Positions 1 to 64,000 of a stretch of DNA of 64,000 nucleotides are shown here, piece by piece. Origin of the DNA: Crambe crambe (taxonomy: Eukaryota; Porifera; Demospongiae; Poecilosclerida; Crambeidae); the NCBI GenBank assembly GCA_963924555.1, contig OZ004585.1, forward strand, positions 881,488-945,487, written 5' to 3'. The notes under the pieces were generated by a model that made no database searches, was not told the DNA's origin, and saw nothing but the letters and a program-made list of their open reading frames with translations. Numbering within the stretch: position 1 is the first letter of the stretch; each line of letters opens with the position of its first letter. Made by a program: the position numbers and the translations under genes.

Positions 1-182
1 CTTTACAAAGGTCAGCATCTTATTATGTAAACTGTCTGTTATTGTGCCGGGCTAGTGACCTAGACCTTTTTTGTAATTAGTAGAACCATATTCGACAGAT
101 CTTCTCTATTTATAATACCAGAAAATGCTGGACAAAATAGCTTATAATTGAAAATAGCTAGACTCATGTATCTGCTCTATGT

Positions 183-363
<181 letters not shown>

Positions 364-618
364 GTGAGTTTTGGGAGGAGTGATGCTATGCAAGCAACCG
401 GGAGAGAGCAGTGGATTCACCACCAAGGACACAGGCATCTGGGTAGATCACTCAACCAAGGGAGAGAGCAAAATATGTGTGCCATTGGTGAGGTTATGAT
501 ATAATCACTATGTCTTCAAAAGTTATGTTAATTAATCTAGCCAGGGGTGGAAATGATTTTAACTCATACAAGTGACACAGATTATACTAGAAGTTGAATA
601 CTGAGATATCCCACATAC

Positions 619-1148
619 CTAAAATGGTGGTATCATCTGCATCAATACCTGTAAAAGAGAGATAGAGAGAGATTGCCTGGTGCTTTCACCACAAACCATT
701 GTTAGGTTTCTCACAACCCATCTTTAACATAACACAAAAACCACTCATGCAAAACAACTGATACACTTGACTCCACTGGCATATGCCTCAAACACCCACT
801 AAAATCAAATTTAAAAAAAAAACTCACCAGGACCAGGGTTAGTTTCAACATCACCAGCCAATATCAATAACGAGGAAGTCACCACTTGACGATCAGAATA
901 GTGAACAGTCTGAAGAACTCTTCTTCTTCGATAGCACTTCCAGTTGTCTCTAAGAGGTAAGATCCTCATGGACACATTTCCCCTCGCAATAGTGCAGCCA
1001 TTTCGATGATTAGTACACATGGTACACGAGCAGTGTGGGCCATTACGAAAGCGAGTCTTGGTCGTCCCTTCAGATTCAGTCACTGCAAGCTTCCACCACA
1101 ATATAGTCAGCAAGAAGTTCAAATAAAGCTCGTACCTTAGGACTTCAC
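619..1148 (-). CDS. 2A-like peptide exon and linker exon, copy 1
   Basis: Two exons are visible. The first (1148-828, 321 bases) has acceptor TGCTGTAG and donor GGTGAGTT. It encodes about 107 residues with a hydrophobic WW-containing stretch, a Cys/His-rich patch (HCSCTMCTNHRNGC), a basic patch YRRRR, and an end of LLILAGDVETNPGPG. The motif D(V/I)ExNPGP is the 2A consensus, at which ribosomes skip the last Gly-Pro bond. The second exon (648-619, 30 bases) encodes IDADDTTIL. Both begin and end in phase 1. In the duplicate copy a Death-domain exon follows; here that exon is replaced by a GA microsatellite, so this copy may be defective. No start exon was found upstream. The splice reading is inference; the 2A motif is plain in the sequence. 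Confidence 0.68.
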
Positions 1149-1433
1149 CTACAGCAACAATATATAATTATGGTACACAAAGAACCCATTCACACAAAAT
1201 TAAAATTGTGTCATGTAATAAATTATGTGCATATCAATCTTTGATGCTGGAAGACACCATCATGTTGGATTGGTTGTTCTACTGAGATGCAGTGATAATT
1301 CATCACAATGAACGACTAGTTCAAGAAAAACTACTTACTTGGAAAGAGACAGCAGCCAAAAATTATTATACACAAGTGTTGACAAGTGACCATCTTGATT
1401 CTCACTCAACTTATTAATCTGAAGAGCTTATCT

Positions 1434-1582
1434 AAAGCCGTGTTTACACACACGCCCAACCCAGGTTGAGATTCAATCCGGATTCCTAATTGATGTGGGT
1501 TGGGCTACCCGGATTGGAATCTGGGTTGTTATCATTCACACGTGAAGCGAATCTGGGTCAAATCCCTGTGTAAATGGGGCTT
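1434..1582. mobile_element. Short inverted-repeat element (MITE-like)
   Basis: Imperfect inverted ends, AGCCGTGTTTACACA on the left and TGTGTAAATGGGGCT on the right, enclose about 120 bases with internal complementarity (AACCCAGGTT and AATCTGGGTT). There is no coding capacity. This looks like a non-autonomous DNA transposon; no target-site duplication is clear. Confidence 0.5.
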
Positions 1583-1645
1583 ATAATTCATACACGCAAG
1601 GAAGTGGAAGTGACTCAATTGATGCATTATTATTGTAAATTAACT

Positions 1646-2126
1646 TAAGGGAGTTGGTACCCACAATTTTGGCGGTTTCAAAGATATTTCGTCGAACTTC
1701 TACGCCTTCATACATGCCCCTAGAACCTGTACCAAAATGCAGCTTTTTTTAAAGAACTTATTTTTAAAAAACCCCAAAATGGTTCACCTACACAATGTGA
1801 AATCAACTGTATCAACATGTGGTTTGAAGCTACTCAAGTGTGAATGACCACCACTTAAACAGCTGAATTCCTTGCATACATTGTGTAGTGTTTGGCATGT
1901 ACTAAACACTATTTTGAGATATCATGCGAACAATATTTTTGCTATCTCGGTCATGGTTGGACTTAGGAGGTTCTTGAATACACCATTGGAAAGTTCTTTT
2001 AAAAAGCTGCATTTTGGTGGTAAAAAAGGTTCTAGGGGCATGTATGAAGGCGGTATGAAGCATAAAAGTTCGACAAAATATTTTCGAAAATCACCAAAAC
2101 TGTGGGTACCAACTCCCTTAAGAATT
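1646..2126. mobile_element. Long inverted-repeat MITE
   Basis: Left arm GGGAGTTGGTACCCACA and right arm TGTGGGTACCAACTCCC are inverted, and matching continues inward for more than 100 bases (CATACATGCCCCTAGAACC against its complement). The ends are flanked by TTAA on both sides, so the target site is either TTAA (piggyBac-like) or TA with an A added to the ends. The 94-codon frame across its right half is not a gene. The duplicate at 37.5-37.66 kb keeps only the right half. Confidence 0.6.
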
Positions 2127-2869
2127 TGGGAACTTAGTAGGGTAAAGGCGGGGTAATTCTGAATGGTTCAAATATTTTCTTCAGGCTTATGAGTTCCATT
2201 TTGATCCTTCAACTTTGAATCCTAGTAGTTTCAGAAATATATTTACAATAAATAAGGCAAAGCAGGGCTATTCAAAATGGCGACTAATTAAGAATTGTTC
2301 AATTATTTCTGAAACTACTGAGCTCAATGTAGGAGGGTATAATCTACTATAATATATCTTTCAAAATAGAGCTCGAGTATATGCAAAGGAAGCACAAAAA
2401 ATACATATTAAATGTTGACTTAATTAAATCACGTGCACATCAGGTAACAAAGCTTTGATGTTGGAAGGTACCATCATTGTCTGCTGGTTGTTCTATTGAG
2501 ATTCTACTTTCACAAGTTTCAGTGATAATTCATTACACAGGAGAAGAAATTTGGTGAAGGTCACATGGGGGTGGGGGGTAGAACAGTTAAGCATTTGTTA
2601 TACCTGGATACAAGGAAGACTGTTGCTAGAAAGCAAACCAGTTTTAGTTGGGCTTTGAAATTCAACCCTTTTCCAAACAGGATGGTTCAGTCATTTTTCC
2701 CTGTTCTATTTGGGTCCGCTCAAAACGTACAAACCTCAAAGAATGGCACCTTCAAAAATGTACTGGAAGTCTATGTGAATAAAAGTGCCTACTCAATAAT
2801 TGAGGATGTCCAACCTGACCCCCCCCCCCCCCCCCCCCCCCCGAATGTCACATGCATGAATTAATGAGT

Positions 2870-4560
2870 GTGAGGCCTATAAAATCCAAAACCTCCCCCT
2901 TCCCCCAGTCTAAATCTAGTCTCGCTAGCCAGACAACAAAAATTGATGATTACGAGATGAAGTCAAGCAGAGAGTAGCAGATGATAACCTAGTTTCTCTG
3001 TAGCTAGCTAGCACTTACTATGGCGTAGCCTCTGACATTGAAATAGCGTGCCAAATTCGCGGAGAAGAATTTCATGTGACAATTTGTAATGATCATGTGA
3101 CTTATTCATAGCAAGGGATCTGATTGGTTCTGCCTACATACAAATTAAGAGATACACTGCTAAAGGTCACAACAGAACTTCACACCACCATGTGAGTCAT
3201 GCTAAAACAACACAGGTCAAAGGCTGTGTAAAAAGCATAAAACTCTTATAAGAGAGAGAGCCTGCAAGTTGTTAGTCTGTAGTGCACTCTCTCCACCAGA
3301 GACATTAATTTTAGTGACAGAAGTACAACAATTAAACTACAACTGACACTTCCACCCACTTTTAAGGTTACCATGGCAAATATCAAGTCATCACAAAAAC
3401 ATTCAGCAATTAAGATGGTACTTGTGTACAATGTCATGTCAAGCTCAAATGAAGGAGCCAGATACACACATTAATGGAGGGAAGGAGCCCCAGCCCTAGC
3501 CCTAGGGCTAGTTTAGCAGGGGTTTTTTTCAAGATTTTTTGTGATTAGTACATTTATATGCCAGTTTGTTGTTTTTGGTCTTAAATATGTAACTATAATT
3601 GCAACTGGGTGCAGTGGTCGATGTGCTGTAGTCTGAAAGTGTGTGCAACACATTCAGTTCTCTTGACACACACTCCTAACTAAAGCAGCATGAGGAAGAT
3701 ATGGGATCACAACTGCATTGGTTACTAATGAGATGCTGACAGCAATGTTTCCTAACATGAACACTCTAGCTACAGTCGATTTAATAAGACTTGCAACAGA
3801 TTTTTTTAGCATCCTACTACAACATTATCACAGGTTACCACATTTCATTGATGTAGCCAGAGTTTAGTTAACCACTGGCTTCAAAAGTGTTGCAAGTTTT
3901 ACTAAATCAGCATCTGCTGAGTACACAACATTGATGAAGATGTCACTTATGGAAGACTTAATGAAAGTGGAATCACCAACAAAACTTAATAGCTAGTTTA
4001 TTGTGTGCTTCTAAGTTATTTCCAAGGGGAGGGAGTGCTTCTAAACCCACATGTCTGGACTATAAACACAAGGACACTAGTGGTTCACAACATGACAGGT
4101 GTATCCTAGTGATGTGACTTGCCACACCTCTTTTTCTGGAAATTAAATACAGGCTAGCTGCATGCCATCTCCATGAAACATCACAGCTGCACTGAGCATG
4201 ATAGGAATAATAAAGTGATCTGGCTAGCTGTTACTACACCAAGAGGATCTTGTACTGATTACCTAAAGACTCGTAGCCTGAGCACAGAAATGCAAATACA
4301 GTAACAATTGTCTTGCATCAGGCAGGGATAGGTGGTGGCCTTGAAGTATTTGTGGCTGGGGAACAATAAAATGTTTTCATAGTCCTATTATTCTTAGCCA
4401 CTAGCTATTCCAGAGCTACTGCCCATCTCTGTCTTACAGCAGTTTGCAAGTTGGTTGTCACAGTTAAAAGTAGATAGTAAGATGTGTGGTTACCAATGCA
4501 TGCAGTTATGAAAACTATTATGTAAGCAATGTCATGTACTGCAGCTAGTTCAAATTCAAA
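2870..4560. other. Intergenic, no gene recognised
   Basis: I see no exon with credible splice sites or a recognisable domain here. Only short frames are open. The sequence is A+T-rich and non-repetitive by eye. Confidence 0.5.
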
Positions 4561-4574
4561 TCTCTACATCACAT

Positions 4575-5541
4575 GTGTCTCTATACTCAGTGGACCTTAG
4601 GTGGAGAGCTGTTTGGCTTCATCTCGTCATTGGTAAGAGTAGAGGTGAAGTAGCTGACCTTCTCTTCATGTCTAAAAGGTCGGTTGATAGGTACATTTCT
4701 CTGTACCAATCCACTGGTAGTGTGGAGCCCAAAAAACAACGTCATGGGCCTCCATGTATTTTAAGTGATTTTGAAAAAATATCACTGATCCAGTCCCTAG
4801 TGAATAAACCAACAATGTATTTGGAAGAGCTCCAGTCAGAACTTTATGAGCTAACAGGTACTAGGGTACATAATTATGTCAACAATATGCCGAACAGTAC
4901 AGCACCTTGGGTTGACTCGAAAGAAAGTACAAAGGATTGCCCTTCAGTGTAGCGAGGAGTTACAGATTAAGTTCATGGCAGAGATCTCAATGTTTAATCC
5001 AGAAATGATCATTTGGATCGATGAAACAGGATCTGCTCGCAGGAACTCAGTGAGATCATATGGTTATAGCCTAAAAGGAATGCGAGCTGTTTCACATGAA
5101 CTAAGGGTTTCAGGTCAGAGGATCAATGCCATTGGAGTAATGTCAACAGAGGGGATAGAAGATGTGTTTATTGTAGAGGGAAATATCAGTGGAGATGTGT
5201 TTGTTAGGTTCATAAGAACAAGCCTACTACCAATACTACAACCTTTTAATGGGTTCAACAGCCACTCAGTGGTTGTAATGGACAATGCATCCATTCATCA
5301 CTATGAGGAAGTTGTAGATATCATAACTGGTGTTGGTGCAGTAGTTCGATTTCTCCCCCCATACTCGCCTGAGTTAAATCCTATTGAACATGTATTCTCC
5401 AAAGTTAAAGCTTTCTTGCGGGCAAATGATGCTGTATATTTAAGTACCCACTCACCACGTACTGTTGTATTAATGGCTTTTTGTACAATAACCAAAGATA
5501 ACTGCATAAATTACATTAGACACAGTGGATACATGTACTAG
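4575..5541 (+). pseudogene. Tc1/IS630-like DDE transposase, one frameshift
   Basis: The N-terminal frame (4575-4870) encodes paired helix-turn-helix-type DNA-binding sequence (GEVADLLFMSKRSVDRYI, then a second helical unit). The C-terminal frame (from about 4876) encodes the DDE core: WIDETG with the first Asp, VVMDNASIHH with the second, and PPYSPELNPIEHVF with the Glu. The spacing between the second Asp and the Glu is 34 residues (DD34E), typical of Tc1-like elements. The two frames overlap and are joined by a one- or two-base shift near 4870-4876 (around CATAATTATG), so this copy is probably dead. The apparent start is GTG; an acceptor-like CTATACTCAG just upstream suggests an exon before it. 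It is convergent with the SHOCT-like gene, with 28 bases between their stops. No terminal repeats were found. Confidence 0.88.
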
Positions 5542-5569
5542 TTATATCTATATATTGTTCACTTATGTT

Positions 5570-6472
5570 TCATAATTTTCTCATTGAATCCACAATTACT
5601 TGCCTCTGTTCCTCGTACTCTTCATTGGTTAGAGCTCCAATATCTCGTAACTTCACCAAATCAGATAACTGCTCCATGTACTTGCTTCGCAGATGAGCAG
5701 TTTTTGCTGGTGATGAGAGTGTGCTTGTGCTGGAACTACCATGACTTGTACTTGCTTGGGGGGAAAGGGCAACTGCTATTGATTTAGCAAGACCTGTCAA
5801 TGCTTCATTTAGTTCTCCTGAAGCAGAATGTCCCCGATGTCTCTTTCCACCAAACATGGGATAAGGGGGTGGTGTTTCTAGACTATCCCAACTATGCCCC
5901 ATCTTCATTTCTGCCCATAAGCGGTATTGCACTGCTGAGTAAGTAGTTCCATGGTGTTCACGTAGTTCAGTGAGAATCCTGTCACGTTCTGCCTCCTTTG
6001 ATTCAGCAGCTGATGAACGTTTCATACGTTTTTCAGAGGCATTATCATCTGATTCTGATTCACGCTCCCTTTTCTTCCTTTCTTTTTCATTCGAAACTCC
6101 AGTGCACCACAAAGTTAGCTTGTTTTGCAACTTCAGAACCTCTAACGCATCACAAACATCTTCCTCGTTATTAATCCACTTTTTCTCCTTTCCGACATAG
6201 TAACCCAAATCAAACTCTAAGGTTTCTGACACCACATTATCACTTATTTGGTCCAAAATTTCTGTTTTTATATTATTAGGTGAACTGAAAACACTGCATG
6301 CTATATTTCTCAGAGTGTACATTTTAAAATCCTTCTTGTTTGATTGGCTCAAAACTTTTACACTCACTGTATAGGTAGGTAGGTCATACCGTGGAGGCTG
6401 TGTTTGCTGGACTGGAGCATAGCCTTGAGCTTCACTTTGACCTCCATAATACGTCCAGCAAGGCTGATTCAT
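5570..6472 (-). CDS. Uncharacterised protein with PB1-like front and SHOCT-like end
   Basis: The frame runs from the internal ATG at 6472 to 5570, about 300 residues. Residues 30-125 (YTVSVKVLSQ to LTLWCTG) look like a compact beta-rich fold. A very charged central part (KERKKRERESESDD, a possible nuclear signal) follows, then a Ser/Thr-rich linker. The C-terminus LVKLRDIGALTNEEYEEQ fits the SHOCT pattern. The native start is not here: a pogo element has inserted at a TA. Removing 6489-11163 and one TA joins ATG at 11173 in frame to this sequence as MSTRPQYFMNQ. There are in-frame stops just upstream of that ATG, so it is the likely original start. The tail-to-tail position with the Tc1-like transposase raises the possibility that both belong to one two-gene transposon; that is inference. 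Confidence 0.7.
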   Translation of the reverse strand: MNQPCWTYYGGQSEAQGYAPVQQTQPPRYDLPTYTVSVKVLSQSNKKDFKMYTLRNIACSVFSSPNNIKTEILDQISDNVVSETLEFDLGYYVGKEKKWINNEEDVCDALEVLKLQNKLTLWCTGVSNEKERKKRERESESDDNASEKRMKRSSAAESKEAERDRILTELREHHGTTYSAVQYRLWAEMKMGHSWDSLETPPPYPMFGGKRHRGHSASGELNEALTGLAKSIAVALSPQASTSHGSSSTSTLSSPAKTAHLRSKYMEQLSDLVKLRDIGALTNEEYEEQRQVIVDSMRKL

Positions 6473-6488
6473 GAAGTACTGAGGCCTA

Positions 6489-6868
6489 GAGTAAACCACC
6501 GATTTCCGGACATATCAAAATACGGACAGCTATATCTCTGGAGTGGATAGAGCTGTGATTATGTTTCTTTCACCAGATTATAAAGGAAGTCAAGTACTAC
6601 GTGTAAACGGGTTTAGAGCAGCAATGGTCATCTCACCTGGTTGCTGTACTTCAAAACGTTCACCGTCCGAATCGAGTCAAACTCCGTACAAAAAAATCTA
6701 AAGTCGGTTACCCGGCACAGAAAGTACGAACAAGTATCTACGGTCAGAGTTATATTATATTTAGATACTACAACTATCCATCTATAAAACCTCCCGACAT
6801 GTCATGTTCTAATTGCAAGCTTGCAAAAATAAACAGCTGTAAAAATTCGCACTAATTTTCGCACGCGA
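6489..6868 (+). repeat. Left terminal inverted repeat of the pogo element
   Basis: It matches the reverse complement of 10783-11163. Landmarks shared with the other arm include CGGACAGCTATATCTC, AACGTTCACCGTCCGAATCG and AACAGCTGTAAAAATTCGCA. Confidence 0.92.
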
Positions 6869-6911
6869 TATTATGACGTAATCTTATTTAAAAAATTAAT
6901 ATCAATAATAA

Positions 6912-9900
6912 TCACTGACATTCTGAACAGTTGAATACAAAAGAAGGATTCTTGGCAGTGTAGGATTGTACCCCAGCACAACTGCAATGCCACCACCTGT
7001 TACAAGCTGAGCACTCCACCCATTTATAACCTTTAGGATGACTGCATGAACGCTCCATGCACTTGGAGACACCTGTATTATCATATAATTTAGTCCAAGA
7101 TAAACATACCACACTAAACAAACCTTTCTTTGGTCTACCAGCACCGAATCCTTTACCATTTGGACCACTGGGTACACCACTGGGAGTAACGATTCCACTT
7201 GGATCAGTGATCACAGACCCTGCATGCATGTAAGGATAGATGCACATCAAATTAATTCACATCATACCTAACACACCTTTCTTTCCTCGACCACCACTGG
7301 GAGTAACGCTTCCACTTGGATCAGTGATCACAGACCCTGCATGCATGTAAGGATAGATGTACATCAAATTAATGTACACCATACCCAACACACCTTTCTT
7401 TCCTCGACCACCATTGGGAGGAACAGTCACAGACCCTGCATGCATGTAAGGATAGATGCACATCAAATTAATGCACACCATACCCAACACACCTTTCTTT
7501 CCTCGACCACCATTGGGAGGAACAGTCACAGACCCTGCATGCATGTAAGGATAGATGCACATCAAATTAATGCACACCATACCCAACACACCTTTCTTTC
7601 CTCGACCACCATTGGGAGGAACAGTCACAGACCCTGCATGCATGTAAGGATAGATACACATTAATGCACACCATACCCAACACACCTTTCTTTCCTCGAC
7701 CACCACTGGGAGTAACGATTCCACTTGGATCAGTGATCACAGACCCTGCATGCATATAAAGATAGATGCACATCAAATTAATGCACACCATACCTAACAC
7801 ACCTTTCTTTCCTCGATCACCACTGGGAGGAACAGTCACAGACCCTGCATGCATGTAAGGATAGATGCACATCAAATTAATGCACACCACACCCAACACA
7901 CCTTTTTTTCCTCGACCACCACTGGGAGTAACGATTCCACTTGGATCAGTGATCACAGACCCTGCATGCATGTAAGGATAGATGAATGTCAAATTAATGC
8001 ACACCACACCCAACACACCTTTCTTTCCTCGACCACCACTGGGAGTAACGATTCCACTTGGATCAGTGATCACAGACCCTGCATGCATATAAAGATAGAT
8101 GCACATCAAATTAATGCACACCATACCTAACACACCTTTCTTTCCTCGATCACCACTGGGAGGAACAGTCACAGACCCTGCATGCATGTAAGGATAGATA
8201 CACATTAATGCACACCATACCCAACACACCTTTTTTTCCTCGATCACCACTGGAAGTAACGATTCCACTTGGATCAGTGTTCACAGGCCCTGCATGCATG
8301 CAAGGATAGATGAATGTCAAATTAATGCACACCACACCCAACACACCTTTCTTTCCTCGACCACCACTGGGAGGAACAGTCACAGACCCTGCATGCATGT
8401 AAGGATAGATGAATGTCAAATTAATGCACACCACACCCAACACACCTTTCTTTCCTCGACCACCATTGGGAGGAACAGTCACAGACCCTGCATGCATGTA
8501 AGGATAGATACACATTAATGCACACCATACCCAACACACCTTTCTTTCCTCGATCACCACTGGGAGCAACGATTCCAGTCACAGACCCTGCATGCATGTA
8601 AGGATAGATGCACATCAAATTAATGCACACCATACCTAACACACCTTTCTTTCCTCGACCACCATTGGAAGCAATTCCACTGGGATCTGTAGCAGATTCT
8701 ACAGCTATAAACATGCAACACATGAAACCATACTTACAGTGATCTGAAGCACTTGGATGATTCAAATCAAGCCATCTGAAGTACCGCTCATCTGGGAGGT
8801 CATATCCATTTTCATAGCGTTTGTTATAAAGAGAGATCTCTTCCTCTGTAAACTTGTCTTGATCAGTCATATTGATTCCTTTTTTCTGTAATTTGGCTTT
8901 GGCCAGTCGTTTCTCTTCAGCCTTTTCTGCCCTCCTTCTAGCATTTTCTGCTCGTAAAGCTTTACGCTCTTCCTTCTTTTTTAGTTCTTCTGCTTTTGCC
9001 TTTTCTTTTTCTTCTAAAATTTGCAGGTTTTCAAGGCTAGTCAGAACTTTACCACAAGATTTAACACTTTTTGTAGGAATCTTACTTGGGGCAAGAGGAG
9101 TATTGAGAAAGCGACTTACTGATGTTGCTTTCTTAAGACGAATGACAGGTGTAACAGGGGAATAATTACTAATATTACCCATAGACAATGATCTCTGTAA
9201 TGGTGAATGATCACTTCGAGAATCAGATAGCTCAGATCCTGAACGTTGAAGTGGACTGTATAGAGGTATGTATACTAAACCTGTACGTTCAGCTAAACTT
9301 TCTGGCTGGAATTTAGGGCGCTTATCTTCTGGTACTTTGACCTGTATTCGACATCTGTCAAATGGATAAACACCAGTTGCTTGAAATCCTGCAAAAATAT
9401 TATGTGGGGTCATGGACAGCTTCCATGCTTCTGAGAAAAGGGATGAAAAATCGAACCGAGAAACTACTCTTCCAGGATTCTTAGTATAAAATTCATGGCA
9501 CACACGTTTCCAGCAGGTTTTGAGAGGGCTAAAAGCACCTTTATCTAGGGGCTGAGTAATGTGGGTGGTGTTGGGTGGCAGTGTGAAAAGAATTATTTTC
9601 TCATCAGCTGCTGCCCTGATGACTTCTGGGTTATAGTGACTCGAGTGCCCATCCATTAATAATAAAATTGGCCGTACTGACGGAATAGAGTTCAAAAAAT
9701 GGTTGTAGAACCAATACATAAAAAATTCACTGTTCATCCATCCAGTATCCGACATGCCATATAAAGTTCCTGGTATTTCCCCAGTAGTTAACTCAGGATT
9801 AAGAGTCTTGCGATCAAATAGCACAAATGGAGGGATATATGTACCATTAGCACACGTACAAGCTAACACAGTAATCTGTGACTTTGTTTCACCACTAACT

Positions 9901-10550
9901 GAGGAGACATCTTTTGAACCAGTTTTAGCAATAACCTTAACACCTTTGGGGTTCAATGGCATTCCCGTCTCATCACAATTGTATATACGCATTGGATTAT
10001 TAAAAATATTATTCTTTTTTAAGGTATCTTCCAACATATCACAATACCTTTCTAAACACTCACTATCCGTGGCCTTTGCCCTTGACAAAGAAAGAGGTAC
10101 AGCAGTACGAAGTGATAGGTCTTTGTGCCTTTGACAAAATCGTTGCCACCAGCCATGAGAAACTTTACGATCTATACCTTTATTTTCAATAATTTGTTGT
10201 ACAATTGCTAATACTTGAGAAATTGTATGGGGGTATCCAATACCTGCACATTTGATTAAAAATGCTTTAACCTCCTCTTCCTCTTGATGTGTCAAATATG
10301 ATGGTGCACCTGGTCGGCAGCCATGTTGAACTTTACCAGATAACCTATCTTGTAAAGTCGATTTAGGGACACCATACATCTCAGAAGCACGTCTGATTGA
10401 TACCCCCAACTCCACCGCTTGCATGGCCTTAGACATGCTTACACTATCCCATTGGGAATAATTGGATGGACGGGATAATTGGGAATAATTGGATAAGCTA
10501 TTATTTTTAGATACAACGATACGTTCTTTTAAAGCAGCATATTTAGCCAT
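6912..10550 (-). CDS. pogo transposase with AT-hook-like mini-exon tail and PHD-like finger
   Basis: Exon 1 (10550-8738) encodes 604 residues. It has a Psq-type HTH at about 35-75 (SIRRASEMYGVPKSTLQDRL), a CENP-B-type HTH at about 85-150, and a DDE_1 core with NCDETG, LLMDGHSSH and THITQPLDKG giving the catalytic acidic residues. A Lys/Glu-rich coiled coil (LEEKEKAKAEELKKKEE) follows. Exon 1 ends at the donor T|GTAAGTATGG in phase 1. Fifteen short exons (8686 down to 7124; 42, 48, 60 or 96 bases) follow, each adding a Gly-Arg-Gly-Lys-Lys unit such as GSVTVPPNGGRGKK. The last exon (7072-6912) encodes a Cys/His finger, KWVECSACNRWWHCSCAG, of PHD type, and ends at a stop. Every junction is phase 1, so the joined frame stays open. 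Reading without splicing also stays open from 10550 to 8421, so a truncated protein is possible. The fusion of a finger to pogo is unusual; RNA evidence would decide it. Confidence 0.82.
7124..8686 (-). repeat. Array of 15 tandem mini-exon/intron units
   Basis: The repeat unit is about 99-117 bases. On the minus strand each unit reads as acceptor CATGCATGCAG, an exon beginning GGTCTGTGA and ending CGAGGAAAGAAAG, then donor GTGTGTTGGG and a short intron. Exon lengths are 42 (GSVTVPPNGGRGKK), 48, 60 (adding ITDPSGI) or 96 bases, all multiples of three. Intron lengths are mostly 57 or 52, and 51 for the last, so introns are not held to the frame. The GRGKK/GRPKK cores resemble minimal AT-hooks. 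The first unit (8645-8686) and the last (7124-7219) are the most diverged; the inner ones are nearly identical, as expected from unequal exchange. Confidence 0.85.
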
Positions 10551-10782
10551 CTATTAGGTTAATAGATGATAACAGTAAAATAAATAGTGTAGCCAGCTCG
10601 ATATAGTACACTGACGAGGATACTTAGATTTTTTACACCTAGGAAGATAAGTACTCCAGCCCCCCGAATAACGACTTACCTTTACTGACTCGATCTAAAC
10701 TTTCAGATAAGCTAGACACAGATTAGCACTTTAGCAGAATCAACCACATGTACAGTGGTTCAATCACGTGGGTATGCATTGC

Positions 10783-11163
10783 GCGTGCGCTGAAAATTAG
10801 TGCGAATTTTTACAGCTGTTTATTTTTGCAAGCTTGCAATTAGAACGTGACATGTCGGGAGGTTTTATAGATGGATAGTTGTAGTATCTAAATATAATAT
10901 AACTCTGACTGTAGATGCTTGTTCGTACTTTCTGTGCCGGGTAACCGACTTTAGATTTTTTTGTACAGAGTTTGACTCGATTCGGACGGTGAACGTTTTG
11001 AAGTACAGCAACCCGGTGAGTTGACCATTGCTGTTCTAAACCCGTTTACACGTAGTACTCGACTTCCTTTATCATCTGGCGAGAGAAACATGATCACAGC
11101 TCTATCCACTCCGGAGATATAGCTGTCCGTATTTTGATGTGTCCGGAAATCGGTGGCTTACTC
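10783..11163 (-). repeat. Right terminal inverted repeat of the pogo element
   Basis: Inverted copy of 6489-6868. The transposase start codon (10550) lies about 230 bases inside it, so the promoter is probably in or next to this arm. Confidence 0.92.
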
Positions 11164-11820
11164 TAGTAGACATGGCTGGCTATCAACTATCTAGTCTCCC
11201 CAACTATTTTTGCCCGCCTTCACGGTCTATATTGAACACGTGGTTCAATTCACTAGGATCACTGTTTACTTAGTTACAACCCACACAATGCACTGTCCCA
11301 TACTAGATTTGAGACAACCAACTTGCAAACTGCTGTACATGGATCTGGAGACAGTTGCAACAAGTTCTATCAACCATTGAAGAAGATTACATAAATTCAT
11401 AGCATGGTTAATTCCACTCCTCTTTGCCCAGAACCTTGGGGGTTACTTCTCTGGCAGTTCCAGACAATGGTTTGTTTTTTCACACACCTGGCTCAAGACT
11501 AATTTACACACTACAAGGTCCTGTATGCTTAAGTATAGTCTCACAGTTATGTTGGTGGCTATACTAAATTCTGAGGCCTACTGTGATCATGTCAAACATG
11601 ACAGAATAACAAGTGCTCCTCTGCCAACAGGAAACAAGGTATATGCTAATCATTCTACCCAAATGTAGCCAAGTGAACTAGCTACCTGCAGCAGAAAAAT
11701 TTTGCTTTGGTGCTAAACACTGTCACTTCTTTCTAGAATTACACTGTGACCAAAATTGGCCTGCTGTTTGGAACTATCCTACCTTAGGTACATTATAGTT
11801 AGCTAGCTGGTAATTCACAC

Positions 11821-12031
11821 CTGTGCTCAATAAATGCTCCATCTTGAGAGTGTATAAAAAGATGACAGCTATCAACAACCACCATAAGGTCAATATCAGA
11901 GGAATGAACCAGACATGGCGGGAAATGGCCGGGGAGCTTCTCTGCTTTGGCTTGTGTCCATGGAAACAGTAATACTGCCTCAGGTGCTGGACCCGAGACT
12001 TCCACAGGTCTGCCAGTTGAGACCTCAGCAT
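11821..12031 (-). CDS. Single-pass membrane protein exon, copy 1
   Basis: An exon with acceptor ATCACTTTAG and donor GAGCACAG|GTGTGA. From its ATG it encodes about 70 residues: a basic, Arg/Gln-rich N-terminus (LRSQLADLWKSRVQHLRQYY), then one strong membrane segment (VWFIPLILTLWWLLIAVIF), then a short tail. This is the layout of a type II membrane anchor. Short candidate exons follow downstream on the same strand (near 11400-11660), but I could not join them with agreeing phases. A second frame is also open across the exon but gives no membrane segment. I do not recognise the gene. The copy at 41255-41465 is nearly identical. Confidence 0.5.
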
Positions 12032-12527
12032 CCTCCTAAAGTGATAAAGAGAGATCAAAACCAGAATACGTAAGCTTACGCTAGCTAGATCTTACCCGTG
12101 GAAGGTTTTTTACTCCTCCTTTTTCTCTTTCTTTAGTTGCTTAAAAGACTGAGGATTTGGGACAAACTGGCCCACTAAATGGCGAGCAACAACCTTTATG
12201 TGCATGCGCATAGCAAGCGGTGTGCGCATGCGTTCAAATCTTGAACTTTGAACTCAGTTCAGGCTATTCGTGCTAGAATGAGGAGGTCAAGGAAAGAACC
12301 GTAACGTTCGAGCTTCCTGTGCTGCAAAACACCTGCAAAGTATACGTAGCATGATGGACACCTGATACTCTGAAGCAAAATGCTATCATTCATGATTGGA
12401 CACCTGATACCACCTCCTAAATTACAGAGTCAGCTATTAATAGCTACAGGATGATCATGGGAACAGTTTATGGGAGCTCAGTATGAGAAAAAGCAACTGT
12501 GTAACCAGAGTAAGCACCATACCCCTA

Positions 12528-12653
12528 AATATACACATGTAGTGTGCTTCCTTCCACTTGTAAGACCTTGGTGACCTCTGACCTCTGGGATTCAGGATCT
12601 ACAGCCAGGCTGTTGCAGACGATCTCAGCCTCCTGATTGCTACCAAAGGGATC
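12528..12653 (-). CDS. Pcc1/LAGE3-like exon (KEOPS complex), copy 1
   Basis: The frame reads DPFGSNQEAEIVCNSLAVD followed by PESQRSEVTKVLQVEG and STLHV. This matches the Pcc1/LAGE3 family pattern: a VPF strand, EAEIV.NSL helix start, VD.E..RS turn and L.VEG..L.V strand. Pcc1 is the dimerising subunit of KEOPS, which makes the t6A modification on tRNAs. Only this central part is visible, and the second half of the family (the SFLD..L helix) was not found, so it is a partial gene or a single exon. It keeps NSL, which copy 2 lacks. It is divergent from the CLASRP-like gene, which starts within a few hundred bases on the other strand. Confidence 0.6.
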
Positions 12654-12699
12654 TCTTATGTCTTCTGTTTGTTGTGGTACTGTGTCCGTCTGTGTGCTC

Positions 12700-12873
12700 C
12701 ACTGGATACTATGGCAAGGGATGCATCCAATATTCTTGAATCATTTAACCCTTTGTCTCCCATTACTGCACGCTTGTTACCACAGGTTACCATGGCAAGG
12801 GGGTGCATCCTATATCCTTGTTTAACCTCTTGTCTCCCATTTGTAGTGTTACTGTGTCTGTGTGTTCTTACAG
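12700..12873 (+). repeat. Intronic minisatellite carrying copies of a splice acceptor
   Basis: Units of roughly 90-100 bases repeat TTAACC(C)TTGTCTCCCATT, a T/G-rich tract, a CAGG acceptor-like site and ATACCATGGCAAGGG. The last is the start of the CLASRP-like exon that follows at 12874. About two diverged units lie before the real exon here; copy 2 has four or more. Confidence 0.6.
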
Positions 12874-14797
12874 GATACCATGGCAAGGGGATGCGTCCAA
12901 TGACATATCCCAATATGATGTGAGGATCCACTTGGACTACATCCCTGACTACTCAAAACTACCAGAAATCAAGTAAGTCAGTGCAGTGGATGCCAGTGGC
13001 AACTTGTAATTGTTTTGCTATGGATTATCATATGACTGGTCATATGATATCTGTACTGCTGGGTTAATGTAGTACTATGATCACATGACTGGTCACATGA
13101 CTGGTCACCAATACTTGAGGATTAATTATTGAGGGTTAGAGTAGTACTGATCATTATTGATCACACATGACTGATCACATGACTGGTCACCTAAACTTGG
13201 GTAGAATAACTTTATTGATGATCACTTGACTGGTCACATGATTGTGCTGTCCTCAGACTGAGCAAGGAAGAGAAGTACGAGGAGTAACTACGAGTGCTAC
13301 AGGATGCTGGTTCACTGAGTGAGACAGATGCTCTGGCCAAGATCAACGTGGAGGAAATGTACACAGAACCACTCCACAGCAAAAGAGACAAAAAGAAAGG
13401 TTAAATCCACGAAAGTTTATCATTTTTCTGTGATATTAGCATCTGTTTGTATCATGTATATGATGAATCAAGGTTTGAAGCCTCTGATTCAACTCAGAAT
13501 GAACATTTTCTCTATTGTTAAGATTAGTATGTACAGTTAAGAGTAGCTGAGAGATGCATGCAAGAGATCTATTTTATAAGTGGATACTCGTTGGTTGGAA
13601 AATGAAGTATCCATTATGTTCCATTCCTTTGACTGTTAAGGTCTCAGCAAGGAGTGGCCATTGGGTACTCGTATGGATATGGTGAGGACTCCAATAAGAG
13701 CCAGCAGCAACGTGACGAAGAACTACTGGCAGCTTTTCTTGGGGACGAGGAGGAGGAAGAAGAAAGGCATTTAGCAGTGAGAGTGAATATGGTGAGAGGA
13801 GAGAGAGAGAGAGAGTACTTGGTGTTGGTAGATCACCTCACCTGGATGATGACCATATCAGTACTTAGTAATTACTTTCACTCGTTCCTTCCTTACCTTA
13901 GAAATTGATATGGATGTTGACTATAAAGTGGACAGACTGAATGTCCTGGCCCTTGACTACGGCATGCAGGCAGGAGCCTTCAGCAGGTATGTAACCTGTC
14001 AAGACGTCCCTAGGTGCTCATAAGGTCTGCCTGAATACATCCTTGTGTATATGGTAGTGAACTACAGTGGACCCTCACTAATCCGAACTCCAATCCGAAT
14101 AGCCTTTAATCCAAACCTTCACAAAAGACTTTAATCCGAACCTTCACAAATCCGAATAGCCATTATTTTGATGAAAACTAGAAAGTGGTCCATTCCAACT
14201 GTATGAGACAGGGGGCAACTATGACAGGACAGATGTCCACTTACAATAGAATGAAGAATAACAGGTGATTAAAATGCAAATTCAGTGCTCTGTGATTTAA
14301 ATATCCAGTCAACTGTGTCTGAGCGTGCACCCTTAATATTAGTGGGGAATGAATCATGATGTAATTCCATGGACTATTGTACTGACACTTCAGGTCTCTA
14401 AGGGCTGAAAAGTCAGAGCTGAAAGGAGCAAAAGATAGCCAGAATTGCAAAACTGGAGAAGTCTGCTCTCTCCGTGAGTCATAATAATATCTAAGCCTAA
14501 TTCTTAGAATTTGGATCCAAGAATAGCAGTGTATCCAACCCCATGACTATTGGATCCAAGGATATTATAGATGTGGAATTGGATCCAAGAGTAGGAATAT
14601 GCTTAATAACTAGTGTGTTTAGTTTCTTGTCCTGGTTGTTTCAGGGTAGGAAGTCTCGAAGAGAATGTCGAAATTGGAAAGAAAACCACCCACCAGAGCC
14701 ACGCCTCCCAACTCCTCCTAGTTATGCCCAGAGGGGGAGTCCTACATACGAGACTTATGAGGGAGACAGGGAAAGGTATCTGGACATAGAATTCTAA
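12874..14797 (+). pseudogene. CLASRP: CLASRP-like (SR-related splicing factor) gene, decayed copy 1
   Basis: Exons match CLASRP (SFRS16, the DRY_EERY/SWAP-N family) in order. 12874-12972 encodes IPWQGDASNDISQYDVRIHL, then DYIPDY, matching the MPWQGDTNN..DRFDVRAHLDHIPDY block. 13257-13399 encodes KLSKEEKYEE and AKINVEEMYTEP. 13648-13790 encodes VAIGYSYGYGEDSN plus an acidic tail. 13902-13986 encodes EIDMDVDYKVD and YGMQAGAF. 14394-14473 encodes SLRAEKSELKGAKD. 14645-14797 encodes RKSRRECRNWKENH and PPSYAQRGSPTYETYEG, matching the SPPSYARRDSPTYD block. The second exon is damaged: a stop follows KYEE and 16 bases present in copy 2 (encoding part of NSFHG) are missing. The N-terminal exon was not found. 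CLASRP binds the CLK4 kinase and acts in alternative splicing. Confidence 0.8.
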
Positions 14798-15090
14798 ATA
14801 ATGCACACCCAAGATCATTTTATTTGGAAGATGAGGTGATTGACGTATTTTCTCCTTCTCCCTCCCCCTTCTTCCGCAATACTTATTAGTTTTTGTAGCA
14901 ATAAGGTTTACAAAAATTTTTTTCACTGAATTTTACTAGTAGTTGGTAGAATTTGTTTTAGTTCGAGATATAAGTTAACCAGAAGTGGCTATACATTATA
15001 GAGGGGAATAATCAGGTGGTAGTTGTTCTCCTGTTACTCTCTGCTTATACACTTACCACTGACATTAAAAGGTTGCACACCACCTTCCTA

Positions 15091-17859
15091 TCAAGAGGAA
15101 ATGAATTGAATCAAATCAAATCCAATAATACAATATTGACTTAGTTGGTTCCCTACCTCTTCAAACCAAATGGTATGTTTAGGCTCCAAGTCCACTGGTT
15201 CTATCTGTTGAGGGTCTTGTAGACACTCCATACAGGCAGCAGATTCTTCTGCCAGCACACAGAGATGATCTGTACTAGAGTGGACAGGGCACTTGAAGGC
15301 AAACTTGTAATCCATCATGAATTTGTAGTTCAAACGTGAGGTGACCGTCTTCAGGGTGGACTGAACTACCCCACGAACACGACTGCAGAGCATTTTAGTA
15401 TGACTTACTGGTTTCCTATGTTGTAGTCGTGTGATGGCAACTTCGAGATACAAGGGACGTGAGATGAGTGTGATTTTGTCATAGTCCTTCCCCACGTGGA
15501 ACTCAACTTTATTCTTTCGAATAGTATTTTCAACCAGTCTCCAGTCCTTTGAATGCCGAGAAGCAATGTTTGCAATCATGTAGGAAAATATGCCCAGAGG
15601 CACATAGCCACAATCATAGCGTAGCAGTAAGGGGGCTGGGTCTTCATTGGAGGTCTCGACTGTCAATTCACTGGCTCTGGCACTCTTGAGGATACTGGGC
15701 ATGAAGTACACCTCCTCTTGAGTGGAACTAGCTCCTGTAGGAGATGTGGGAGTGAAGCGTACCAATATGTTGAGGTATTCAAGAAGCTCCACCAATTTCT
15801 CCAGTGGAATGAGGGCATCAGCACAACTTGATGTAGCACTCTTCAAATCTTTAAGTGAGAACTGTGCTTTCTCTTTGAATCTTTCTGCCACTCTCTTCCC
15901 AACTTTCTTAAAAGTGAAAGTCTTCTTGACAAGGTTTGTTACGCTATCAAACAGGACTTGCACATCACAGATGACTGTATCTTTGAATGAGTCTAACTCG
16001 GGATAATACGAAATGAGGCCCACACGATGGTGCAGGAACCACAATGCTTCTTGCAGCTCACTGGGACTGATTCTGAGCTTCCCTCCCAGCTCTTCACATC
16101 TCACTAAACTCATCACACGCAAATTCAATTTCCGTACATAGAGACTCAACATTAACCAGGCAGCTGGAATGGTTATTTTACTGAAGCTCCTTTTGATTAT
16201 TCTCTCCAGGACTTTTCTGATCTCCTCTATCTCTTCTTGGCCACCATCATAATTATTGACTGCCAACATCAGCTGGTCCTCTGAGACAAACTCGATAATC
16301 TTGTTCTTATAAAAACTTGTATTTTTGATTCTCTTCTGAAGGAGTCCATCTTTCTCCTTGAACTCTTCGTCATTCACCTTGTCTCGATGTGTTCCCACAA
16401 AGACAACTTTTGACTTGAAGTGACCCGAGAACTCAGTAGTCTTGCGACACTTTACTGGGGGTCCATCACGACTATCCAGTGAACGCTCACTAAAGTATTC
16501 AATGCTGGAGAGAGATTGAAATAAAACTTCTTCCATGGTCAACGTAGAATCTTCTGGGTCAGTAGACACACCTTCTTCATTGGTATAATACACTTTAAAG
16601 AGGCTATCCAGTTGGTCGGTCAGTCGGCTGAAGAGAAGGTAAAGGGAAGGACCCATGATGAGGGCAGCATGCATTTCCAAAAATTCTGGATAACCACCAG
16701 TGTCAGTATTTATCAAAAGGATTGTGTCGTCCAATAGGTACTTTACTTTGCCCCACTCTTCATTACGCATGGCTTCTCGGAAAAGAGAGAGAATCTCTTC
16801 CATGTCCTCTACCCTCTGCTTTCTCGTATCAACATCAGATACAGAAGACTGCGAAGCTGTATCTCTGCCAACTGCCAATGTTGTGCCACTCTTGACAGTT
16901 TCATAGAATAACTGGCTATATATACCAGCTTCCTCGAACACATCCTTAAGTACCGACCATCTCCGGGACACAATTGTTCCAACATCAGAATGGACATTCC
17001 TGATGACAACATGGCCTCCCTCCTCCACCACTCCTGTGCTTGGCTGTTCCTTCTCCATGGCCATCAAGATATTCAAGATCTCTCCCATCAAACGACGTCG
17101 ACTGCACGTCTTCCCTGATCGAGGAAGGCCAGAGTAAACCATCCTTATTATGTCGATATCCACACAGATTTTCTCTGCAATAATCTTAGAACAAGCATTC
17201 TCATGTTGCAGCATCTCATTGGAAACTGAGTCATAAAGATTGAAAAGGAAATTGTATGGATGTTATTGTACTTGAGATGCCACATTCCAGTATAACTCAC
17301 CAAATCCAGTCAGAGGTTCATTTTGAGTAGAGACAGGACTAGAGGAGGTATCTATTATAGAGGAGAAATAATAATGATACTTTAACACATATCAGAAGTC
17401 CTGGATGATCAACTCTATGAGATGGGAGGACATGCACTAGGAATCCCAGATAATATAATAAACAAAAACAAACAAACAAACAAACAAACAAACAAGGGTC
17501 CATGTTGGGGAGGCAGCAAACCTAAGTTAATACTCATATAGGTATTCAATCTATTTTCCCATTGAACCTAATGCCCCTCCCCATACAATCAATGTACTCC
17601 CAACTAGTCTCTCTGTGATTATCACTGTTGGAACCACTGCAGGTCAGGATAGTGAGAGAGAGGAGATAAGGCTCACATGTAATGATGCTACAGTTCCAGA
17701 AACCATCACAGACCACAAGACTCACCTTTAAGGTAGTTAATCCACAGCTTTGTCCACTTTACTTGTAACCAAACCATTCTTCTATTTGCCAAGTAACTAT
17801 CAAGCTCCTGGATGCCTTTGTTGGGCTTATTATTTCCACTATAGTAACTACTGCATAGT
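15091..17859 (-). CDS. ROC-COR (ROCO-type) GTPase gene, partial
   Basis: Three exons join in phase 1. 17859-17726 encodes GNNKPNKGIQELDSYLANRR and ends KLWINYLK. 17351-17301 encodes DTSSSPVSTQNEPLTGFG. 17225-15157 is the GTPase exon of nearly 690 residues. From the first Met (17214), the P-loop GLPRSGKT is at residues 29-36, the G3 motif DTGGYPEF lies near 170, and G4 is GTHRDK. A COR domain starts at PAAWLMLSLYVRK and includes YFMPSILKS and YVPLGIFSYMI. The last exon either splices at GAAGAG|GTAGGG (15157) or reads on to a stop at 15091. The N-terminus and any C-terminal partner are not resolved. The first exon lies inside the left arm of the palindrome. Family members are multidomain GTPase scaffolds; the substrate is unknown. 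Confidence 0.8.
17460..17494. repeat. AAAC microsatellite
   Basis: About eight CAAA units inside an intron of the ROC-COR gene. Confidence 0.85.
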
Positions 17860-19223
17860 CTGCAAAAAGCTGTCAGATTTTTTTCCTTCCATACACTATT
17901 ATGTCATAACTATAAATATAAGTTAGACAACGAGACCAAGGGATATAAGTTATTTAGACATAGATAACATGTAGTGGTTATGAGTAGAGGTGCCAGGGTT
18001 GGCTACTCATTACTTTCCATTAGTGTTTGTCAAGCTAACTAGCAGTTATCAGTAAGTTGCTGCATGGGGTTGCTATGCATGATCTAAATAAGTTAGACAA
18101 CTCAACTAATTAAATGAGATATAAGTTATTTATAGCACCCTTGCTGTGCTCAGGATGCTACAGCCTCGGGCATTTGGATATCTAGGCACTACATGTTATC
18201 TAAGTGAACGGTGTACCAGAAAGTAACCACTTCTTGTTTGGCTAGCTGTTCAGCACAAGTTGCTAGGCAACTAATGTAAAAAAATGCACTGTCCTAAGAG
18301 CAGACTGACCAGTGATATAAGTGATTTATAACACTCGGTTTTTCTACTGAGCTATGATCTAAACAGCTAGCCGAACAAGAAGTGGTTAGTTTTTTGTACA
18401 CCGTTCACTTAGATAAAATGTAGTCCTTAGATAAGCTAAGATAAGCTAAGATAGTGTATATGCAGGAACCAACTCAAATTTGAGTGAATCAAGAAGGACT
18501 GAGGCTAGTCCTCTATCAAGGAAGATATCCAGGCAGGAACGAAGGAGGATGGAACAAAAGTTCAAAGGTAGCTGCATACTAATAGGACCACTTCTTGTTC
18601 GGCTAGCTGTTTAGATCATAGCTCAGTAGAAAAACCGAGTGTTATAAATCACTTATATCACTGGTCAGTCTGCTCTTAGGACAGTGCATTTTTTTACATT
18701 AGTTGCCTAGCAACTTGTGCTGAACAGCTAGCCAAACAAGAAGTGGTTAATTTCTGGTACACCGTTCACTTAGATAACATGTAGTGCCTAGATATCCAAA
18801 TGCCCGAGGCTGTAGCATCCCGAGCACAGCAAGGGTGCTATAAATAACTTATATCTCATTTAATTAGTTGAGTTGTCTAGATCATGCATAGCAACCCCAT
18901 GCAGAAACTTACTGATAGCTGCTAGTTAGCTTGACAAACACTAATGGAAAGTAATGAGTAGCCAACCCTGGCACCTCTACTCATAACCACTACATGTTAT
19001 CTATGTCTAAATAACTTATATCCCTTGGTCTCGTTGTCTAACTTATATTTATAGTTATGACATAATAGTGTATGGAAGAAAAAAAATCTGACAGCTTTTT
19101 TGCAGACTATGTGGTAGTTACTATAGTGGAAATAATAAGCCCAACAAAGGCATCCAGGAGCTTGATAGTTACTTGGCAAATAGAAGAATGGTTACAGGTA
19201 AAGTGGACAAAGCTGTGGATTAA
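17737..19223. repeat. Large palindrome (inverted duplication) with an exon copy in each arm
   Basis: The left arm (17737-18386) and right arm (18587-19223) are near-perfect reverse complements of about 640 bases, around a unique 200-base loop that holds an AGCTAAGATA repeat. The left arm contains the 5' exon of the ROC-COR gene (17859-17726). The right arm contains an antisense copy (about 19100-19200, plus strand) that has lost TTTGG before its Gln codon. Within each arm there are further shorter repeats (GTACACCGTTCACTTAGATA). The arms carry no transposase or clear target duplication, so this may be a genomic inverted duplication rather than a transposon. Confidence 0.88.
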
Positions 19224-19676
19224 AAGAGCCAGAGACCATGACTATGTAAAGTACAGCATAAATCATTTCGTTAGCAGGAACTTCTGCTAAAATACAATTG
19301 CATGCAATGAAATAGGTTTCCGGTCTGTTGGCGAATCGACTGTATTATTATTTTAGTATTGTAAACCACACCACTATATATTACAGGGTTTCATTTCCTT
19401 GGGGGGGGGGGGGGAAGTTCATGATTTGTGTGGTAAGGGGAAAGAGGGGATCTGCCCCCTCCTGCACAGAGCACTAAAAACACTACTTAGAAGTATCATT
19501 CTTAAACTTGCATGTTTCCAAAGTAGGTAGCAATATAACTAACTATTTCAGAAGAAAAATATCCGTTACCAAAAAGGCAAATCAAGGAGGAACTGGCTCA
19601 GCAAGCTAAATATAACATCTAAGATCTAAAGTTATGAACTGGAAGACTCTAAATCACTTATCGTAGCAATACATAC

Positions 19677-22600
19677 CTGAAGAAGGAATGGCATTGCTTG
19701 CATCAGTTTCTATTGAAAATAAATAAATAATTAAAAAATTGCTAGCATTAAGTTTTCGGCTTACCAAAATTCAATACTTGATGTATATCATCCCATTCTG
19801 GATTAGCATTGTTCATGAACCACCACTCCACAACTTTTCTCAAGGCAACTTGATTATCCTTTTGGCAAGAAACAGTAATGACATCCGTTACAGAACTAGG
19901 CACACCTAGTAAAGATGCAACCCTAATCCACCGATCCAATAACTTAAGTAACATGTTAACGGCATTAGCAATTGTCAAGGGTTCTTGAACCTTCCCATCA
20001 CCTGTACATTAATTGAAAAGAACTTCAAACCTGTATTCATATTATACATCTTAGGTAAATTAGGTAACTGGATTTGAGAAAAGGTACAATTTCATTCAAA
20101 ATGTTAAAAGTCATTAGCTGGTATTATCCTTACCTAACCACTTCATATGGCTAGATCCTGGAAAGATGCTGTTATTTTTTTCACATTTCATGGATGTATC
20201 ACTGTGGTAAGAACATGTGTGTTTTTCATCTATTTTTCCACATCTGCAGTCGAATGCAATATTGAAATTGAAATTATGGCCATTGATGATGTTTATCTTC
20301 TCCAAACATTGCAGAATAACTGAAGCAATCTGGTGATAATTAGTTGGCTTTTTCTGATCATCTGACTTCACATATACTTCGACATGTGGTGACTCAAATG
20401 CAACAGTAACAAGGCATTGAAATTCTTCAGCTCTTAACATTGCACAGTTCTTATACAAGCACATGGGATTACCAGATTGATCTCTTGGTATAATCCATGA
20501 TCGATTCAATAGACATGATATCAGCATTGAAATGAACTCATTACCTGTAGAAGGACACTTTATAATCATAGGAATAAGATTCAAATCGATAGAATTTTCA
20601 CAAAATGTCTTTCTGTCCATTTTATTCAAAGGTTGAAGCAAGGAAGGCATGATGTATCTGGCATCACCATCAAAAGGAGCCATTATCATCAACTTGGTGA
20701 ATAAAACTATAAAGTCCTTGTCAGATATATATTTCAATTCATTAGTATAGACTCCAATCTCATTGAGCAAGTCTACTCTGGTGACAACTGATGACTGCCA
20801 GCCATCTAAATGTTTATTATTATCATAGAGAGAGGAAAATATCTTTGAAAAAATTGTAATTCCTGAAAAAACAATATCAGGTAGAGCATCTTTGAAGTAA
20901 AGTAACATATTGTGTTCCGACAGATATTGAAGTGCTACTTCGACTGTTGGCCGGTCCATATTCAAAAGTTTGCCAATTTTCATACAGTGTCCTTCAACAC
21001 TTAAAATAACCAAATTTGAAGAGGTAATGCATTCTTTTAATTTGAAACCAAATACATGCCATGCAAATGGGAATTTCTTGGAATTGGTTACTGACATCGC
21101 ATGGTCAATAACTCTGCAACCAGAGTCATGATCTTGTCTTTCTGGTGTTTTATAATTGATGGGAAAAATCTGGTTTTCACTACTTGAATTGCCTAGATTT
21201 TCACGTAGGAGAGCAATTTTTTCTTGAATGTTAACATCCTCTTTGATATATGTTCCAATAATGAGCAATTTAGAGCTTGGTGTTGCAGTTTGTAACAAAT
21301 CATCCCATTCAGTCTGATGCAACTCCTTAGATAAATCAGTAACAAAAGCATAGAAAGTCACATTCCTGATAAAGACTTTCAAAAGTTCACCGAGTTTGAA
21401 AAAGTTAGATCCACAATTAATCACATGGAGTAATTCCATTTTCCCTTTAGTTTGGTACTGGGACATGCTATCTATTGTATTTACAATGCTAGCAGCTTCA
21501 AAAAATTGATCAAGATGTTTTGATTGTTCTCTCTTTGCTGGAATAGTTTGTTTTTCATGTTCTTCAGATTTGTGTGCATCCATACTTTTTTCCGGAGCAG
21601 TTTGCTTTTCATGTTCTTCAGATTTGTGTGTATCCACACTCTTTTCCGGAGCAGTTTGTTTTTCATATTCTTTAGATTTGTGTGCATCCACACTCTTTTC
21701 CAGAGCAGTTTGCTCTTCATGTTCTTCAGATTTGTGTGCATCCACACTCTTTTCCAGAGCAGTTTGCTCTTCATGTTCTTCAGATTTGTGTGCATCCACA
21801 CTCTTAGCTGAAGTGGTTTGCTTTTTATTCACTTTTGGTGATGGTGATGCTTGCAAGTCTTGTTGGTCTTGTGAAGAATGTTTAGGCTCTACCTCAGACT
21901 GACTCTCTTCAGGAACTATTGAAAATGCTATGATTTCCTTGTGATCATTGGTTTCCATCTTTTTAAACATAGCACAATCATGATCAGCAGGTCGATAATA
22001 AATCTCATGCTCAACTGATGATATGGCTTTTGGAGTTGTGGGCACAGGTTCTTGAAGTGCTATGTGTTTAGTGCTCGTAACTTCAGAATCAGAGACTCCA
22101 AAGAAGATCACCGATGCAATCCTTAAATCAAGAGAACCTTTGTCCATCGCTTTATCAAAAATATCAGCAGGTTCACCTATGTAAGGTTAACAAAACAATA
22201 AAACCAATGAAACTTGAATGGGTCATTAGTGACTTACCTCTAGCTTTCTCTGAAGCTTTTTGTTCTTGAAACCATGCTAATTCAGACTTGTTGAGTTCAC
22301 TTACTTGCTGATTGTTACATTCACATGTGTTAGATTCCAACATTAACTTCTTTACGACATAAAAATGCTTTACATTTGATGCTGAGCAACTGCTGTTGTT
22401 GCAAGCTAATGTTAAATCAAATTCTCTTTCTTCAAGCCAACGTGGTACTATTCGCTGAAGCTGCACATTTAATGTGGATAAAATATGGTAGTAGATATCT
22501 TCACTCAAGATGGCATCATTATATGAAACACAGTCGACTCGAATAAATTGGGAAAATTCAGTAAGTATCACACAGATACATTCATTCACTATAAATTTAA

Positions 22601-25600
22601 ACTGATTTCGGCAATATTGAATACAAGTTTCACTATTATCAAGTGGTATTCTCCATCTTGTATTGCCAATTATAACTCCAGCTAATGCAGTTAACAGTCT
22701 TGTAAACACACCGGTAGCAATGTATTCAGACTCTGGAACAATGTACAAGGGGGATACATCACTGTCTAAATGCTCTAAAATGGCTCCATGATCCTTTTTG
22801 GGTACTGGTAATATCGAAGGAACGAAATAACAAATTACGTGTCCAGGAAGATATATTTTGACACTCAGATGATGCTCTTCTAGAAATTCCATAAACCAGC
22901 AGTCATCAATTTTAGATGGTTTCTTCTTGAGAAGGGATGTATAAAAGCTCATAGGCATGATTCCCTTCTCAACTAAACTCTTCCATTCCGGTTTAAGAAG
23001 TCTAGGATCATAGCAAAACAAAGCTGCAAACACTTTTAGCAAAGCCTTCGGATCGATTATTACGAAGTTTTTCATGTTCTTTTTTTCAGATAGATGATAC
23101 CACATGATCACACCAAGCTCATGAAAGTACATTAATGCAGCTTTAGGTTCCTCGACTTTGTACTCTTTGCCAATTGAAATAGCTTCATCTAAGGGGATGA
23201 TACCAATACTGATACAATCAGTGTAGCACTTTTTTTGTAAGGCTAGTCTGAATAGTTGCCATGAGCGAGGAATTTCAATATCTGAAGATTCATTGGCACA
23301 AGTTGATATAGTGTTTCTAAGTGATTCTATTCCTGAATCATCGATTTCCCTTCCTGATCTTGTATTATCAACTTTGTGTATATAAGACTCTCCATGTGGA
23401 TAAAGTGATATGCTACTCTTGTTTTCATCGGCAAACCGACTGATATTGTGATCAATGCCTTGGAGAATTTCATTTGAAGCAGTTGCTTTATCTTTGTATG
23501 TGCCAATAACAACAGCTGCAGTAGAAGCCTTCTGGGAATCGTTTGATCTCAACTGTGGAGGTAAGTTTTCTTCTTTTCTTTGTGTGTTGTATGAAAAAGC
23601 TTGGACAAATGACAGATTACGGTGCAATATATCTCTATTAGTGAAAGGAGATGCAGTTGGTTCAAGGAAAGACTTGCAGGGTCGGATTTCTGGCTTCTCA
23701 TCAAATTTTTCTAAATCACTCAAACGGAAAACTATTCCATACAAACACTTCAATCGAGCAAAGCAAGGCAGTAGATCTTGGAATATCGGTTGACCTCCAG
23801 TGTCCCACATGGTGAGAAAGATTTTACTTTGACAGTCTCTGGGTAGATTCAGTAATGGCTTGAAGGCACTTCCAGCAATAGTTGTCAATGATTCACGATA
23901 GAGAAATTCAGGTTCCATAACTATTGTGGGTCGTTCGTTGTCATCTATAGGCTCGTTTTTCAGATGCTTTCGGAGACTTGTCTTTCCAACACCAGTGTGG
24001 CCTATTAGAATGACATGAATTTGAATTTCATCTTTAACAAGATCACCACCTGTAGAAATCTTTATTAAGCCAATCCAAGTCTTTTCTGTTTCTACAATAG
24101 ATATAATAGAGGAATAATTATTAAGTTTGATGGATGGATTTAATACACTTTGGTGGTTGAAGTCATATAGTTGCTACAGTATAACTGTATTACTATATAG
24201 CTAAGTGCTGGTAAAAATTGATCATAACATAAATATGAAAAGGCTACTTACCTAGTAAATGCTGAAGTTCATCAGCTAATTCTGAATAAGTATGAGGCCT
24301 GAACTGTGTGTCCTTTGAAAGCCATTTTTGTTCAATCACGTTCTTCAGAATATGTTGGCCAGGAATTTCAACATGGGAAGTATTACCACCATGAGACAAA
24401 ATATGAAGTATGACTTCCTTCATCCACAGCAAGTCATCTTGTGCTAGTGATTCAGAAATGCTAGCGCTATATTGATTGCTGGGTATTTCATCAGTGAACG
24501 AGTCACCATAAACAGGGATGAGTTTTGCTTTGTATTCAGCATCATCCTCTTGTATTAATATGTGGTCAGTGGACACCTTTACCTTATGGTTTAGCTTTTC
24601 AAATCTCTTTGCACCACTTGCAACATTCAAAAGGAGAGATATCTGAAGTAGATCGATATCTGATTCATCATAATTAGTGGGAAAGGTAATTTCTTCAAGA
24701 AACTTTAACTTCTCAATGATTACAACAGGATACTTTTGCAATTCTCCCTCTTCTGGTAGATAATACAACCCTTTAATAAATGGTACTTCTTTGTGATCAC
24801 GAATCAAAGCTTCCAGATACTTGATATACTTCATATCGATCTCGGATTCCTCAGAAAATTGATTTGGATAAACAAGAGCCATACACTCTTCGCCCTGATG
24901 ATGAGCAGATTTTATAATCTTCCCTTGTTTCTCATGTGCTGGAGATGATTCTATTGGAGGTAACGAGACATTTGTGAGTGTGTTCCAATGCTTTAGTACC
25001 ACTTCATGGTCTTTAAAACAGTAAGATTTTACAGAAGTCTCCTCTTTAAAAGCTGTTATTTTCTTTGGATAGAGAGGTTGACACAGTAACATTTTCAAGA
25101 AAGAATCAGGAATTAGAACAAGAACTTTAACACTTCCTCCTTCAACTCCAGCTAGTAATATTTTAGTGTCATCAATTCCTATATATTTGCTCAGTTCTAG
25201 TCTGAAACTATGCAGATCACTAATCATGTATTCATCTTGATTTTTGTTAATAATAAAAATAGCACTAAAATGATTAGTAAGAACTGACTGACACATCTCG
25301 CTACAATTAAATACTCTGCACTTTGCATATTCTTCAAAGCTCTTGATGTAATTATCTGCATTTCTTTTGTCTCGTTCGGATCCAAACTTTGGAATAAGTT
25401 TAGTTATAAGAATGTCGAAATTCATGAAAGACTGATGTTCATAAATCTTTTCCTTGAGCTTCTCCACATTGTTACCTGCCTTTATTTCATCCCTAGTCTT
25501 AGGACTGATTGAAAATATAGTTGAGATCATGCAACAACGACGGGAAAAATTCTCATCATTAGTTGTTTTTGATAGAGTTTCACAAAAATTCTCAAGCAAT

Positions 25601-25800
25601 TCGCAGAAGTCCCATTTTATATGTTCTGTTTCTTTCTTTACACGTGCTAAATAGCTTCGTTTATGCATAAAGTTAAGTGCACCTTGGCTTGTCGATTCAG
25701 AAGATGGGCGGCTTAATTTTTCCACTTCTTCTTGGGAGAGATAACTTATATCACCTTTTTCTATGTTGTATACTCCAGATGGAGTGTGGTGATCTGTCAT
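19677..25800 (-). CDS. Pseudokinase / double ROC-COR / Death-domain protein (gene A)
   Basis: Five exons join in phase 1: 25800-24252, 24091-22238, 22176-20134, 20001-19765 and 19709-19677, giving about 1,900 residues. Residues 60-165 are helical (NFDILITKLIPKFGSE); 165-262 form an alpha/beta module. Residues 285-516 follow the protein-kinase fold: a VVIIEKLKFLEE hinge, DDLLWMKEVILHIL and FRPHTYSELADEL like the kinase C-lobe. However, the HRD loop reads NHKVKVSTDHILI and the DFG site reads PVYGD, so it is a pseudokinase. Exon 2 is a ROC GTPase (P-loop GHTGVGKT at about 547, DTGGQ at about 613, GTYKDK at about 713) plus COR (PRSWQLFRLALQ, YFVPSILPV). Exon 3 has charged 18-residue repeats, a ROC remnant with no P-loop (IGTYIKED only), and a second COR (FAWHVFGFKLK, YIMPSLLQPL). 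Exon 4 is a Death domain (KVVEWWFMNNANPEWDDI). A possible last exon near 19550 ends MQV-stop. The start is the first ATG; an acceptor-like site (GCTATTTAG) inside exon 1 leaves it open. Confidence 0.85.
21535..21815 (-). repeat. Coding 54-base repeats in gene A
   Basis: Five copies of an 18-residue unit, KSVDAHKSEEHEEQTALE with small changes, lie in exon 3. The strongly charged repeat sits where the P-loop end of the second ROC domain would be expected. The paralogue at 60.9-64 kb has four copies. Confidence 0.9.
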
Positions 25801-25935
25801 TGTTAGAACATAAAAACAAGCTTGAGCTATGGTTGATGGATATGTGGGGGTCAAAATAACAAGTGCTTGACAAAAGTGGCAAATCAAGGCATATGTCAAG
25901 CAGATCTTGTACAATACCTTGTACTATTATTAATT

Positions 25936-27948
25936 GGGGCGAGCCTGAGCAAGCCCCACACTAGCGAGTTGGCTCTAGACTTCGCATTATATATATAAGG
26001 GAAAAAGCATTTTGTGTGAAATGAAAAAAGATGTAGGGATGACCACTGGGATCAATCTTTGTTCTGTATATCCAGCCCAACAATCCCTACATATATGTAC
26101 ATTACTGCACTATAATCTGAAGCTACCCGATATACGTCGGGTAGCTTCAGACTATAGTGTAGTAATGTAGGGATTGTTGGCTGGATATACAGAACAAAGA
26201 TTGATCCCATTTCCATCCTTGTTTCCTTACTTTTTTGAGCAGTGGTCATCCCTACATCTTTTTTCATTTCAGGAAATGATTTTTCCCTTATAATAACAGA
26301 AAATAAGTAAGAAAACCAACATGAATAGCGAGAGCAGAGGGTACAAAGCTCAAGATCATCTAGCAAGAGAGCCTGCAAGCCCTTAAATAGCAAGAACAGC
26401 TACAAAGTCACAAGTAGCTGAAAGAGAGCCAAGCTATAGCTATGACCACCATAAAAGCTTGCTCTCTTAAAAAATAACATTAACAAAAAAACAACAACAA
26501 CAAAAACTAATAATGACAGTTCATGCAAAAAATAGATCTTCAGTCTTCAGCATAACTCCTATAATTATTTATTTATATACCTGCAAAAATAAATCAGTGA
26601 TAACCAAATGATAAGTTTACTACGTGCTGAGGCATCCAGTCTTTTATTATTCTATGGGGAATTTCCCTTATTCCCACGCACTATTCCTACTGCTCTCTCT
26701 GCTCTCTCTCTCTCTGATTATGGATTACATTAGAATTTCTTGGCACACAAACTTCTTATTGTTATCACCAAGTAGCTATAGTTAATTGTTTGGTATGTTT
26801 GTGATAGGTATGGTTTTCATGTCCATACCATATAGCTCCCTTGATGTATATATCCATTCTTTTGCTTCAAGTATTCTTGACTGGGGCATCTGTGACTTCC
26901 ACTGAAGTTTATAATGGGTCAACATGCTTGAAAATGCCACAGTTCAGCCATACTACCTGGCAGCTGGAACAATTTGGCCAGTAGTCTATTCTTTCACTGT
27001 TCATAGCTTTCTCTCTGGCTTCTTAGATAATGAGTAAGTGAAATACATGTGGTCAAAATGTTATGCGATGTTGAAGTCAAATTTCTTTAATAATAAGTAT
27101 AATTATGTATCGTACTCGCACGTTACATAAGCATATGCGCTCATATCTCCACAGGAAACAAACCACCACTTAATAGTGAGTATGCACCTAACAGCAAGAT
27201 GGATAATTTAATTTTGGGTGGGGCAAGCCCCACACTACTGTGTTGGCTGGTGGAGTTTGAATTATATATATCTCGTAAGTTCTAACAATAGTGGTTTTTC
27301 TCTGTGACGATCATCTGGTAACATTACATCACAGTACACTGCACATGCGTATATAAACGTGCTAAGAGAGGGCTGAGACAGCTGAAGAACGTCTTAGGAA
27401 GCATAGATCGAGAAATCTAGCAAGACATGCTTCCCAAATGCTGGCCCAGAGAAAAGAATGCCTCAGGCATCAAATAACAGAGAAATTTTGGTTTGCTAGC
27501 TAGCTACTGAATTATAAGAATGGATCAAATTAGAAAGCTGACAAACTCAGATGTAGAAGGGAGACTCAATGTGCTTCCAAGACCACTGAACAGAAAGAAG
27601 AAAGTAGAAACATCTGCTCAAAGCACAGCTACAGAGAAAAGACAGTGCTTGAGGGAGAGTGTAAGTCAGCAGTTGATGTCACAGACAGCTGGCCAGTCTC
27701 AGAGAATGCATACCAGAGATTGTCTTCAGAAAGAGACTGTTTCACCCTTGCTAAAAGGGAACATGCATCACATTCAGCACATCACAGACAGTGCTTGGGG
27801 GAGAGTGCAAGTGTCACAAATAGCTGAGGAAAGAGAGGCCAGTCTCAGAGAACGCAGACCAGAGATTGTCTTCAGAATGAGAGGCCATTCTGTTTCACCC
27901 TTGCTAAAAGGAAACATGCATCACATTCAGCTCAGGCTCGCCCCACAA
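25936..27948. mobile_element. Non-autonomous element(s) with GGGCGAGC ends and a coiled-coil fragment
   Basis: Ends GGGGCGAGCCTGAGC (25936) and GCTCAGGCTCGCCCCA (27933-27948) are inverted. A second left-type end, GGGGCAAGCCCCACACTA, lies at 27220, so the real element may be only 27217-27948 with a solo left end before it. Near 27370-27480 the plus strand encodes ETAEERLRKHRSRN and ARHASQMLAQRK, a basic coiled coil also found at 51975-52180 inside a second copy of this family. The downstream frame 27520-27975 repeats KGNMHHIQ but has no recognisable domain. Superfamily unknown; a Helitron-like link is only a guess. Confidence 0.4.
26019..26278. mobile_element. Hairpin MITE with TAGGGATG arms
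   Basis: The arms GAAATGAAAAAAGATGTAGG and its complement enclose CAATCTTTGTTCTGTATATC in both orientations, with a perfect central hairpin (GAAGCTACCCG / CGGGTAGCTTC). A second member lies at 59415-59640. No coding capacity. Confidence 0.75.
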
Positions 27949-27999
27949 TGCATTGCATTTGTACTGTGTGTTTGAGTATCTAAAACATGATTTTTTTTC

Positions 28000-28720
28000 C
28001 TGCTTAGCCCTTGTTATATACCAAGTAGAAAAAAAGAAAAGAAAGAAATACATAATGTAATCTAATCTAATCAAAGTGCGTTTCTTCCCCGAGTACCTCT
28101 GCCATCACAGATCTCTAAAGCAACTTTGTCCTTCTTCATGCTATTAACTTAGAGTGACTCTACTTTGTTTTGGACTGCGCATCAGGTGAGAAATTGTACT
28201 ACCGTCTCCATGTTGACGATCTTTACCATACAAACTAAGAATAAGTGCAAGCTGAGTTCTTTACTTTTAGCTTTCTTCTCAATCTGTAGCGGCAAGCCTT
28301 GATTGCAAACAGAGATGAGACTGTGGTAAGCAGTGTGTACAGGCATTATGTGGCTCAAGTGATCTAGTCAGCTTTTACTATCATGTAATTGCACTACCGT
28401 TTCATGTTGACAATCTTTACCATACAATATGAGAACATGTTCAAGCAGAATCCTTTAGTTTTCTCCTGTAGTGGCAAGCCTCAGAGATGAGACTTTGCTA
28501 AGCAGTGTGTACAGGCATTATGTGGCTCAGGTGAGTATCTAGTCAGCTTTAACTATCATCCGTATTAATAATAGCTGACACTCAAAAGCAGCTAGGTCAT
28601 AATCAGCTGCTTGTATGGAAGTGTTAATTATGTTTCCTATCTTTTATCAGGTTATGGCTTTCCAGCTTCAATAATCTGTGATTTGGGACAGTAGAGTTGT
28701 GCTTCCTGACCTTTCACCTG
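28000..28720. repeat. Dispersed repeat, copy 1 of 3
   Basis: Contains CTCCATGTTGACGATCTTTA and TGTACAGGCATTATGTGG units in internal tandem, then TTTCCTATCTTTTATCAGG and a tail ending near GACCTTTCACCTGTT. Copies lie at 44771-45760 and 58829-59410, the last two upstream of other genes. No open frame of note. An A-rich (CAAAA)n tract follows at 28860-28935. Confidence 0.7.
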
Positions 28721-29161
28721 TTTAAAAACAATATTTTTTTATAATCAAAATAATTATTGCCTCGACAGCTTCTCTCAGTGACACATCTGTAATGTAAATT
28801 AAAACAAGCATAGCTACATTGTATATTGCCTGTTTCTACTTGGTATGCAGTTGATTCTTGAAAAAAAAACAAAAAACAAAAAACAACAAAAAAACAAAAA
28901 AAAACAAAAACAAAACAAAACACAAACAAAAAAAGAAGCAAAAATAAGCCAGAGCTTAAAGGCAAGGAGTAGTTAGAGCAGCAAGATCAACCAGTGCCTA
29001 ATGTGTGAGTACGGTAATAGCATGGACAGGTGAAATTTGGGATAAGTTTTGTAGTGAAAATTACATGAGGTGTAGCCATAAGTGCAATTTGCCATTTTCA
29101 CTACAACATAAATCCTAAATTTCACTCCTGTCCATGTTATCACATGTTAATGCTATAGGAT

Positions 29162-29466
29162 AACAAGTAAAGGAAAAAATATTTATTCTAAATAAAAAAG
29201 AGAAGTAGGGATGGCTGTGTGCGGTTCAAAAAAGTTCAGCAACAAGAGAGTGAACTTCAGTCAAGTAACCCCTTACCCATCACCAACTACGAACCAACTA
29301 TTCCTACTTCACTCCCATGATGAGATATAATTTAAGGGAGTGAAGTAGGAATAGTTGCCTCGTAGTTGGTGACGAGTAAGGGGTTACTTGACTGCTTTTT
29401 TGAACCGCACACAGCCATCCCTACTTCTCTTTTTTATTTAGAATAAATATTTTTTCCTTTACTTGT
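29162..29466. mobile_element. Hairpin MITE, second TAGGGATG family
   Basis: Inverted arms of about 130 bases (GGAAAAAATATTTATTCTAA, GAAGTAGGGATGGCTGTGTG and their complements) around a short A/T centre. The outer flanks ACAAGTAAAG / CTTTACTTGT also pair. No coding capacity. Confidence 0.75.
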
Positions 29467-29479
29467 TCATCATCTTTTT

Positions 29480-31200
29480 TGATGTAATGTTCTATTATTT
29501 TATTACAGGCAACTGGATGCCATCAAAAGTAGTTGAAGTTCACGTATTGTAGCTATGTAGTTCATTGGAGATTTCATCATAATAATTTATTGTATGAGCC
29601 GAATTTGTATATAATTTTTAAGGCCCTTACTGATATGTACCTGATATACTGTTGCATCAAGGGTTGATTCATAACCAGACTAGTACCTAGGGTTTATGCT
29701 CAGAGCATCGAGAGACCGAGAAAGCTAATGACAGATTCACTAATCAGTTGCGAGGTCAAGGTCCAAGAATCACGAGTACGGGGCGGGGCATAAAAATGTC
29801 TGCCTCGTTGTAGGTTGAAAGCTAACAAAGTTGGAAAATGATGTGCTATTTTTGAACATGTCGATTTAAAGGTAAAGGATTATAGCGCAGTCATTTCTGA
29901 GTAGATTGGTATAAGAATTAGCTATAGCATTTGAATGAACCATTTCTGAAATAAGTTGTTTGATAATGATGATGATGATGATGAACGACCAGATGTAAAA
30001 CGGCGATTTTTGAAGTCGCTGTAAAATGATACTGCTTTGTTCTCTGCTCTTCATATTTGAGTCCTAGCATGTTGAAGGTGTTCTGTCTTCAGGTTAGGAG
30101 TTGCTGACTGCAGGAGGTAAGCATTCTGGAGTTATGAAAGAAAATATTAAGTACTACTCCAATGGAGCATCCGTGCCATCCCTACTTAGAGAGTACTATC
30201 GTACTCTCTGATAAACTTTTGCCAACAAAAATTAAATCCTATTGTTAGCTATACCAGTCAATATGCCTTTATTGTATACAGTCTTGTTTGCTATTGGTTA
30301 GTACAGTGCTTCAGCTCTTTGATGTGGGGAGGAGCATATAATATGTAGCTAACATGGCCTGGGCAGTGCAGCTGGACAATTATTTTCATCACTAGCTACT
30401 GCCTTGTTGCCAATGCCATGTCAACAGAAGAGTGTGCATGCTCAGTAGCAGCATTGACACAACTCGTTTATGTTAGAGTTACCAGACCCTTTCCCTCCCC
30501 CAAAAGGAGGTAAAGGGTTGATGCCGCCAGACTAAGCTTTTGCACTACCTGGCAGCTGGCATGATTTGACCTGTATTTTGTCATAGCTTACTCCCTGGCT
30601 TCTTAGACAAAAGATCATAAAGTAGGGGATGGCCTACAAGCTAGAAGTATGTAAGTTTTGTTTAACTATGTTCTAGTCGCTCAAGTAGCTACTTCTTAGA
30701 TCTGACTTCCACTATGATGGTTCTGCACATTTCTCCAGAAGTTGCAGGTGTCTGAAATATCTGCCATTTTTTCCTAGGAAGCTTTGCACATGTGTGCATG
30801 TGCACAATTGTTGTGCACACGCTGGTACCATGTACGTACTGTTGCCTCCAGCACTGTCTCTTGGCACAGAGACAAATTCATACCTGGTTGATTTATTGCC
30901 TTGTAAGGTTTTCGTTGCCTCGAACTCTGCCTTGCACTTTGCTTCCCACCATTGTTCACATCTTTGTCTCTTCCTAGAAAGAACATTACAGTATAATAAA
31001 AAAAGTCATTAATGTGCCCACTAAAATTATTAAGCGAGGGAGCGGAGCTAGGTCTCTATATGGCTTTGTTGTAGCATGGTGGATAGTAGGAGCTAGGCTT
31101 ATTGTAGGCACTAGGCTTTTGTGGCAAGTATTACAGCTGCCACTTACAGCAAAGAATTGAGGCACAAGCCTAGTAGTAAGCTTATGACTTCAGTAAATAA
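29480..31200. other. Intergenic, no gene recognised
   Basis: No exon with convincing splice sites. A short GAT/GATGAT run lies at 29967, and a small hairpin, GAGAGTACTATCGTACTCTC, at 30187; a related hairpin sits at 60353. Confidence 0.45.
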
Positions 31201-31207
31201 CTCTTAC

Positions 31208-31781
31208 TTTGTATCTTCTTTGCTATCACTGCATGATCACATTCTTCCAGAGCAGTAGCAAGTCTGTCCCATGAAGCTTGTCTATTGTTATCAATCCAGT
31301 AAGTGATGACATCCATTAACACTCCATTAGCATTATTGGGACGGTTTGCTTCAAAAGTAGAAAGTCGTCCTGGTGGTACGTCCAGATTCACACCCAGCTC
31401 TCTAGCTTTGTCAGCAGGGAAATCCTCTTCATTTAGGAACCTTATAACTTTGTTGGTATCCAGGGGTAGACCGGTTTTATCTGGAGAAAAAAATAAGCAC
31501 CATTGGAATTTCATACTAGTAGTACCACAGGCTGGTTGCTGATGACCCATACTCTTTGGCTGAGAACTATAAGGTGAAGTGACCCTTCGACCACTCAAAA
31601 TAGGTGAATTGGCATGAAAAAAAGCCAAGGTGACTTAAATTGAATTCTGAGGCTCCCATGTTAAAAGGTACGCAAAAATATTGAGAGGTTCCGATTCTAA
31701 TACTAATTGTAGTTACCATACCTTCATTCTTCCAATTACTAGCTCCATCCTCTACACTAGTCTGGTCAGATATAGCATATT
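31208..31781 (-). CDS. Death-domain gene fragment (two exons)
   Basis: Exon 31781-31722 (60 bases, EYAISDQTSVEDGASNWKNE) and exon 31480-31208 (273 bases) join in phase 1. The second has the Death-fold pattern: LPLDTNKVIRFLNEEDFPAD, ARELGVNLDVPPGRLSTFE, then VLMDVITYWIDNNRQASWDR and LATALEECDHAVIAKKI. The conserved Trp of the fifth helix (ASWDRL) is present. Both exons are phase 1-1. The first coding exon and the 3' end were not found; a Lys-rich exon upstream at 34796-35036 also ends in phase 1 and could belong to the same gene. Death domains mediate homotypic assembly in cell-death and immune signalling; the partner is unknown. Confidence 0.7.
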
Positions 31782-31789
31782 CTGAACAT

Positions 31790-33917
31790 TAAAGTCAAAA
31801 TGTCATGCGTGCTGTTGAAAATTTACATACCAAGTCATATCAAGTAGCTATACAGGGATCAAACCATTCCTGTACCATTTTTGGAATTCTATAACCCAGG
31901 GCCAGTATAATTAGACATATAATGACCTACGTAGGGAAGTACATATGCATGGTAGAATGCTTTCAGCACTCTGCTCAGTGCCATGGCTGTTAGAAATACC
32001 AAGTAGAAAATTGTAAATGAAAACCGCTGAATTGCTAACCCTCGGCGCACACTAAGAGGGCTTAGTATCAATATAATTGTGTATGTGTTTGCAGATATTG
32101 CAATGAGCAGGAGGTAGCTATAAGTATTTTATTTTGAACAATTCTACGACAGTGTTGTTCTATTCAGCCATTAGCTAGCTGCTACTGTCTCCAAGCAGTA
32201 TAAATGTTGTATGGTTGGACACTGCTAACTAGCTCAACAATATGGAATGCACATGCCAAATAGATAACGACTAAAAACACTCCATATTCTGTTGCTCTAC
32301 ACCAGTCCACAGATGCAGAGCTCACCTTGTAGCCTAAAGCCTTTCAGGTAATGGTTGGCAGCCCAGAGTATGCAGTATATGATATATAGTACAGAGCTCT
32401 TGCCAAATAAGGCCTTTTCAAAAAAATTGGCCCAATTTAAACACTGGAGAGTATCAGATATTGTAAGGCTGAAATTGAAGCGTTGAAGTGTGGTGGATAT
32501 GTAACACACACAACCCTTGTGCATGTACTGAGGGTTAATAATATATAATTAACAGGCACTCTTCTTCCCATCTCAGTACTCACATCTTCCATAGTTCTCA
32601 GTCATTGCTAAAAACAGAGATAGTTCAGTGAGGCTAGCAGGACGACATTTTCCCCCTCTACTTCTAACTAGCTACCTAACTAGCTAGCAACCAGTTACAG
32701 CTAACTTACAACTGTAGACTGTAGCTCAGTAAAACACAGTAAAATGTACACTTTTATACAACAAACTCTTAGACTCCCACTATTAATTATCCAGGAATCA
32801 GAGACCTCTCAAACTCATCAGTGACTGAATCACTCCCTGATCTAAGCAACTTGCTGTCTCCATTTGGGGATGCGTATATACATGTGCATGCAGGTGTGCA
32901 CTCCTATGCCAAGTCCACGCACCAACATGTCACAGTTGATCACCTTGGCACAGTGCCGAGGCAAATATAAATTTCATCTGAGAGAAGGACCAAAACACTT
33001 GTTGAGAAGTAAGTGCAGGCTATTCTACTGAAACAAAGTACAATATTGTGTCCTCATGATTATAGACACATCGTCTGTAAGAGTACACTGAGTAGTTTGT
33101 CATAGTCAATGAACCACTAACATGTCAGATCCTCCTTAACTTCACATAAAAAAATTAATATTGGTAGGGGCAAGGCAGCTCCATGCAGGCCTGTGAGCAG
33201 AAATGCAGAAAAAGAACTTACTGAGTGCAGAGGAATGTGAGTCTACAGGTATAGGTTTTCTCAGTGTTTGGTGGATTTAATAGTCTCATGCAGTAGCAAA
33301 GTTATAATTCTTATTTATAAGCTCATAATGCTTCCCATGATATTATGAGAGGGGCTGGTGGATCATTACTGCAGTGTTATTAAAATGCAACAGTTTTAAT
33401 GAAGGCTGAGAATATAATCCTCTCTCTCTTTTATCCCATAAACCATTCGCATGTCCATGATTTGCTTCATGTACAGGCTATTAATGGACATAAGTACATA
33501 CAGTAGAATGCCTTCAAGCTTGCACTCCAGTGCTGTGGCTTTTCCTATCCCATGACTTGAAAACTTAACTGACCCTCTATGGGACCGGGAGGAAAGGGTC
33601 TGGACTCACAACTTACACTTCAGCACTTTTAAACACAATTCACAAGGTCACATTTTTGGTGTGTAATTAGTGTGTAATTTGCATTTAGCATTATCTTGGA
33701 TGTCTCTGTGGCCTTGGCTGCCGTGTGATGGAATAGCAATGCCCAAGTTTCTGAAGAATAGTAATAGCTGTCAGAACTAGATGAAGTGGTGGGCCTTTTA
33801 GAACTTCAATGGATCTACATGCTCGAGCTTGCATACGTGATTAGAATTCTAATAAAGTGAACTCATTGGTCTCATTGCTGCTGCACTAGTCATGTACCCA
33901 TAGGGAATATGGTAAAG
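31790..33917. other. Intergenic or long intron, no exon accepted
   Basis: One short candidate exon (near 32600, minus strand, MTENYGR) has splice-like sites but its phase would create a stop if joined to the next Death exon. Otherwise nothing is recognised. Confidence 0.4.
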
Positions 33918-34379
33918 CAGTGTTTCCTCTAGGGTCAAATTCAAACAGGGTGGCAAAGCCAATCAGCTGCATGGCAGCTGCAGGGGGATGTGCCCCCTCC
34001 CGGCAGAAGCAAGAAAAGAGATGAATCTTTTGTGGTCTCAGTTAGCTCATTTGATGTGAATAACAAGTCAAGTGTATTAAATTTGTAGCTTTCTTTTTCT
34101 TCTTTCATTTAGAAATTGATTTAGCCAGGCTGGATCGAATCCACTTCCCCTGTGGTGGACCAGAATCTGGGTCAGAGCTGAACTAGTAGTAGGGCTACTA
34201 GTTTCTGATAGTTGTGGTAGTGTTAAGTGATTGTGGTATGTAACTTTATGTATGTGGTTAAAGTGGCATATACTGCTGTGCTAATTAGCCAGACTACAAA
34301 CCACAGTGATTAATTCCTGGAACTACTATTGCCAAACAGGGCGGGCCACCCTGATTGAGCTATACTAGCTGAAACACTG
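33918..34379. mobile_element. 462-base non-autonomous element with CAGTGTTTC ends
   Basis: Ends CAGTGTTTC and GAAACACTG are inverted and flanked by a direct repeat GTAAAG (33912-33917 and 34380-34385), a 6- or 7-base target duplication. Internal GGGGGATGTGCCCCC hairpin. No coding capacity. Confidence 0.65.
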
Positions 34380-34795
34380 GTAAAGGGTTACCCATGACAA
34401 AGCATGAGTAAATTACACACTGCACTGTCACTGAGTGGAACTGATCACAAAAAAACCTTCCACCCATCGAAAGCCCAGTTCAAGTAGCTATTTTGGTAAA
34501 TCAGCTTAAGCGAGTTCAGAGCACACTGTGATAAAGTGAAATCCTTTTATATTTTGGGACACTTCATTTAATGATCAAAATGAATCTAGGCATCATGCCA
34601 AAGGGTTAGATTCACATTTTAGTGTCATTGATCTAAAAAGACCATTTTTCAACAGCTGAGGAGAGGTATATACACCACAGAATTCCTATCCCAAGAACTT
34701 CTCTATTCTAGTCCCTTGAAAGGTTAGCTACATAGCTAAAATTCTTTTTTAGTGAAAAATCATAAAAAAATTTTTTTTAAAGAAAAAAAGCTCAC

Positions 34796-35036
34796 CATCA
34801 TCTGGTTTGCAGACTCTCTTTTTCTTGCAAGAAACCTCACCATCATCTGGTTTGCAGACTCTCTTTTTCTTGCAAGAAACCTCACCATCATCTGGTTTGC
34901 AGACTCTCTTTTTCTTGCAAGAAACCTCACCATCATCTGGTTTGCTGACTCTTTTTTTCTTGTAAGAAGGCTTACCATCATTTGATTCACCATCTGGTTT
35001 GCTGAGACTCTTTCTCTTGCGAGAAGTAGAGATAGT
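34796..35036 (-). CDS. Exon of Lys-rich 15-residue repeats
   Basis: Acceptor CCCTCTGCATAG and donor GATG|GTGAGC enclose 241 bases, open in frame from TISTSRKRKSLSKPDG through four copies of SCKKKRVCKPDDGEV-like units (45 bases each). The KKKR cores look like nuclear-localisation or nucleic-acid-binding signals. The exon ends in phase 1. All three frames are open because the unit is a multiple of three; this frame is preferred for its splice sites and charge. The gene it belongs to is unknown; it lies between the 2A-Death gene and the Death gene on the same strand. Confidence 0.5.
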
Positions 35037-35977
35037 CTATGCAGAGGGAAGGGGAGGAAGGCACATATCTGGCCTTAAAGTGTGGACTAAGAGCCTGAAA
35101 TGGTTAAAGGCTAGCTACCAGCAGGAAGTATATACCTTAGGGCTGGTATTTTTAGCGAATTTAGTGACAATTGCCTAATGCTGCATGCTAAAATTATAGC
35201 CATCCTAAACAAAGTTATGAAGCTAACAACATTTGGAGAGCAGAATCCTGGCTAAATTTGTACCAGAGGGAAATGAATAACTTGTACAAAGAAGGCAGGA
35301 GCCATAGAAAACTTCGAACTAAGGTACTTGATGGCACATAAATCAGCGAGTAACATTAGTATGGCTCATTATTTCAAGAATCCAATTGCTCTTGGCCTTT
35401 TTTGTCTACTACCGATGGAGATCCACGATAGCGGGAAAAACCTTGGACGGCATTGCAGCCTTTACTTAGCCCATCCCCCATTTTAATATATTTTGACGTC
35501 ACAAATAACACGGGGTGTGGTCTTGTACTGCCATGGCACCACCCCTAATCTTAAGCCATGCTGGCCAGCTAGAGCATCATGGCAAGATACAAGCACCTAC
35601 ATCTAATGTACTGACTGTATGGACTATTTTCTTAAAAACCTTTTCTTTAAACATTTACCAAATCAATAACCATTACCATAGCAAAAACACAAATTTGGTA
35701 AATAAACTGAGATCAGGAAAACTTACTGTTTCAGATTTTCCTCTTGATTGCTTCAAGGCTCTCGTGTTACTACTTATCAGTTCTATTAAACAAGTAAAAT
35801 TTACAGCTGATTGGCTGTCTGCGAAAAAAAGTTTTACATTAAAATATACTATCCTTTTAATGACTTTCATACTTTTTTATTTGGATCTCTAAGTACATTA
35901 TACTATTCATGAATAATCAGTCTATGCTGGACAAATAGCTTATAATATTGAAACTGAATACATGCAGCTGGACTCAC

Positions 35978-37027
35978 TTGCTCTATGTCTGCTTGCAATC
36001 TCTTCAGCTTCAGCAGTGTCATTCCCTCCAAGACGGTGCTCAACAGCATCAACCAGAGCCTTCCAAGTTGGTGGCTTGAGTCTACTGCTACGATAATTCT
36101 TTTTTAGCCACTCCACAATTACTTCCCTCATAGCTGCTGCTGGACTCAAATTTTGTTTACGAAGTTCTTCTAGCTTGCCATTTGGTATATTGAGCCTCCC
36201 ACCTATTCCCTCATAATGTGCTAGGACATTCTTCAGCTCATCCATTACATTATTAATATCATCCAAAACTGCATTTGGGGGGGGGGGGGGGGATCAAAAC
36301 AGTTACGAAATTCTTGCATATCACTTGGGCATGCTTAAATAGAAACTGAGTTTGGGACCCCATAAAAATCCAATGGAAATCTTCCAGCTCTACTTGTTAT
36401 AACTATAATGGGCAAAGGGGTGGAAATCCATGGATGCTCATCTAAAGAATCCACACAGGTGACACAGGTTTCACTACAATAGTGAATTTCCCACTTACCT
36501 AAAATGGTGGTATCATCTGCATCAATACCTGTAAAAGAGATAGAGAGTAGTGATTGTCAGGTGCTTAATTTCACCACAAATCTACCAGTTCAAAACACAG
36601 CCCAAGATACCACTCATGCAAAACAGATAGCTTTCTTGAACATGAACTCTTAATAGTGCTTGACTCCACTGGCACATGCTTCAAACACCCACTAAAGTAT
36701 ACTCACCAGGACCAGGGTTAGTTTCAACATCACCAGCCAATATCAATAACAAGGAAGTCACCACTTGATGATCAGAATGGTGAACAGTCTGAAGAACTCT
36801 TCTTCTTCGATAGCACTTCCAGTTGTCTCTAAGAGGTAAAATTACCATGGAAACATTTCCCCTTGCGATAGTGCAGCCATTTCGATGATTAGTGCACATG
36901 GTACATGAGCAGTGTGGGCCATTACGAAAGCGAGTCTTGGTCGTCCCTTCAGATTCAGTCACTGCAAGCTTCCACCACAATATAGTCAGCAAGAAGTTCA
37001 AATAAAGCTCATATCTCAGGACTTCAC
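35978..37027 (-). CDS. 2A peptide - Death-domain gene, copy 2
   Basis: Three exons join in phase 1. 37027-36707 (321 bases) encodes a hydrophobic start (YELYLNFLLTILWWKLA), a Cys/His-rich patch, YRRRR, and LLLILAGDVETNPGPG. 36528-36499 encodes IDADDTTIL. 36268-35978 encodes a Death domain: RLNIPNGKLEELRKQN, AMREVIVEWLKKNY, PTWKALVDAVEHRL, AEAEEIASRH. The 2A motif ends exactly at the exon's donor (CCT|G). By the known mechanism the ribosome would release an N-terminal product ending NPG and go on to make a Death-domain protein beginning with Pro. 2A motifs are known at the N-termini of some invertebrate innate-immune receptors and in non-LTR retrotransposons. The upstream start exon and the part after the Death domain were not found. 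Confidence 0.75.
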
Positions 37028-38810
37028 CTACACACACAACAGGAACAATAATTACTAAACACAAAGAACCCATTCACACAAAATTAAAATTGCAAAATAC
37101 GTCATGTAATAAATTATGTAATAAATCTTTGATGCTGGAAGACACCATCATGTTGGATTGGTTGTTCTACTGATAATTCATCACACAATGAATGACTAGT
37201 TCAAGATAAACTTGGAAAGAGACAGCAGCCAAAATTATTATACGCAAGTGTTGACAAGTGACCATCTTGGTTCTCACTCAACTTAGAGCTCAACCATGAT
37301 CAAGATATATTAGCTATTTTGCAAAATTGTTCGCCTACACAATGTAAAATCAACTGTATCAACTGTGGTTTGAAGCTACTCAAGTGTGAATGACCACCAC
37401 TTAGTGGTATGCAGTGGTATGTAAACAGCTGAATTCCTTGTGTTTGGCATGTAAGTGTATATATTTTGACGAACAATTTTCCATGCTATATATCTCGGTC
37501 ATGGTTGAACTTAGGGTTTTTTGAATAGACCATTGGAAAGCTCTTTTAAAAAGCTGCATTTTGGTGGTAAAAAAGGTTCTAGGGGCATGTATGAAGGCGC
37601 CTAAAAGTTCGACAAAATATTCTTGAAAACCATCAAAATTGTGGGTACCAACCCCTTAAGAATTTGGGAACTTAGTAGGGGTAAACATTTTCTTCAGGCT
37701 TATGAGTTCCATTTTGATCCTTCAACTTTGAATCCTAGTAGTTCTTTGGAGTTACAGTAAATAAGGCAAAGCAGGGCTATTCAAAATGGCGAGTAATTAA
37801 GAATTTGTTAAATTATTTCTGAGACTTCTGAGCTCAATGTTGGAAAGATAGCTCAAGTGTATGCAAAGGAAGCACAAAAAATACATATTAAATGTTGACA
37901 TAATTAAATCACATGCACGTCAGGTAATAAAGCTTTGATGCTGGAAGGCACCAGATTTACATAATGAATGACTAGTTCAAGAAAATTACTTTCTTGGAAG
38001 GAGACAGTGGCTGAAAGTAATGTATTTCATTATGTAAGTGTTGATTTTCACCCCCTCAACAGGTACCAGTTTCAGGAATGGATCATGATACATAAGCAAG
38101 AACTCATCTAAAACTCATAGATGCACATTATATGAAATTATCAGTTTGATTTAAGACAAAGGTGGGGCTGCCTCCCCTTCCCCAATGTAAAATAGTTTTC
38201 CAAATCACTCCAAAATATTTTTTCCAGCTTTTATTACGTGATGCACATTCATTATTTATGGAGGGGGAGGCATATCCTGTTTCACAGGGTCTCAGTCCTC
38301 CCTGTCAGCTTTACTCTCACTGTCACTGTCACTGAAATAGTTTGAATCTCTGCATCTAATACAGAGTCCATATCTTCACAGCTGTGGAGAGATGACCTCA
38401 GAACCAATGTGGTAGAGATATAGTGGAATATGGTCAGACTTCAGGATAAGCTAAATCAAATTTGGTGAAGGTCACATGGGAGGGGTAGGGGGGAGGGGGA
38501 GGTGGAGGACAGTTAAGTGTTTATTACCTGGGCACAAGAAAGATCTAGTAAGCTAGTTGCTAGAAAGCAAACCAGTTTTAGCTGGGCTTTGAAATTAATT
38601 TTAACCTTTTTCTAAACCTCCAAACAGGATGGGTTCAGTCATTTTTCTAGAGATCTATCTGTTAGATCTATTTGGGTCTGCTCAAAGCATATAAACCTTG
38701 AGGAATGGCACCTTCAAAAATGCACTGAAAGTCTATGTGAATAAAAAGTGCCTACTCAACAATAATTTCCAACCCCCAAAGGTCACATGAATGAATGAGT
38801 GGAGAGAGGG
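36415..38810. repeat. Segmental duplication, copy 2
   Basis: Partner of 560-2870; see there. A poly-G tract lies at 36277-36292, inside the intron just 5' of the Death exon. The right half only of the inverted-repeat element is kept (37500-37660). Confidence 0.8.
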
Positions 38811-40730
38811 GGCATCCATTACACAGTCCCTGTATAGTTGCTGTCCATGGAGTCATACTGAGCAACTTCTAGTAGCAGGACACTCAGAGAGGGTGGGGCA
38901 GTCCTGTTTAGCATGCAATGTCCATGCAATTAAAGTACATGTACTTTAATTGCTTTTCAAGTACTTTAAAGTACTTAAAAAAAACAACAACTTGGTATGG
39001 TGGGACTTCTACACATCAGTATGGCTAGTCATTGGTCAGTCAAGGTTTATGCAGTAAAACTGCATGCATTAAGTTTACATAGCCTCATACCCAAGCCCTG
39101 CATTTTTCGCGGGTGGTGGAAAAGCTGGTAGTTAAGGTGGCGGGTGACCCTTCAGCTACATAAAAAATATTTTTAAAAACTATGAATTCAAAAAAATATT
39201 TGTAGTGATTTGTTTCACAAATTTTATATCAATTTTAGTCTTGCTCTATTTGAACAGAGCTTATGAGGTGTACCAGCTACAGCAGATTGCAGTGATCTTG
39301 CAACATGAAATTCAGAACACCAAACCAAAATTTACATAGCCTCCTTTCAAAGGACTTAATTGTGGCTTTAGAGTTGGGCTACTAAAAAGGAAGCTATATA
39401 AATTTTGGTTTGGTGTTCTGAATTTCATGTTGCAAGATCACTGCAATCCACAAAACCAAAATTTATATAGCCTCTTATTAACTGTGGCTTAGCCTATTTA
39501 ACTGTGGTTCAGCCTCTTATCAAAGATTTAACTGTGGCTTAGCCTATTTAATTGTGGTTCAGCCTCTTATCAAGGATTTAACTGTGGCTTTGTACTTGAA
39601 AGGAGGCTGCATAAATTTGGTTTTATTATACTTGCAAGATCACTGTATGGGTGGCTGCAGCTGTGGTCTAGGTAAAGCTTCCAAGAATACATCCCATATC
39701 TGTGTAAAAAAATTTTTTCTAAAAAATACAATTTTTATTGGAATTGATTTTCCATGCATTAGTGCAAAGGGTATCTTTAGTACTGTAGTTTTTACTGACT
39801 ATGTGGCATGATCCATTTTGTAATCTTTGTGCAGCCCATACTCTGGATTTCCAGGAATACAGTTACTGGAAATGCCACACTTTAAAAAGCATTAATTAGA
39901 GGTAAACTGCCACCTTATTGTAATAATAGGCGGGTGGGACCACTGACCCTGTCTGTGACCAGCTCTTGAAATAATGTTTATTACAAGTAACTGAGGTGCA
40001 CAAAAATATAGCAAGTCCCATTGATTATTTGGATGGAGCGCCTGTGCATGCAATTGATACCAGGCCCTTTCGCTTTTCCACCGGCCTTGTGAAAAAAGTG
40101 GGGCCTGGGTACAAGGCCATGCAGCTAGAAACCTCATACATGAACCAAAGCACTATATGGCCCCTGAGTGATAGTACAAGGCTTGCCCACATATCTGAGT
40201 GCCATTGCTACCAAGAGTGTGTAGGGTGTATAAGGGGGGTGGAGCACCCACTCATTTTTTAAGCGATTTTTTTTTTTTGAAATCACTCAAATATTTTTCT
40301 AGCTATTATCTATTACCTGACACAAATTCATTACCTATTGGTACTTAAGGTAAACCTCCCCTGTGCTTACACCCCTCACATTATGAATTTGGGAACTTAG
40401 TAGGTAATTCTGAAAGGCATCCTAAACAGTTCAAATAGTTATCTTTGAAACTCCTCAGGCCCTCAGGCTCATGAGCTTTCAAAGATGTGTCATAGCTAGA
40501 TTAGAGCTCAGAAGTTTGAAAATTAGGGTGGGGTAATTCCAGTCACTCTTTATGACTGAGCTATGTTCAGTTCCTTGAAACACAGAGGTTAAGCTTTGAA
40601 AAAATTTTCCAGGCAAAATCACATTGCAGCTTGAAATTTAAAGTGTGCAGATAAAAATGGGGTAATTCCGGTTGGCTCATCTATTTTGCAGTATAAAGAA
40701 TTTTTGAAGTTGAATTATAATTATTAGCAC
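38810..40730. other. Intergenic; inverted repeat and 50-base tandem repeats
   Basis: 39288-39345 and 39392-39452 form a hairpin (CAACATGAAATTCAGAACAC and complement). Next to it, units of CAGCCTCTTATCAA-GATTTAACTGTGGCTTAGCC repeat about three times (39470-39600). No gene recognised. Confidence 0.55.
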
Positions 40731-41254
40731 TGCTACATGGATCTGGAGACAGTTGCAACGAGTTCTATCAACCATTGAAGATTACATAAATTCATAGCAT
40801 GGTTAATTCCACTCCTCTTTGCCCAGAACCTTGGGGGTTACTTCTCTGGCAGTTCCAGACAATGGTTTTTTTTTCACACACCTGGCTCAAGACTAATTTA
40901 CACACTACAAGGTCCTGTATGCTTAAGTATAGTCTCACAGTTATGGTGGCTATACTAAATTCTGAAGTTGTAACAGGCCTACCGTGATCATGTCAAATGT
41001 GACAGAATAACAAGTGCTCCTCTGCCAACAGGAAACAAGGTATATGCTAATCATTCTACCCAAATGTAGTCAAGTGAACTAGCTACCTGCAGCAGAAAAA
41101 TTTTGCTTTGGTGCTAAACACTGTCACTTCTTTCTAGAATTACACCGTGACCAGAATTACCCCATATTAACCTATCCTGCTGTTTGGAATTATCCCACTT
41201 CAGGTAAGCTTACCTTACAGTTAGCTAGCTGATTATAGCTAAAAACTATCACAC

Positions 41255-41465
41255 CTGTGCTCAATAAATGCTCCATCTTGAGAGTGTATAAAAAGATGAC
41301 AGCTATCAACAACCACCATAAGGTCAATATCAGAGGAATGAACCAGACATGGCGGGAAATGGCCGGGGAGCTTCTCTGCTTTGGCTTGTGTCCATGGAAA
41401 CAGTAATACTGCCTCAGGTGCTGGACCCGACACTTCCACAGGTCTGCCAGTTGAGACCTCAGCAT
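41255..41465 (-). CDS. Single-pass membrane protein exon, copy 2
   Basis: Nearly identical to 11821-12031: Arg/Gln-rich start, membrane segment VWFIPLILTLWWLLIAVIF, donor GAGCACAG|GTGTGA. A Ser is replaced by Cys at LWKCRVQ. Near-identity of both copies over the exon, while flanks have drifted, hints at constraint, but it is not proof. Product unknown. Confidence 0.5.
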
Positions 41466-42009
41466 CCTCCTAAAGCGATGAAAATCGATCAAAACCAGAA
41501 GAACTTTTAATACGTAAGCTTACGCTAGCGAAAGGTTTATTACTCCTCTTTTTTAAAATATTTGGTTGCTTCGGATTTGCGATAAACTAACTCTGCTCGA
41601 ATCCGCCAACAAATAAATGGGGAAACAACAACCTTTATGCGCATGCGTAATAGCGTTCAATTCTTGAACTTTGAACTCAGTTCAGGCTATTCGTGGGTGT
41701 GGAATTGTGCTGCGTCTGTTGCTAAAATGAGGAGATCAAGGAAAGAACCCACATAACATCCGAGCTTCCTGTGCTGCAAAACACCTGCAAAGTAGAAAGT
41801 ACATTCATGATGGACACTAATCTGGCGTAGCCATTTATAGATGGACACCTGGTACTCTGAAGTAAAATGCTATCATTCATGACTGAACACCTGTAACCTC
41901 TTCCTAAATTACAGAGTCAGCCACAGCATGTATGGGGATGATCATGGCAACAGTTTATGGAAGGTCAGTATGAGAAAAACAAAACCAGAGTGAACACCAC
42001 ACCCCTTAA

Positions 42010-42195
42010 TACATACACATGTAGTGTGTTCCCTTCCACTTGTAAGACCTGGGTGACCTCTGACCTCCAGGATTCAGGATCCACAGCCAGGATGATCTCA
42101 GCCTCCTGATTGCCACCAAAGGGAACACTCAACTCACTGATCTCAGCCTCCTGATTGCCACCAAAGGGAACACTCAACTCACTGCAGGAAGATGA
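42010..42195 (-). CDS. Pcc1/LAGE3-like exon, copy 2, with internal duplication
   Basis: Encodes SELSVPFGGNQEAEI twice in tandem (a 45-base direct duplication), then ILAVDPESWRSEVTQVLQVE and GNTLHVYV. It has the Pcc1 strand-helix pattern, but the duplication would disturb the fold and the NSL residues seen in copy 1 are gone, so this copy is probably non-functional. Confidence 0.55.
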
Positions 42196-42559
42196 GCCTT
42201 TATGTGGAACCAATTCATTTTACATGCAGAAAGCTAGGGGACCCCCACCAGTTGCTGAAACAAAGTGCGAGTTGTATTTCTGACTGCATCCACCTGATGT
42301 TGGTGAGTGTAGTTTAGATTCCTCCACTCTATTATGTTCAAATGACCTATCCATCCATATTCACTGAGTTAGAGTCGATGGCTTGACTCCACCCATTTGA
42401 ACTGATGGCCTAACTCAATCCATTGGTTAACCCTATGTATATGTACTCACAGAGTACATACTGTATCTCCCAATTACTGTGATGACCCTTTACCTTTCAT
42501 GTTGCCAAAGACTCCTGCTTTACAAGAGCCACCTCTAAAATTCATCATTTCCCATCTTA

Positions 42560-43068
42560 CTGCCCTTTGTGTGTTGTCCTAGGATTCTGTGGCAGGGAGC
42601 TGCATCCAATGTGATCATCTCCCATTTATTGTGTTGCTTCTACCAGGGGGATATATCTAATATAATGTCCTTGAATTATTAATTTCAACCTCTTGTCTCT
42701 CATTTGTTACTGCCTTTTTACTTCAGGATTCTGTACCAGGGTGATGCATCTGATGTCCTTGAATCGTTTAATCTCCTATGTCTTCCATTCGTTGTGGTAT
42801 TGTGTCCATCTGTGTGTTACCACTGGATACCATGGCAAGGCCGGGGATGCATCAAATATCTTTGTATTTTTATCTCTCATTTGTTGTGTTACTGTGCCGT
42901 CAGGTTGCCATGGTAAGGGATGCACTTGAACCCTTGTTTCCCATTTGTTGTGTTATCGTGCCGTGTGTTACCGCAGGTTATCATGGCAAGGGGGTGGATC
43001 CAATAACCTTGTTTAACCTCTTGTCTCCCATTTGTAGTGTTACTGCGTCTATTTGTGTGTTCTTACAG
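42560..43068 (+). repeat. Intronic minisatellite before the CLASRP-like exon, copy 2
   Basis: Four or more diverged units of about 90-120 bases, each with TTGTCTCCCATTTGTTGTG, an acceptor-like CAGG and ACCATGGCAAGG. They repeat the 3' splice site and first codons of the exon starting at 43069. Copy 1 (12700-12873) has fewer. Confidence 0.65.
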
Positions 43069-44014
43069 GATACCATGGCAAGGGGATGCGTCCAACGTCA
43101 TATCCCAATATGATGTGAGGATCCACTTGGACTACATCCCTGACTACTCGAAACTACCAGAAATCAAGTAAGTCAGTGCAGTGGATGCCATCAGCAACTT
43201 GTAATTATTTCTGATCATTCTTTGGATTAATATTCCTGCAGGGTTATGGTAGATTATCACATGACTGGTCACATGACTGGGAAAATTTGAGGGGTAGAAA
43301 CATTAATTATCGGGATTATATCCGTACTGCTGGGTTAATGTATAATTATGGTAGGTACTAAAAAATTATTGATATTGGATTAAAAATTGATTCTATAATG
43401 TAACCCTCATAATTATAGTACCCTTCACATGACTTGTCACCAAAACTTGGGTAGAGCAACTTTGAGAACCAATCACGACTGGTCACATGATTGTGCTGTC
43501 CTCAGACTGAGCGGGGAAGAGAAGTACGAGGAGTCCTATGAGCGCTACAAGATGCTGGTTCAGAACTCCTTCCATGGACTGAGTGAGACATGCTCTGGCC
43601 AAGATCAACGTGGAGAAAATGTACACAGAACCAAAAGAGACAAGAAGAAAGGAAAGCAAGTGGAAACAGAAGTGGTAAATAGTGCTAATAAGTACAGGGG
43701 AGTGCTAGCTCAAGGGAACTCAACAGCATCTGTTTGTATTACGTACATGATGAAAGCATTCAGAATGAACATTTTCCTCTATTTTTAAGATTAGTATGAG
43801 ATGCATGTATATAAGTGGATACTCAATACTCTATAGAAAATTTAGTCAGTTGCTGGTTAGAAGATGTTCCATTCCTTTGAGGTCTCAGCTTATTGGTTGT
43901 GGTTGTTTAGGGATGAGTGATGAGTCAACAGCTATGAGTCCTTCCTCTCACAAGCACAAGTCCCACAAGGCAGAGCATAAAGAACACAAGCACAAACACA
44001 AGCAAGAAGAGTAA
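43069..44014 (+). pseudogene. CLASRP: CLASRP-like gene, decayed copy 2
   Basis: Exon 43069-43167 encodes IPWQGDASNVISQYDVRIHL. Exon 43506-43674 encodes LSGEEKYEESYERYKMLVQN and SFHGLSET, which repairs the stop and gap of copy 1 but has lost two bases after SET, so the INVEEMYTEP block is out of frame. The IGYSYG, EIDMDV and PPSYAQRGS exons of copy 1 are absent. A last exon (43911-44014) has an acceptor GGTTGTTTAG and encodes MSDESTAMSPSSHKHKSHKA with a His/Lys tail. Neither copy encodes a whole protein in this window. Confidence 0.7.
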
Positions 44015-44100
44015 ACATAAACAAAATCCCCACAATGTTGACGTGGAGTCACTCGATATCAATTTCATCTCTCTCCAATTATCAATGACATTTTTTTGTT

Positions 44101-44600
44101 TAAAGGTGTTATCATGTAATGAGATGGTGAAGGAGGATTGAAGAAAAACTGGCAACCCAAGTGACCCCGCAACCCACCATCTCATTACATGATAACACCT
44201 TTAAACATGCCTAGATGAGAGATAACCATCATTTGTGAATTTTCAGAGGGTCTACTAGTATGGCTTCTCTCTTGACAGAGAGATGTTTCCGGTCGATCCC
44301 TAGCGGGATTCTGACGGCACATACTAAGTGGCTTGCACTGGTGTGAGACTGCAGTATTGCAGTACCACCAATGCAGTATATAAGGTGGATTGGAGAGAGC
44401 TGGTTCCTGGGTGCCTGGTGGCTCATTTGGTTGGGTCCTGTGGCTATGACGGCTAAAGTCAGATGCTGCGGGTTCAAACTCAGCTGGTGGGTTGCGGGGT
44501 CACTTGGGTTGCCAGTTTTTCTTCAATCCTCCTTCACCATCTCATTACATGATAACACCTTTAAACATGCCTAGATGAGAGATAACCATCATTTGTGACA
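44101..44600 (+). mobile_element. tRNA-derived SINE-like unit between hairpin repeats
   Basis: GTGGCTCATTTGG (44417-44430) resembles a polymerase III A box and GGTTCAAACTC (44471-44481) a B box, about 45 bases apart as in tRNA-derived SINEs. The flanking sequence CATCTCATTACATGATAACA occurs at 44182 and again at 44540, and in inverted form at 44105, so the unit lies between direct and inverted repeats. No tRNA cloverleaf could be drawn, so it is not a tRNA gene. Confidence 0.5.
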
Positions 44601-44770
44601 TTTTTTTGTATGAGTTTCTGTCCACAGAGCTATTGTGGAAGTATGTGTGCAATGACCTCTTGTATTACAGTATGCATTATGTGAATGAGGAAGAGTTTGT
44701 GTATACTATTATAGTGCAACATTTTTGTGGGGTAATGATTTTGCCAAATAAAATTACATACTAAGGTAGA

Positions 44771-45760
44771 AAGAAAGTAGTAGAAAAAAACAACGTAATG
44801 TAATCTAAATAAAAATAAATAAATAAATAATCAAAGCGCGATCCTTCCTTGAGTACCTCAGCGTTTCGCTGCCATCACGGATCTCTAAAGCAACTTCGTT
44901 CTTCTTCATGCTATTAACTTAGAGCGCCTAACTCTACTTCGTTTCGGACTGTGCATCAGGTCGGAAATTGTACTACCGACGCGCGTCTCCATGTTGACGA
45001 TCTTTACCATACAATCTAAGAGCATGTGCACCTGATCGATCCCCAGGCTCTCGCAAACGCACGGAAGGGGGAAGAGAGCCTGGTACTGTTCAGGCTCCTC
45101 CCCCCTTCCGTGCGCGCGCGAGAGCCTGGGGACGAGGCTAGTGCAAGCAGAGTTCTTTAGCTTTCTCCTGTAGTAGCGGCAAGCCTTGATTGCAGACAGA
45201 GATGAGACTCTGCTAAACAGCAGCATGTACAGGCATTATGTGGTTCAGGTGAGTATCTAGTCAGCTTTACTATCATCGGTAATTGTACTACTGTCTCCAT
45301 GTTGACGATCTTTACCATGCAATCTAAGAACACATGCTTTCTCCTGTAGCGGCAAGCCTTGATTGCAGACAGAGATGAGACTCGTGTACAGGCATTATGT
45401 GATTCAGGTGAGTATCTATATCATCTGTATTAATAGCTGACAAAAAGCAGTTAGGTCATAATCAACTGCTTGATGGAAATGTTTCCTATCTTTTATCAGG
45501 TTTTATAGCCTTCCAGCTTCAATAATCTGCGACTTGGGACAGTAGTGAGAGAGTCGAGTTGTGCTTCCTGACCTTTCACCTGTTAACTTGCTACAAAATG
45601 ATATTTTTAATGATCAAAATAATTATTGCCATGACAGCTTCTCTCAGTGACACATCTGTAATGTAAAAAAAATCATACCTTGTAAATATGAATAAGACTT
45701 ATTGCCTGTTTTTTTCTACTTAGTATGCGGTCGAGTCTTGGAGAAAAAAAAGATGAAAAA
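44771..45760. repeat. Dispersed repeat, copy 2 of 3
   Basis: Matches 28000-28720 and 58829-59410. A 96-base hairpin element (45047-45140, CCAGGCTCTCGC / GCGCGAGAGCCTGG arms) has inserted here and is absent from the other copies. Confidence 0.7.
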
Positions 45761-45974
45761 ATCATAGCTAAATTATTCCACATATCCTTGTTCAGTTTTG
45801 TATTTCAAAGCCACAAAATCCACACAAAAAACCATGTATATATAAATGCTATAACTCTCGAGTTTTACAAATATGTAAACTGTAACTAATATACAAACTG
45901 TAACTAATATACAAACTGTATGTACGGTAAGGGAGTCATCATTGCTAGCAGTGCAGTGCAAGGGGCTGCTGTAC

Positions 45975-48900
45975 CTATAAATCAGCTCCAGCCAGAGCTG
46001 CTTCTTCCAACTGATTTGCAATGTCGTTCAGTTGCATATCATCCAGTAACTTGAGGAGACCTTCCCATGTAATAGGGTACTGCATAAACAAGAATACAGT
46101 CATAATTAATTCTCAGTCCCAGTAGAACTTCAGTGGAACCTCAAATGAAGGAAACTCTGGAAAAGGACAAGAACCACAGCATAGAAACTTGCTACAGCTC
46201 AAGTTCCATTATTGCAACTAACTACATATCTAGCTATACTTCTTTATAAATCACTCACTTTTTTTGAGTTTCTTTGCATCCATACTTGAATCACATTATG
46301 CAAGCAGCGACTCTGATCCTTGAGGTACATTTCCCATCCGTCCAGTTGTGCTCCACTGATATCGAGAAGCTGTCCTATTTCTTTCCACATGGGAGACATT
46401 TGCTGCTGAAGTCTTAACACTTGAGTCTGACCAGACTTATCTGTCCACCTAAGTAATATCATCCCTCGCATAGATATTATCTTTCCTATAGAAACAGACA
46501 GTTATTACCATTCACACAAAATGACTTTTGTTATGTTCCACTTTTTTTGATAGATAGAAAAAAAGAAAGAAGAACCTTGAAAGGATTGGGATTGTAGTTA
46601 ATAGGAACCAGTCACTCTAATTGGCAAGCGAGCGAAGCCCCACACTAATTGGTCAAAATGGAAAATTGAGATATTTATATGTACACGTACGTCAATTAAA
46701 ATGCGCATGCGCTTACACATGAAATAGCTACTAAGCAACGTTGGTCTAATAACTTTTATGCAATAATTTTTGTTAAACTTGAAGTTGAAACACTATTGCA
46801 CTTCGGAGGGCTCCGGCTCGATCAACCTGTCCTTCGCATTGTCCTAACAATAGCTCCTTTCCAGCTGTTGGTAATAATCGTCAAACTCACAAACTCAGTC
46901 ATATAGGGCCCCGGCCCCACCCACCAATCAGTCCTTTCAACAGCTCACGCGGGAAAAAATGGCTCAACGCAGTGAGAGAGAGAATCCTTCGGGATCGATG
47001 CTAGATGAGCTAAAAAGCTGTCCTCAGGTAATGCAGGAGTTAGCTAAGGCCCTCTTGCCATCGTTGAAAGAGTTAGCTGGGGGAAATCAGAGTAGGAATC
47101 AGGGTAGGTCGGGCCACGTGCCACATGGCCTATCTCATATCAACGAAGCCTACCTTGACCCAGATTCAGGCAATGAAGCCTGCTCCGATGTAGATTACCA
47201 GGACCTAGGCAATGAAGCCTACTATGGTCTAGTACCTAGCACTGGCAAAGAAGCCAGGACAATTCAAGGCAATGAAGCCAATAGTGGTTATGGCAATGAA
47301 GCCAGGAACGGTCATGGCAATGAAGCCAGGTACAATCTTGGCAATGAAGCCAGAAACAATATTGGCAATGAAGCCAGGAACACCCTCAGCAATGAAGCCA
47401 GGAACTACCTCGGCAAGGAAACAAGGAACGACAGGGGCAGAGGTCATAATGCTGATGATGCTACACCCAGTTCTGCACAAGCAGGTCAGAACCAGTGGGG
47501 TTGGGCAGGATACGCCGATCCAGGATGGACAGGTGCAGATGCATCAGCAGCCTATGGAAGTCAGGTGCGACCTCCATACCCACCACACACAGGATATTGG
47601 CAATTCCCACCATCCTATGGGCAGAACCAAGGGATGTTTCCAGGTTTTCCCCCATGGCCAGTAGACCCTCGGGCTTATCAACCTCCCATAGACCCAGTGA
47701 GAACAACATCACCGAGGGAGAACAGGAAGAGATCTAGGCCAGAGGAGGACCCTTCTACCTCATCAGCAACAGAGGTATCGGAGGACGATATTGATCCATT
47801 TATCTCTGGAAGGGAAAGGAGAGAGCTGCTTAGCAGCTCTGACGAGAGCGACGAAGGAGAGGAGGAGCGACAACCACCAGCAAAGAGAAGTTTCACTCCA
47901 ACAGAAGAAACTAGAAAGTTCCTGCGGTCAGTTGCTCTTAAACCATTGAAGAATGAGAAGCGAAAGGATACTATGAACAAGTATCCTATCCCTGCCTGTG
48001 ACCCAATCCATCCACCAAAGCTGGATGAATCGGTGTCATGCCTAGTTCCCAAGACAGCAAAGACGTATGACAGCTTCTTGAGCAAGCTACAGCGGTTCGC
48101 ATTAGATGCAGCAGGCCCACTGGTGTGGATGCTCAATGAGAGGAGCCAAGGAAGAGAAGTGGATGTGGACTTGGTTTGTAAGTCTACTCTTGCTCTCCTA
48201 GGCAATGCATCAGCACATTTCAATGTTGAGAGAAGAAGATCACTTCTAAAGCACCTCAACAAGGACCTGAGGCCGCTAGCAGAGGCGGAGTTTCCGGAGA
48301 GAGGAGCATATTTGTTTGGCGATGACTTTGGCAAGAGAGCCAAGAAGATGTCAGACAATGTCTCAGCCCTGAAGGGGCTAACCAAGAAAAATACAGACTA
48401 CAACCATCGTTTTTCAGGGAGCGGCGACCCCAACAGGAGGTTCAACCTTCCCAAGCCCCAGGGTCGCCGTCCAAATTGGGGCGTCACACCTCCCATCAGG
48501 AGATCAGTCTTTGGACGCCTGGATCCAGCTCCAAAGATCTTCCACAAGTTCCGGAAGCCAAGCAAACAACAAAGAGAACAGAACAAGTAGAAAAGAACCC
48601 TTTACCAAAAACATTAACTCAAGAAATTGTAAAAGAATTAAGCTTAATCAATGTATTCCCCCAAGCAACACAGGCTTGCAGAATATCCCACCATCTCCCC
48701 AATTGGCAGGAGATAACTTCAGACCCATGGGTACTGGAGGTTGTGAGGGGTTACAAACTAGAGTTGCTTGGAGTGCCGGTACAACATTCCATACCTATTA
48801 CCAAGTCGGGAGGAACAACAGCTTCCATTATCTCAGACGAGGTGGAATCCCTCCTGGAGAAAGGAGCAGTGCATCAAGTGGAGAGGTCGACAGAGGGTTT

Positions 48901-51900
48901 CTATTCAAGAATCTTTGTAGTACCAAAGAAAGGAGGAAAGTTCAGACCAGTCATCAACCTCAAGCCCTTGAATCGCTTCATGGCATACCAGCACTTCAAG
49001 ATGGAAGGTATTCAGGTGGTAAGGGAATTATTGAGGGAAGGAGACTGGATGACCCGCATAGACCTCAAAGATGCATATTTCGCAGTCCCCATTCACCAGA
49101 AGCATCGCAAGTTTCTGAGGTTTATATGGAGGGACAAGGCTTACGAGTTCAGATGCCTCCCCTTTGGGCTCTCCACAGCCCCAAGAGTCTTCACAAAGCT
49201 TCTTCGTCCGGTTGTAAGTTACCTCCGACAGAAGGGAGTCCGTTGCGTGATATACCTGGACGACATACTGTTAATGGAGCAGTCCAAAACAGTACTCCAG
49301 AAGCATACAGCAATGGTAGTGACTTTGCTGCAGGGTTTAGGTTTCCTGATCAACTTTCCAAAGTCCCATTTAGAGCCCACCCAGATACTGGAGTTCCTGG
49401 GCTTCACAATAGACTCGATCAGGAGGGAGCTGAGACTCCCCAAGGAGAAGTTGGAGGAAATCAGGAAGCAAGCGAGGAAGTTACTGAAGCAGGACAAAGT
49501 TTCAGCAAGAATCTTAGCCCAGTTCCTGGGCAAATTATCAGCAGCGATACTGGCAGTGCACCCAGCCCCACTACACTACAGAAGCTTGCAGAGGCTCAAG
49601 CACAGAGCCTTGCGGGTAAGGGGCTACGATGGGGACATCAAGATGTCTCTGGAAGCCAGAGAGGACCTAGCTTGGTGGTCGGACAACCTACCCAAATGGA
49701 ATGGGAAGAAGATGCTTCAACTCAACCCAGAGGTTACCATAGAAACGGATGCATCATGCATGGGATGGGGTGCTTTCTCCCAGGGAGAGATGACAGGAGG
49801 ATGCTGGAGTCTGGAGGAGAGAAAGCAACATATCAATTGGCTAGAGCTCCTAGCAGTATTTTATGCCCTGAAGGCATTCCTGAAGCAGACACATGGGCAG
49901 TCAGTCCAGATATTGTCGGACAATATGACCGTTGTAGCATATGTGAACAAGATGGGGGGGACAAGATCGGATCCTCTTACGGCCCTCACAAAGGAAATAT
50001 GGAATTGGTGCATAGATCGTTTGATAGAGATCAAGGCTCAACACCTACCAGGGAAGCAGAACGTCACAGCGGACTTTCTATCCAGACATCTGAGGGACCG
50101 AACAGATTGGATGTTGAATCCGGAATTGTTCGCAGTGATAGACGAGTGGTGGGGACCAATACAAACGGACCTCTTTGCTTCACGCTTTTCAGCACAGCTG
50201 GAACATTTCTTCAGCTGGCGGGCAGACCCAGAAGCGGCAGCAACGGATGCATTCACGCAGGTTTGGGCAGGGAGGATGAGCTTTGCGCATCCACCTTGGT
50301 GCCTGATCACCAGGGTATTGCAGAAGGTGCAGGCAGAAAGGGCGACTATAGTCCTGATCACCCCCCTGTGGACATCACAGCCCTGGTTCCCAGTAATTCT
50401 GGATTCACTGATCGATCTGCCACTGCTACTCCCAGTCGGCAGGAATGTACTCATCCCATCACCGAATTGCGACTGCCCAGTAGCAATGAACAATCAATTG
50501 CAGTTGGCCGCATGGAAGGTCTCAGGAGACGTTTCCAGTCAGATTCAATTCCAGAAAAGGCTATCGAACTCATCATGTGTTCGTGGAGGGAGAAAACAAA
50601 TGCAAACTACAATTCGGCATGGAGGAAATGGGAAGAATGGTGTAGGATCAGAAATACCTGTGCCTTTTCGGCAGATATCCAATCTATATTGGCATTCTTA
50701 GCTGACGAGTTCGAGAAGGGTAAGCAATATCGCTCTCTCAACTGTTATAGATCAGCATTATCTTCAGCCCACTTACCAATTGAAGGCTTTCAGGTGGGAC
50801 AGCACCCTTTAGTCTCAAGACTATTAAAAGGTGCATTTAACCTCCGCCCTCCACAGCCGAGGTACTCCCAAACATGGAATGTAGCACAGCTACTAGCTCA
50901 TGTTAGGGGCTGGGGAGATAATGAGAAATTGTCCCTGAGACAGATCACCAAGAAGGTGGCAATCTTGCTAGCCCTAGTGCTGGCTCACAGAGCTTCAGAC
51001 CTGGTGAGACTCTCCCTTAGAGGAAGTAAACACACTCAAGATGGGATAGTCTTGCAATGTGTTGGCTTGGCAAAACAAGCAAGACAGGGGAATTTTAGAA
51101 CACAAGAAGTGTTCATAGCAGGATTTCGAGAGAAATCCTTGTGCCCTGTGACATGCCTCCAAGTGTACGAGCAAGTTACAAGTGGCCACAGGAAGTCAGA
51201 GAGGCTGTTCCTGGCAACAGTCTCTCCATATAGACCTGTAACATCCTCATCAATAGCGAGGTGGATCAAGGACACCTTGAGAGGAGCAGGATTGGGAGAG
51301 TATAATGCTCATTCTTCAAGGGGAGCAGCAGCTACAGCTGCAGCAATGTCGGGAGTCTCAATTCAGGAGATCTTGAACAGAGCTGGTTGGTCCAAGGAGG
51401 ACACTTTTTCCAGGTTCTATTACCGACCTAAAGAGGCAGAGAAAAGTGCCAGGAGTTTTGGAGAAGGAGTTTTGGGCTACGAACATGCGAAGGACAGGTT
51501 GATCGAGCCGGAGCCCTCCGAAGTGCAATCCCAGAATGGCTAAGGCTGCTTGCAGCTGAGTGCTATTCTGGATTGTATGAGGAGGGTGGAGGCGAGATCA
51601 ACCTGTCCTGCCCACCCAAACCCTCCCTACATTGTTCATGACTCTATATTTATGATTTTTTCTTTCAATAATGTTAACTGTTTCAAGGACTGATTGGTGG
51701 GTGGGGCCGGGGCCCTATATGACTGAGTTTGTGAGTTTGACGATTATTACCAACAGCTGGAAAGGAGCTATTGTTAGGACAATGCGAAGGACAGGTTGAT
51801 CTCGCCTCCACCCTCCTCATACAATCCAGAATAGCACTCAGCTGCAAGCAGCCTTAGCCATTCTGGGATTGTAGCGAGTATTATGGAACCCAGAGAACCA

Positions 51901-53510
51901 GAAAAGAAGTGAAGGAGGGCCCCAGAACACCCTCTAGAAACTGACCAGCAAAGAAGAGCGAGACTTCATTAAAGAAATGAAAGAGACAGAGATATGCAAG
52001 AGATATAGCCAGGAGGAGGGAATGTACAGAGTCAGCAGAAGATAAGGCTGCAAGAGCAGAGCAAATGAGAGCCAGAAGGAAAGCAGAGTCAGCAGAACAC
52101 AGAGCTGCCAGATTAGAGCAAATGAGGGCTCATAATAATGAGAGACTAGCCACTGAGTCTGAACAGGAGTGCTACCATGCATTCCGGGGTCCTCGTCCCG
52201 TAGCCTGGGTTCAGAGAAGACACTCTAATGCTAACTGGGAATGCACCAAGTCAGTTAACAAACTGAATAGATGTCGAAAACAAAGTCATTGTTGAGGCTA
52301 TATAATCATAAGTGAGGGAGGAGTACATTGAAATGACCACTGGCTGCTCGCTCGCCCAACTGCTATACGAGCATCTCTAGTAGTACATATTATATGTTCA
52401 TACAATACTTACCTAAAGCAGGACAGTTTGCAGCTGTCCTCCTAGAAGGTTTCTGGGTTGCTTGTGAAATTTGAGGAGTCACTGATGCTGCTGGGTGGTA
52501 AATTTCAGATATACATGTATGTACCCTTCATAGCCATTATATTACTGTACCTTTGTGTTTTCCCACAATATCAGCAAAAATGATACCATTGAGATGTTGC
52601 ACAGCTTTGGCTAGCTTTTTCCAACTTGGTCTTCCAAATTTTGCTGTATTGTAATTCCATCGTAGCCACTCACTGATAGTATCGTACAGGCACATCATGT
52701 TGTCCCCTGGATAATTCCCCTTGATAGTGTCTCTTGTACCGCCAGCTAGTCCAAGGTTGGTGGCAAGAATTGGCCAATAGGCCACCAGAGCTTCAACTGC
52801 ATCCATCACTTCTGCGTGATCATCATATGCTGCATTACATGCAAATTAATGATACTTAGCTACTTATATACCATGAAATATAGTAATCTTAGTACTAGAC
52901 ATGCTTAGCAGATAGATATGTACAGTCACAGATCACAGAGAAGGAATATTTGCACTGCTGGGTTTCCATTCTTGTCTATTATAATTATTTATAAAATTCA
53001 TCCACTTAACGAAAAAAAGCAAATCACGATAGCTATGTAGTGGTTCTAAACATAAATACTCACTTAAGACAGTATCATCAACATTCTCCAAGTAATTTGC
53101 ATCAGCCTACATAAAGAATGCATACTATTTTGATATGGGAGAGAAAGCCTGATATGGCTTATGTACATGTAGCTTGTAGAAACCATGCAAGCCTGAAACG
53201 CGATCTCAAGAAATGAAACTGCTTGACTTGGAAATTCTTCAAGAGGTCAAAGTTGTGTCGTATAAACAACAATACCACAATAATGCACACCTACCTGACT
53301 GGTGTTAATTATAATCTCTCAAGGGATAGTTATACTGCTATAGTGAATCTCACTACTGCTATACTGAAGATCAATTAAAGTACATACTATAGGCACTAAC
53401 GTTAGGGTCTGTAGCCTGGTTACTTGCTTGTGGCTGAGAAGGAGCTATAGACTGAACAGGTTGTCCTGGTGGATGAATAGCTGTCCCATCTGCAGAATGG
53501 CTCGGATAAC
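45975..53510 (-). CDS. Two-Death-domain gene interrupted by an intronic retroelement
   Basis: Six exons join with agreeing phases: 53510-53401 (Pro/Gln/Ser linker GYPSHSADGTAIHPPGQPVQ), 53106-53064 (ADANYLENVDDTVL), 52829-52551 (Death domain 1: TISEWLRWNYNTAKFGRPSW, KKLAKAVQHLNG), 52490-52413 (AASVTPQISQATQKPSRRTA), 46485-46259 and 46079-45975 (Death domain 2 split over two exons: MSPMWKEIGQLLDISGAQLD, VIQVWMQRNSKK, then YPITWEGLLKLLDDMQLNDI and a stop). The intron between the fourth and fifth exons is 5.9 kb because mobile elements lie in it; the others are short. The start exon was not found. Tandem Death domains would let the protein bridge two partners; which ones is unknown. The linker ENVDDTVL resembles IDADDTTIL before the Death exon of the 2A gene, so the two genes may share ancestry. 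Confidence 0.75.
46959..48590 (+). CDS. gag-like region of the DIRS-like element
   Basis: About 540 residues with a repeated GNEARN motif near the N-terminus, a Pro/Tyr-rich middle and a basic C-terminus. No zinc knuckle is seen, as is usual for DIRS elements. Part of the element described above. Confidence 0.75.
   Translation: MAQRSERENPSGSMLDELKSCPQVMQELAKALLPSLKELAGGNQSRNQGRSGHVPHGLSHINEAYLDPDSGNEACSDVDYQDLGNEAYYGLVPSTGKEARTIQGNEANSGYGNEARNGHGNEARYNLGNEARNNIGNEARNTLSNEARNYLGKETRNDRGRGHNADDATPSSAQAGQNQWGWAGYADPGWTGADASAAYGSQVRPPYPPHTGYWQFPPSYGQNQGMFPGFPPWPVDPRAYQPPIDPVRTTSPRENRKRSRPEEDPSTSSATEVSEDDIDPFISGRERRELLSSSDESDEGEEERQPPAKRSFTPTEETRKFLRSVALKPLKNEKRKDTMNKYPIPACDPIHPPKLDESVSCLVPKTAKTYDSFLSKLQRFALDAAGPLVWMLNERSQGREVDVDLVCKSTLALLGNASAHFNVERRRSLLKHLNKDLRPLAEAEFPERGAYLFGDDFGKRAKKMSDNVSALKGLTKKNTDYNHRFSGSGDPNRRFNLPKPQGRRPNWGVTPPIRRSVFGRLDPAPKIFHKFRKPSKQQREQNK
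48476..50701 (+). CDS. Reverse transcriptase / RNase H region of the DIRS-like element
   Basis: The RT signature region includes IDLKDAYFAVPI, LPFGLSTAPRVF and YLDDILLM. The RNase H region includes TDASCMGWGAF, NWLELLAVFYAL and LSDNMTVVAYVN. A DLFASRFSAQLEHFFSW block typical of DIRS elements follows. Confidence 0.9.
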   Translation: MGRHTSHQEISLWTPGSSSKDLPQVPEAKQTTKRTEQVEKNPLPKTLTQEIVKELSLINVFPQATQACRISHHLPNWQEITSDPWVLEVVRGYKLELLGVPVQHSIPITKSGGTTASIISDEVESLLEKGAVHQVERSTEGFYSRIFVVPKKGGKFRPVINLKPLNRFMAYQHFKMEGIQVVRELLREGDWMTRIDLKDAYFAVPIHQKHRKFLRFIWRDKAYEFRCLPFGLSTAPRVFTKLLRPVVSYLRQKGVRCVIYLDDILLMEQSKTVLQKHTAMVVTLLQGLGFLINFPKSHLEPTQILEFLGFTIDSIRRELRLPKEKLEEIRKQARKLLKQDKVSARILAQFLGKLSAAILAVHPAPLHYRSLQRLKHRALRVRGYDGDIKMSLEAREDLAWWSDNLPKWNGKKMLQLNPEVTIETDASCMGWGAFSQGEMTGGCWSLEERKQHINWLELLAVFYALKAFLKQTHGQSVQILSDNMTVVAYVNKMGGTRSDPLTALTKEIWNWCIDRLIEIKAQHLPGKQNVTADFLSRHLRDRTDWMLNPELFAVIDEWWGPIQTDLFASRFSAQLEHFFSWRADPEAAATDAFTQVWAGRMSFAHPPWCLITRVLQKVQAERATIVLITPLWTSQPWFPVILDSLIDLPLLLPVGRNVLIPSPNCDCPVAMNNQLQLAAWKVSGDVSSQIQFQKRLSNSSCVRGGRKQMQTTIRHGGNGKNGVGSEIPVPFRQISNLYWHS
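50500..51543 (+). CDS. Tyrosine recombinase region of the DIRS-like element
   Basis: Catalytic-type motifs LVLAHRASDLVRL, AHSSRGAAATAA (the HxxR pair) and FSRFYYRP (the Tyr) are visible. This replaces the DDE integrase of LTR elements and separates DIRS from them. The start is approximate. Confidence 0.85.
   Translation, partial: AVGRMEGLRRRFQSDSIPEKAIELIMCSWREKTNANYNSAWRKWEEWCRIRNTCAFSADIQSILAFLADEFEKGKQYRSLNCYRSALSSAHLPIEGFQVGQHPLVSRLLKGAFNLRPPQPRYSQTWNVAQLLAHVRGWGDNEKLSLRQITKKVAILLALVLAHRASDLVRLSLRGSKHTQDGIVLQCVGLAKQARQGNFRTQEVFIAGFREKSLCPVTCLQVYEQVTSGHRKSERLFLATVSPYRPVTSSSIARWIKDTLRGAGLGEYNAHSSRGAAATAAAMSGVSIQEILNRAGWSKEDTFSRFYYRPKEAEKSARSFGEGVLGYEHAKDRLIEPEPSEVQSQNG
51975..52180 (+). 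pseudogene. Basic coiled-coil repeat fragment
   Basis: Encodes CTESAEDKAARAEQMRARRK and AESAEHRAARLEQMRAHNNE, two tandem copies of an Arg/Ala/Glu heptad-like unit. This style of repeat is seen N-terminal to some transposon helicases and in uncharacterised invertebrate proteins. No catalytic domain follows; a related fragment lies at 27370-27480. Confidence 0.35.
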
Positions 53511-53557
53511 CTACACAAGAAATGTGACCACAAGTTTTCTTATGAAACAGTCCACCA

Positions 53558-53868
53558 GGCGCGTAGCCAGGGAGGGCTCGAGCACCCCCTTTGAGCTGCA
53601 CTGGATGTATAAATAGCTATAGCTAATTAACACTAATAGCAGACCAAGATCTACCGATCTACTTACTAATATTTTTCTCCCAGATCCACCAAGCTCAAAT
53701 AGAGTAAAAACTACACCTATTTTGTATTTTGTATTTTTTTTTTTTTTTTTTTTGCTACATCAAGTGGGTGCAGTTCATCCAAAAAGGGTGTGGTTAGGGA
53801 GAAAGTGGGCACGGTTAGGCAAAACATTTTCTGCACACAAGTGCACAGATCCTGGCTACGCATCTGGT
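53558..53868. mobile_element. Short element with CCAGGCGCGTAGCCAGG ends
   Basis: Inverted ends CCAGGCGCGTAGCCAGG and CCTGGCTACGCATCTGG enclose about 270 bases with a T-tract (53735-53753). No coding capacity; a non-autonomous DNA element. Confidence 0.6.
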
Positions 53869-53879
53869 ACACAATGATA

Positions 53880-54600
53880 AGATGTTCCTAAACACTTATC
53901 ACATACAAGTAATTGTTTCATGGCTACCCTGTGAAGTGAGGATCGATGCTAGATATGATAGTACTATAGTATGTACTACAGTACAGGAATTTTGGATAGA
54001 GGGGGGACTATGCATGTGGGTGTGCCAGTGTGAGGAAAAAATGTATATTTTTAAAGACACATTCAGTAATTGGTTAAGGGGGGGGGGATTTCAATCAGAG
54101 GGGGATCTCCCCCTTTCCCCCTCTGCTGTATGAAACCCTGTGTAGATACAGAGTCTGGTGGCCTAAGAATATACCAATTGTGTTACCATAGGAATTCTAC
54201 TAGTACACAACCATATGAGCTTGTAGGCACATGGATCCAAGAGGCCTAACTCCCTCCCCCCACCCAGACAACACCTACTCATCCCAAGTAAAAAATCCTA
54301 GAAGAAACCCCACAAAGCCCTAAGCTAGGATTGTATCCATGGATCCCAACTAATAAATAATTCTCTCTTTATGTGAAAGGGAATTGATATACAAAAAGGC
54401 CAGATCGAGTTAAAAATATTTTTGGATGCACGTTACTGTCCCAAAATTACAATTGTGTGTTAAAAGCAAGCTACACATCCCAAAGGTTGCATGCACTGGC
54501 CATGTTTGCTGGATTATAAAGTTAATTGGTGCTTTGAAAAGAGGGATATTCCAGTGAAACACTAAACGTAGTTCATATGTACAATTACATATCTTTTTAG
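53880..54600. other. Intergenic, no gene recognised
   Basis: G-rich and A/T-rich short tracts, no exon seen. The homology to the ROC-COR paralogues begins just past 54600. Confidence 0.5.
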
Positions 54601-54610
54601 CTAGCTATGT

Positions 54611-57600
54611 TTAACCTTTGTCCATTGCTTTATCAAAGATATCAGCAGCTTCACCTATGTTAACAAAAGAATGAATGAATTTTCTAATGGGTGAATAGCT
54701 TACCTCTAGCTTTCTCTGAAGCTTTTTGTTTTTGAAACCATGCTAATTCAGACTTCTTGAGTTCACTTACTTGTTGATTGCTACATTCACATGTGTTAGA
54801 TTCCAACATTAACTTCTTTATGACATAGAAATGCTTTATATTTGATGCTGAGCAACTGCTGTTGTTGCAAGCTAATGTTAAATCAAATTCTCTTTCTTCA
54901 AGCCAACGTGGTACTATTCGCTGAAGCTGCACATTTAATGTGGATAAAATATGGTAGTAGATATCTTCACTCAAGATGGCATCATTATATGAAACACAGT
55001 CAACTCGAATAAATTGGGAAAATTCAGTAAGTATCACACAGATACATTCATTCACTATAAATTTAAACTGATTTCGGCAATATTGAATACAAGGTTCACT
55101 ATTATCAAGTGGTATTCTCCATCTCGTATTGCCAATAATAACTCCAGCTAATGCAGTTAACAGTCTCGTAAACACACCGGTAGCAATGTATTCAGACTCT
55201 GGAACGATGTACAAGGGGGATACATCACTGTCTAAATGCTCCAAAATGGTTCCATAATCATCCTTTGTGGGTACCGGTAGCATCGAAGGAACAAAATGAC
55301 AAATCTCGTTGTGTCCAGGAAAAATTATTTTGACACTCAGATGATGCTCTTCTAGAAATTCCATAAACCAGCAGTCATCAATTTTAGATGGTTTCTTTTT
55401 GAGAAGGGATGTATAAAAGCTCATAGGTATGATTCCCTTCTCAACTAAACTCTTCCATTCCGGTTTAAGAAGTCTAGGATCATAACAAAACAAAGAAGCA
55501 AGCACTGTTAGCAAAGCCTTTGGATCAATTATTACAAAGTTTTTCATGTTCTTTTTTTCAGATAGATGATACCACATGATCACACCAAGCTCATGAAAGT
55601 ACATTAATGCAGCTTTAAGTTCCTCGACTTTGTACTCTTTGCCAATTGAAATAGCTTCATCTAAGGGGATGATACCAACACTGATACAATCAGTGTAGCA
55701 CTTTTTTTGTAAGGCTAGTCTGAATAGTTGCCATGAGCGAGGAATTTCAATATCTGAAGTTTCATTGGCATAAGTTAATATAGTGTTTCTAAGTGACTCC
55801 ATTCCTGATCTTGTATTATCAACTTTGTGTATATAAGACTTTCCATGTTGCTGTACAGGATAAAGTGATATGCTACTCTTGTTTTTGCTGGCAAACTGAC
55901 CAATATTGTGATCAATCTCTTGCAGAATTTTTTTATCTAAAGCAGTTGCTTTATCTCTGTGAGTGCCAATGACCACAGCTGCAGTAGAAGCTTTTTGGGA
56001 ATGTTTTGACCTCAACTGTGGAGGTATGTTCTCTTGTGTGTTGTATGAAAAAGTTTGGACAAATGATAGATTACGGTACATTATATCTCTATTAGTGAAA
56101 GGAGATACAGTTGGTTCGAATTTTTCTAAATCGCTCAAACGGAAAACTATTCCATACAAACATTTTAATCGAGCAAAGCAAGGCAGTAAATCTTGGAATA
56201 TCGGTTGACCTCCAGTGTTCCACATGGTGAGAAAGATTTGACAATTTTTGGGTAGATCCAGTAATAGTTTGAAGGCATCTTTTGTCAATGATTCACGATA
56301 GAGAAATTCAGGTTCCATAACTATTGTGGGTCGTTCGTTATCATCTATAGGCTCATTTTTCAGATGCTTTCGGAGACTTGTCTTTCCAACACCTGTGTGG
56401 CCTATCAGGATGACATGAATTTGAACTTCATCTTTAACAAGATCACCATCTGCAGATATCTTTATCAAGCCAATCCAAGTCTTTTCTGTTTCTACAATAG
56501 ATATAGAGGAATAATAATGTTAAGTTTGGATGGATGGATTTAATACACTTTGGTGGTTGAAGTTATTTTTTACACAATTGCTACAGTATAACTGTATTAC
56601 TACATAGTTAAGTGCCAATCACCACTGGTAAAAATCCCATTGATTATAACACAAGTATGAAAAGACTACTTACCTAGTAAATGCTGAAGTTCATCAGCTA
56701 ATTCTGAATAAGTACGAGGCCTGAACTGTGTGTCCTCTGAAAGCCATTTTTGTTCAATAATGTTCTTCAGAATATATTGTCCAGGAATTTCAACGTGGGA
56801 AGTATTACCACCATGAGACAAAATATGAAGTATGACTTCCTTTATCCACAGCAAGTCATCTTGTGCTAGTGATTCGGAAATGCTAGCGGTATATTGATCG
56901 CTGGGTACTTCATCAGTGAACGAGTCACCATAAACAGGGATGAATTTTGCTTTGTATCCAGTATCATCCTCTTGAATTAATATGTGGTCAGTGGACACCT
57001 TTACCTTATGGTTAAGCTTTTCAAATCTCTTTACAGCACTTGCAATATTTGAAAGGAGTGATATCTGAAGTAGATCGATATCTGATTCATCATAATTAGT
57101 GGGAAAGGTAATTTCTTCAAGAAACTTTAATTTTTCAGTGATTACAACAGGATACTTTTGCAATCCTTCCTCTTCTGGTGGATAATACAACCCTTTAATA
57201 GATGGTACTTCTTTGTGATCACGAATCAAAATTTCTAGATACTTAATATACTCAACATCGATCTCAGATTCCTCAGAAAACTGATTTGGATAAACAAGAG
57301 CCATGCACTCCTCTCCCTGATGATAAGCAGACTTAATAATCTTACCTTGTTTCTCATGTGCTGGAGATGATTTTATTGGAGGTAACGAGACATTTTTGAG
57401 TGTTTTCCAATGCTTTAGTACCACTTCGTGGTCTTTAAAACAGTAAGATTTTACAGATGCATCTTTAAAAGCTTCTATTTTCTTTGGATAGAGAGGTTGA
57501 TAGAGTAACATCTTTAAGAAAGAATCAGGAATCTGAACACGAACTATAACACTTCCTCCTTGAACTCCAGCTAGTAATATCTTAGTGTCATCAATTCCTA

Positions 57601-58065
57601 TATATTTGCTCAGATGTAGCCTGAAACGAAACAGATCACTAATCCTGTATTGATCTTGATCTTTATCAATAATGAAAATAGCACTAAAATGATTATTAAG
57701 AACTGACTGACACATCTCACTGCAATCGATTACTCTGCACTTTGCATATTCGTCAAAGCTCTTGATGTAATTTTCTGCATTTGTTTTGTCTTGTTCAGAT
57801 CCAAGCCGTGGAATGAGCCTCTCTACAAGAATGCCAAAATTTATGAAAGACTGGTGTTCATAAATCTTTTTTGAGAGCTTCTTCACATCTTTACTTGCTT
57901 CTATTTCATCCCTGGTTTCAGATTCGATTGAAAGCATATTTGAGATCATATGACACCGACGGGAAAAATTCTCATCATTAGTTGTTTTTGATAAAGTTTC
58001 ACAAAAATTATCGAGCAATTTGTTGAATTCCCATTTTATATCCTCTGTTTTTTTCTTCATATGTG
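54611..58065 (-). CDS. Pseudokinase / ROC-COR gene, shortened paralogue (gene B)
   Basis: Exons 58065-56674, 56491-54704 and 54654-54611 join in phase 1. Compared with gene A the N-terminal 80 or so residues are absent: exon 1 begins at an acceptor (TTCTCTTTAG) with AHMKKKTEDIKWEF. The helical and alpha/beta modules, pseudokinase-like domain (HRD and DFG sites again unlike active kinases), ROC (GHTGVGKT; NTGGQ where gene A has DTGGQ; GTHRDK) and first COR are kept. The third exon stops after 15 codons (EAADIFDKAMDKG, stop), where gene A runs on for 665 more residues, so the charged repeats, second COR and Death domain are missing. Homology to gene A ends at that point, so this is a duplication breakpoint. 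It could still make a shorter protein. Confidence 0.8.
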
Positions 58066-58069
58066 CTAA

Positions 58070-58828
58070 AGAGAAGCAGAAACATTATAAATTGAAGGCT
58101 GTAATGCTTTAATACCACAAAACGCCAAGGCATTTTAAAGATACATATATATAAAGAACAAAGGAGTCATGGACCCGAGAGTCACGCTTGCCAAACTACC
58201 ACTTATAACCTAATGCTCTAGATATTTTATGCGTGGAATCCTGGAAGAAATCATACACTGACTAGAAACTTAACCAACTAATTGGCAAAAGAGGGGGGGG
58301 GGGGGGGTGATTGTCCCTGAGTGATTGAACTTTGACCATAGTTTAAGACTGCATGTGCATACCATACTCGCACGTTATTAGGCATATCTCCACAGGAAGC
58401 AAACCACCACTTAACAGCGAGTATGCGCTAACAGCAGCAAAATTAATAATTTAATTCTGGGTGGGTATTAATTAGAGTACCATGTGGCACGAGCGAACCA
58501 GCAGTAAGTGGCACTTCCATGCAGAAATACACTTTTAAGTGAGGAAAACTTAGCAAAGAGTTGCCAAACCAATAAGAAACACAAAAATAAACAGAACTTA
58601 TCAGCAAGGAGTGCTTAACAAAGGGTAGTTAGACCAGCAAGAAAACCAGTGCATTAGAGCAGCAAGAAAACCAGTGCTTAACAGTGAATATGTGCTTATT
58701 AGCGAGATGCGCCTAATAACGGTACTCAAATCTGGCTACTTAAGGGTGGTGGCACATGGCAACGCACGTGCTAACAATTAAATTTTACATAACTCCAAAA
58801 TTACTATAGCTATGGACTTCAAATTGCA
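58070..58828. other. Upstream flank of gene B, related to the flank of gene A
   Basis: The stretch CATACTCGCACGTTATTAGG to GGGTGGG (58360-58465) matches 27110-27220 upstream of gene A. A poly-G tract lies at 58293. Nothing coding is seen. Confidence 0.5.
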
Positions 58829-59410
58829 CCTGTAGTAGTGGCAAGCCTTGATTGCAGACAGAGATGAGGCTCCAGCGTGTACATGGTTCAGGTGAGTACC
58901 TAGTCAGCTTTACTATCATGGGTAATTGTACTACTATCTCCATGTTGACGATCTTTACCATGCAATCTAAGAACACATGCAAGCAGAGTTCTTTAGTTAT
59001 CTCCTGTAGCAGCAAGCCTTGATCGCAGACAGAGATGAGACTCGTGTACAGGCATTATGTGGTTCAGGTGAGTATCTAGTCAGCTTTAACTATCATCTGT
59101 ATTAATAGCTGACAAAAAGCAGTTATCAACTGCTTGTATTATGGAAATGTTTCCTATCTTTTATCAGGTTATGGTCTTCCAGCTTCAATAATCTGTGACT
59201 TGGGACAGTAGTGAGAGAGTACATTTGTGCTTCTTGACCTTTCACCTGTTAACTTGCTACAAAATAATATTTTTAATGATCAAAATAATTATTGCCTTGA
59301 CAGCTTCTCTCAGTGACACATCTGTAATGTAAAAAAAATCATACATTGTAAATATGAATAAGTCTTATTGCCTGTTTTTTCTACTTAGTATGCGGTCGAG
59401 TCTGGAAAAA
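58829..59410. repeat. Dispersed repeat, copy 3 of 3
   Basis: Matches 28000-28720 and 44771-45760; contains CTCCATGTTGACGATCTTTA, GTGTACAGGCATTATGTGG and TTTCCTATCTTTTATCAGG. Confidence 0.7.
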
Positions 59411-59414
59411 AAAA

Positions 59415-59640
59415 TGCTCAAAAAAGTAAGGAAACAAGGGTAGGGATGAAGGATGGAAATGGGATTAATCTTTGTTCTGTATATCCAACCAACAATCCCT
59501 ACATAATTATATGTCCATTACTGCAGAAGCTACCCAACGTATATGTAGGGATTGTTGGCTGGATATACAGAACAAAGATTGATCCCATTTCCATCCTTCA
59601 TCCCTACCCTTGTTTCCTTACTTTTTTGAATCCCTACTTT
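59415..59640. mobile_element. Hairpin MITE with TAGGGATG arms, second copy
   Basis: Arms CAAAAAAGTAAGGAAACAAG and complement; inner CAATCTTTGTTCTGTATATC also inverted. Same family as 26019-26278. Confidence 0.75.
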
Positions 59641-59649
59641 TTTTTTTCA

Positions 59650-60900
59650 TTCACGTTTTTCCCTTACTTGTTCCTGGTGTTTTTTTTCTTCTCTCTTTAT
59701 GGTTATAATATATGTACGCATAAATGCAAGAGTTCATTCTTGACTTCTATGTGTATGCAGGACAGATCAATGATTGTTTATCAGCCAGTCAAGGTTTGAA
59801 GTGTTGAGCTATACTTGGAGGTCGAGGATGCACTAAAATAGTCTACCAGTAGATAGATTGGTGAGTATCTAAAATCCCCAAGTTGATAGAGTAGTCTGCT
59901 ATGATCTAGCATGCACATAGAGCTAGCTAGCTTGAGTTAGCCTGCTAGCCGAGTAATTTTGAATAATTGGATATCAAATACATGTGCATGCGTATTATCG
60001 AAAATATGGCTTCCAATAATTAAGTGAGTCCGTAGTGTCTCCTTTTTCTTCAAAGATCAATGAGTATAGAAAAGATCATAGCTGGTAGAATTTGGAGTGG
60101 ATTTATACAGAAATCATAGCTGTAGCTTGAGTGGTTCGAGAGATATGGTTGTCTAATAAACAACAATAGAGAAGAAAAGAATCTAGTCTTGCTATATTTC
60201 TGAAATGGTAAGCTCCCTGGTCCTGAAACTTGGTCTGCACTTTGTAGTGGGCTCTAGTAGGCTGGATAATCATTCACAGTAGCTTTTATTAAAGTGAACT
60301 AGAATTTCACTTTTGTATTAGTCTATAGGCGGCGCCCGCATCATCCCTACATAGAGAGTGCTACCGCACTCTCTGATATCATGATTCAAGAGTAAGCTCG
60401 CTCACTACTCACTCGCTGAATTATGTTTAGGCTAACCACAGTGAGTTATCTGTCAATGACTATCATCTCTAGGCACTATGTAAATGAACAAAGTCAATCA
60501 TTTCTAACTACCAGTGTTTACTCTCAAATAACACTTGCTTTTTCGAAAATAATATGCTGCATTCTCTAAACTTCTATGTAATGCTGTGCACAACTTACTC
60601 AATGGAATCCTATCAGACAAGTTCAAGGGAAAAATAGAGAAATGCAGGGTGAGCCTGATGATCTGGATGATCAATGTAGTGAAATGTTTGTAGCACATAT
60701 ATTTTGTGCATTGCATTTTTGTATTTTGAAATAGGTGCATGCACGCATACATGGTCATTGCAGAAGAAATGCTGCAGTGTGGAGAACGTACGAGAAAAAT
60801 AAATATAAGAATTCTTTCAGTGCACTCACTAGTGTGGGGCTCACTCAGCTCGCCCAAATAATAATATTGATGAAATGATAGCAGGTAAGAGCTTGGCTTA
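59650..60900. other. Intergenic between gene B flank and gene D
   Basis: Contains a hairpin GAGAGTGCTACCGCACTCTC (60353), also seen as a relative at 30187, and a solo GGGCGAGC-type end near 60826-60855. No exon accepted. Confidence 0.45.
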
Positions 60901-60901
60901 C

Positions 60902-63900
60902 CAATATTCAATATATCATCCCACTCTGGATTAGCATTGTTCATGAACCACCACTCCACAACTTTCCTCAAGGCAACTTGATTATCCTTTCGGCAAGAAA
61001 CAGTAATGACATCTGTTACTGAACTAGGCAAACCTAGTAAAGATGCAACTCTAATCCACTGATCCGACAGCTTAACTAACATGTTAGCAGCATTAGCGAT
61101 TGTCAAGGGTTCTTGAACTTTCCCATCACCTGTACATTAATAATAACTTCATAAACTATAAAAGAAGGAATACATGCATCATCTTTATGCTACACATTAG
61201 GGAATATGTGGTTCTGGCCTAAATCTGCAACTATATGTAGTACATATCCTTACCTAACCATTTCATATGGCTAGTTCCTGGAAAGATGCTGTTAGCTTTT
61301 TCACATTTCATGGATGTATCACTGTGGTAAGAACATGTGTGTTTTTCATTTATCTTCCCACATCTGCAGTCGAATACGATATTGAAATTGAAATCATGGC
61401 CATTGATGATGTTTATCTTCTCCAAACATTGCAGAATAATTGAAGCAATCTGGTGATAATTAGCTGGCTTTTTCTGATCATCTGACTTCACATATACTTC
61501 TATATATGGTGACTCGAATGCAACAGTAACAAGGCATCGAAATTCTTCAGCTCTTAACATTACACAGTTTTTATACAAGCAATTGGGATTACCAGATCGA
61601 TCTCTTGATATAATCCATGATCGATTCAATAGACATGATATCAGCATTGAAATGAACTCATTACCTGTAGAAGGACACTTTATAATCATAGGAATAAGAT
61701 TCAAATCAATAGAATTTTCACAAAATATCTTTCTGTCCATTTTATTCAAAGGTTGAAGCAAGGAAGGCATGATGTATCTGGCATCACCATCAAAAGGAGC
61801 CATTATCATCAACTTGGTGAATAAAACTATAAAGTCCTTGTCAGATATATATTTCAATTCATTAGTATAGACTCCAATCTCATTGAGCAAGTCTACTCTG
61901 GTGACAATTGAGGACTGCCAGCCATCTAAATGTTTAATCTTATCATACAGAGTGGAAAATATCTTTGAAAAAATTGTAATTCCTGAAAAAACTATATCTG
62001 GTAGAGCATCTTTGAAGTAAAGTAACATATTGTGTTCTGACAAATATTGAAGTGCTACTTCGACTGTTGGCCCGTCCATATTCAAACGTTTGCCAATTTT
62101 CATACAGTGTCCTTCAACACTTAGAATAGTCAAATCTGAAAAGGTAATAAATTCTTTTAATTTGAAACCAAATACATGCCATGCAAATGGGAATTTCTTG
62201 GAATCAGTTACTGACATAGCACGCTCAATAACTCTGCAACCAGTGTCACAATCCTGTCTTTCTGGTGTTTTATAATTGAGGGGGAAAATCTGATTTTCAC
62301 TACTTGAATTGCCTAGATTTTCACGCAGGAGAGAAATTTTTTCTTGAATGTTAACATCCTCTTTGATATATGTTCCAATAATGAGCAATTTAGAGTTTGG
62401 TGTTGCAGTTTGCAACAAATCCCGTTCTGTCTGATGCAACTCCTTAGATAGATCAGTAATGAAAGCATAGAAAGTTACATTCCTGATAAAGATTTTCAAA
62501 AGTTCACCGAGTTTGAAAAAGTTAGATCCACAATTAATCACATGGAGTAATTCCATTTTCCCCTTAGTTTGGTACTGGGACATGATATCTATTGTATTCA
62601 TCATGCTAGCAGTTTCGAAAAATTGATCAAGATGTTTTGATTGTTCTCTCTTTGCTGGAATAGTTTGTTTTTCATGTTCTTCAGATTTGTGTGCATCCAC
62701 GCTCTTTTCCAGAGCAGCTTGCTCTTCATGTTCTTCAGATTTGTGTGCATCCACACTCTTTTCCAGAGCAGTTTGCTCTTCATGTTCTTCAGATTTGTGT
62801 GCATCCACACTCTTTTCCAGAGCAGTTTGCTCTTCATGTTCTTCAGATTTGTGTGCATCCACACTCTTAGCTGAAGTGGTTTGCTTTTTATTCACTTTTG
62901 GTGATGGTGATGCTTGCGAGTCTTGTGAGTCTTGTGAAGAATGTTTAGGCTCTACCTCAGACTGACTCTCTTCAGGAATTATTGAAAATGCTATGATTTC
63001 CTTGTGATCATTGGTTTCCATCTTTTTAAACATAGCACAATCATGATCAGCAGGTCGATAATAAATCTCATGCTCAACTGATGATATGGCTTTTGGAGTT
63101 GTGGGCACAGGTTCTTGAAGTGCTATGTGTTTAGCGCTCGTAACTTCAGAATCAGAGACTCCAAAAAAGATCACCGATGCAATCCTTAAATCAAGAGAAC
63201 CTTTGTCCATCGCTTTATCAAAAATATCAGCAGCTTCACCTATGTAAGGTTAACAAAACAATAAAACCAATGAAACTTGAATGGGTCATTAGTGACTTAC
63301 CTCTAGCTTTCTCTGAAGCTTTTTGTTCTTGAAACCATGCTAATTCAGACTTCTTGAGTTCACTTACTTGTTGATTGCTACATTCACATGTGTTAGATTC
63401 CAACATTAACTTCTTTACGACATAAAAATGCTTTATATTTGATGCTGAGCAACTGCTGTTGTTGCAAGCTAATGTTAAATCAAATTCTCTTTCTTCAAGC
63501 CAACGTGGTACTATTCGCTGAAGCTGCACATTTAATGTGGATAAAATATGGTAGTAGATATCTTCACTCAAGATGACATCATTATATGAAACACAGTCGA
63601 CTCGAATAAATTGGGAAAATTCAGTAAGTATCACACAGATACATTCATTCACTATAAATTTAAACTGATTTCGGCAATATTGAATACAAGGTTCACTATT
63701 ATCAAGTGGTATTCTCCATCTCGTATTGCCAATAATAACTCCAGCTAATGCAGTTAACAGTCTCGTAAACACACCGGTAGCAATGTATTCAGACTCTGGA
63801 ACGATGTACAAGGGGGATACATCACTGTCTAAATTCTCCAAAATGGCTCCACAATCCTTCTTGGGTACTGGTAATATCGAAGGAATGAAATAGCAAATCT

Positions 63901-64000
63901 CGTGTCCAGGAATATTTATTTTGACACTCAAATGATGCTCTTCTAGAAATTCCATAAACCAGCAGTCATCAATTTTAGATGGTTTCTTTTCGAGAAGGGA
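60902..64000 (-). CDS. Pseudokinase / double ROC-COR / Death-domain gene, third copy (gene D), incomplete
   Basis: Three exons are in the window: 64000-63301 (end of the first COR, running off the edge; GVFTRLLTALAG, WRIPLDNSEPCIQYC), 63239-61254 (charged repeats, ROC remnant without P-loop, second COR; FAWHVFGFKLKEFI, YIMPSLLQPL) and 61129-60902 (Death domain; KVVEWWFMNNANPEWDDIL). Phases are 1 throughout. It is closely similar to gene A and has four charged repeats instead of five. The 33-base last exon of gene A was not found here. The 5' half lies beyond 64000. Confidence 0.82.
62650..62880 (-). repeat. Coding 54-base repeats in gene D
   Basis: Four copies of the KSVDAHKSEEHEEQTALE unit, more uniform than in gene A, as expected if copies have been homogenised. 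Confidence 0.9.

Follow-up and report, generated by a model that had tools for sequence, protein, structure and literature searches.

A row of tandem phase-1 mini-exons as the probable C-terminal part of a pogo-type transposase gene in the sponge Crambe crambe

A tandem array at positions 7124-8704, on the minus strand of the 64,000-nucleotide stretch of Crambe crambe DNA analysed here (the window; C8:881488-945487 in a genome of 143 Mb and 119 contigs), probably forms the C-terminal part of the transposase gene of an intact pogo-type transposon, in which a first exon, a row of phase-1 mini-exons and a PHD-finger exon would be joined by splicing. The DNA displays the anatomy of this gene, its frame, its splice signals, a unit order that differs in another copy, and a layout common to related families; from the sequence we infer that the RNA is spliced as modelled. 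In the mechanism we propose, a long exon 1 coding for the DNA-binding and DDE domains would be spliced onto the row of phase-1 mini-exons, the row would code for a basic, glycine-rich tail, and the PHD-finger exon would be joined on after it. The row would have been enlarged by tandem duplication of an exon plus its intron, the last mini-exon and the intron that follows it being the probable starting point.

The array is enclosed in a mobile element of 4.7 kb, an intact pogo-type DNA transposon at 6486-11167 on the minus strand. The terminal inverted repeats (TIRs) of the element are about 385 bp long; the one at the gene's 3' end (6486-6867) is 95.3% identical to the inverted sequence of the one at the 5' end (10782-11166), and TA is outermost in each. 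The same is true of both outer ends in four copies, namely the window copy and those designated C9a, C9b and C10. C9a (C9:2426654-2431335) is 99.9% identical to the window copy over 4682 bp, and the identity is bounded by the element ends. It is inserted at a TA within the terminal repeat of C9b, a copy of the same family in the opposite orientation, and so splits that repeat (G000:C9:2426374-2435779; L009 and L010). C10 is a fragment with four units, and a fragment in C3 has the PHD exon and inverted-repeat sequence, with an array match absent. Transposase matches number at least 99 in the genome. The exon 1 product carries the pogo-type Pfam domains HTH_psq, HTH_Tnp_Tc5 and DDE_1, with E values of 3.3e-19 for PF03184, 2.3e-08 for PF05225 and 6.5e-05 for PF03221, all of them above the curated cut-offs. 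From their motif context, Asp 193, Asp 300 and Asp 336 are the presumptive catalytic aspartates; the 35 residues between the last two fall within the DD29-56D range given for pogo elements in the text of a survey (PMC7386202). The same text gives TIRs of 392-856 bp for some insect elements only, and of 40 bp or less for most families (PMC7386202). With its HTH and DDE_1 domains, D-D-D triad, TIRs and TA ends, the element is thus the pogo transposase that the original prediction, made from the letters alone, had taken it to be. That prediction did not mention the PHD-finger exon, the long TIRs or the residue-level pattern described below.

Several other features of the window may be recorded here. 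Adjoining the element, at 4575-5541 on the plus strand, is a DDE_3 (Tc1/IS630-like) transposase that is apparently split over two frames. A short ORF at 811-1122 on the minus strand has, near its end, the sequence ILAGDVETNPGP, which resembles a 2A peptide. At 17737-19223 is an inverted repeat whose arms, each about 650 bp long, are 96% identical and spaced by 200 bp, and nearly the same 54-bp repeat is found within long ORFs at 21545-21805 and 62648-62885, 41 kb apart. ORFs at 22173-23918 and 54684-56468 have Roc/COR domain matches; a 1010-residue ORF at 48511-51543 (plus strand), adjoining overlapping long ORFs, matches tyrosine recombinases (Phage_integrase).

How is the gene laid out? Exon 1 (8738-10550; all features of the gene are on the minus strand) is marked by its open reading frame, its Pfam matches and the D-D-D triad, and codes for the transposase domains and a K/E-rich stretch. 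Intron 1 (8705-8737) has a good donor and an in-frame acceptor. At 33 nt it would be below the length expected for an animal intron, and for that reason the start of mini-exon 1 (60 nt, 8645-8704) is uncertain; read-through or skipping would likewise keep the frame. Scores of the array in Tandem Repeats Finder go up to 1635, and along it 14 donors alternate without exception with 14 acceptors. The thirteen internal mini-exons so delimited are number 2 (48 nt, 8540-8587), 3 (42 nt, 8446-8487), 4 (42 nt, 8347-8388), 5 (60 nt, 8230-8289), 6 (42 nt, 8136-8177), 7 (60 nt, 8019-8078), 8 (60 nt, 7902-7961), 9 (42 nt, 7803-7844), 10 (60 nt, 7686-7745), 11 (42 nt, 7592-7633), 12 (42 nt, 7493-7534), 13 (42 nt, 7394-7435) and 14 (60 nt, 7277-7336), and their introns are of 57 or 52 nt. 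The intron after mini-exon 14 (7220-7276) has an in-frame stop. Mini-exon 15 (96 nt, 7124-7219) is the sole unit with a GRPKK core; the last intron (51 nt, 7073-7123; 55 nt in C10) has no in-frame stop, and the last coding exon (161 nt, 6912-7072), entered in phase 1, holds the PHD finger and the stop codon. The predicted array of 15 mini-exons, placed at 7124-8686, is therefore present with somewhat wider limits, each internal unit having its own acceptor, exon and donor.

All junctions of the 15 mini-exons are in phase 1, and the exon length classes of 36, 42, 48, 60 and 96 nt are all multiples of three, as predicted. When spliced, the window copy would comprise 17 exons coding for 923 residues with no internal stop, and C9b, whose exon 1 is longer by an in-frame 57 nt, would code for 948, also without a stop. 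Joined end to end, the 13 internal mini-exons have no stop in the 214 codons of the phase-1 frame, and 13 and 9 stops in the other two frames. A single nonsense codon, in mini-exon 8, interrupts the near-identical copy C9a. Because each unit begins and ends in phase 1, the gain, loss or skipping of units keeps the PHD finger in frame. One might ask, then, whether the units are alternatively spliced, so that a single element gives rise to a pool of transposases with varied tail length. All units are symmetric, any skipping would be in frame, and the small symmetrical exons of schistosome micro-exon genes are spliced alternatively, according to the part of the literature available to us (PMC4350168). 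Nothing here indicates skipping, however, and we regard such a pool as possible but rather unlikely; it would in any case supplement the spliced-gene reading, not compete with it. A further consequence of the uniform phase is that exon 1 joined straight to the PHD exon is also in frame, so that frame alone is no proof that the units are included.

Evidence on splice sites comes from a dynamic programme that finds the best chain of exons while blind to frame, with general metazoan values as weights. In the window copy the search regained every one of the 13 internal mini-exons, whichever of the three penalties was applied, and differed from the model at the outer borders of mini-exons 1 and 15; in C9b, at the one penalty tried, it gave a different length for one unit. 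All 14 array donors have the same score, one that is reached by 0.56% of the 3413 plus-strand GT sites in the window, and the score of the array acceptors is reached by 3.3% of 4449 AG sites. Since the units are copies of each other, these scores amount to nearly one observation rather than fourteen. GT and AG are kept in all 45 of the unit introns compared.

The lengths of the introns say less. The original prediction held that introns of 57, 52 and 51 nt are not bound to multiples of three, and this is so for the 52-nt class but not for the other two: the lengths 57, 51 and 33 nt are divisible by three, and so are 13 of the 16 introns of the window copy and 9 of the 16 of C9b. Within the window copy only 52-nt introns break the frame, three there against seven in C9b. 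An in-frame stop is found in one intron of each of these copies, so that 15 of the 16 window-copy introns are stop-free, and intron length is accordingly weak evidence for coding in the window copy. The length differences between introns, 52 versus 57 and 51 versus 55 nt, are not multiples of three. Counted by eye, the length-change events that separate exon classes number four, each a multiple of three, and none of the three that separate introns is one (P = 0.029, one-sided Fisher test), a modest signal that depends on how the events are reconstructed.

Expected coding constraint was likewise found in part. Among 21 copies of the 42-nt mini-exon and 17 of the 60-nt mini-exon, C9a being counted beside the near-identical window copy, there are 12 variable sites, of which 1 is synonymous, 10 are missense and 1 is nonsense. 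So few synonymous changes have a probability of 0.18 at an assumed neutral proportion of 24%; the pattern fits what would be expected without selection, and purifying selection on the residues is undetected. Nor are the exons of the window family significantly less variable than the introns (12/102 versus 21/109 sites, P = 0.18). In the transposase exon, by contrast, the window copy and C9b differ over 604 codons by 5 synonymous and 3 non-synonymous changes, a synonymous excess with P = 0.027 at an assumed neutral 25%. Thus the frame and the splice sites of the mini-exons look constrained, and their residues do not.

Two related families make the spliced-exon reading much stronger, as they have the same layout. 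In fam2 (C12, C16 and C5), with a transposase 54-55% identical to that of the window family, six mini-exons of 42, 57, 39, 36, 39 and 48 nt, all multiples of three and in phase 1, with GTGAGT donors, lie between transposase and PHD exon; all seven introns have an in-frame stop and none is a multiple of three. By eye, the donor of the first intron of the window copy is at a place like that of fam2. In fam3 (C17, C1, C5, C13, C9, C6 and C16; transposase 48% identical to the window family's) there are eight internal exons of 144, 102, 24, 114, 96, 54, 84 and 96 nt, again all multiples of three and in phase 1, and eight introns, all with stops, of which three are multiples of three. Both families have diverged tandem units in their DNA, 72-78% identical over 182-312 bp.

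The exon borders in fam2 and fam3 were picked by eye with the frame known, and frame-blind and shuffle searches served as controls. The best phase-1, open chain of exons in multiples of three scores 64.0 in fam2, against a shuffle maximum of 23.7, and 45.5 in fam3, against 24.8. No dinucleotide shuffle reached the real in-frame score (0/196 for fam2 and 0/192 for fam3, after 4 and 8 of 200 shuffles that gave no chain were dropped), and the cost of imposing the frame is smaller in the real sequences than in any shuffle. This control allowed GT donors only, while the by-eye donors of two fam3 exons, the one before exon B and exon E, are GC. When GC donors are allowed, 5 of the 7 exons in the frame-blind chain of fam2 are multiples of three at every penalty, and the three penalties give 9 of 13, 8 of 10 and 7 of 8 in fam3; with GT donors only, the count is 5 of 7 in either family, against a fraction of 0.33-0.35 in shuffles. 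By chance, 5 of 7 has P = 0.045 and 8 of 10 has P = 0.003, although the frame-blind chains agree with the by-eye model at only four exons in fam2 and two to three in fam3.

Indels among copies tell a similar story. In five copies of fam2, all eight indels are in introns (333 exon versus 694 intron bases compared, P = 0.043); the four other copies cover about 1025 bases of the tail, mini-exon m6 and the PHD exon being outside the comparison. In fam3, seven of eight tails were compared, with C6 represented by its tail only and C16 (L021 and L047, with a gap of 233 bases between the loci) left out. Two fam3 exon indels, +9 in copy C1a and -9 in C5, are in frame. The frame-breaking ones are +4, -10 and -8 in C9 and -2 in the PHD exon of C5, and in these two copies the transposase ORF is broken (446 residues in C9 and 496 in C5, versus 614 in C17, both C1 copies and C13). 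In C6 the transposase match is in two pieces with a stop in each, and there is no frame-breaking exon indel. The internal exons remain stop-free multiples of three in the five fam2 copies, over the part covered, and in all fam3 copies except C9. Frame-breaking changes as common in exons as in introns would have spoken against coding, and among copies with an intact transposase no frame-breaking exon indel was seen in either family. Variable sites are also rarer in exons (17/890) than in introns (26/596) of fam3 (P = 0.007), with no significant difference in fam2 (6/333 versus 7/694, P = 0.37).

Other relatives are built differently. L020, with a transposase 48% identical (it lies with L061 at C12:6217800-6224378), has a tail that is open over 828 codons within one exon and made of 27-29-residue repeats with 16 RGRP motifs, which are AT-hook-like cores, where the other families have mini-exons; we saw no PHD finger in this tail, and the repeat-tail piece has no Pfam AT-hook match. 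In the more distant L030, L032 and L041, the transposase, the K/E-rich stretch and a PHD-like end are in one ORF. A quick tree, with arbitrary rooting, joins the window family and fam2 with support of 0.98, and sets these and fam3 apart from L020 and the rest with 0.97.

Might the array nevertheless be a non-coding minisatellite within one large intron, with exon 1 spliced straight to either the PHD exon or the 96-nt one? The in-frame exon 1-PHD transcript, the uniform phase-1 junctions, the undetectable selection on unit residues and the nonsense codon in a unit of one young copy would all be compatible with this. We think it improbable, as it leaves unexplained the restriction of unit lengths to multiples of three with phase 1 the sole open frame, the invariable GT and AG of the unit introns compared, the upkeep of unlike phase-1 mini-exons in the same position in two related families, and the pattern of indels, which are confined to introns in fam2 and, within exons of fam3, preserve the frame where the transposase is intact. 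A still poorer candidate, which we reject, is an unspliced coding minisatellite with the 57-nt 'introns' translated within a repeat of 33 or 39 residues: 57 is a multiple of three, most window-copy introns are open and L020 has such a repeat at this place, but the frame is lost in the 52-nt introns and closed by a stop in one of 57 nt, the unspliced reading ends short of the PHD exon, after 709 codons in the window copy and 728 in C9b, and stops are found in 15 of the 15 introns examined in fam2 and fam3.

If the array is a row of spliced exons, how has it changed? In an alignment of units between the window copy and C9b, which by construction permits whole-unit gaps only, 8 of the 13 internal units pair with equal exon and intron lengths, and five are unpaired on each side. 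The window copy has two pairs of identical internal units, 10 with 11 and 5 with 8. The last intron is similar to a unit intron, with 9 of 1000 shuffles scoring as high, and this points to the last mini-exon and its intron as the source of the array. The original prediction had the length of the tail change by unequal exchange of whole exon-intron units. The differing order of units in the window copy and C9b agrees with exchange; the number of units is the same, 15, in each of the three full copies. The element is in effect a natural experiment on the growth of repeats whose unit is an exon plus its intron.

No blastn match at 1e-3 links the tail DNA of any two of the window family, fam2 and fam3, so the expansions look separate. 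A broader proposal, which we put forward tentatively and hold to be somewhat doubtful, is that this pogo lineage has an evolvable, splice-built linker between its catalytic core and a histone-reading PHD finger. Mini-exons would have expanded repeatedly in separate families, once as repeats within one exon, and unequal exchange, perhaps with exon skipping as well, would tune tail length, with the frame never lost.

What might the tail do? As coded by mini-exons 1-15 it would have 266 residues, 66 of them Gly and 46 Lys or Arg, with a net charge of +34. The core of the AT-hook is GRP. The motif is RGKK in 14 units and GRPKK in only 1 of 15, so that a tail of strict AT-hooks is not supported for the array, and of the AT-hook-like Gly-Arg-Lys tail originally envisaged it is the basic, Gly-rich character that holds. 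We picture the tail as a flexible, non-specific tether to DNA or chromatin, leading from the catalytic core to the histone-reading PHD finger; the length of such a tether presumably matters more than its sequence, and the residue data suggest that tail length and charge matter more than the residues themselves.

In the last exon, seven of the eight Cys4-His-Cys3 ligand columns of a PHD finger, and a Trp two residues before the His, are invariant in six of six aligned elements; the window copy also has the second Cys, which is shifted in some relatives. The window protein alone scores 14.2 bits with Pfam PHD, below the curated cut-off of 24. A profile of the last exon of six elements matches 26 PDB sequences at E values up to 0.001, with KDM5B and KDM5A at the top; by name, these 26 are either PHD fingers or chromatin proteins with such a finger. 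The window PHD exon alone has KDM5B as its best match (E 3.7e-5), and its single-sequence AlphaFold2 model has a mean pLDDT of 52. The best profile matches of the element's last exon and its relatives are thus the PHD fingers of KDM5A and KDM5B (PDB 2kgg and 2ma5), from which the element differs in that its exon alone is under the Pfam cut-off and its histone binding is a prediction. Together, the basic tail and the PHD finger would make a possible chromatin-targeting device in pogo elements.

Compactness is the expectation for transposons, and one or a few exons suffice for many transposases. Here is a mobile gene with about 15 tiny exons and an intron content about equal to that of its exons, and two related families have the same design in unlike sequences. 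With the pogo/Tigger-type transposons of the IS630-Tc1-mariner group the element shares HTH_psq, HTH_Tnp_Tc5 and DDE_1 domains, the D-D-D triad, TIRs and TA ends; it differs in its TIRs of about 385 bp, its multi-exon tail, its tandem mini-exons and its PHD finger. The words 'intron' and 'PHD' have no match in the main text of two pogo surveys (PMC7386202, PMC7325037). A mini-exon array in a transposon did not appear in titles or abstract openings among the matches listed by our literature search, whose range took in few subscription papers and no bioRxiv preprints, nor in the accessible portions of papers on intronic minisatellites of earthworm metallothionein (PMC12783039) and on transposon-derived factors (PMC10027918).

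The closest parallels are in host genes. The schistosome micro-exon genes also have very small symmetrical exons that can be skipped in frame, but they are host genes for secreted proteins, with alternative splicing reported, and a tandem DNA repeat of exon plus intron is not described in the text available for them (PMC4350168). The LRR genes of Tetrahymena have tandem arrays of 90-bp exons of one intron phase for which, in the portion of the report available, the authors propose unequal crossing over (PMC6564038). Those arrays belong to host genes of a ciliate, are in phase 2, have a fixed unit of 90 bp and code for an LRR domain (PMC6564038), whereas the array described here is in phase 1, has exons of several lengths, codes for a basic Gly-rich tail and lies within a transposon. 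Exon arrays are therefore already known in host genes, and it is the setting in a transposase gene that appears to be new.
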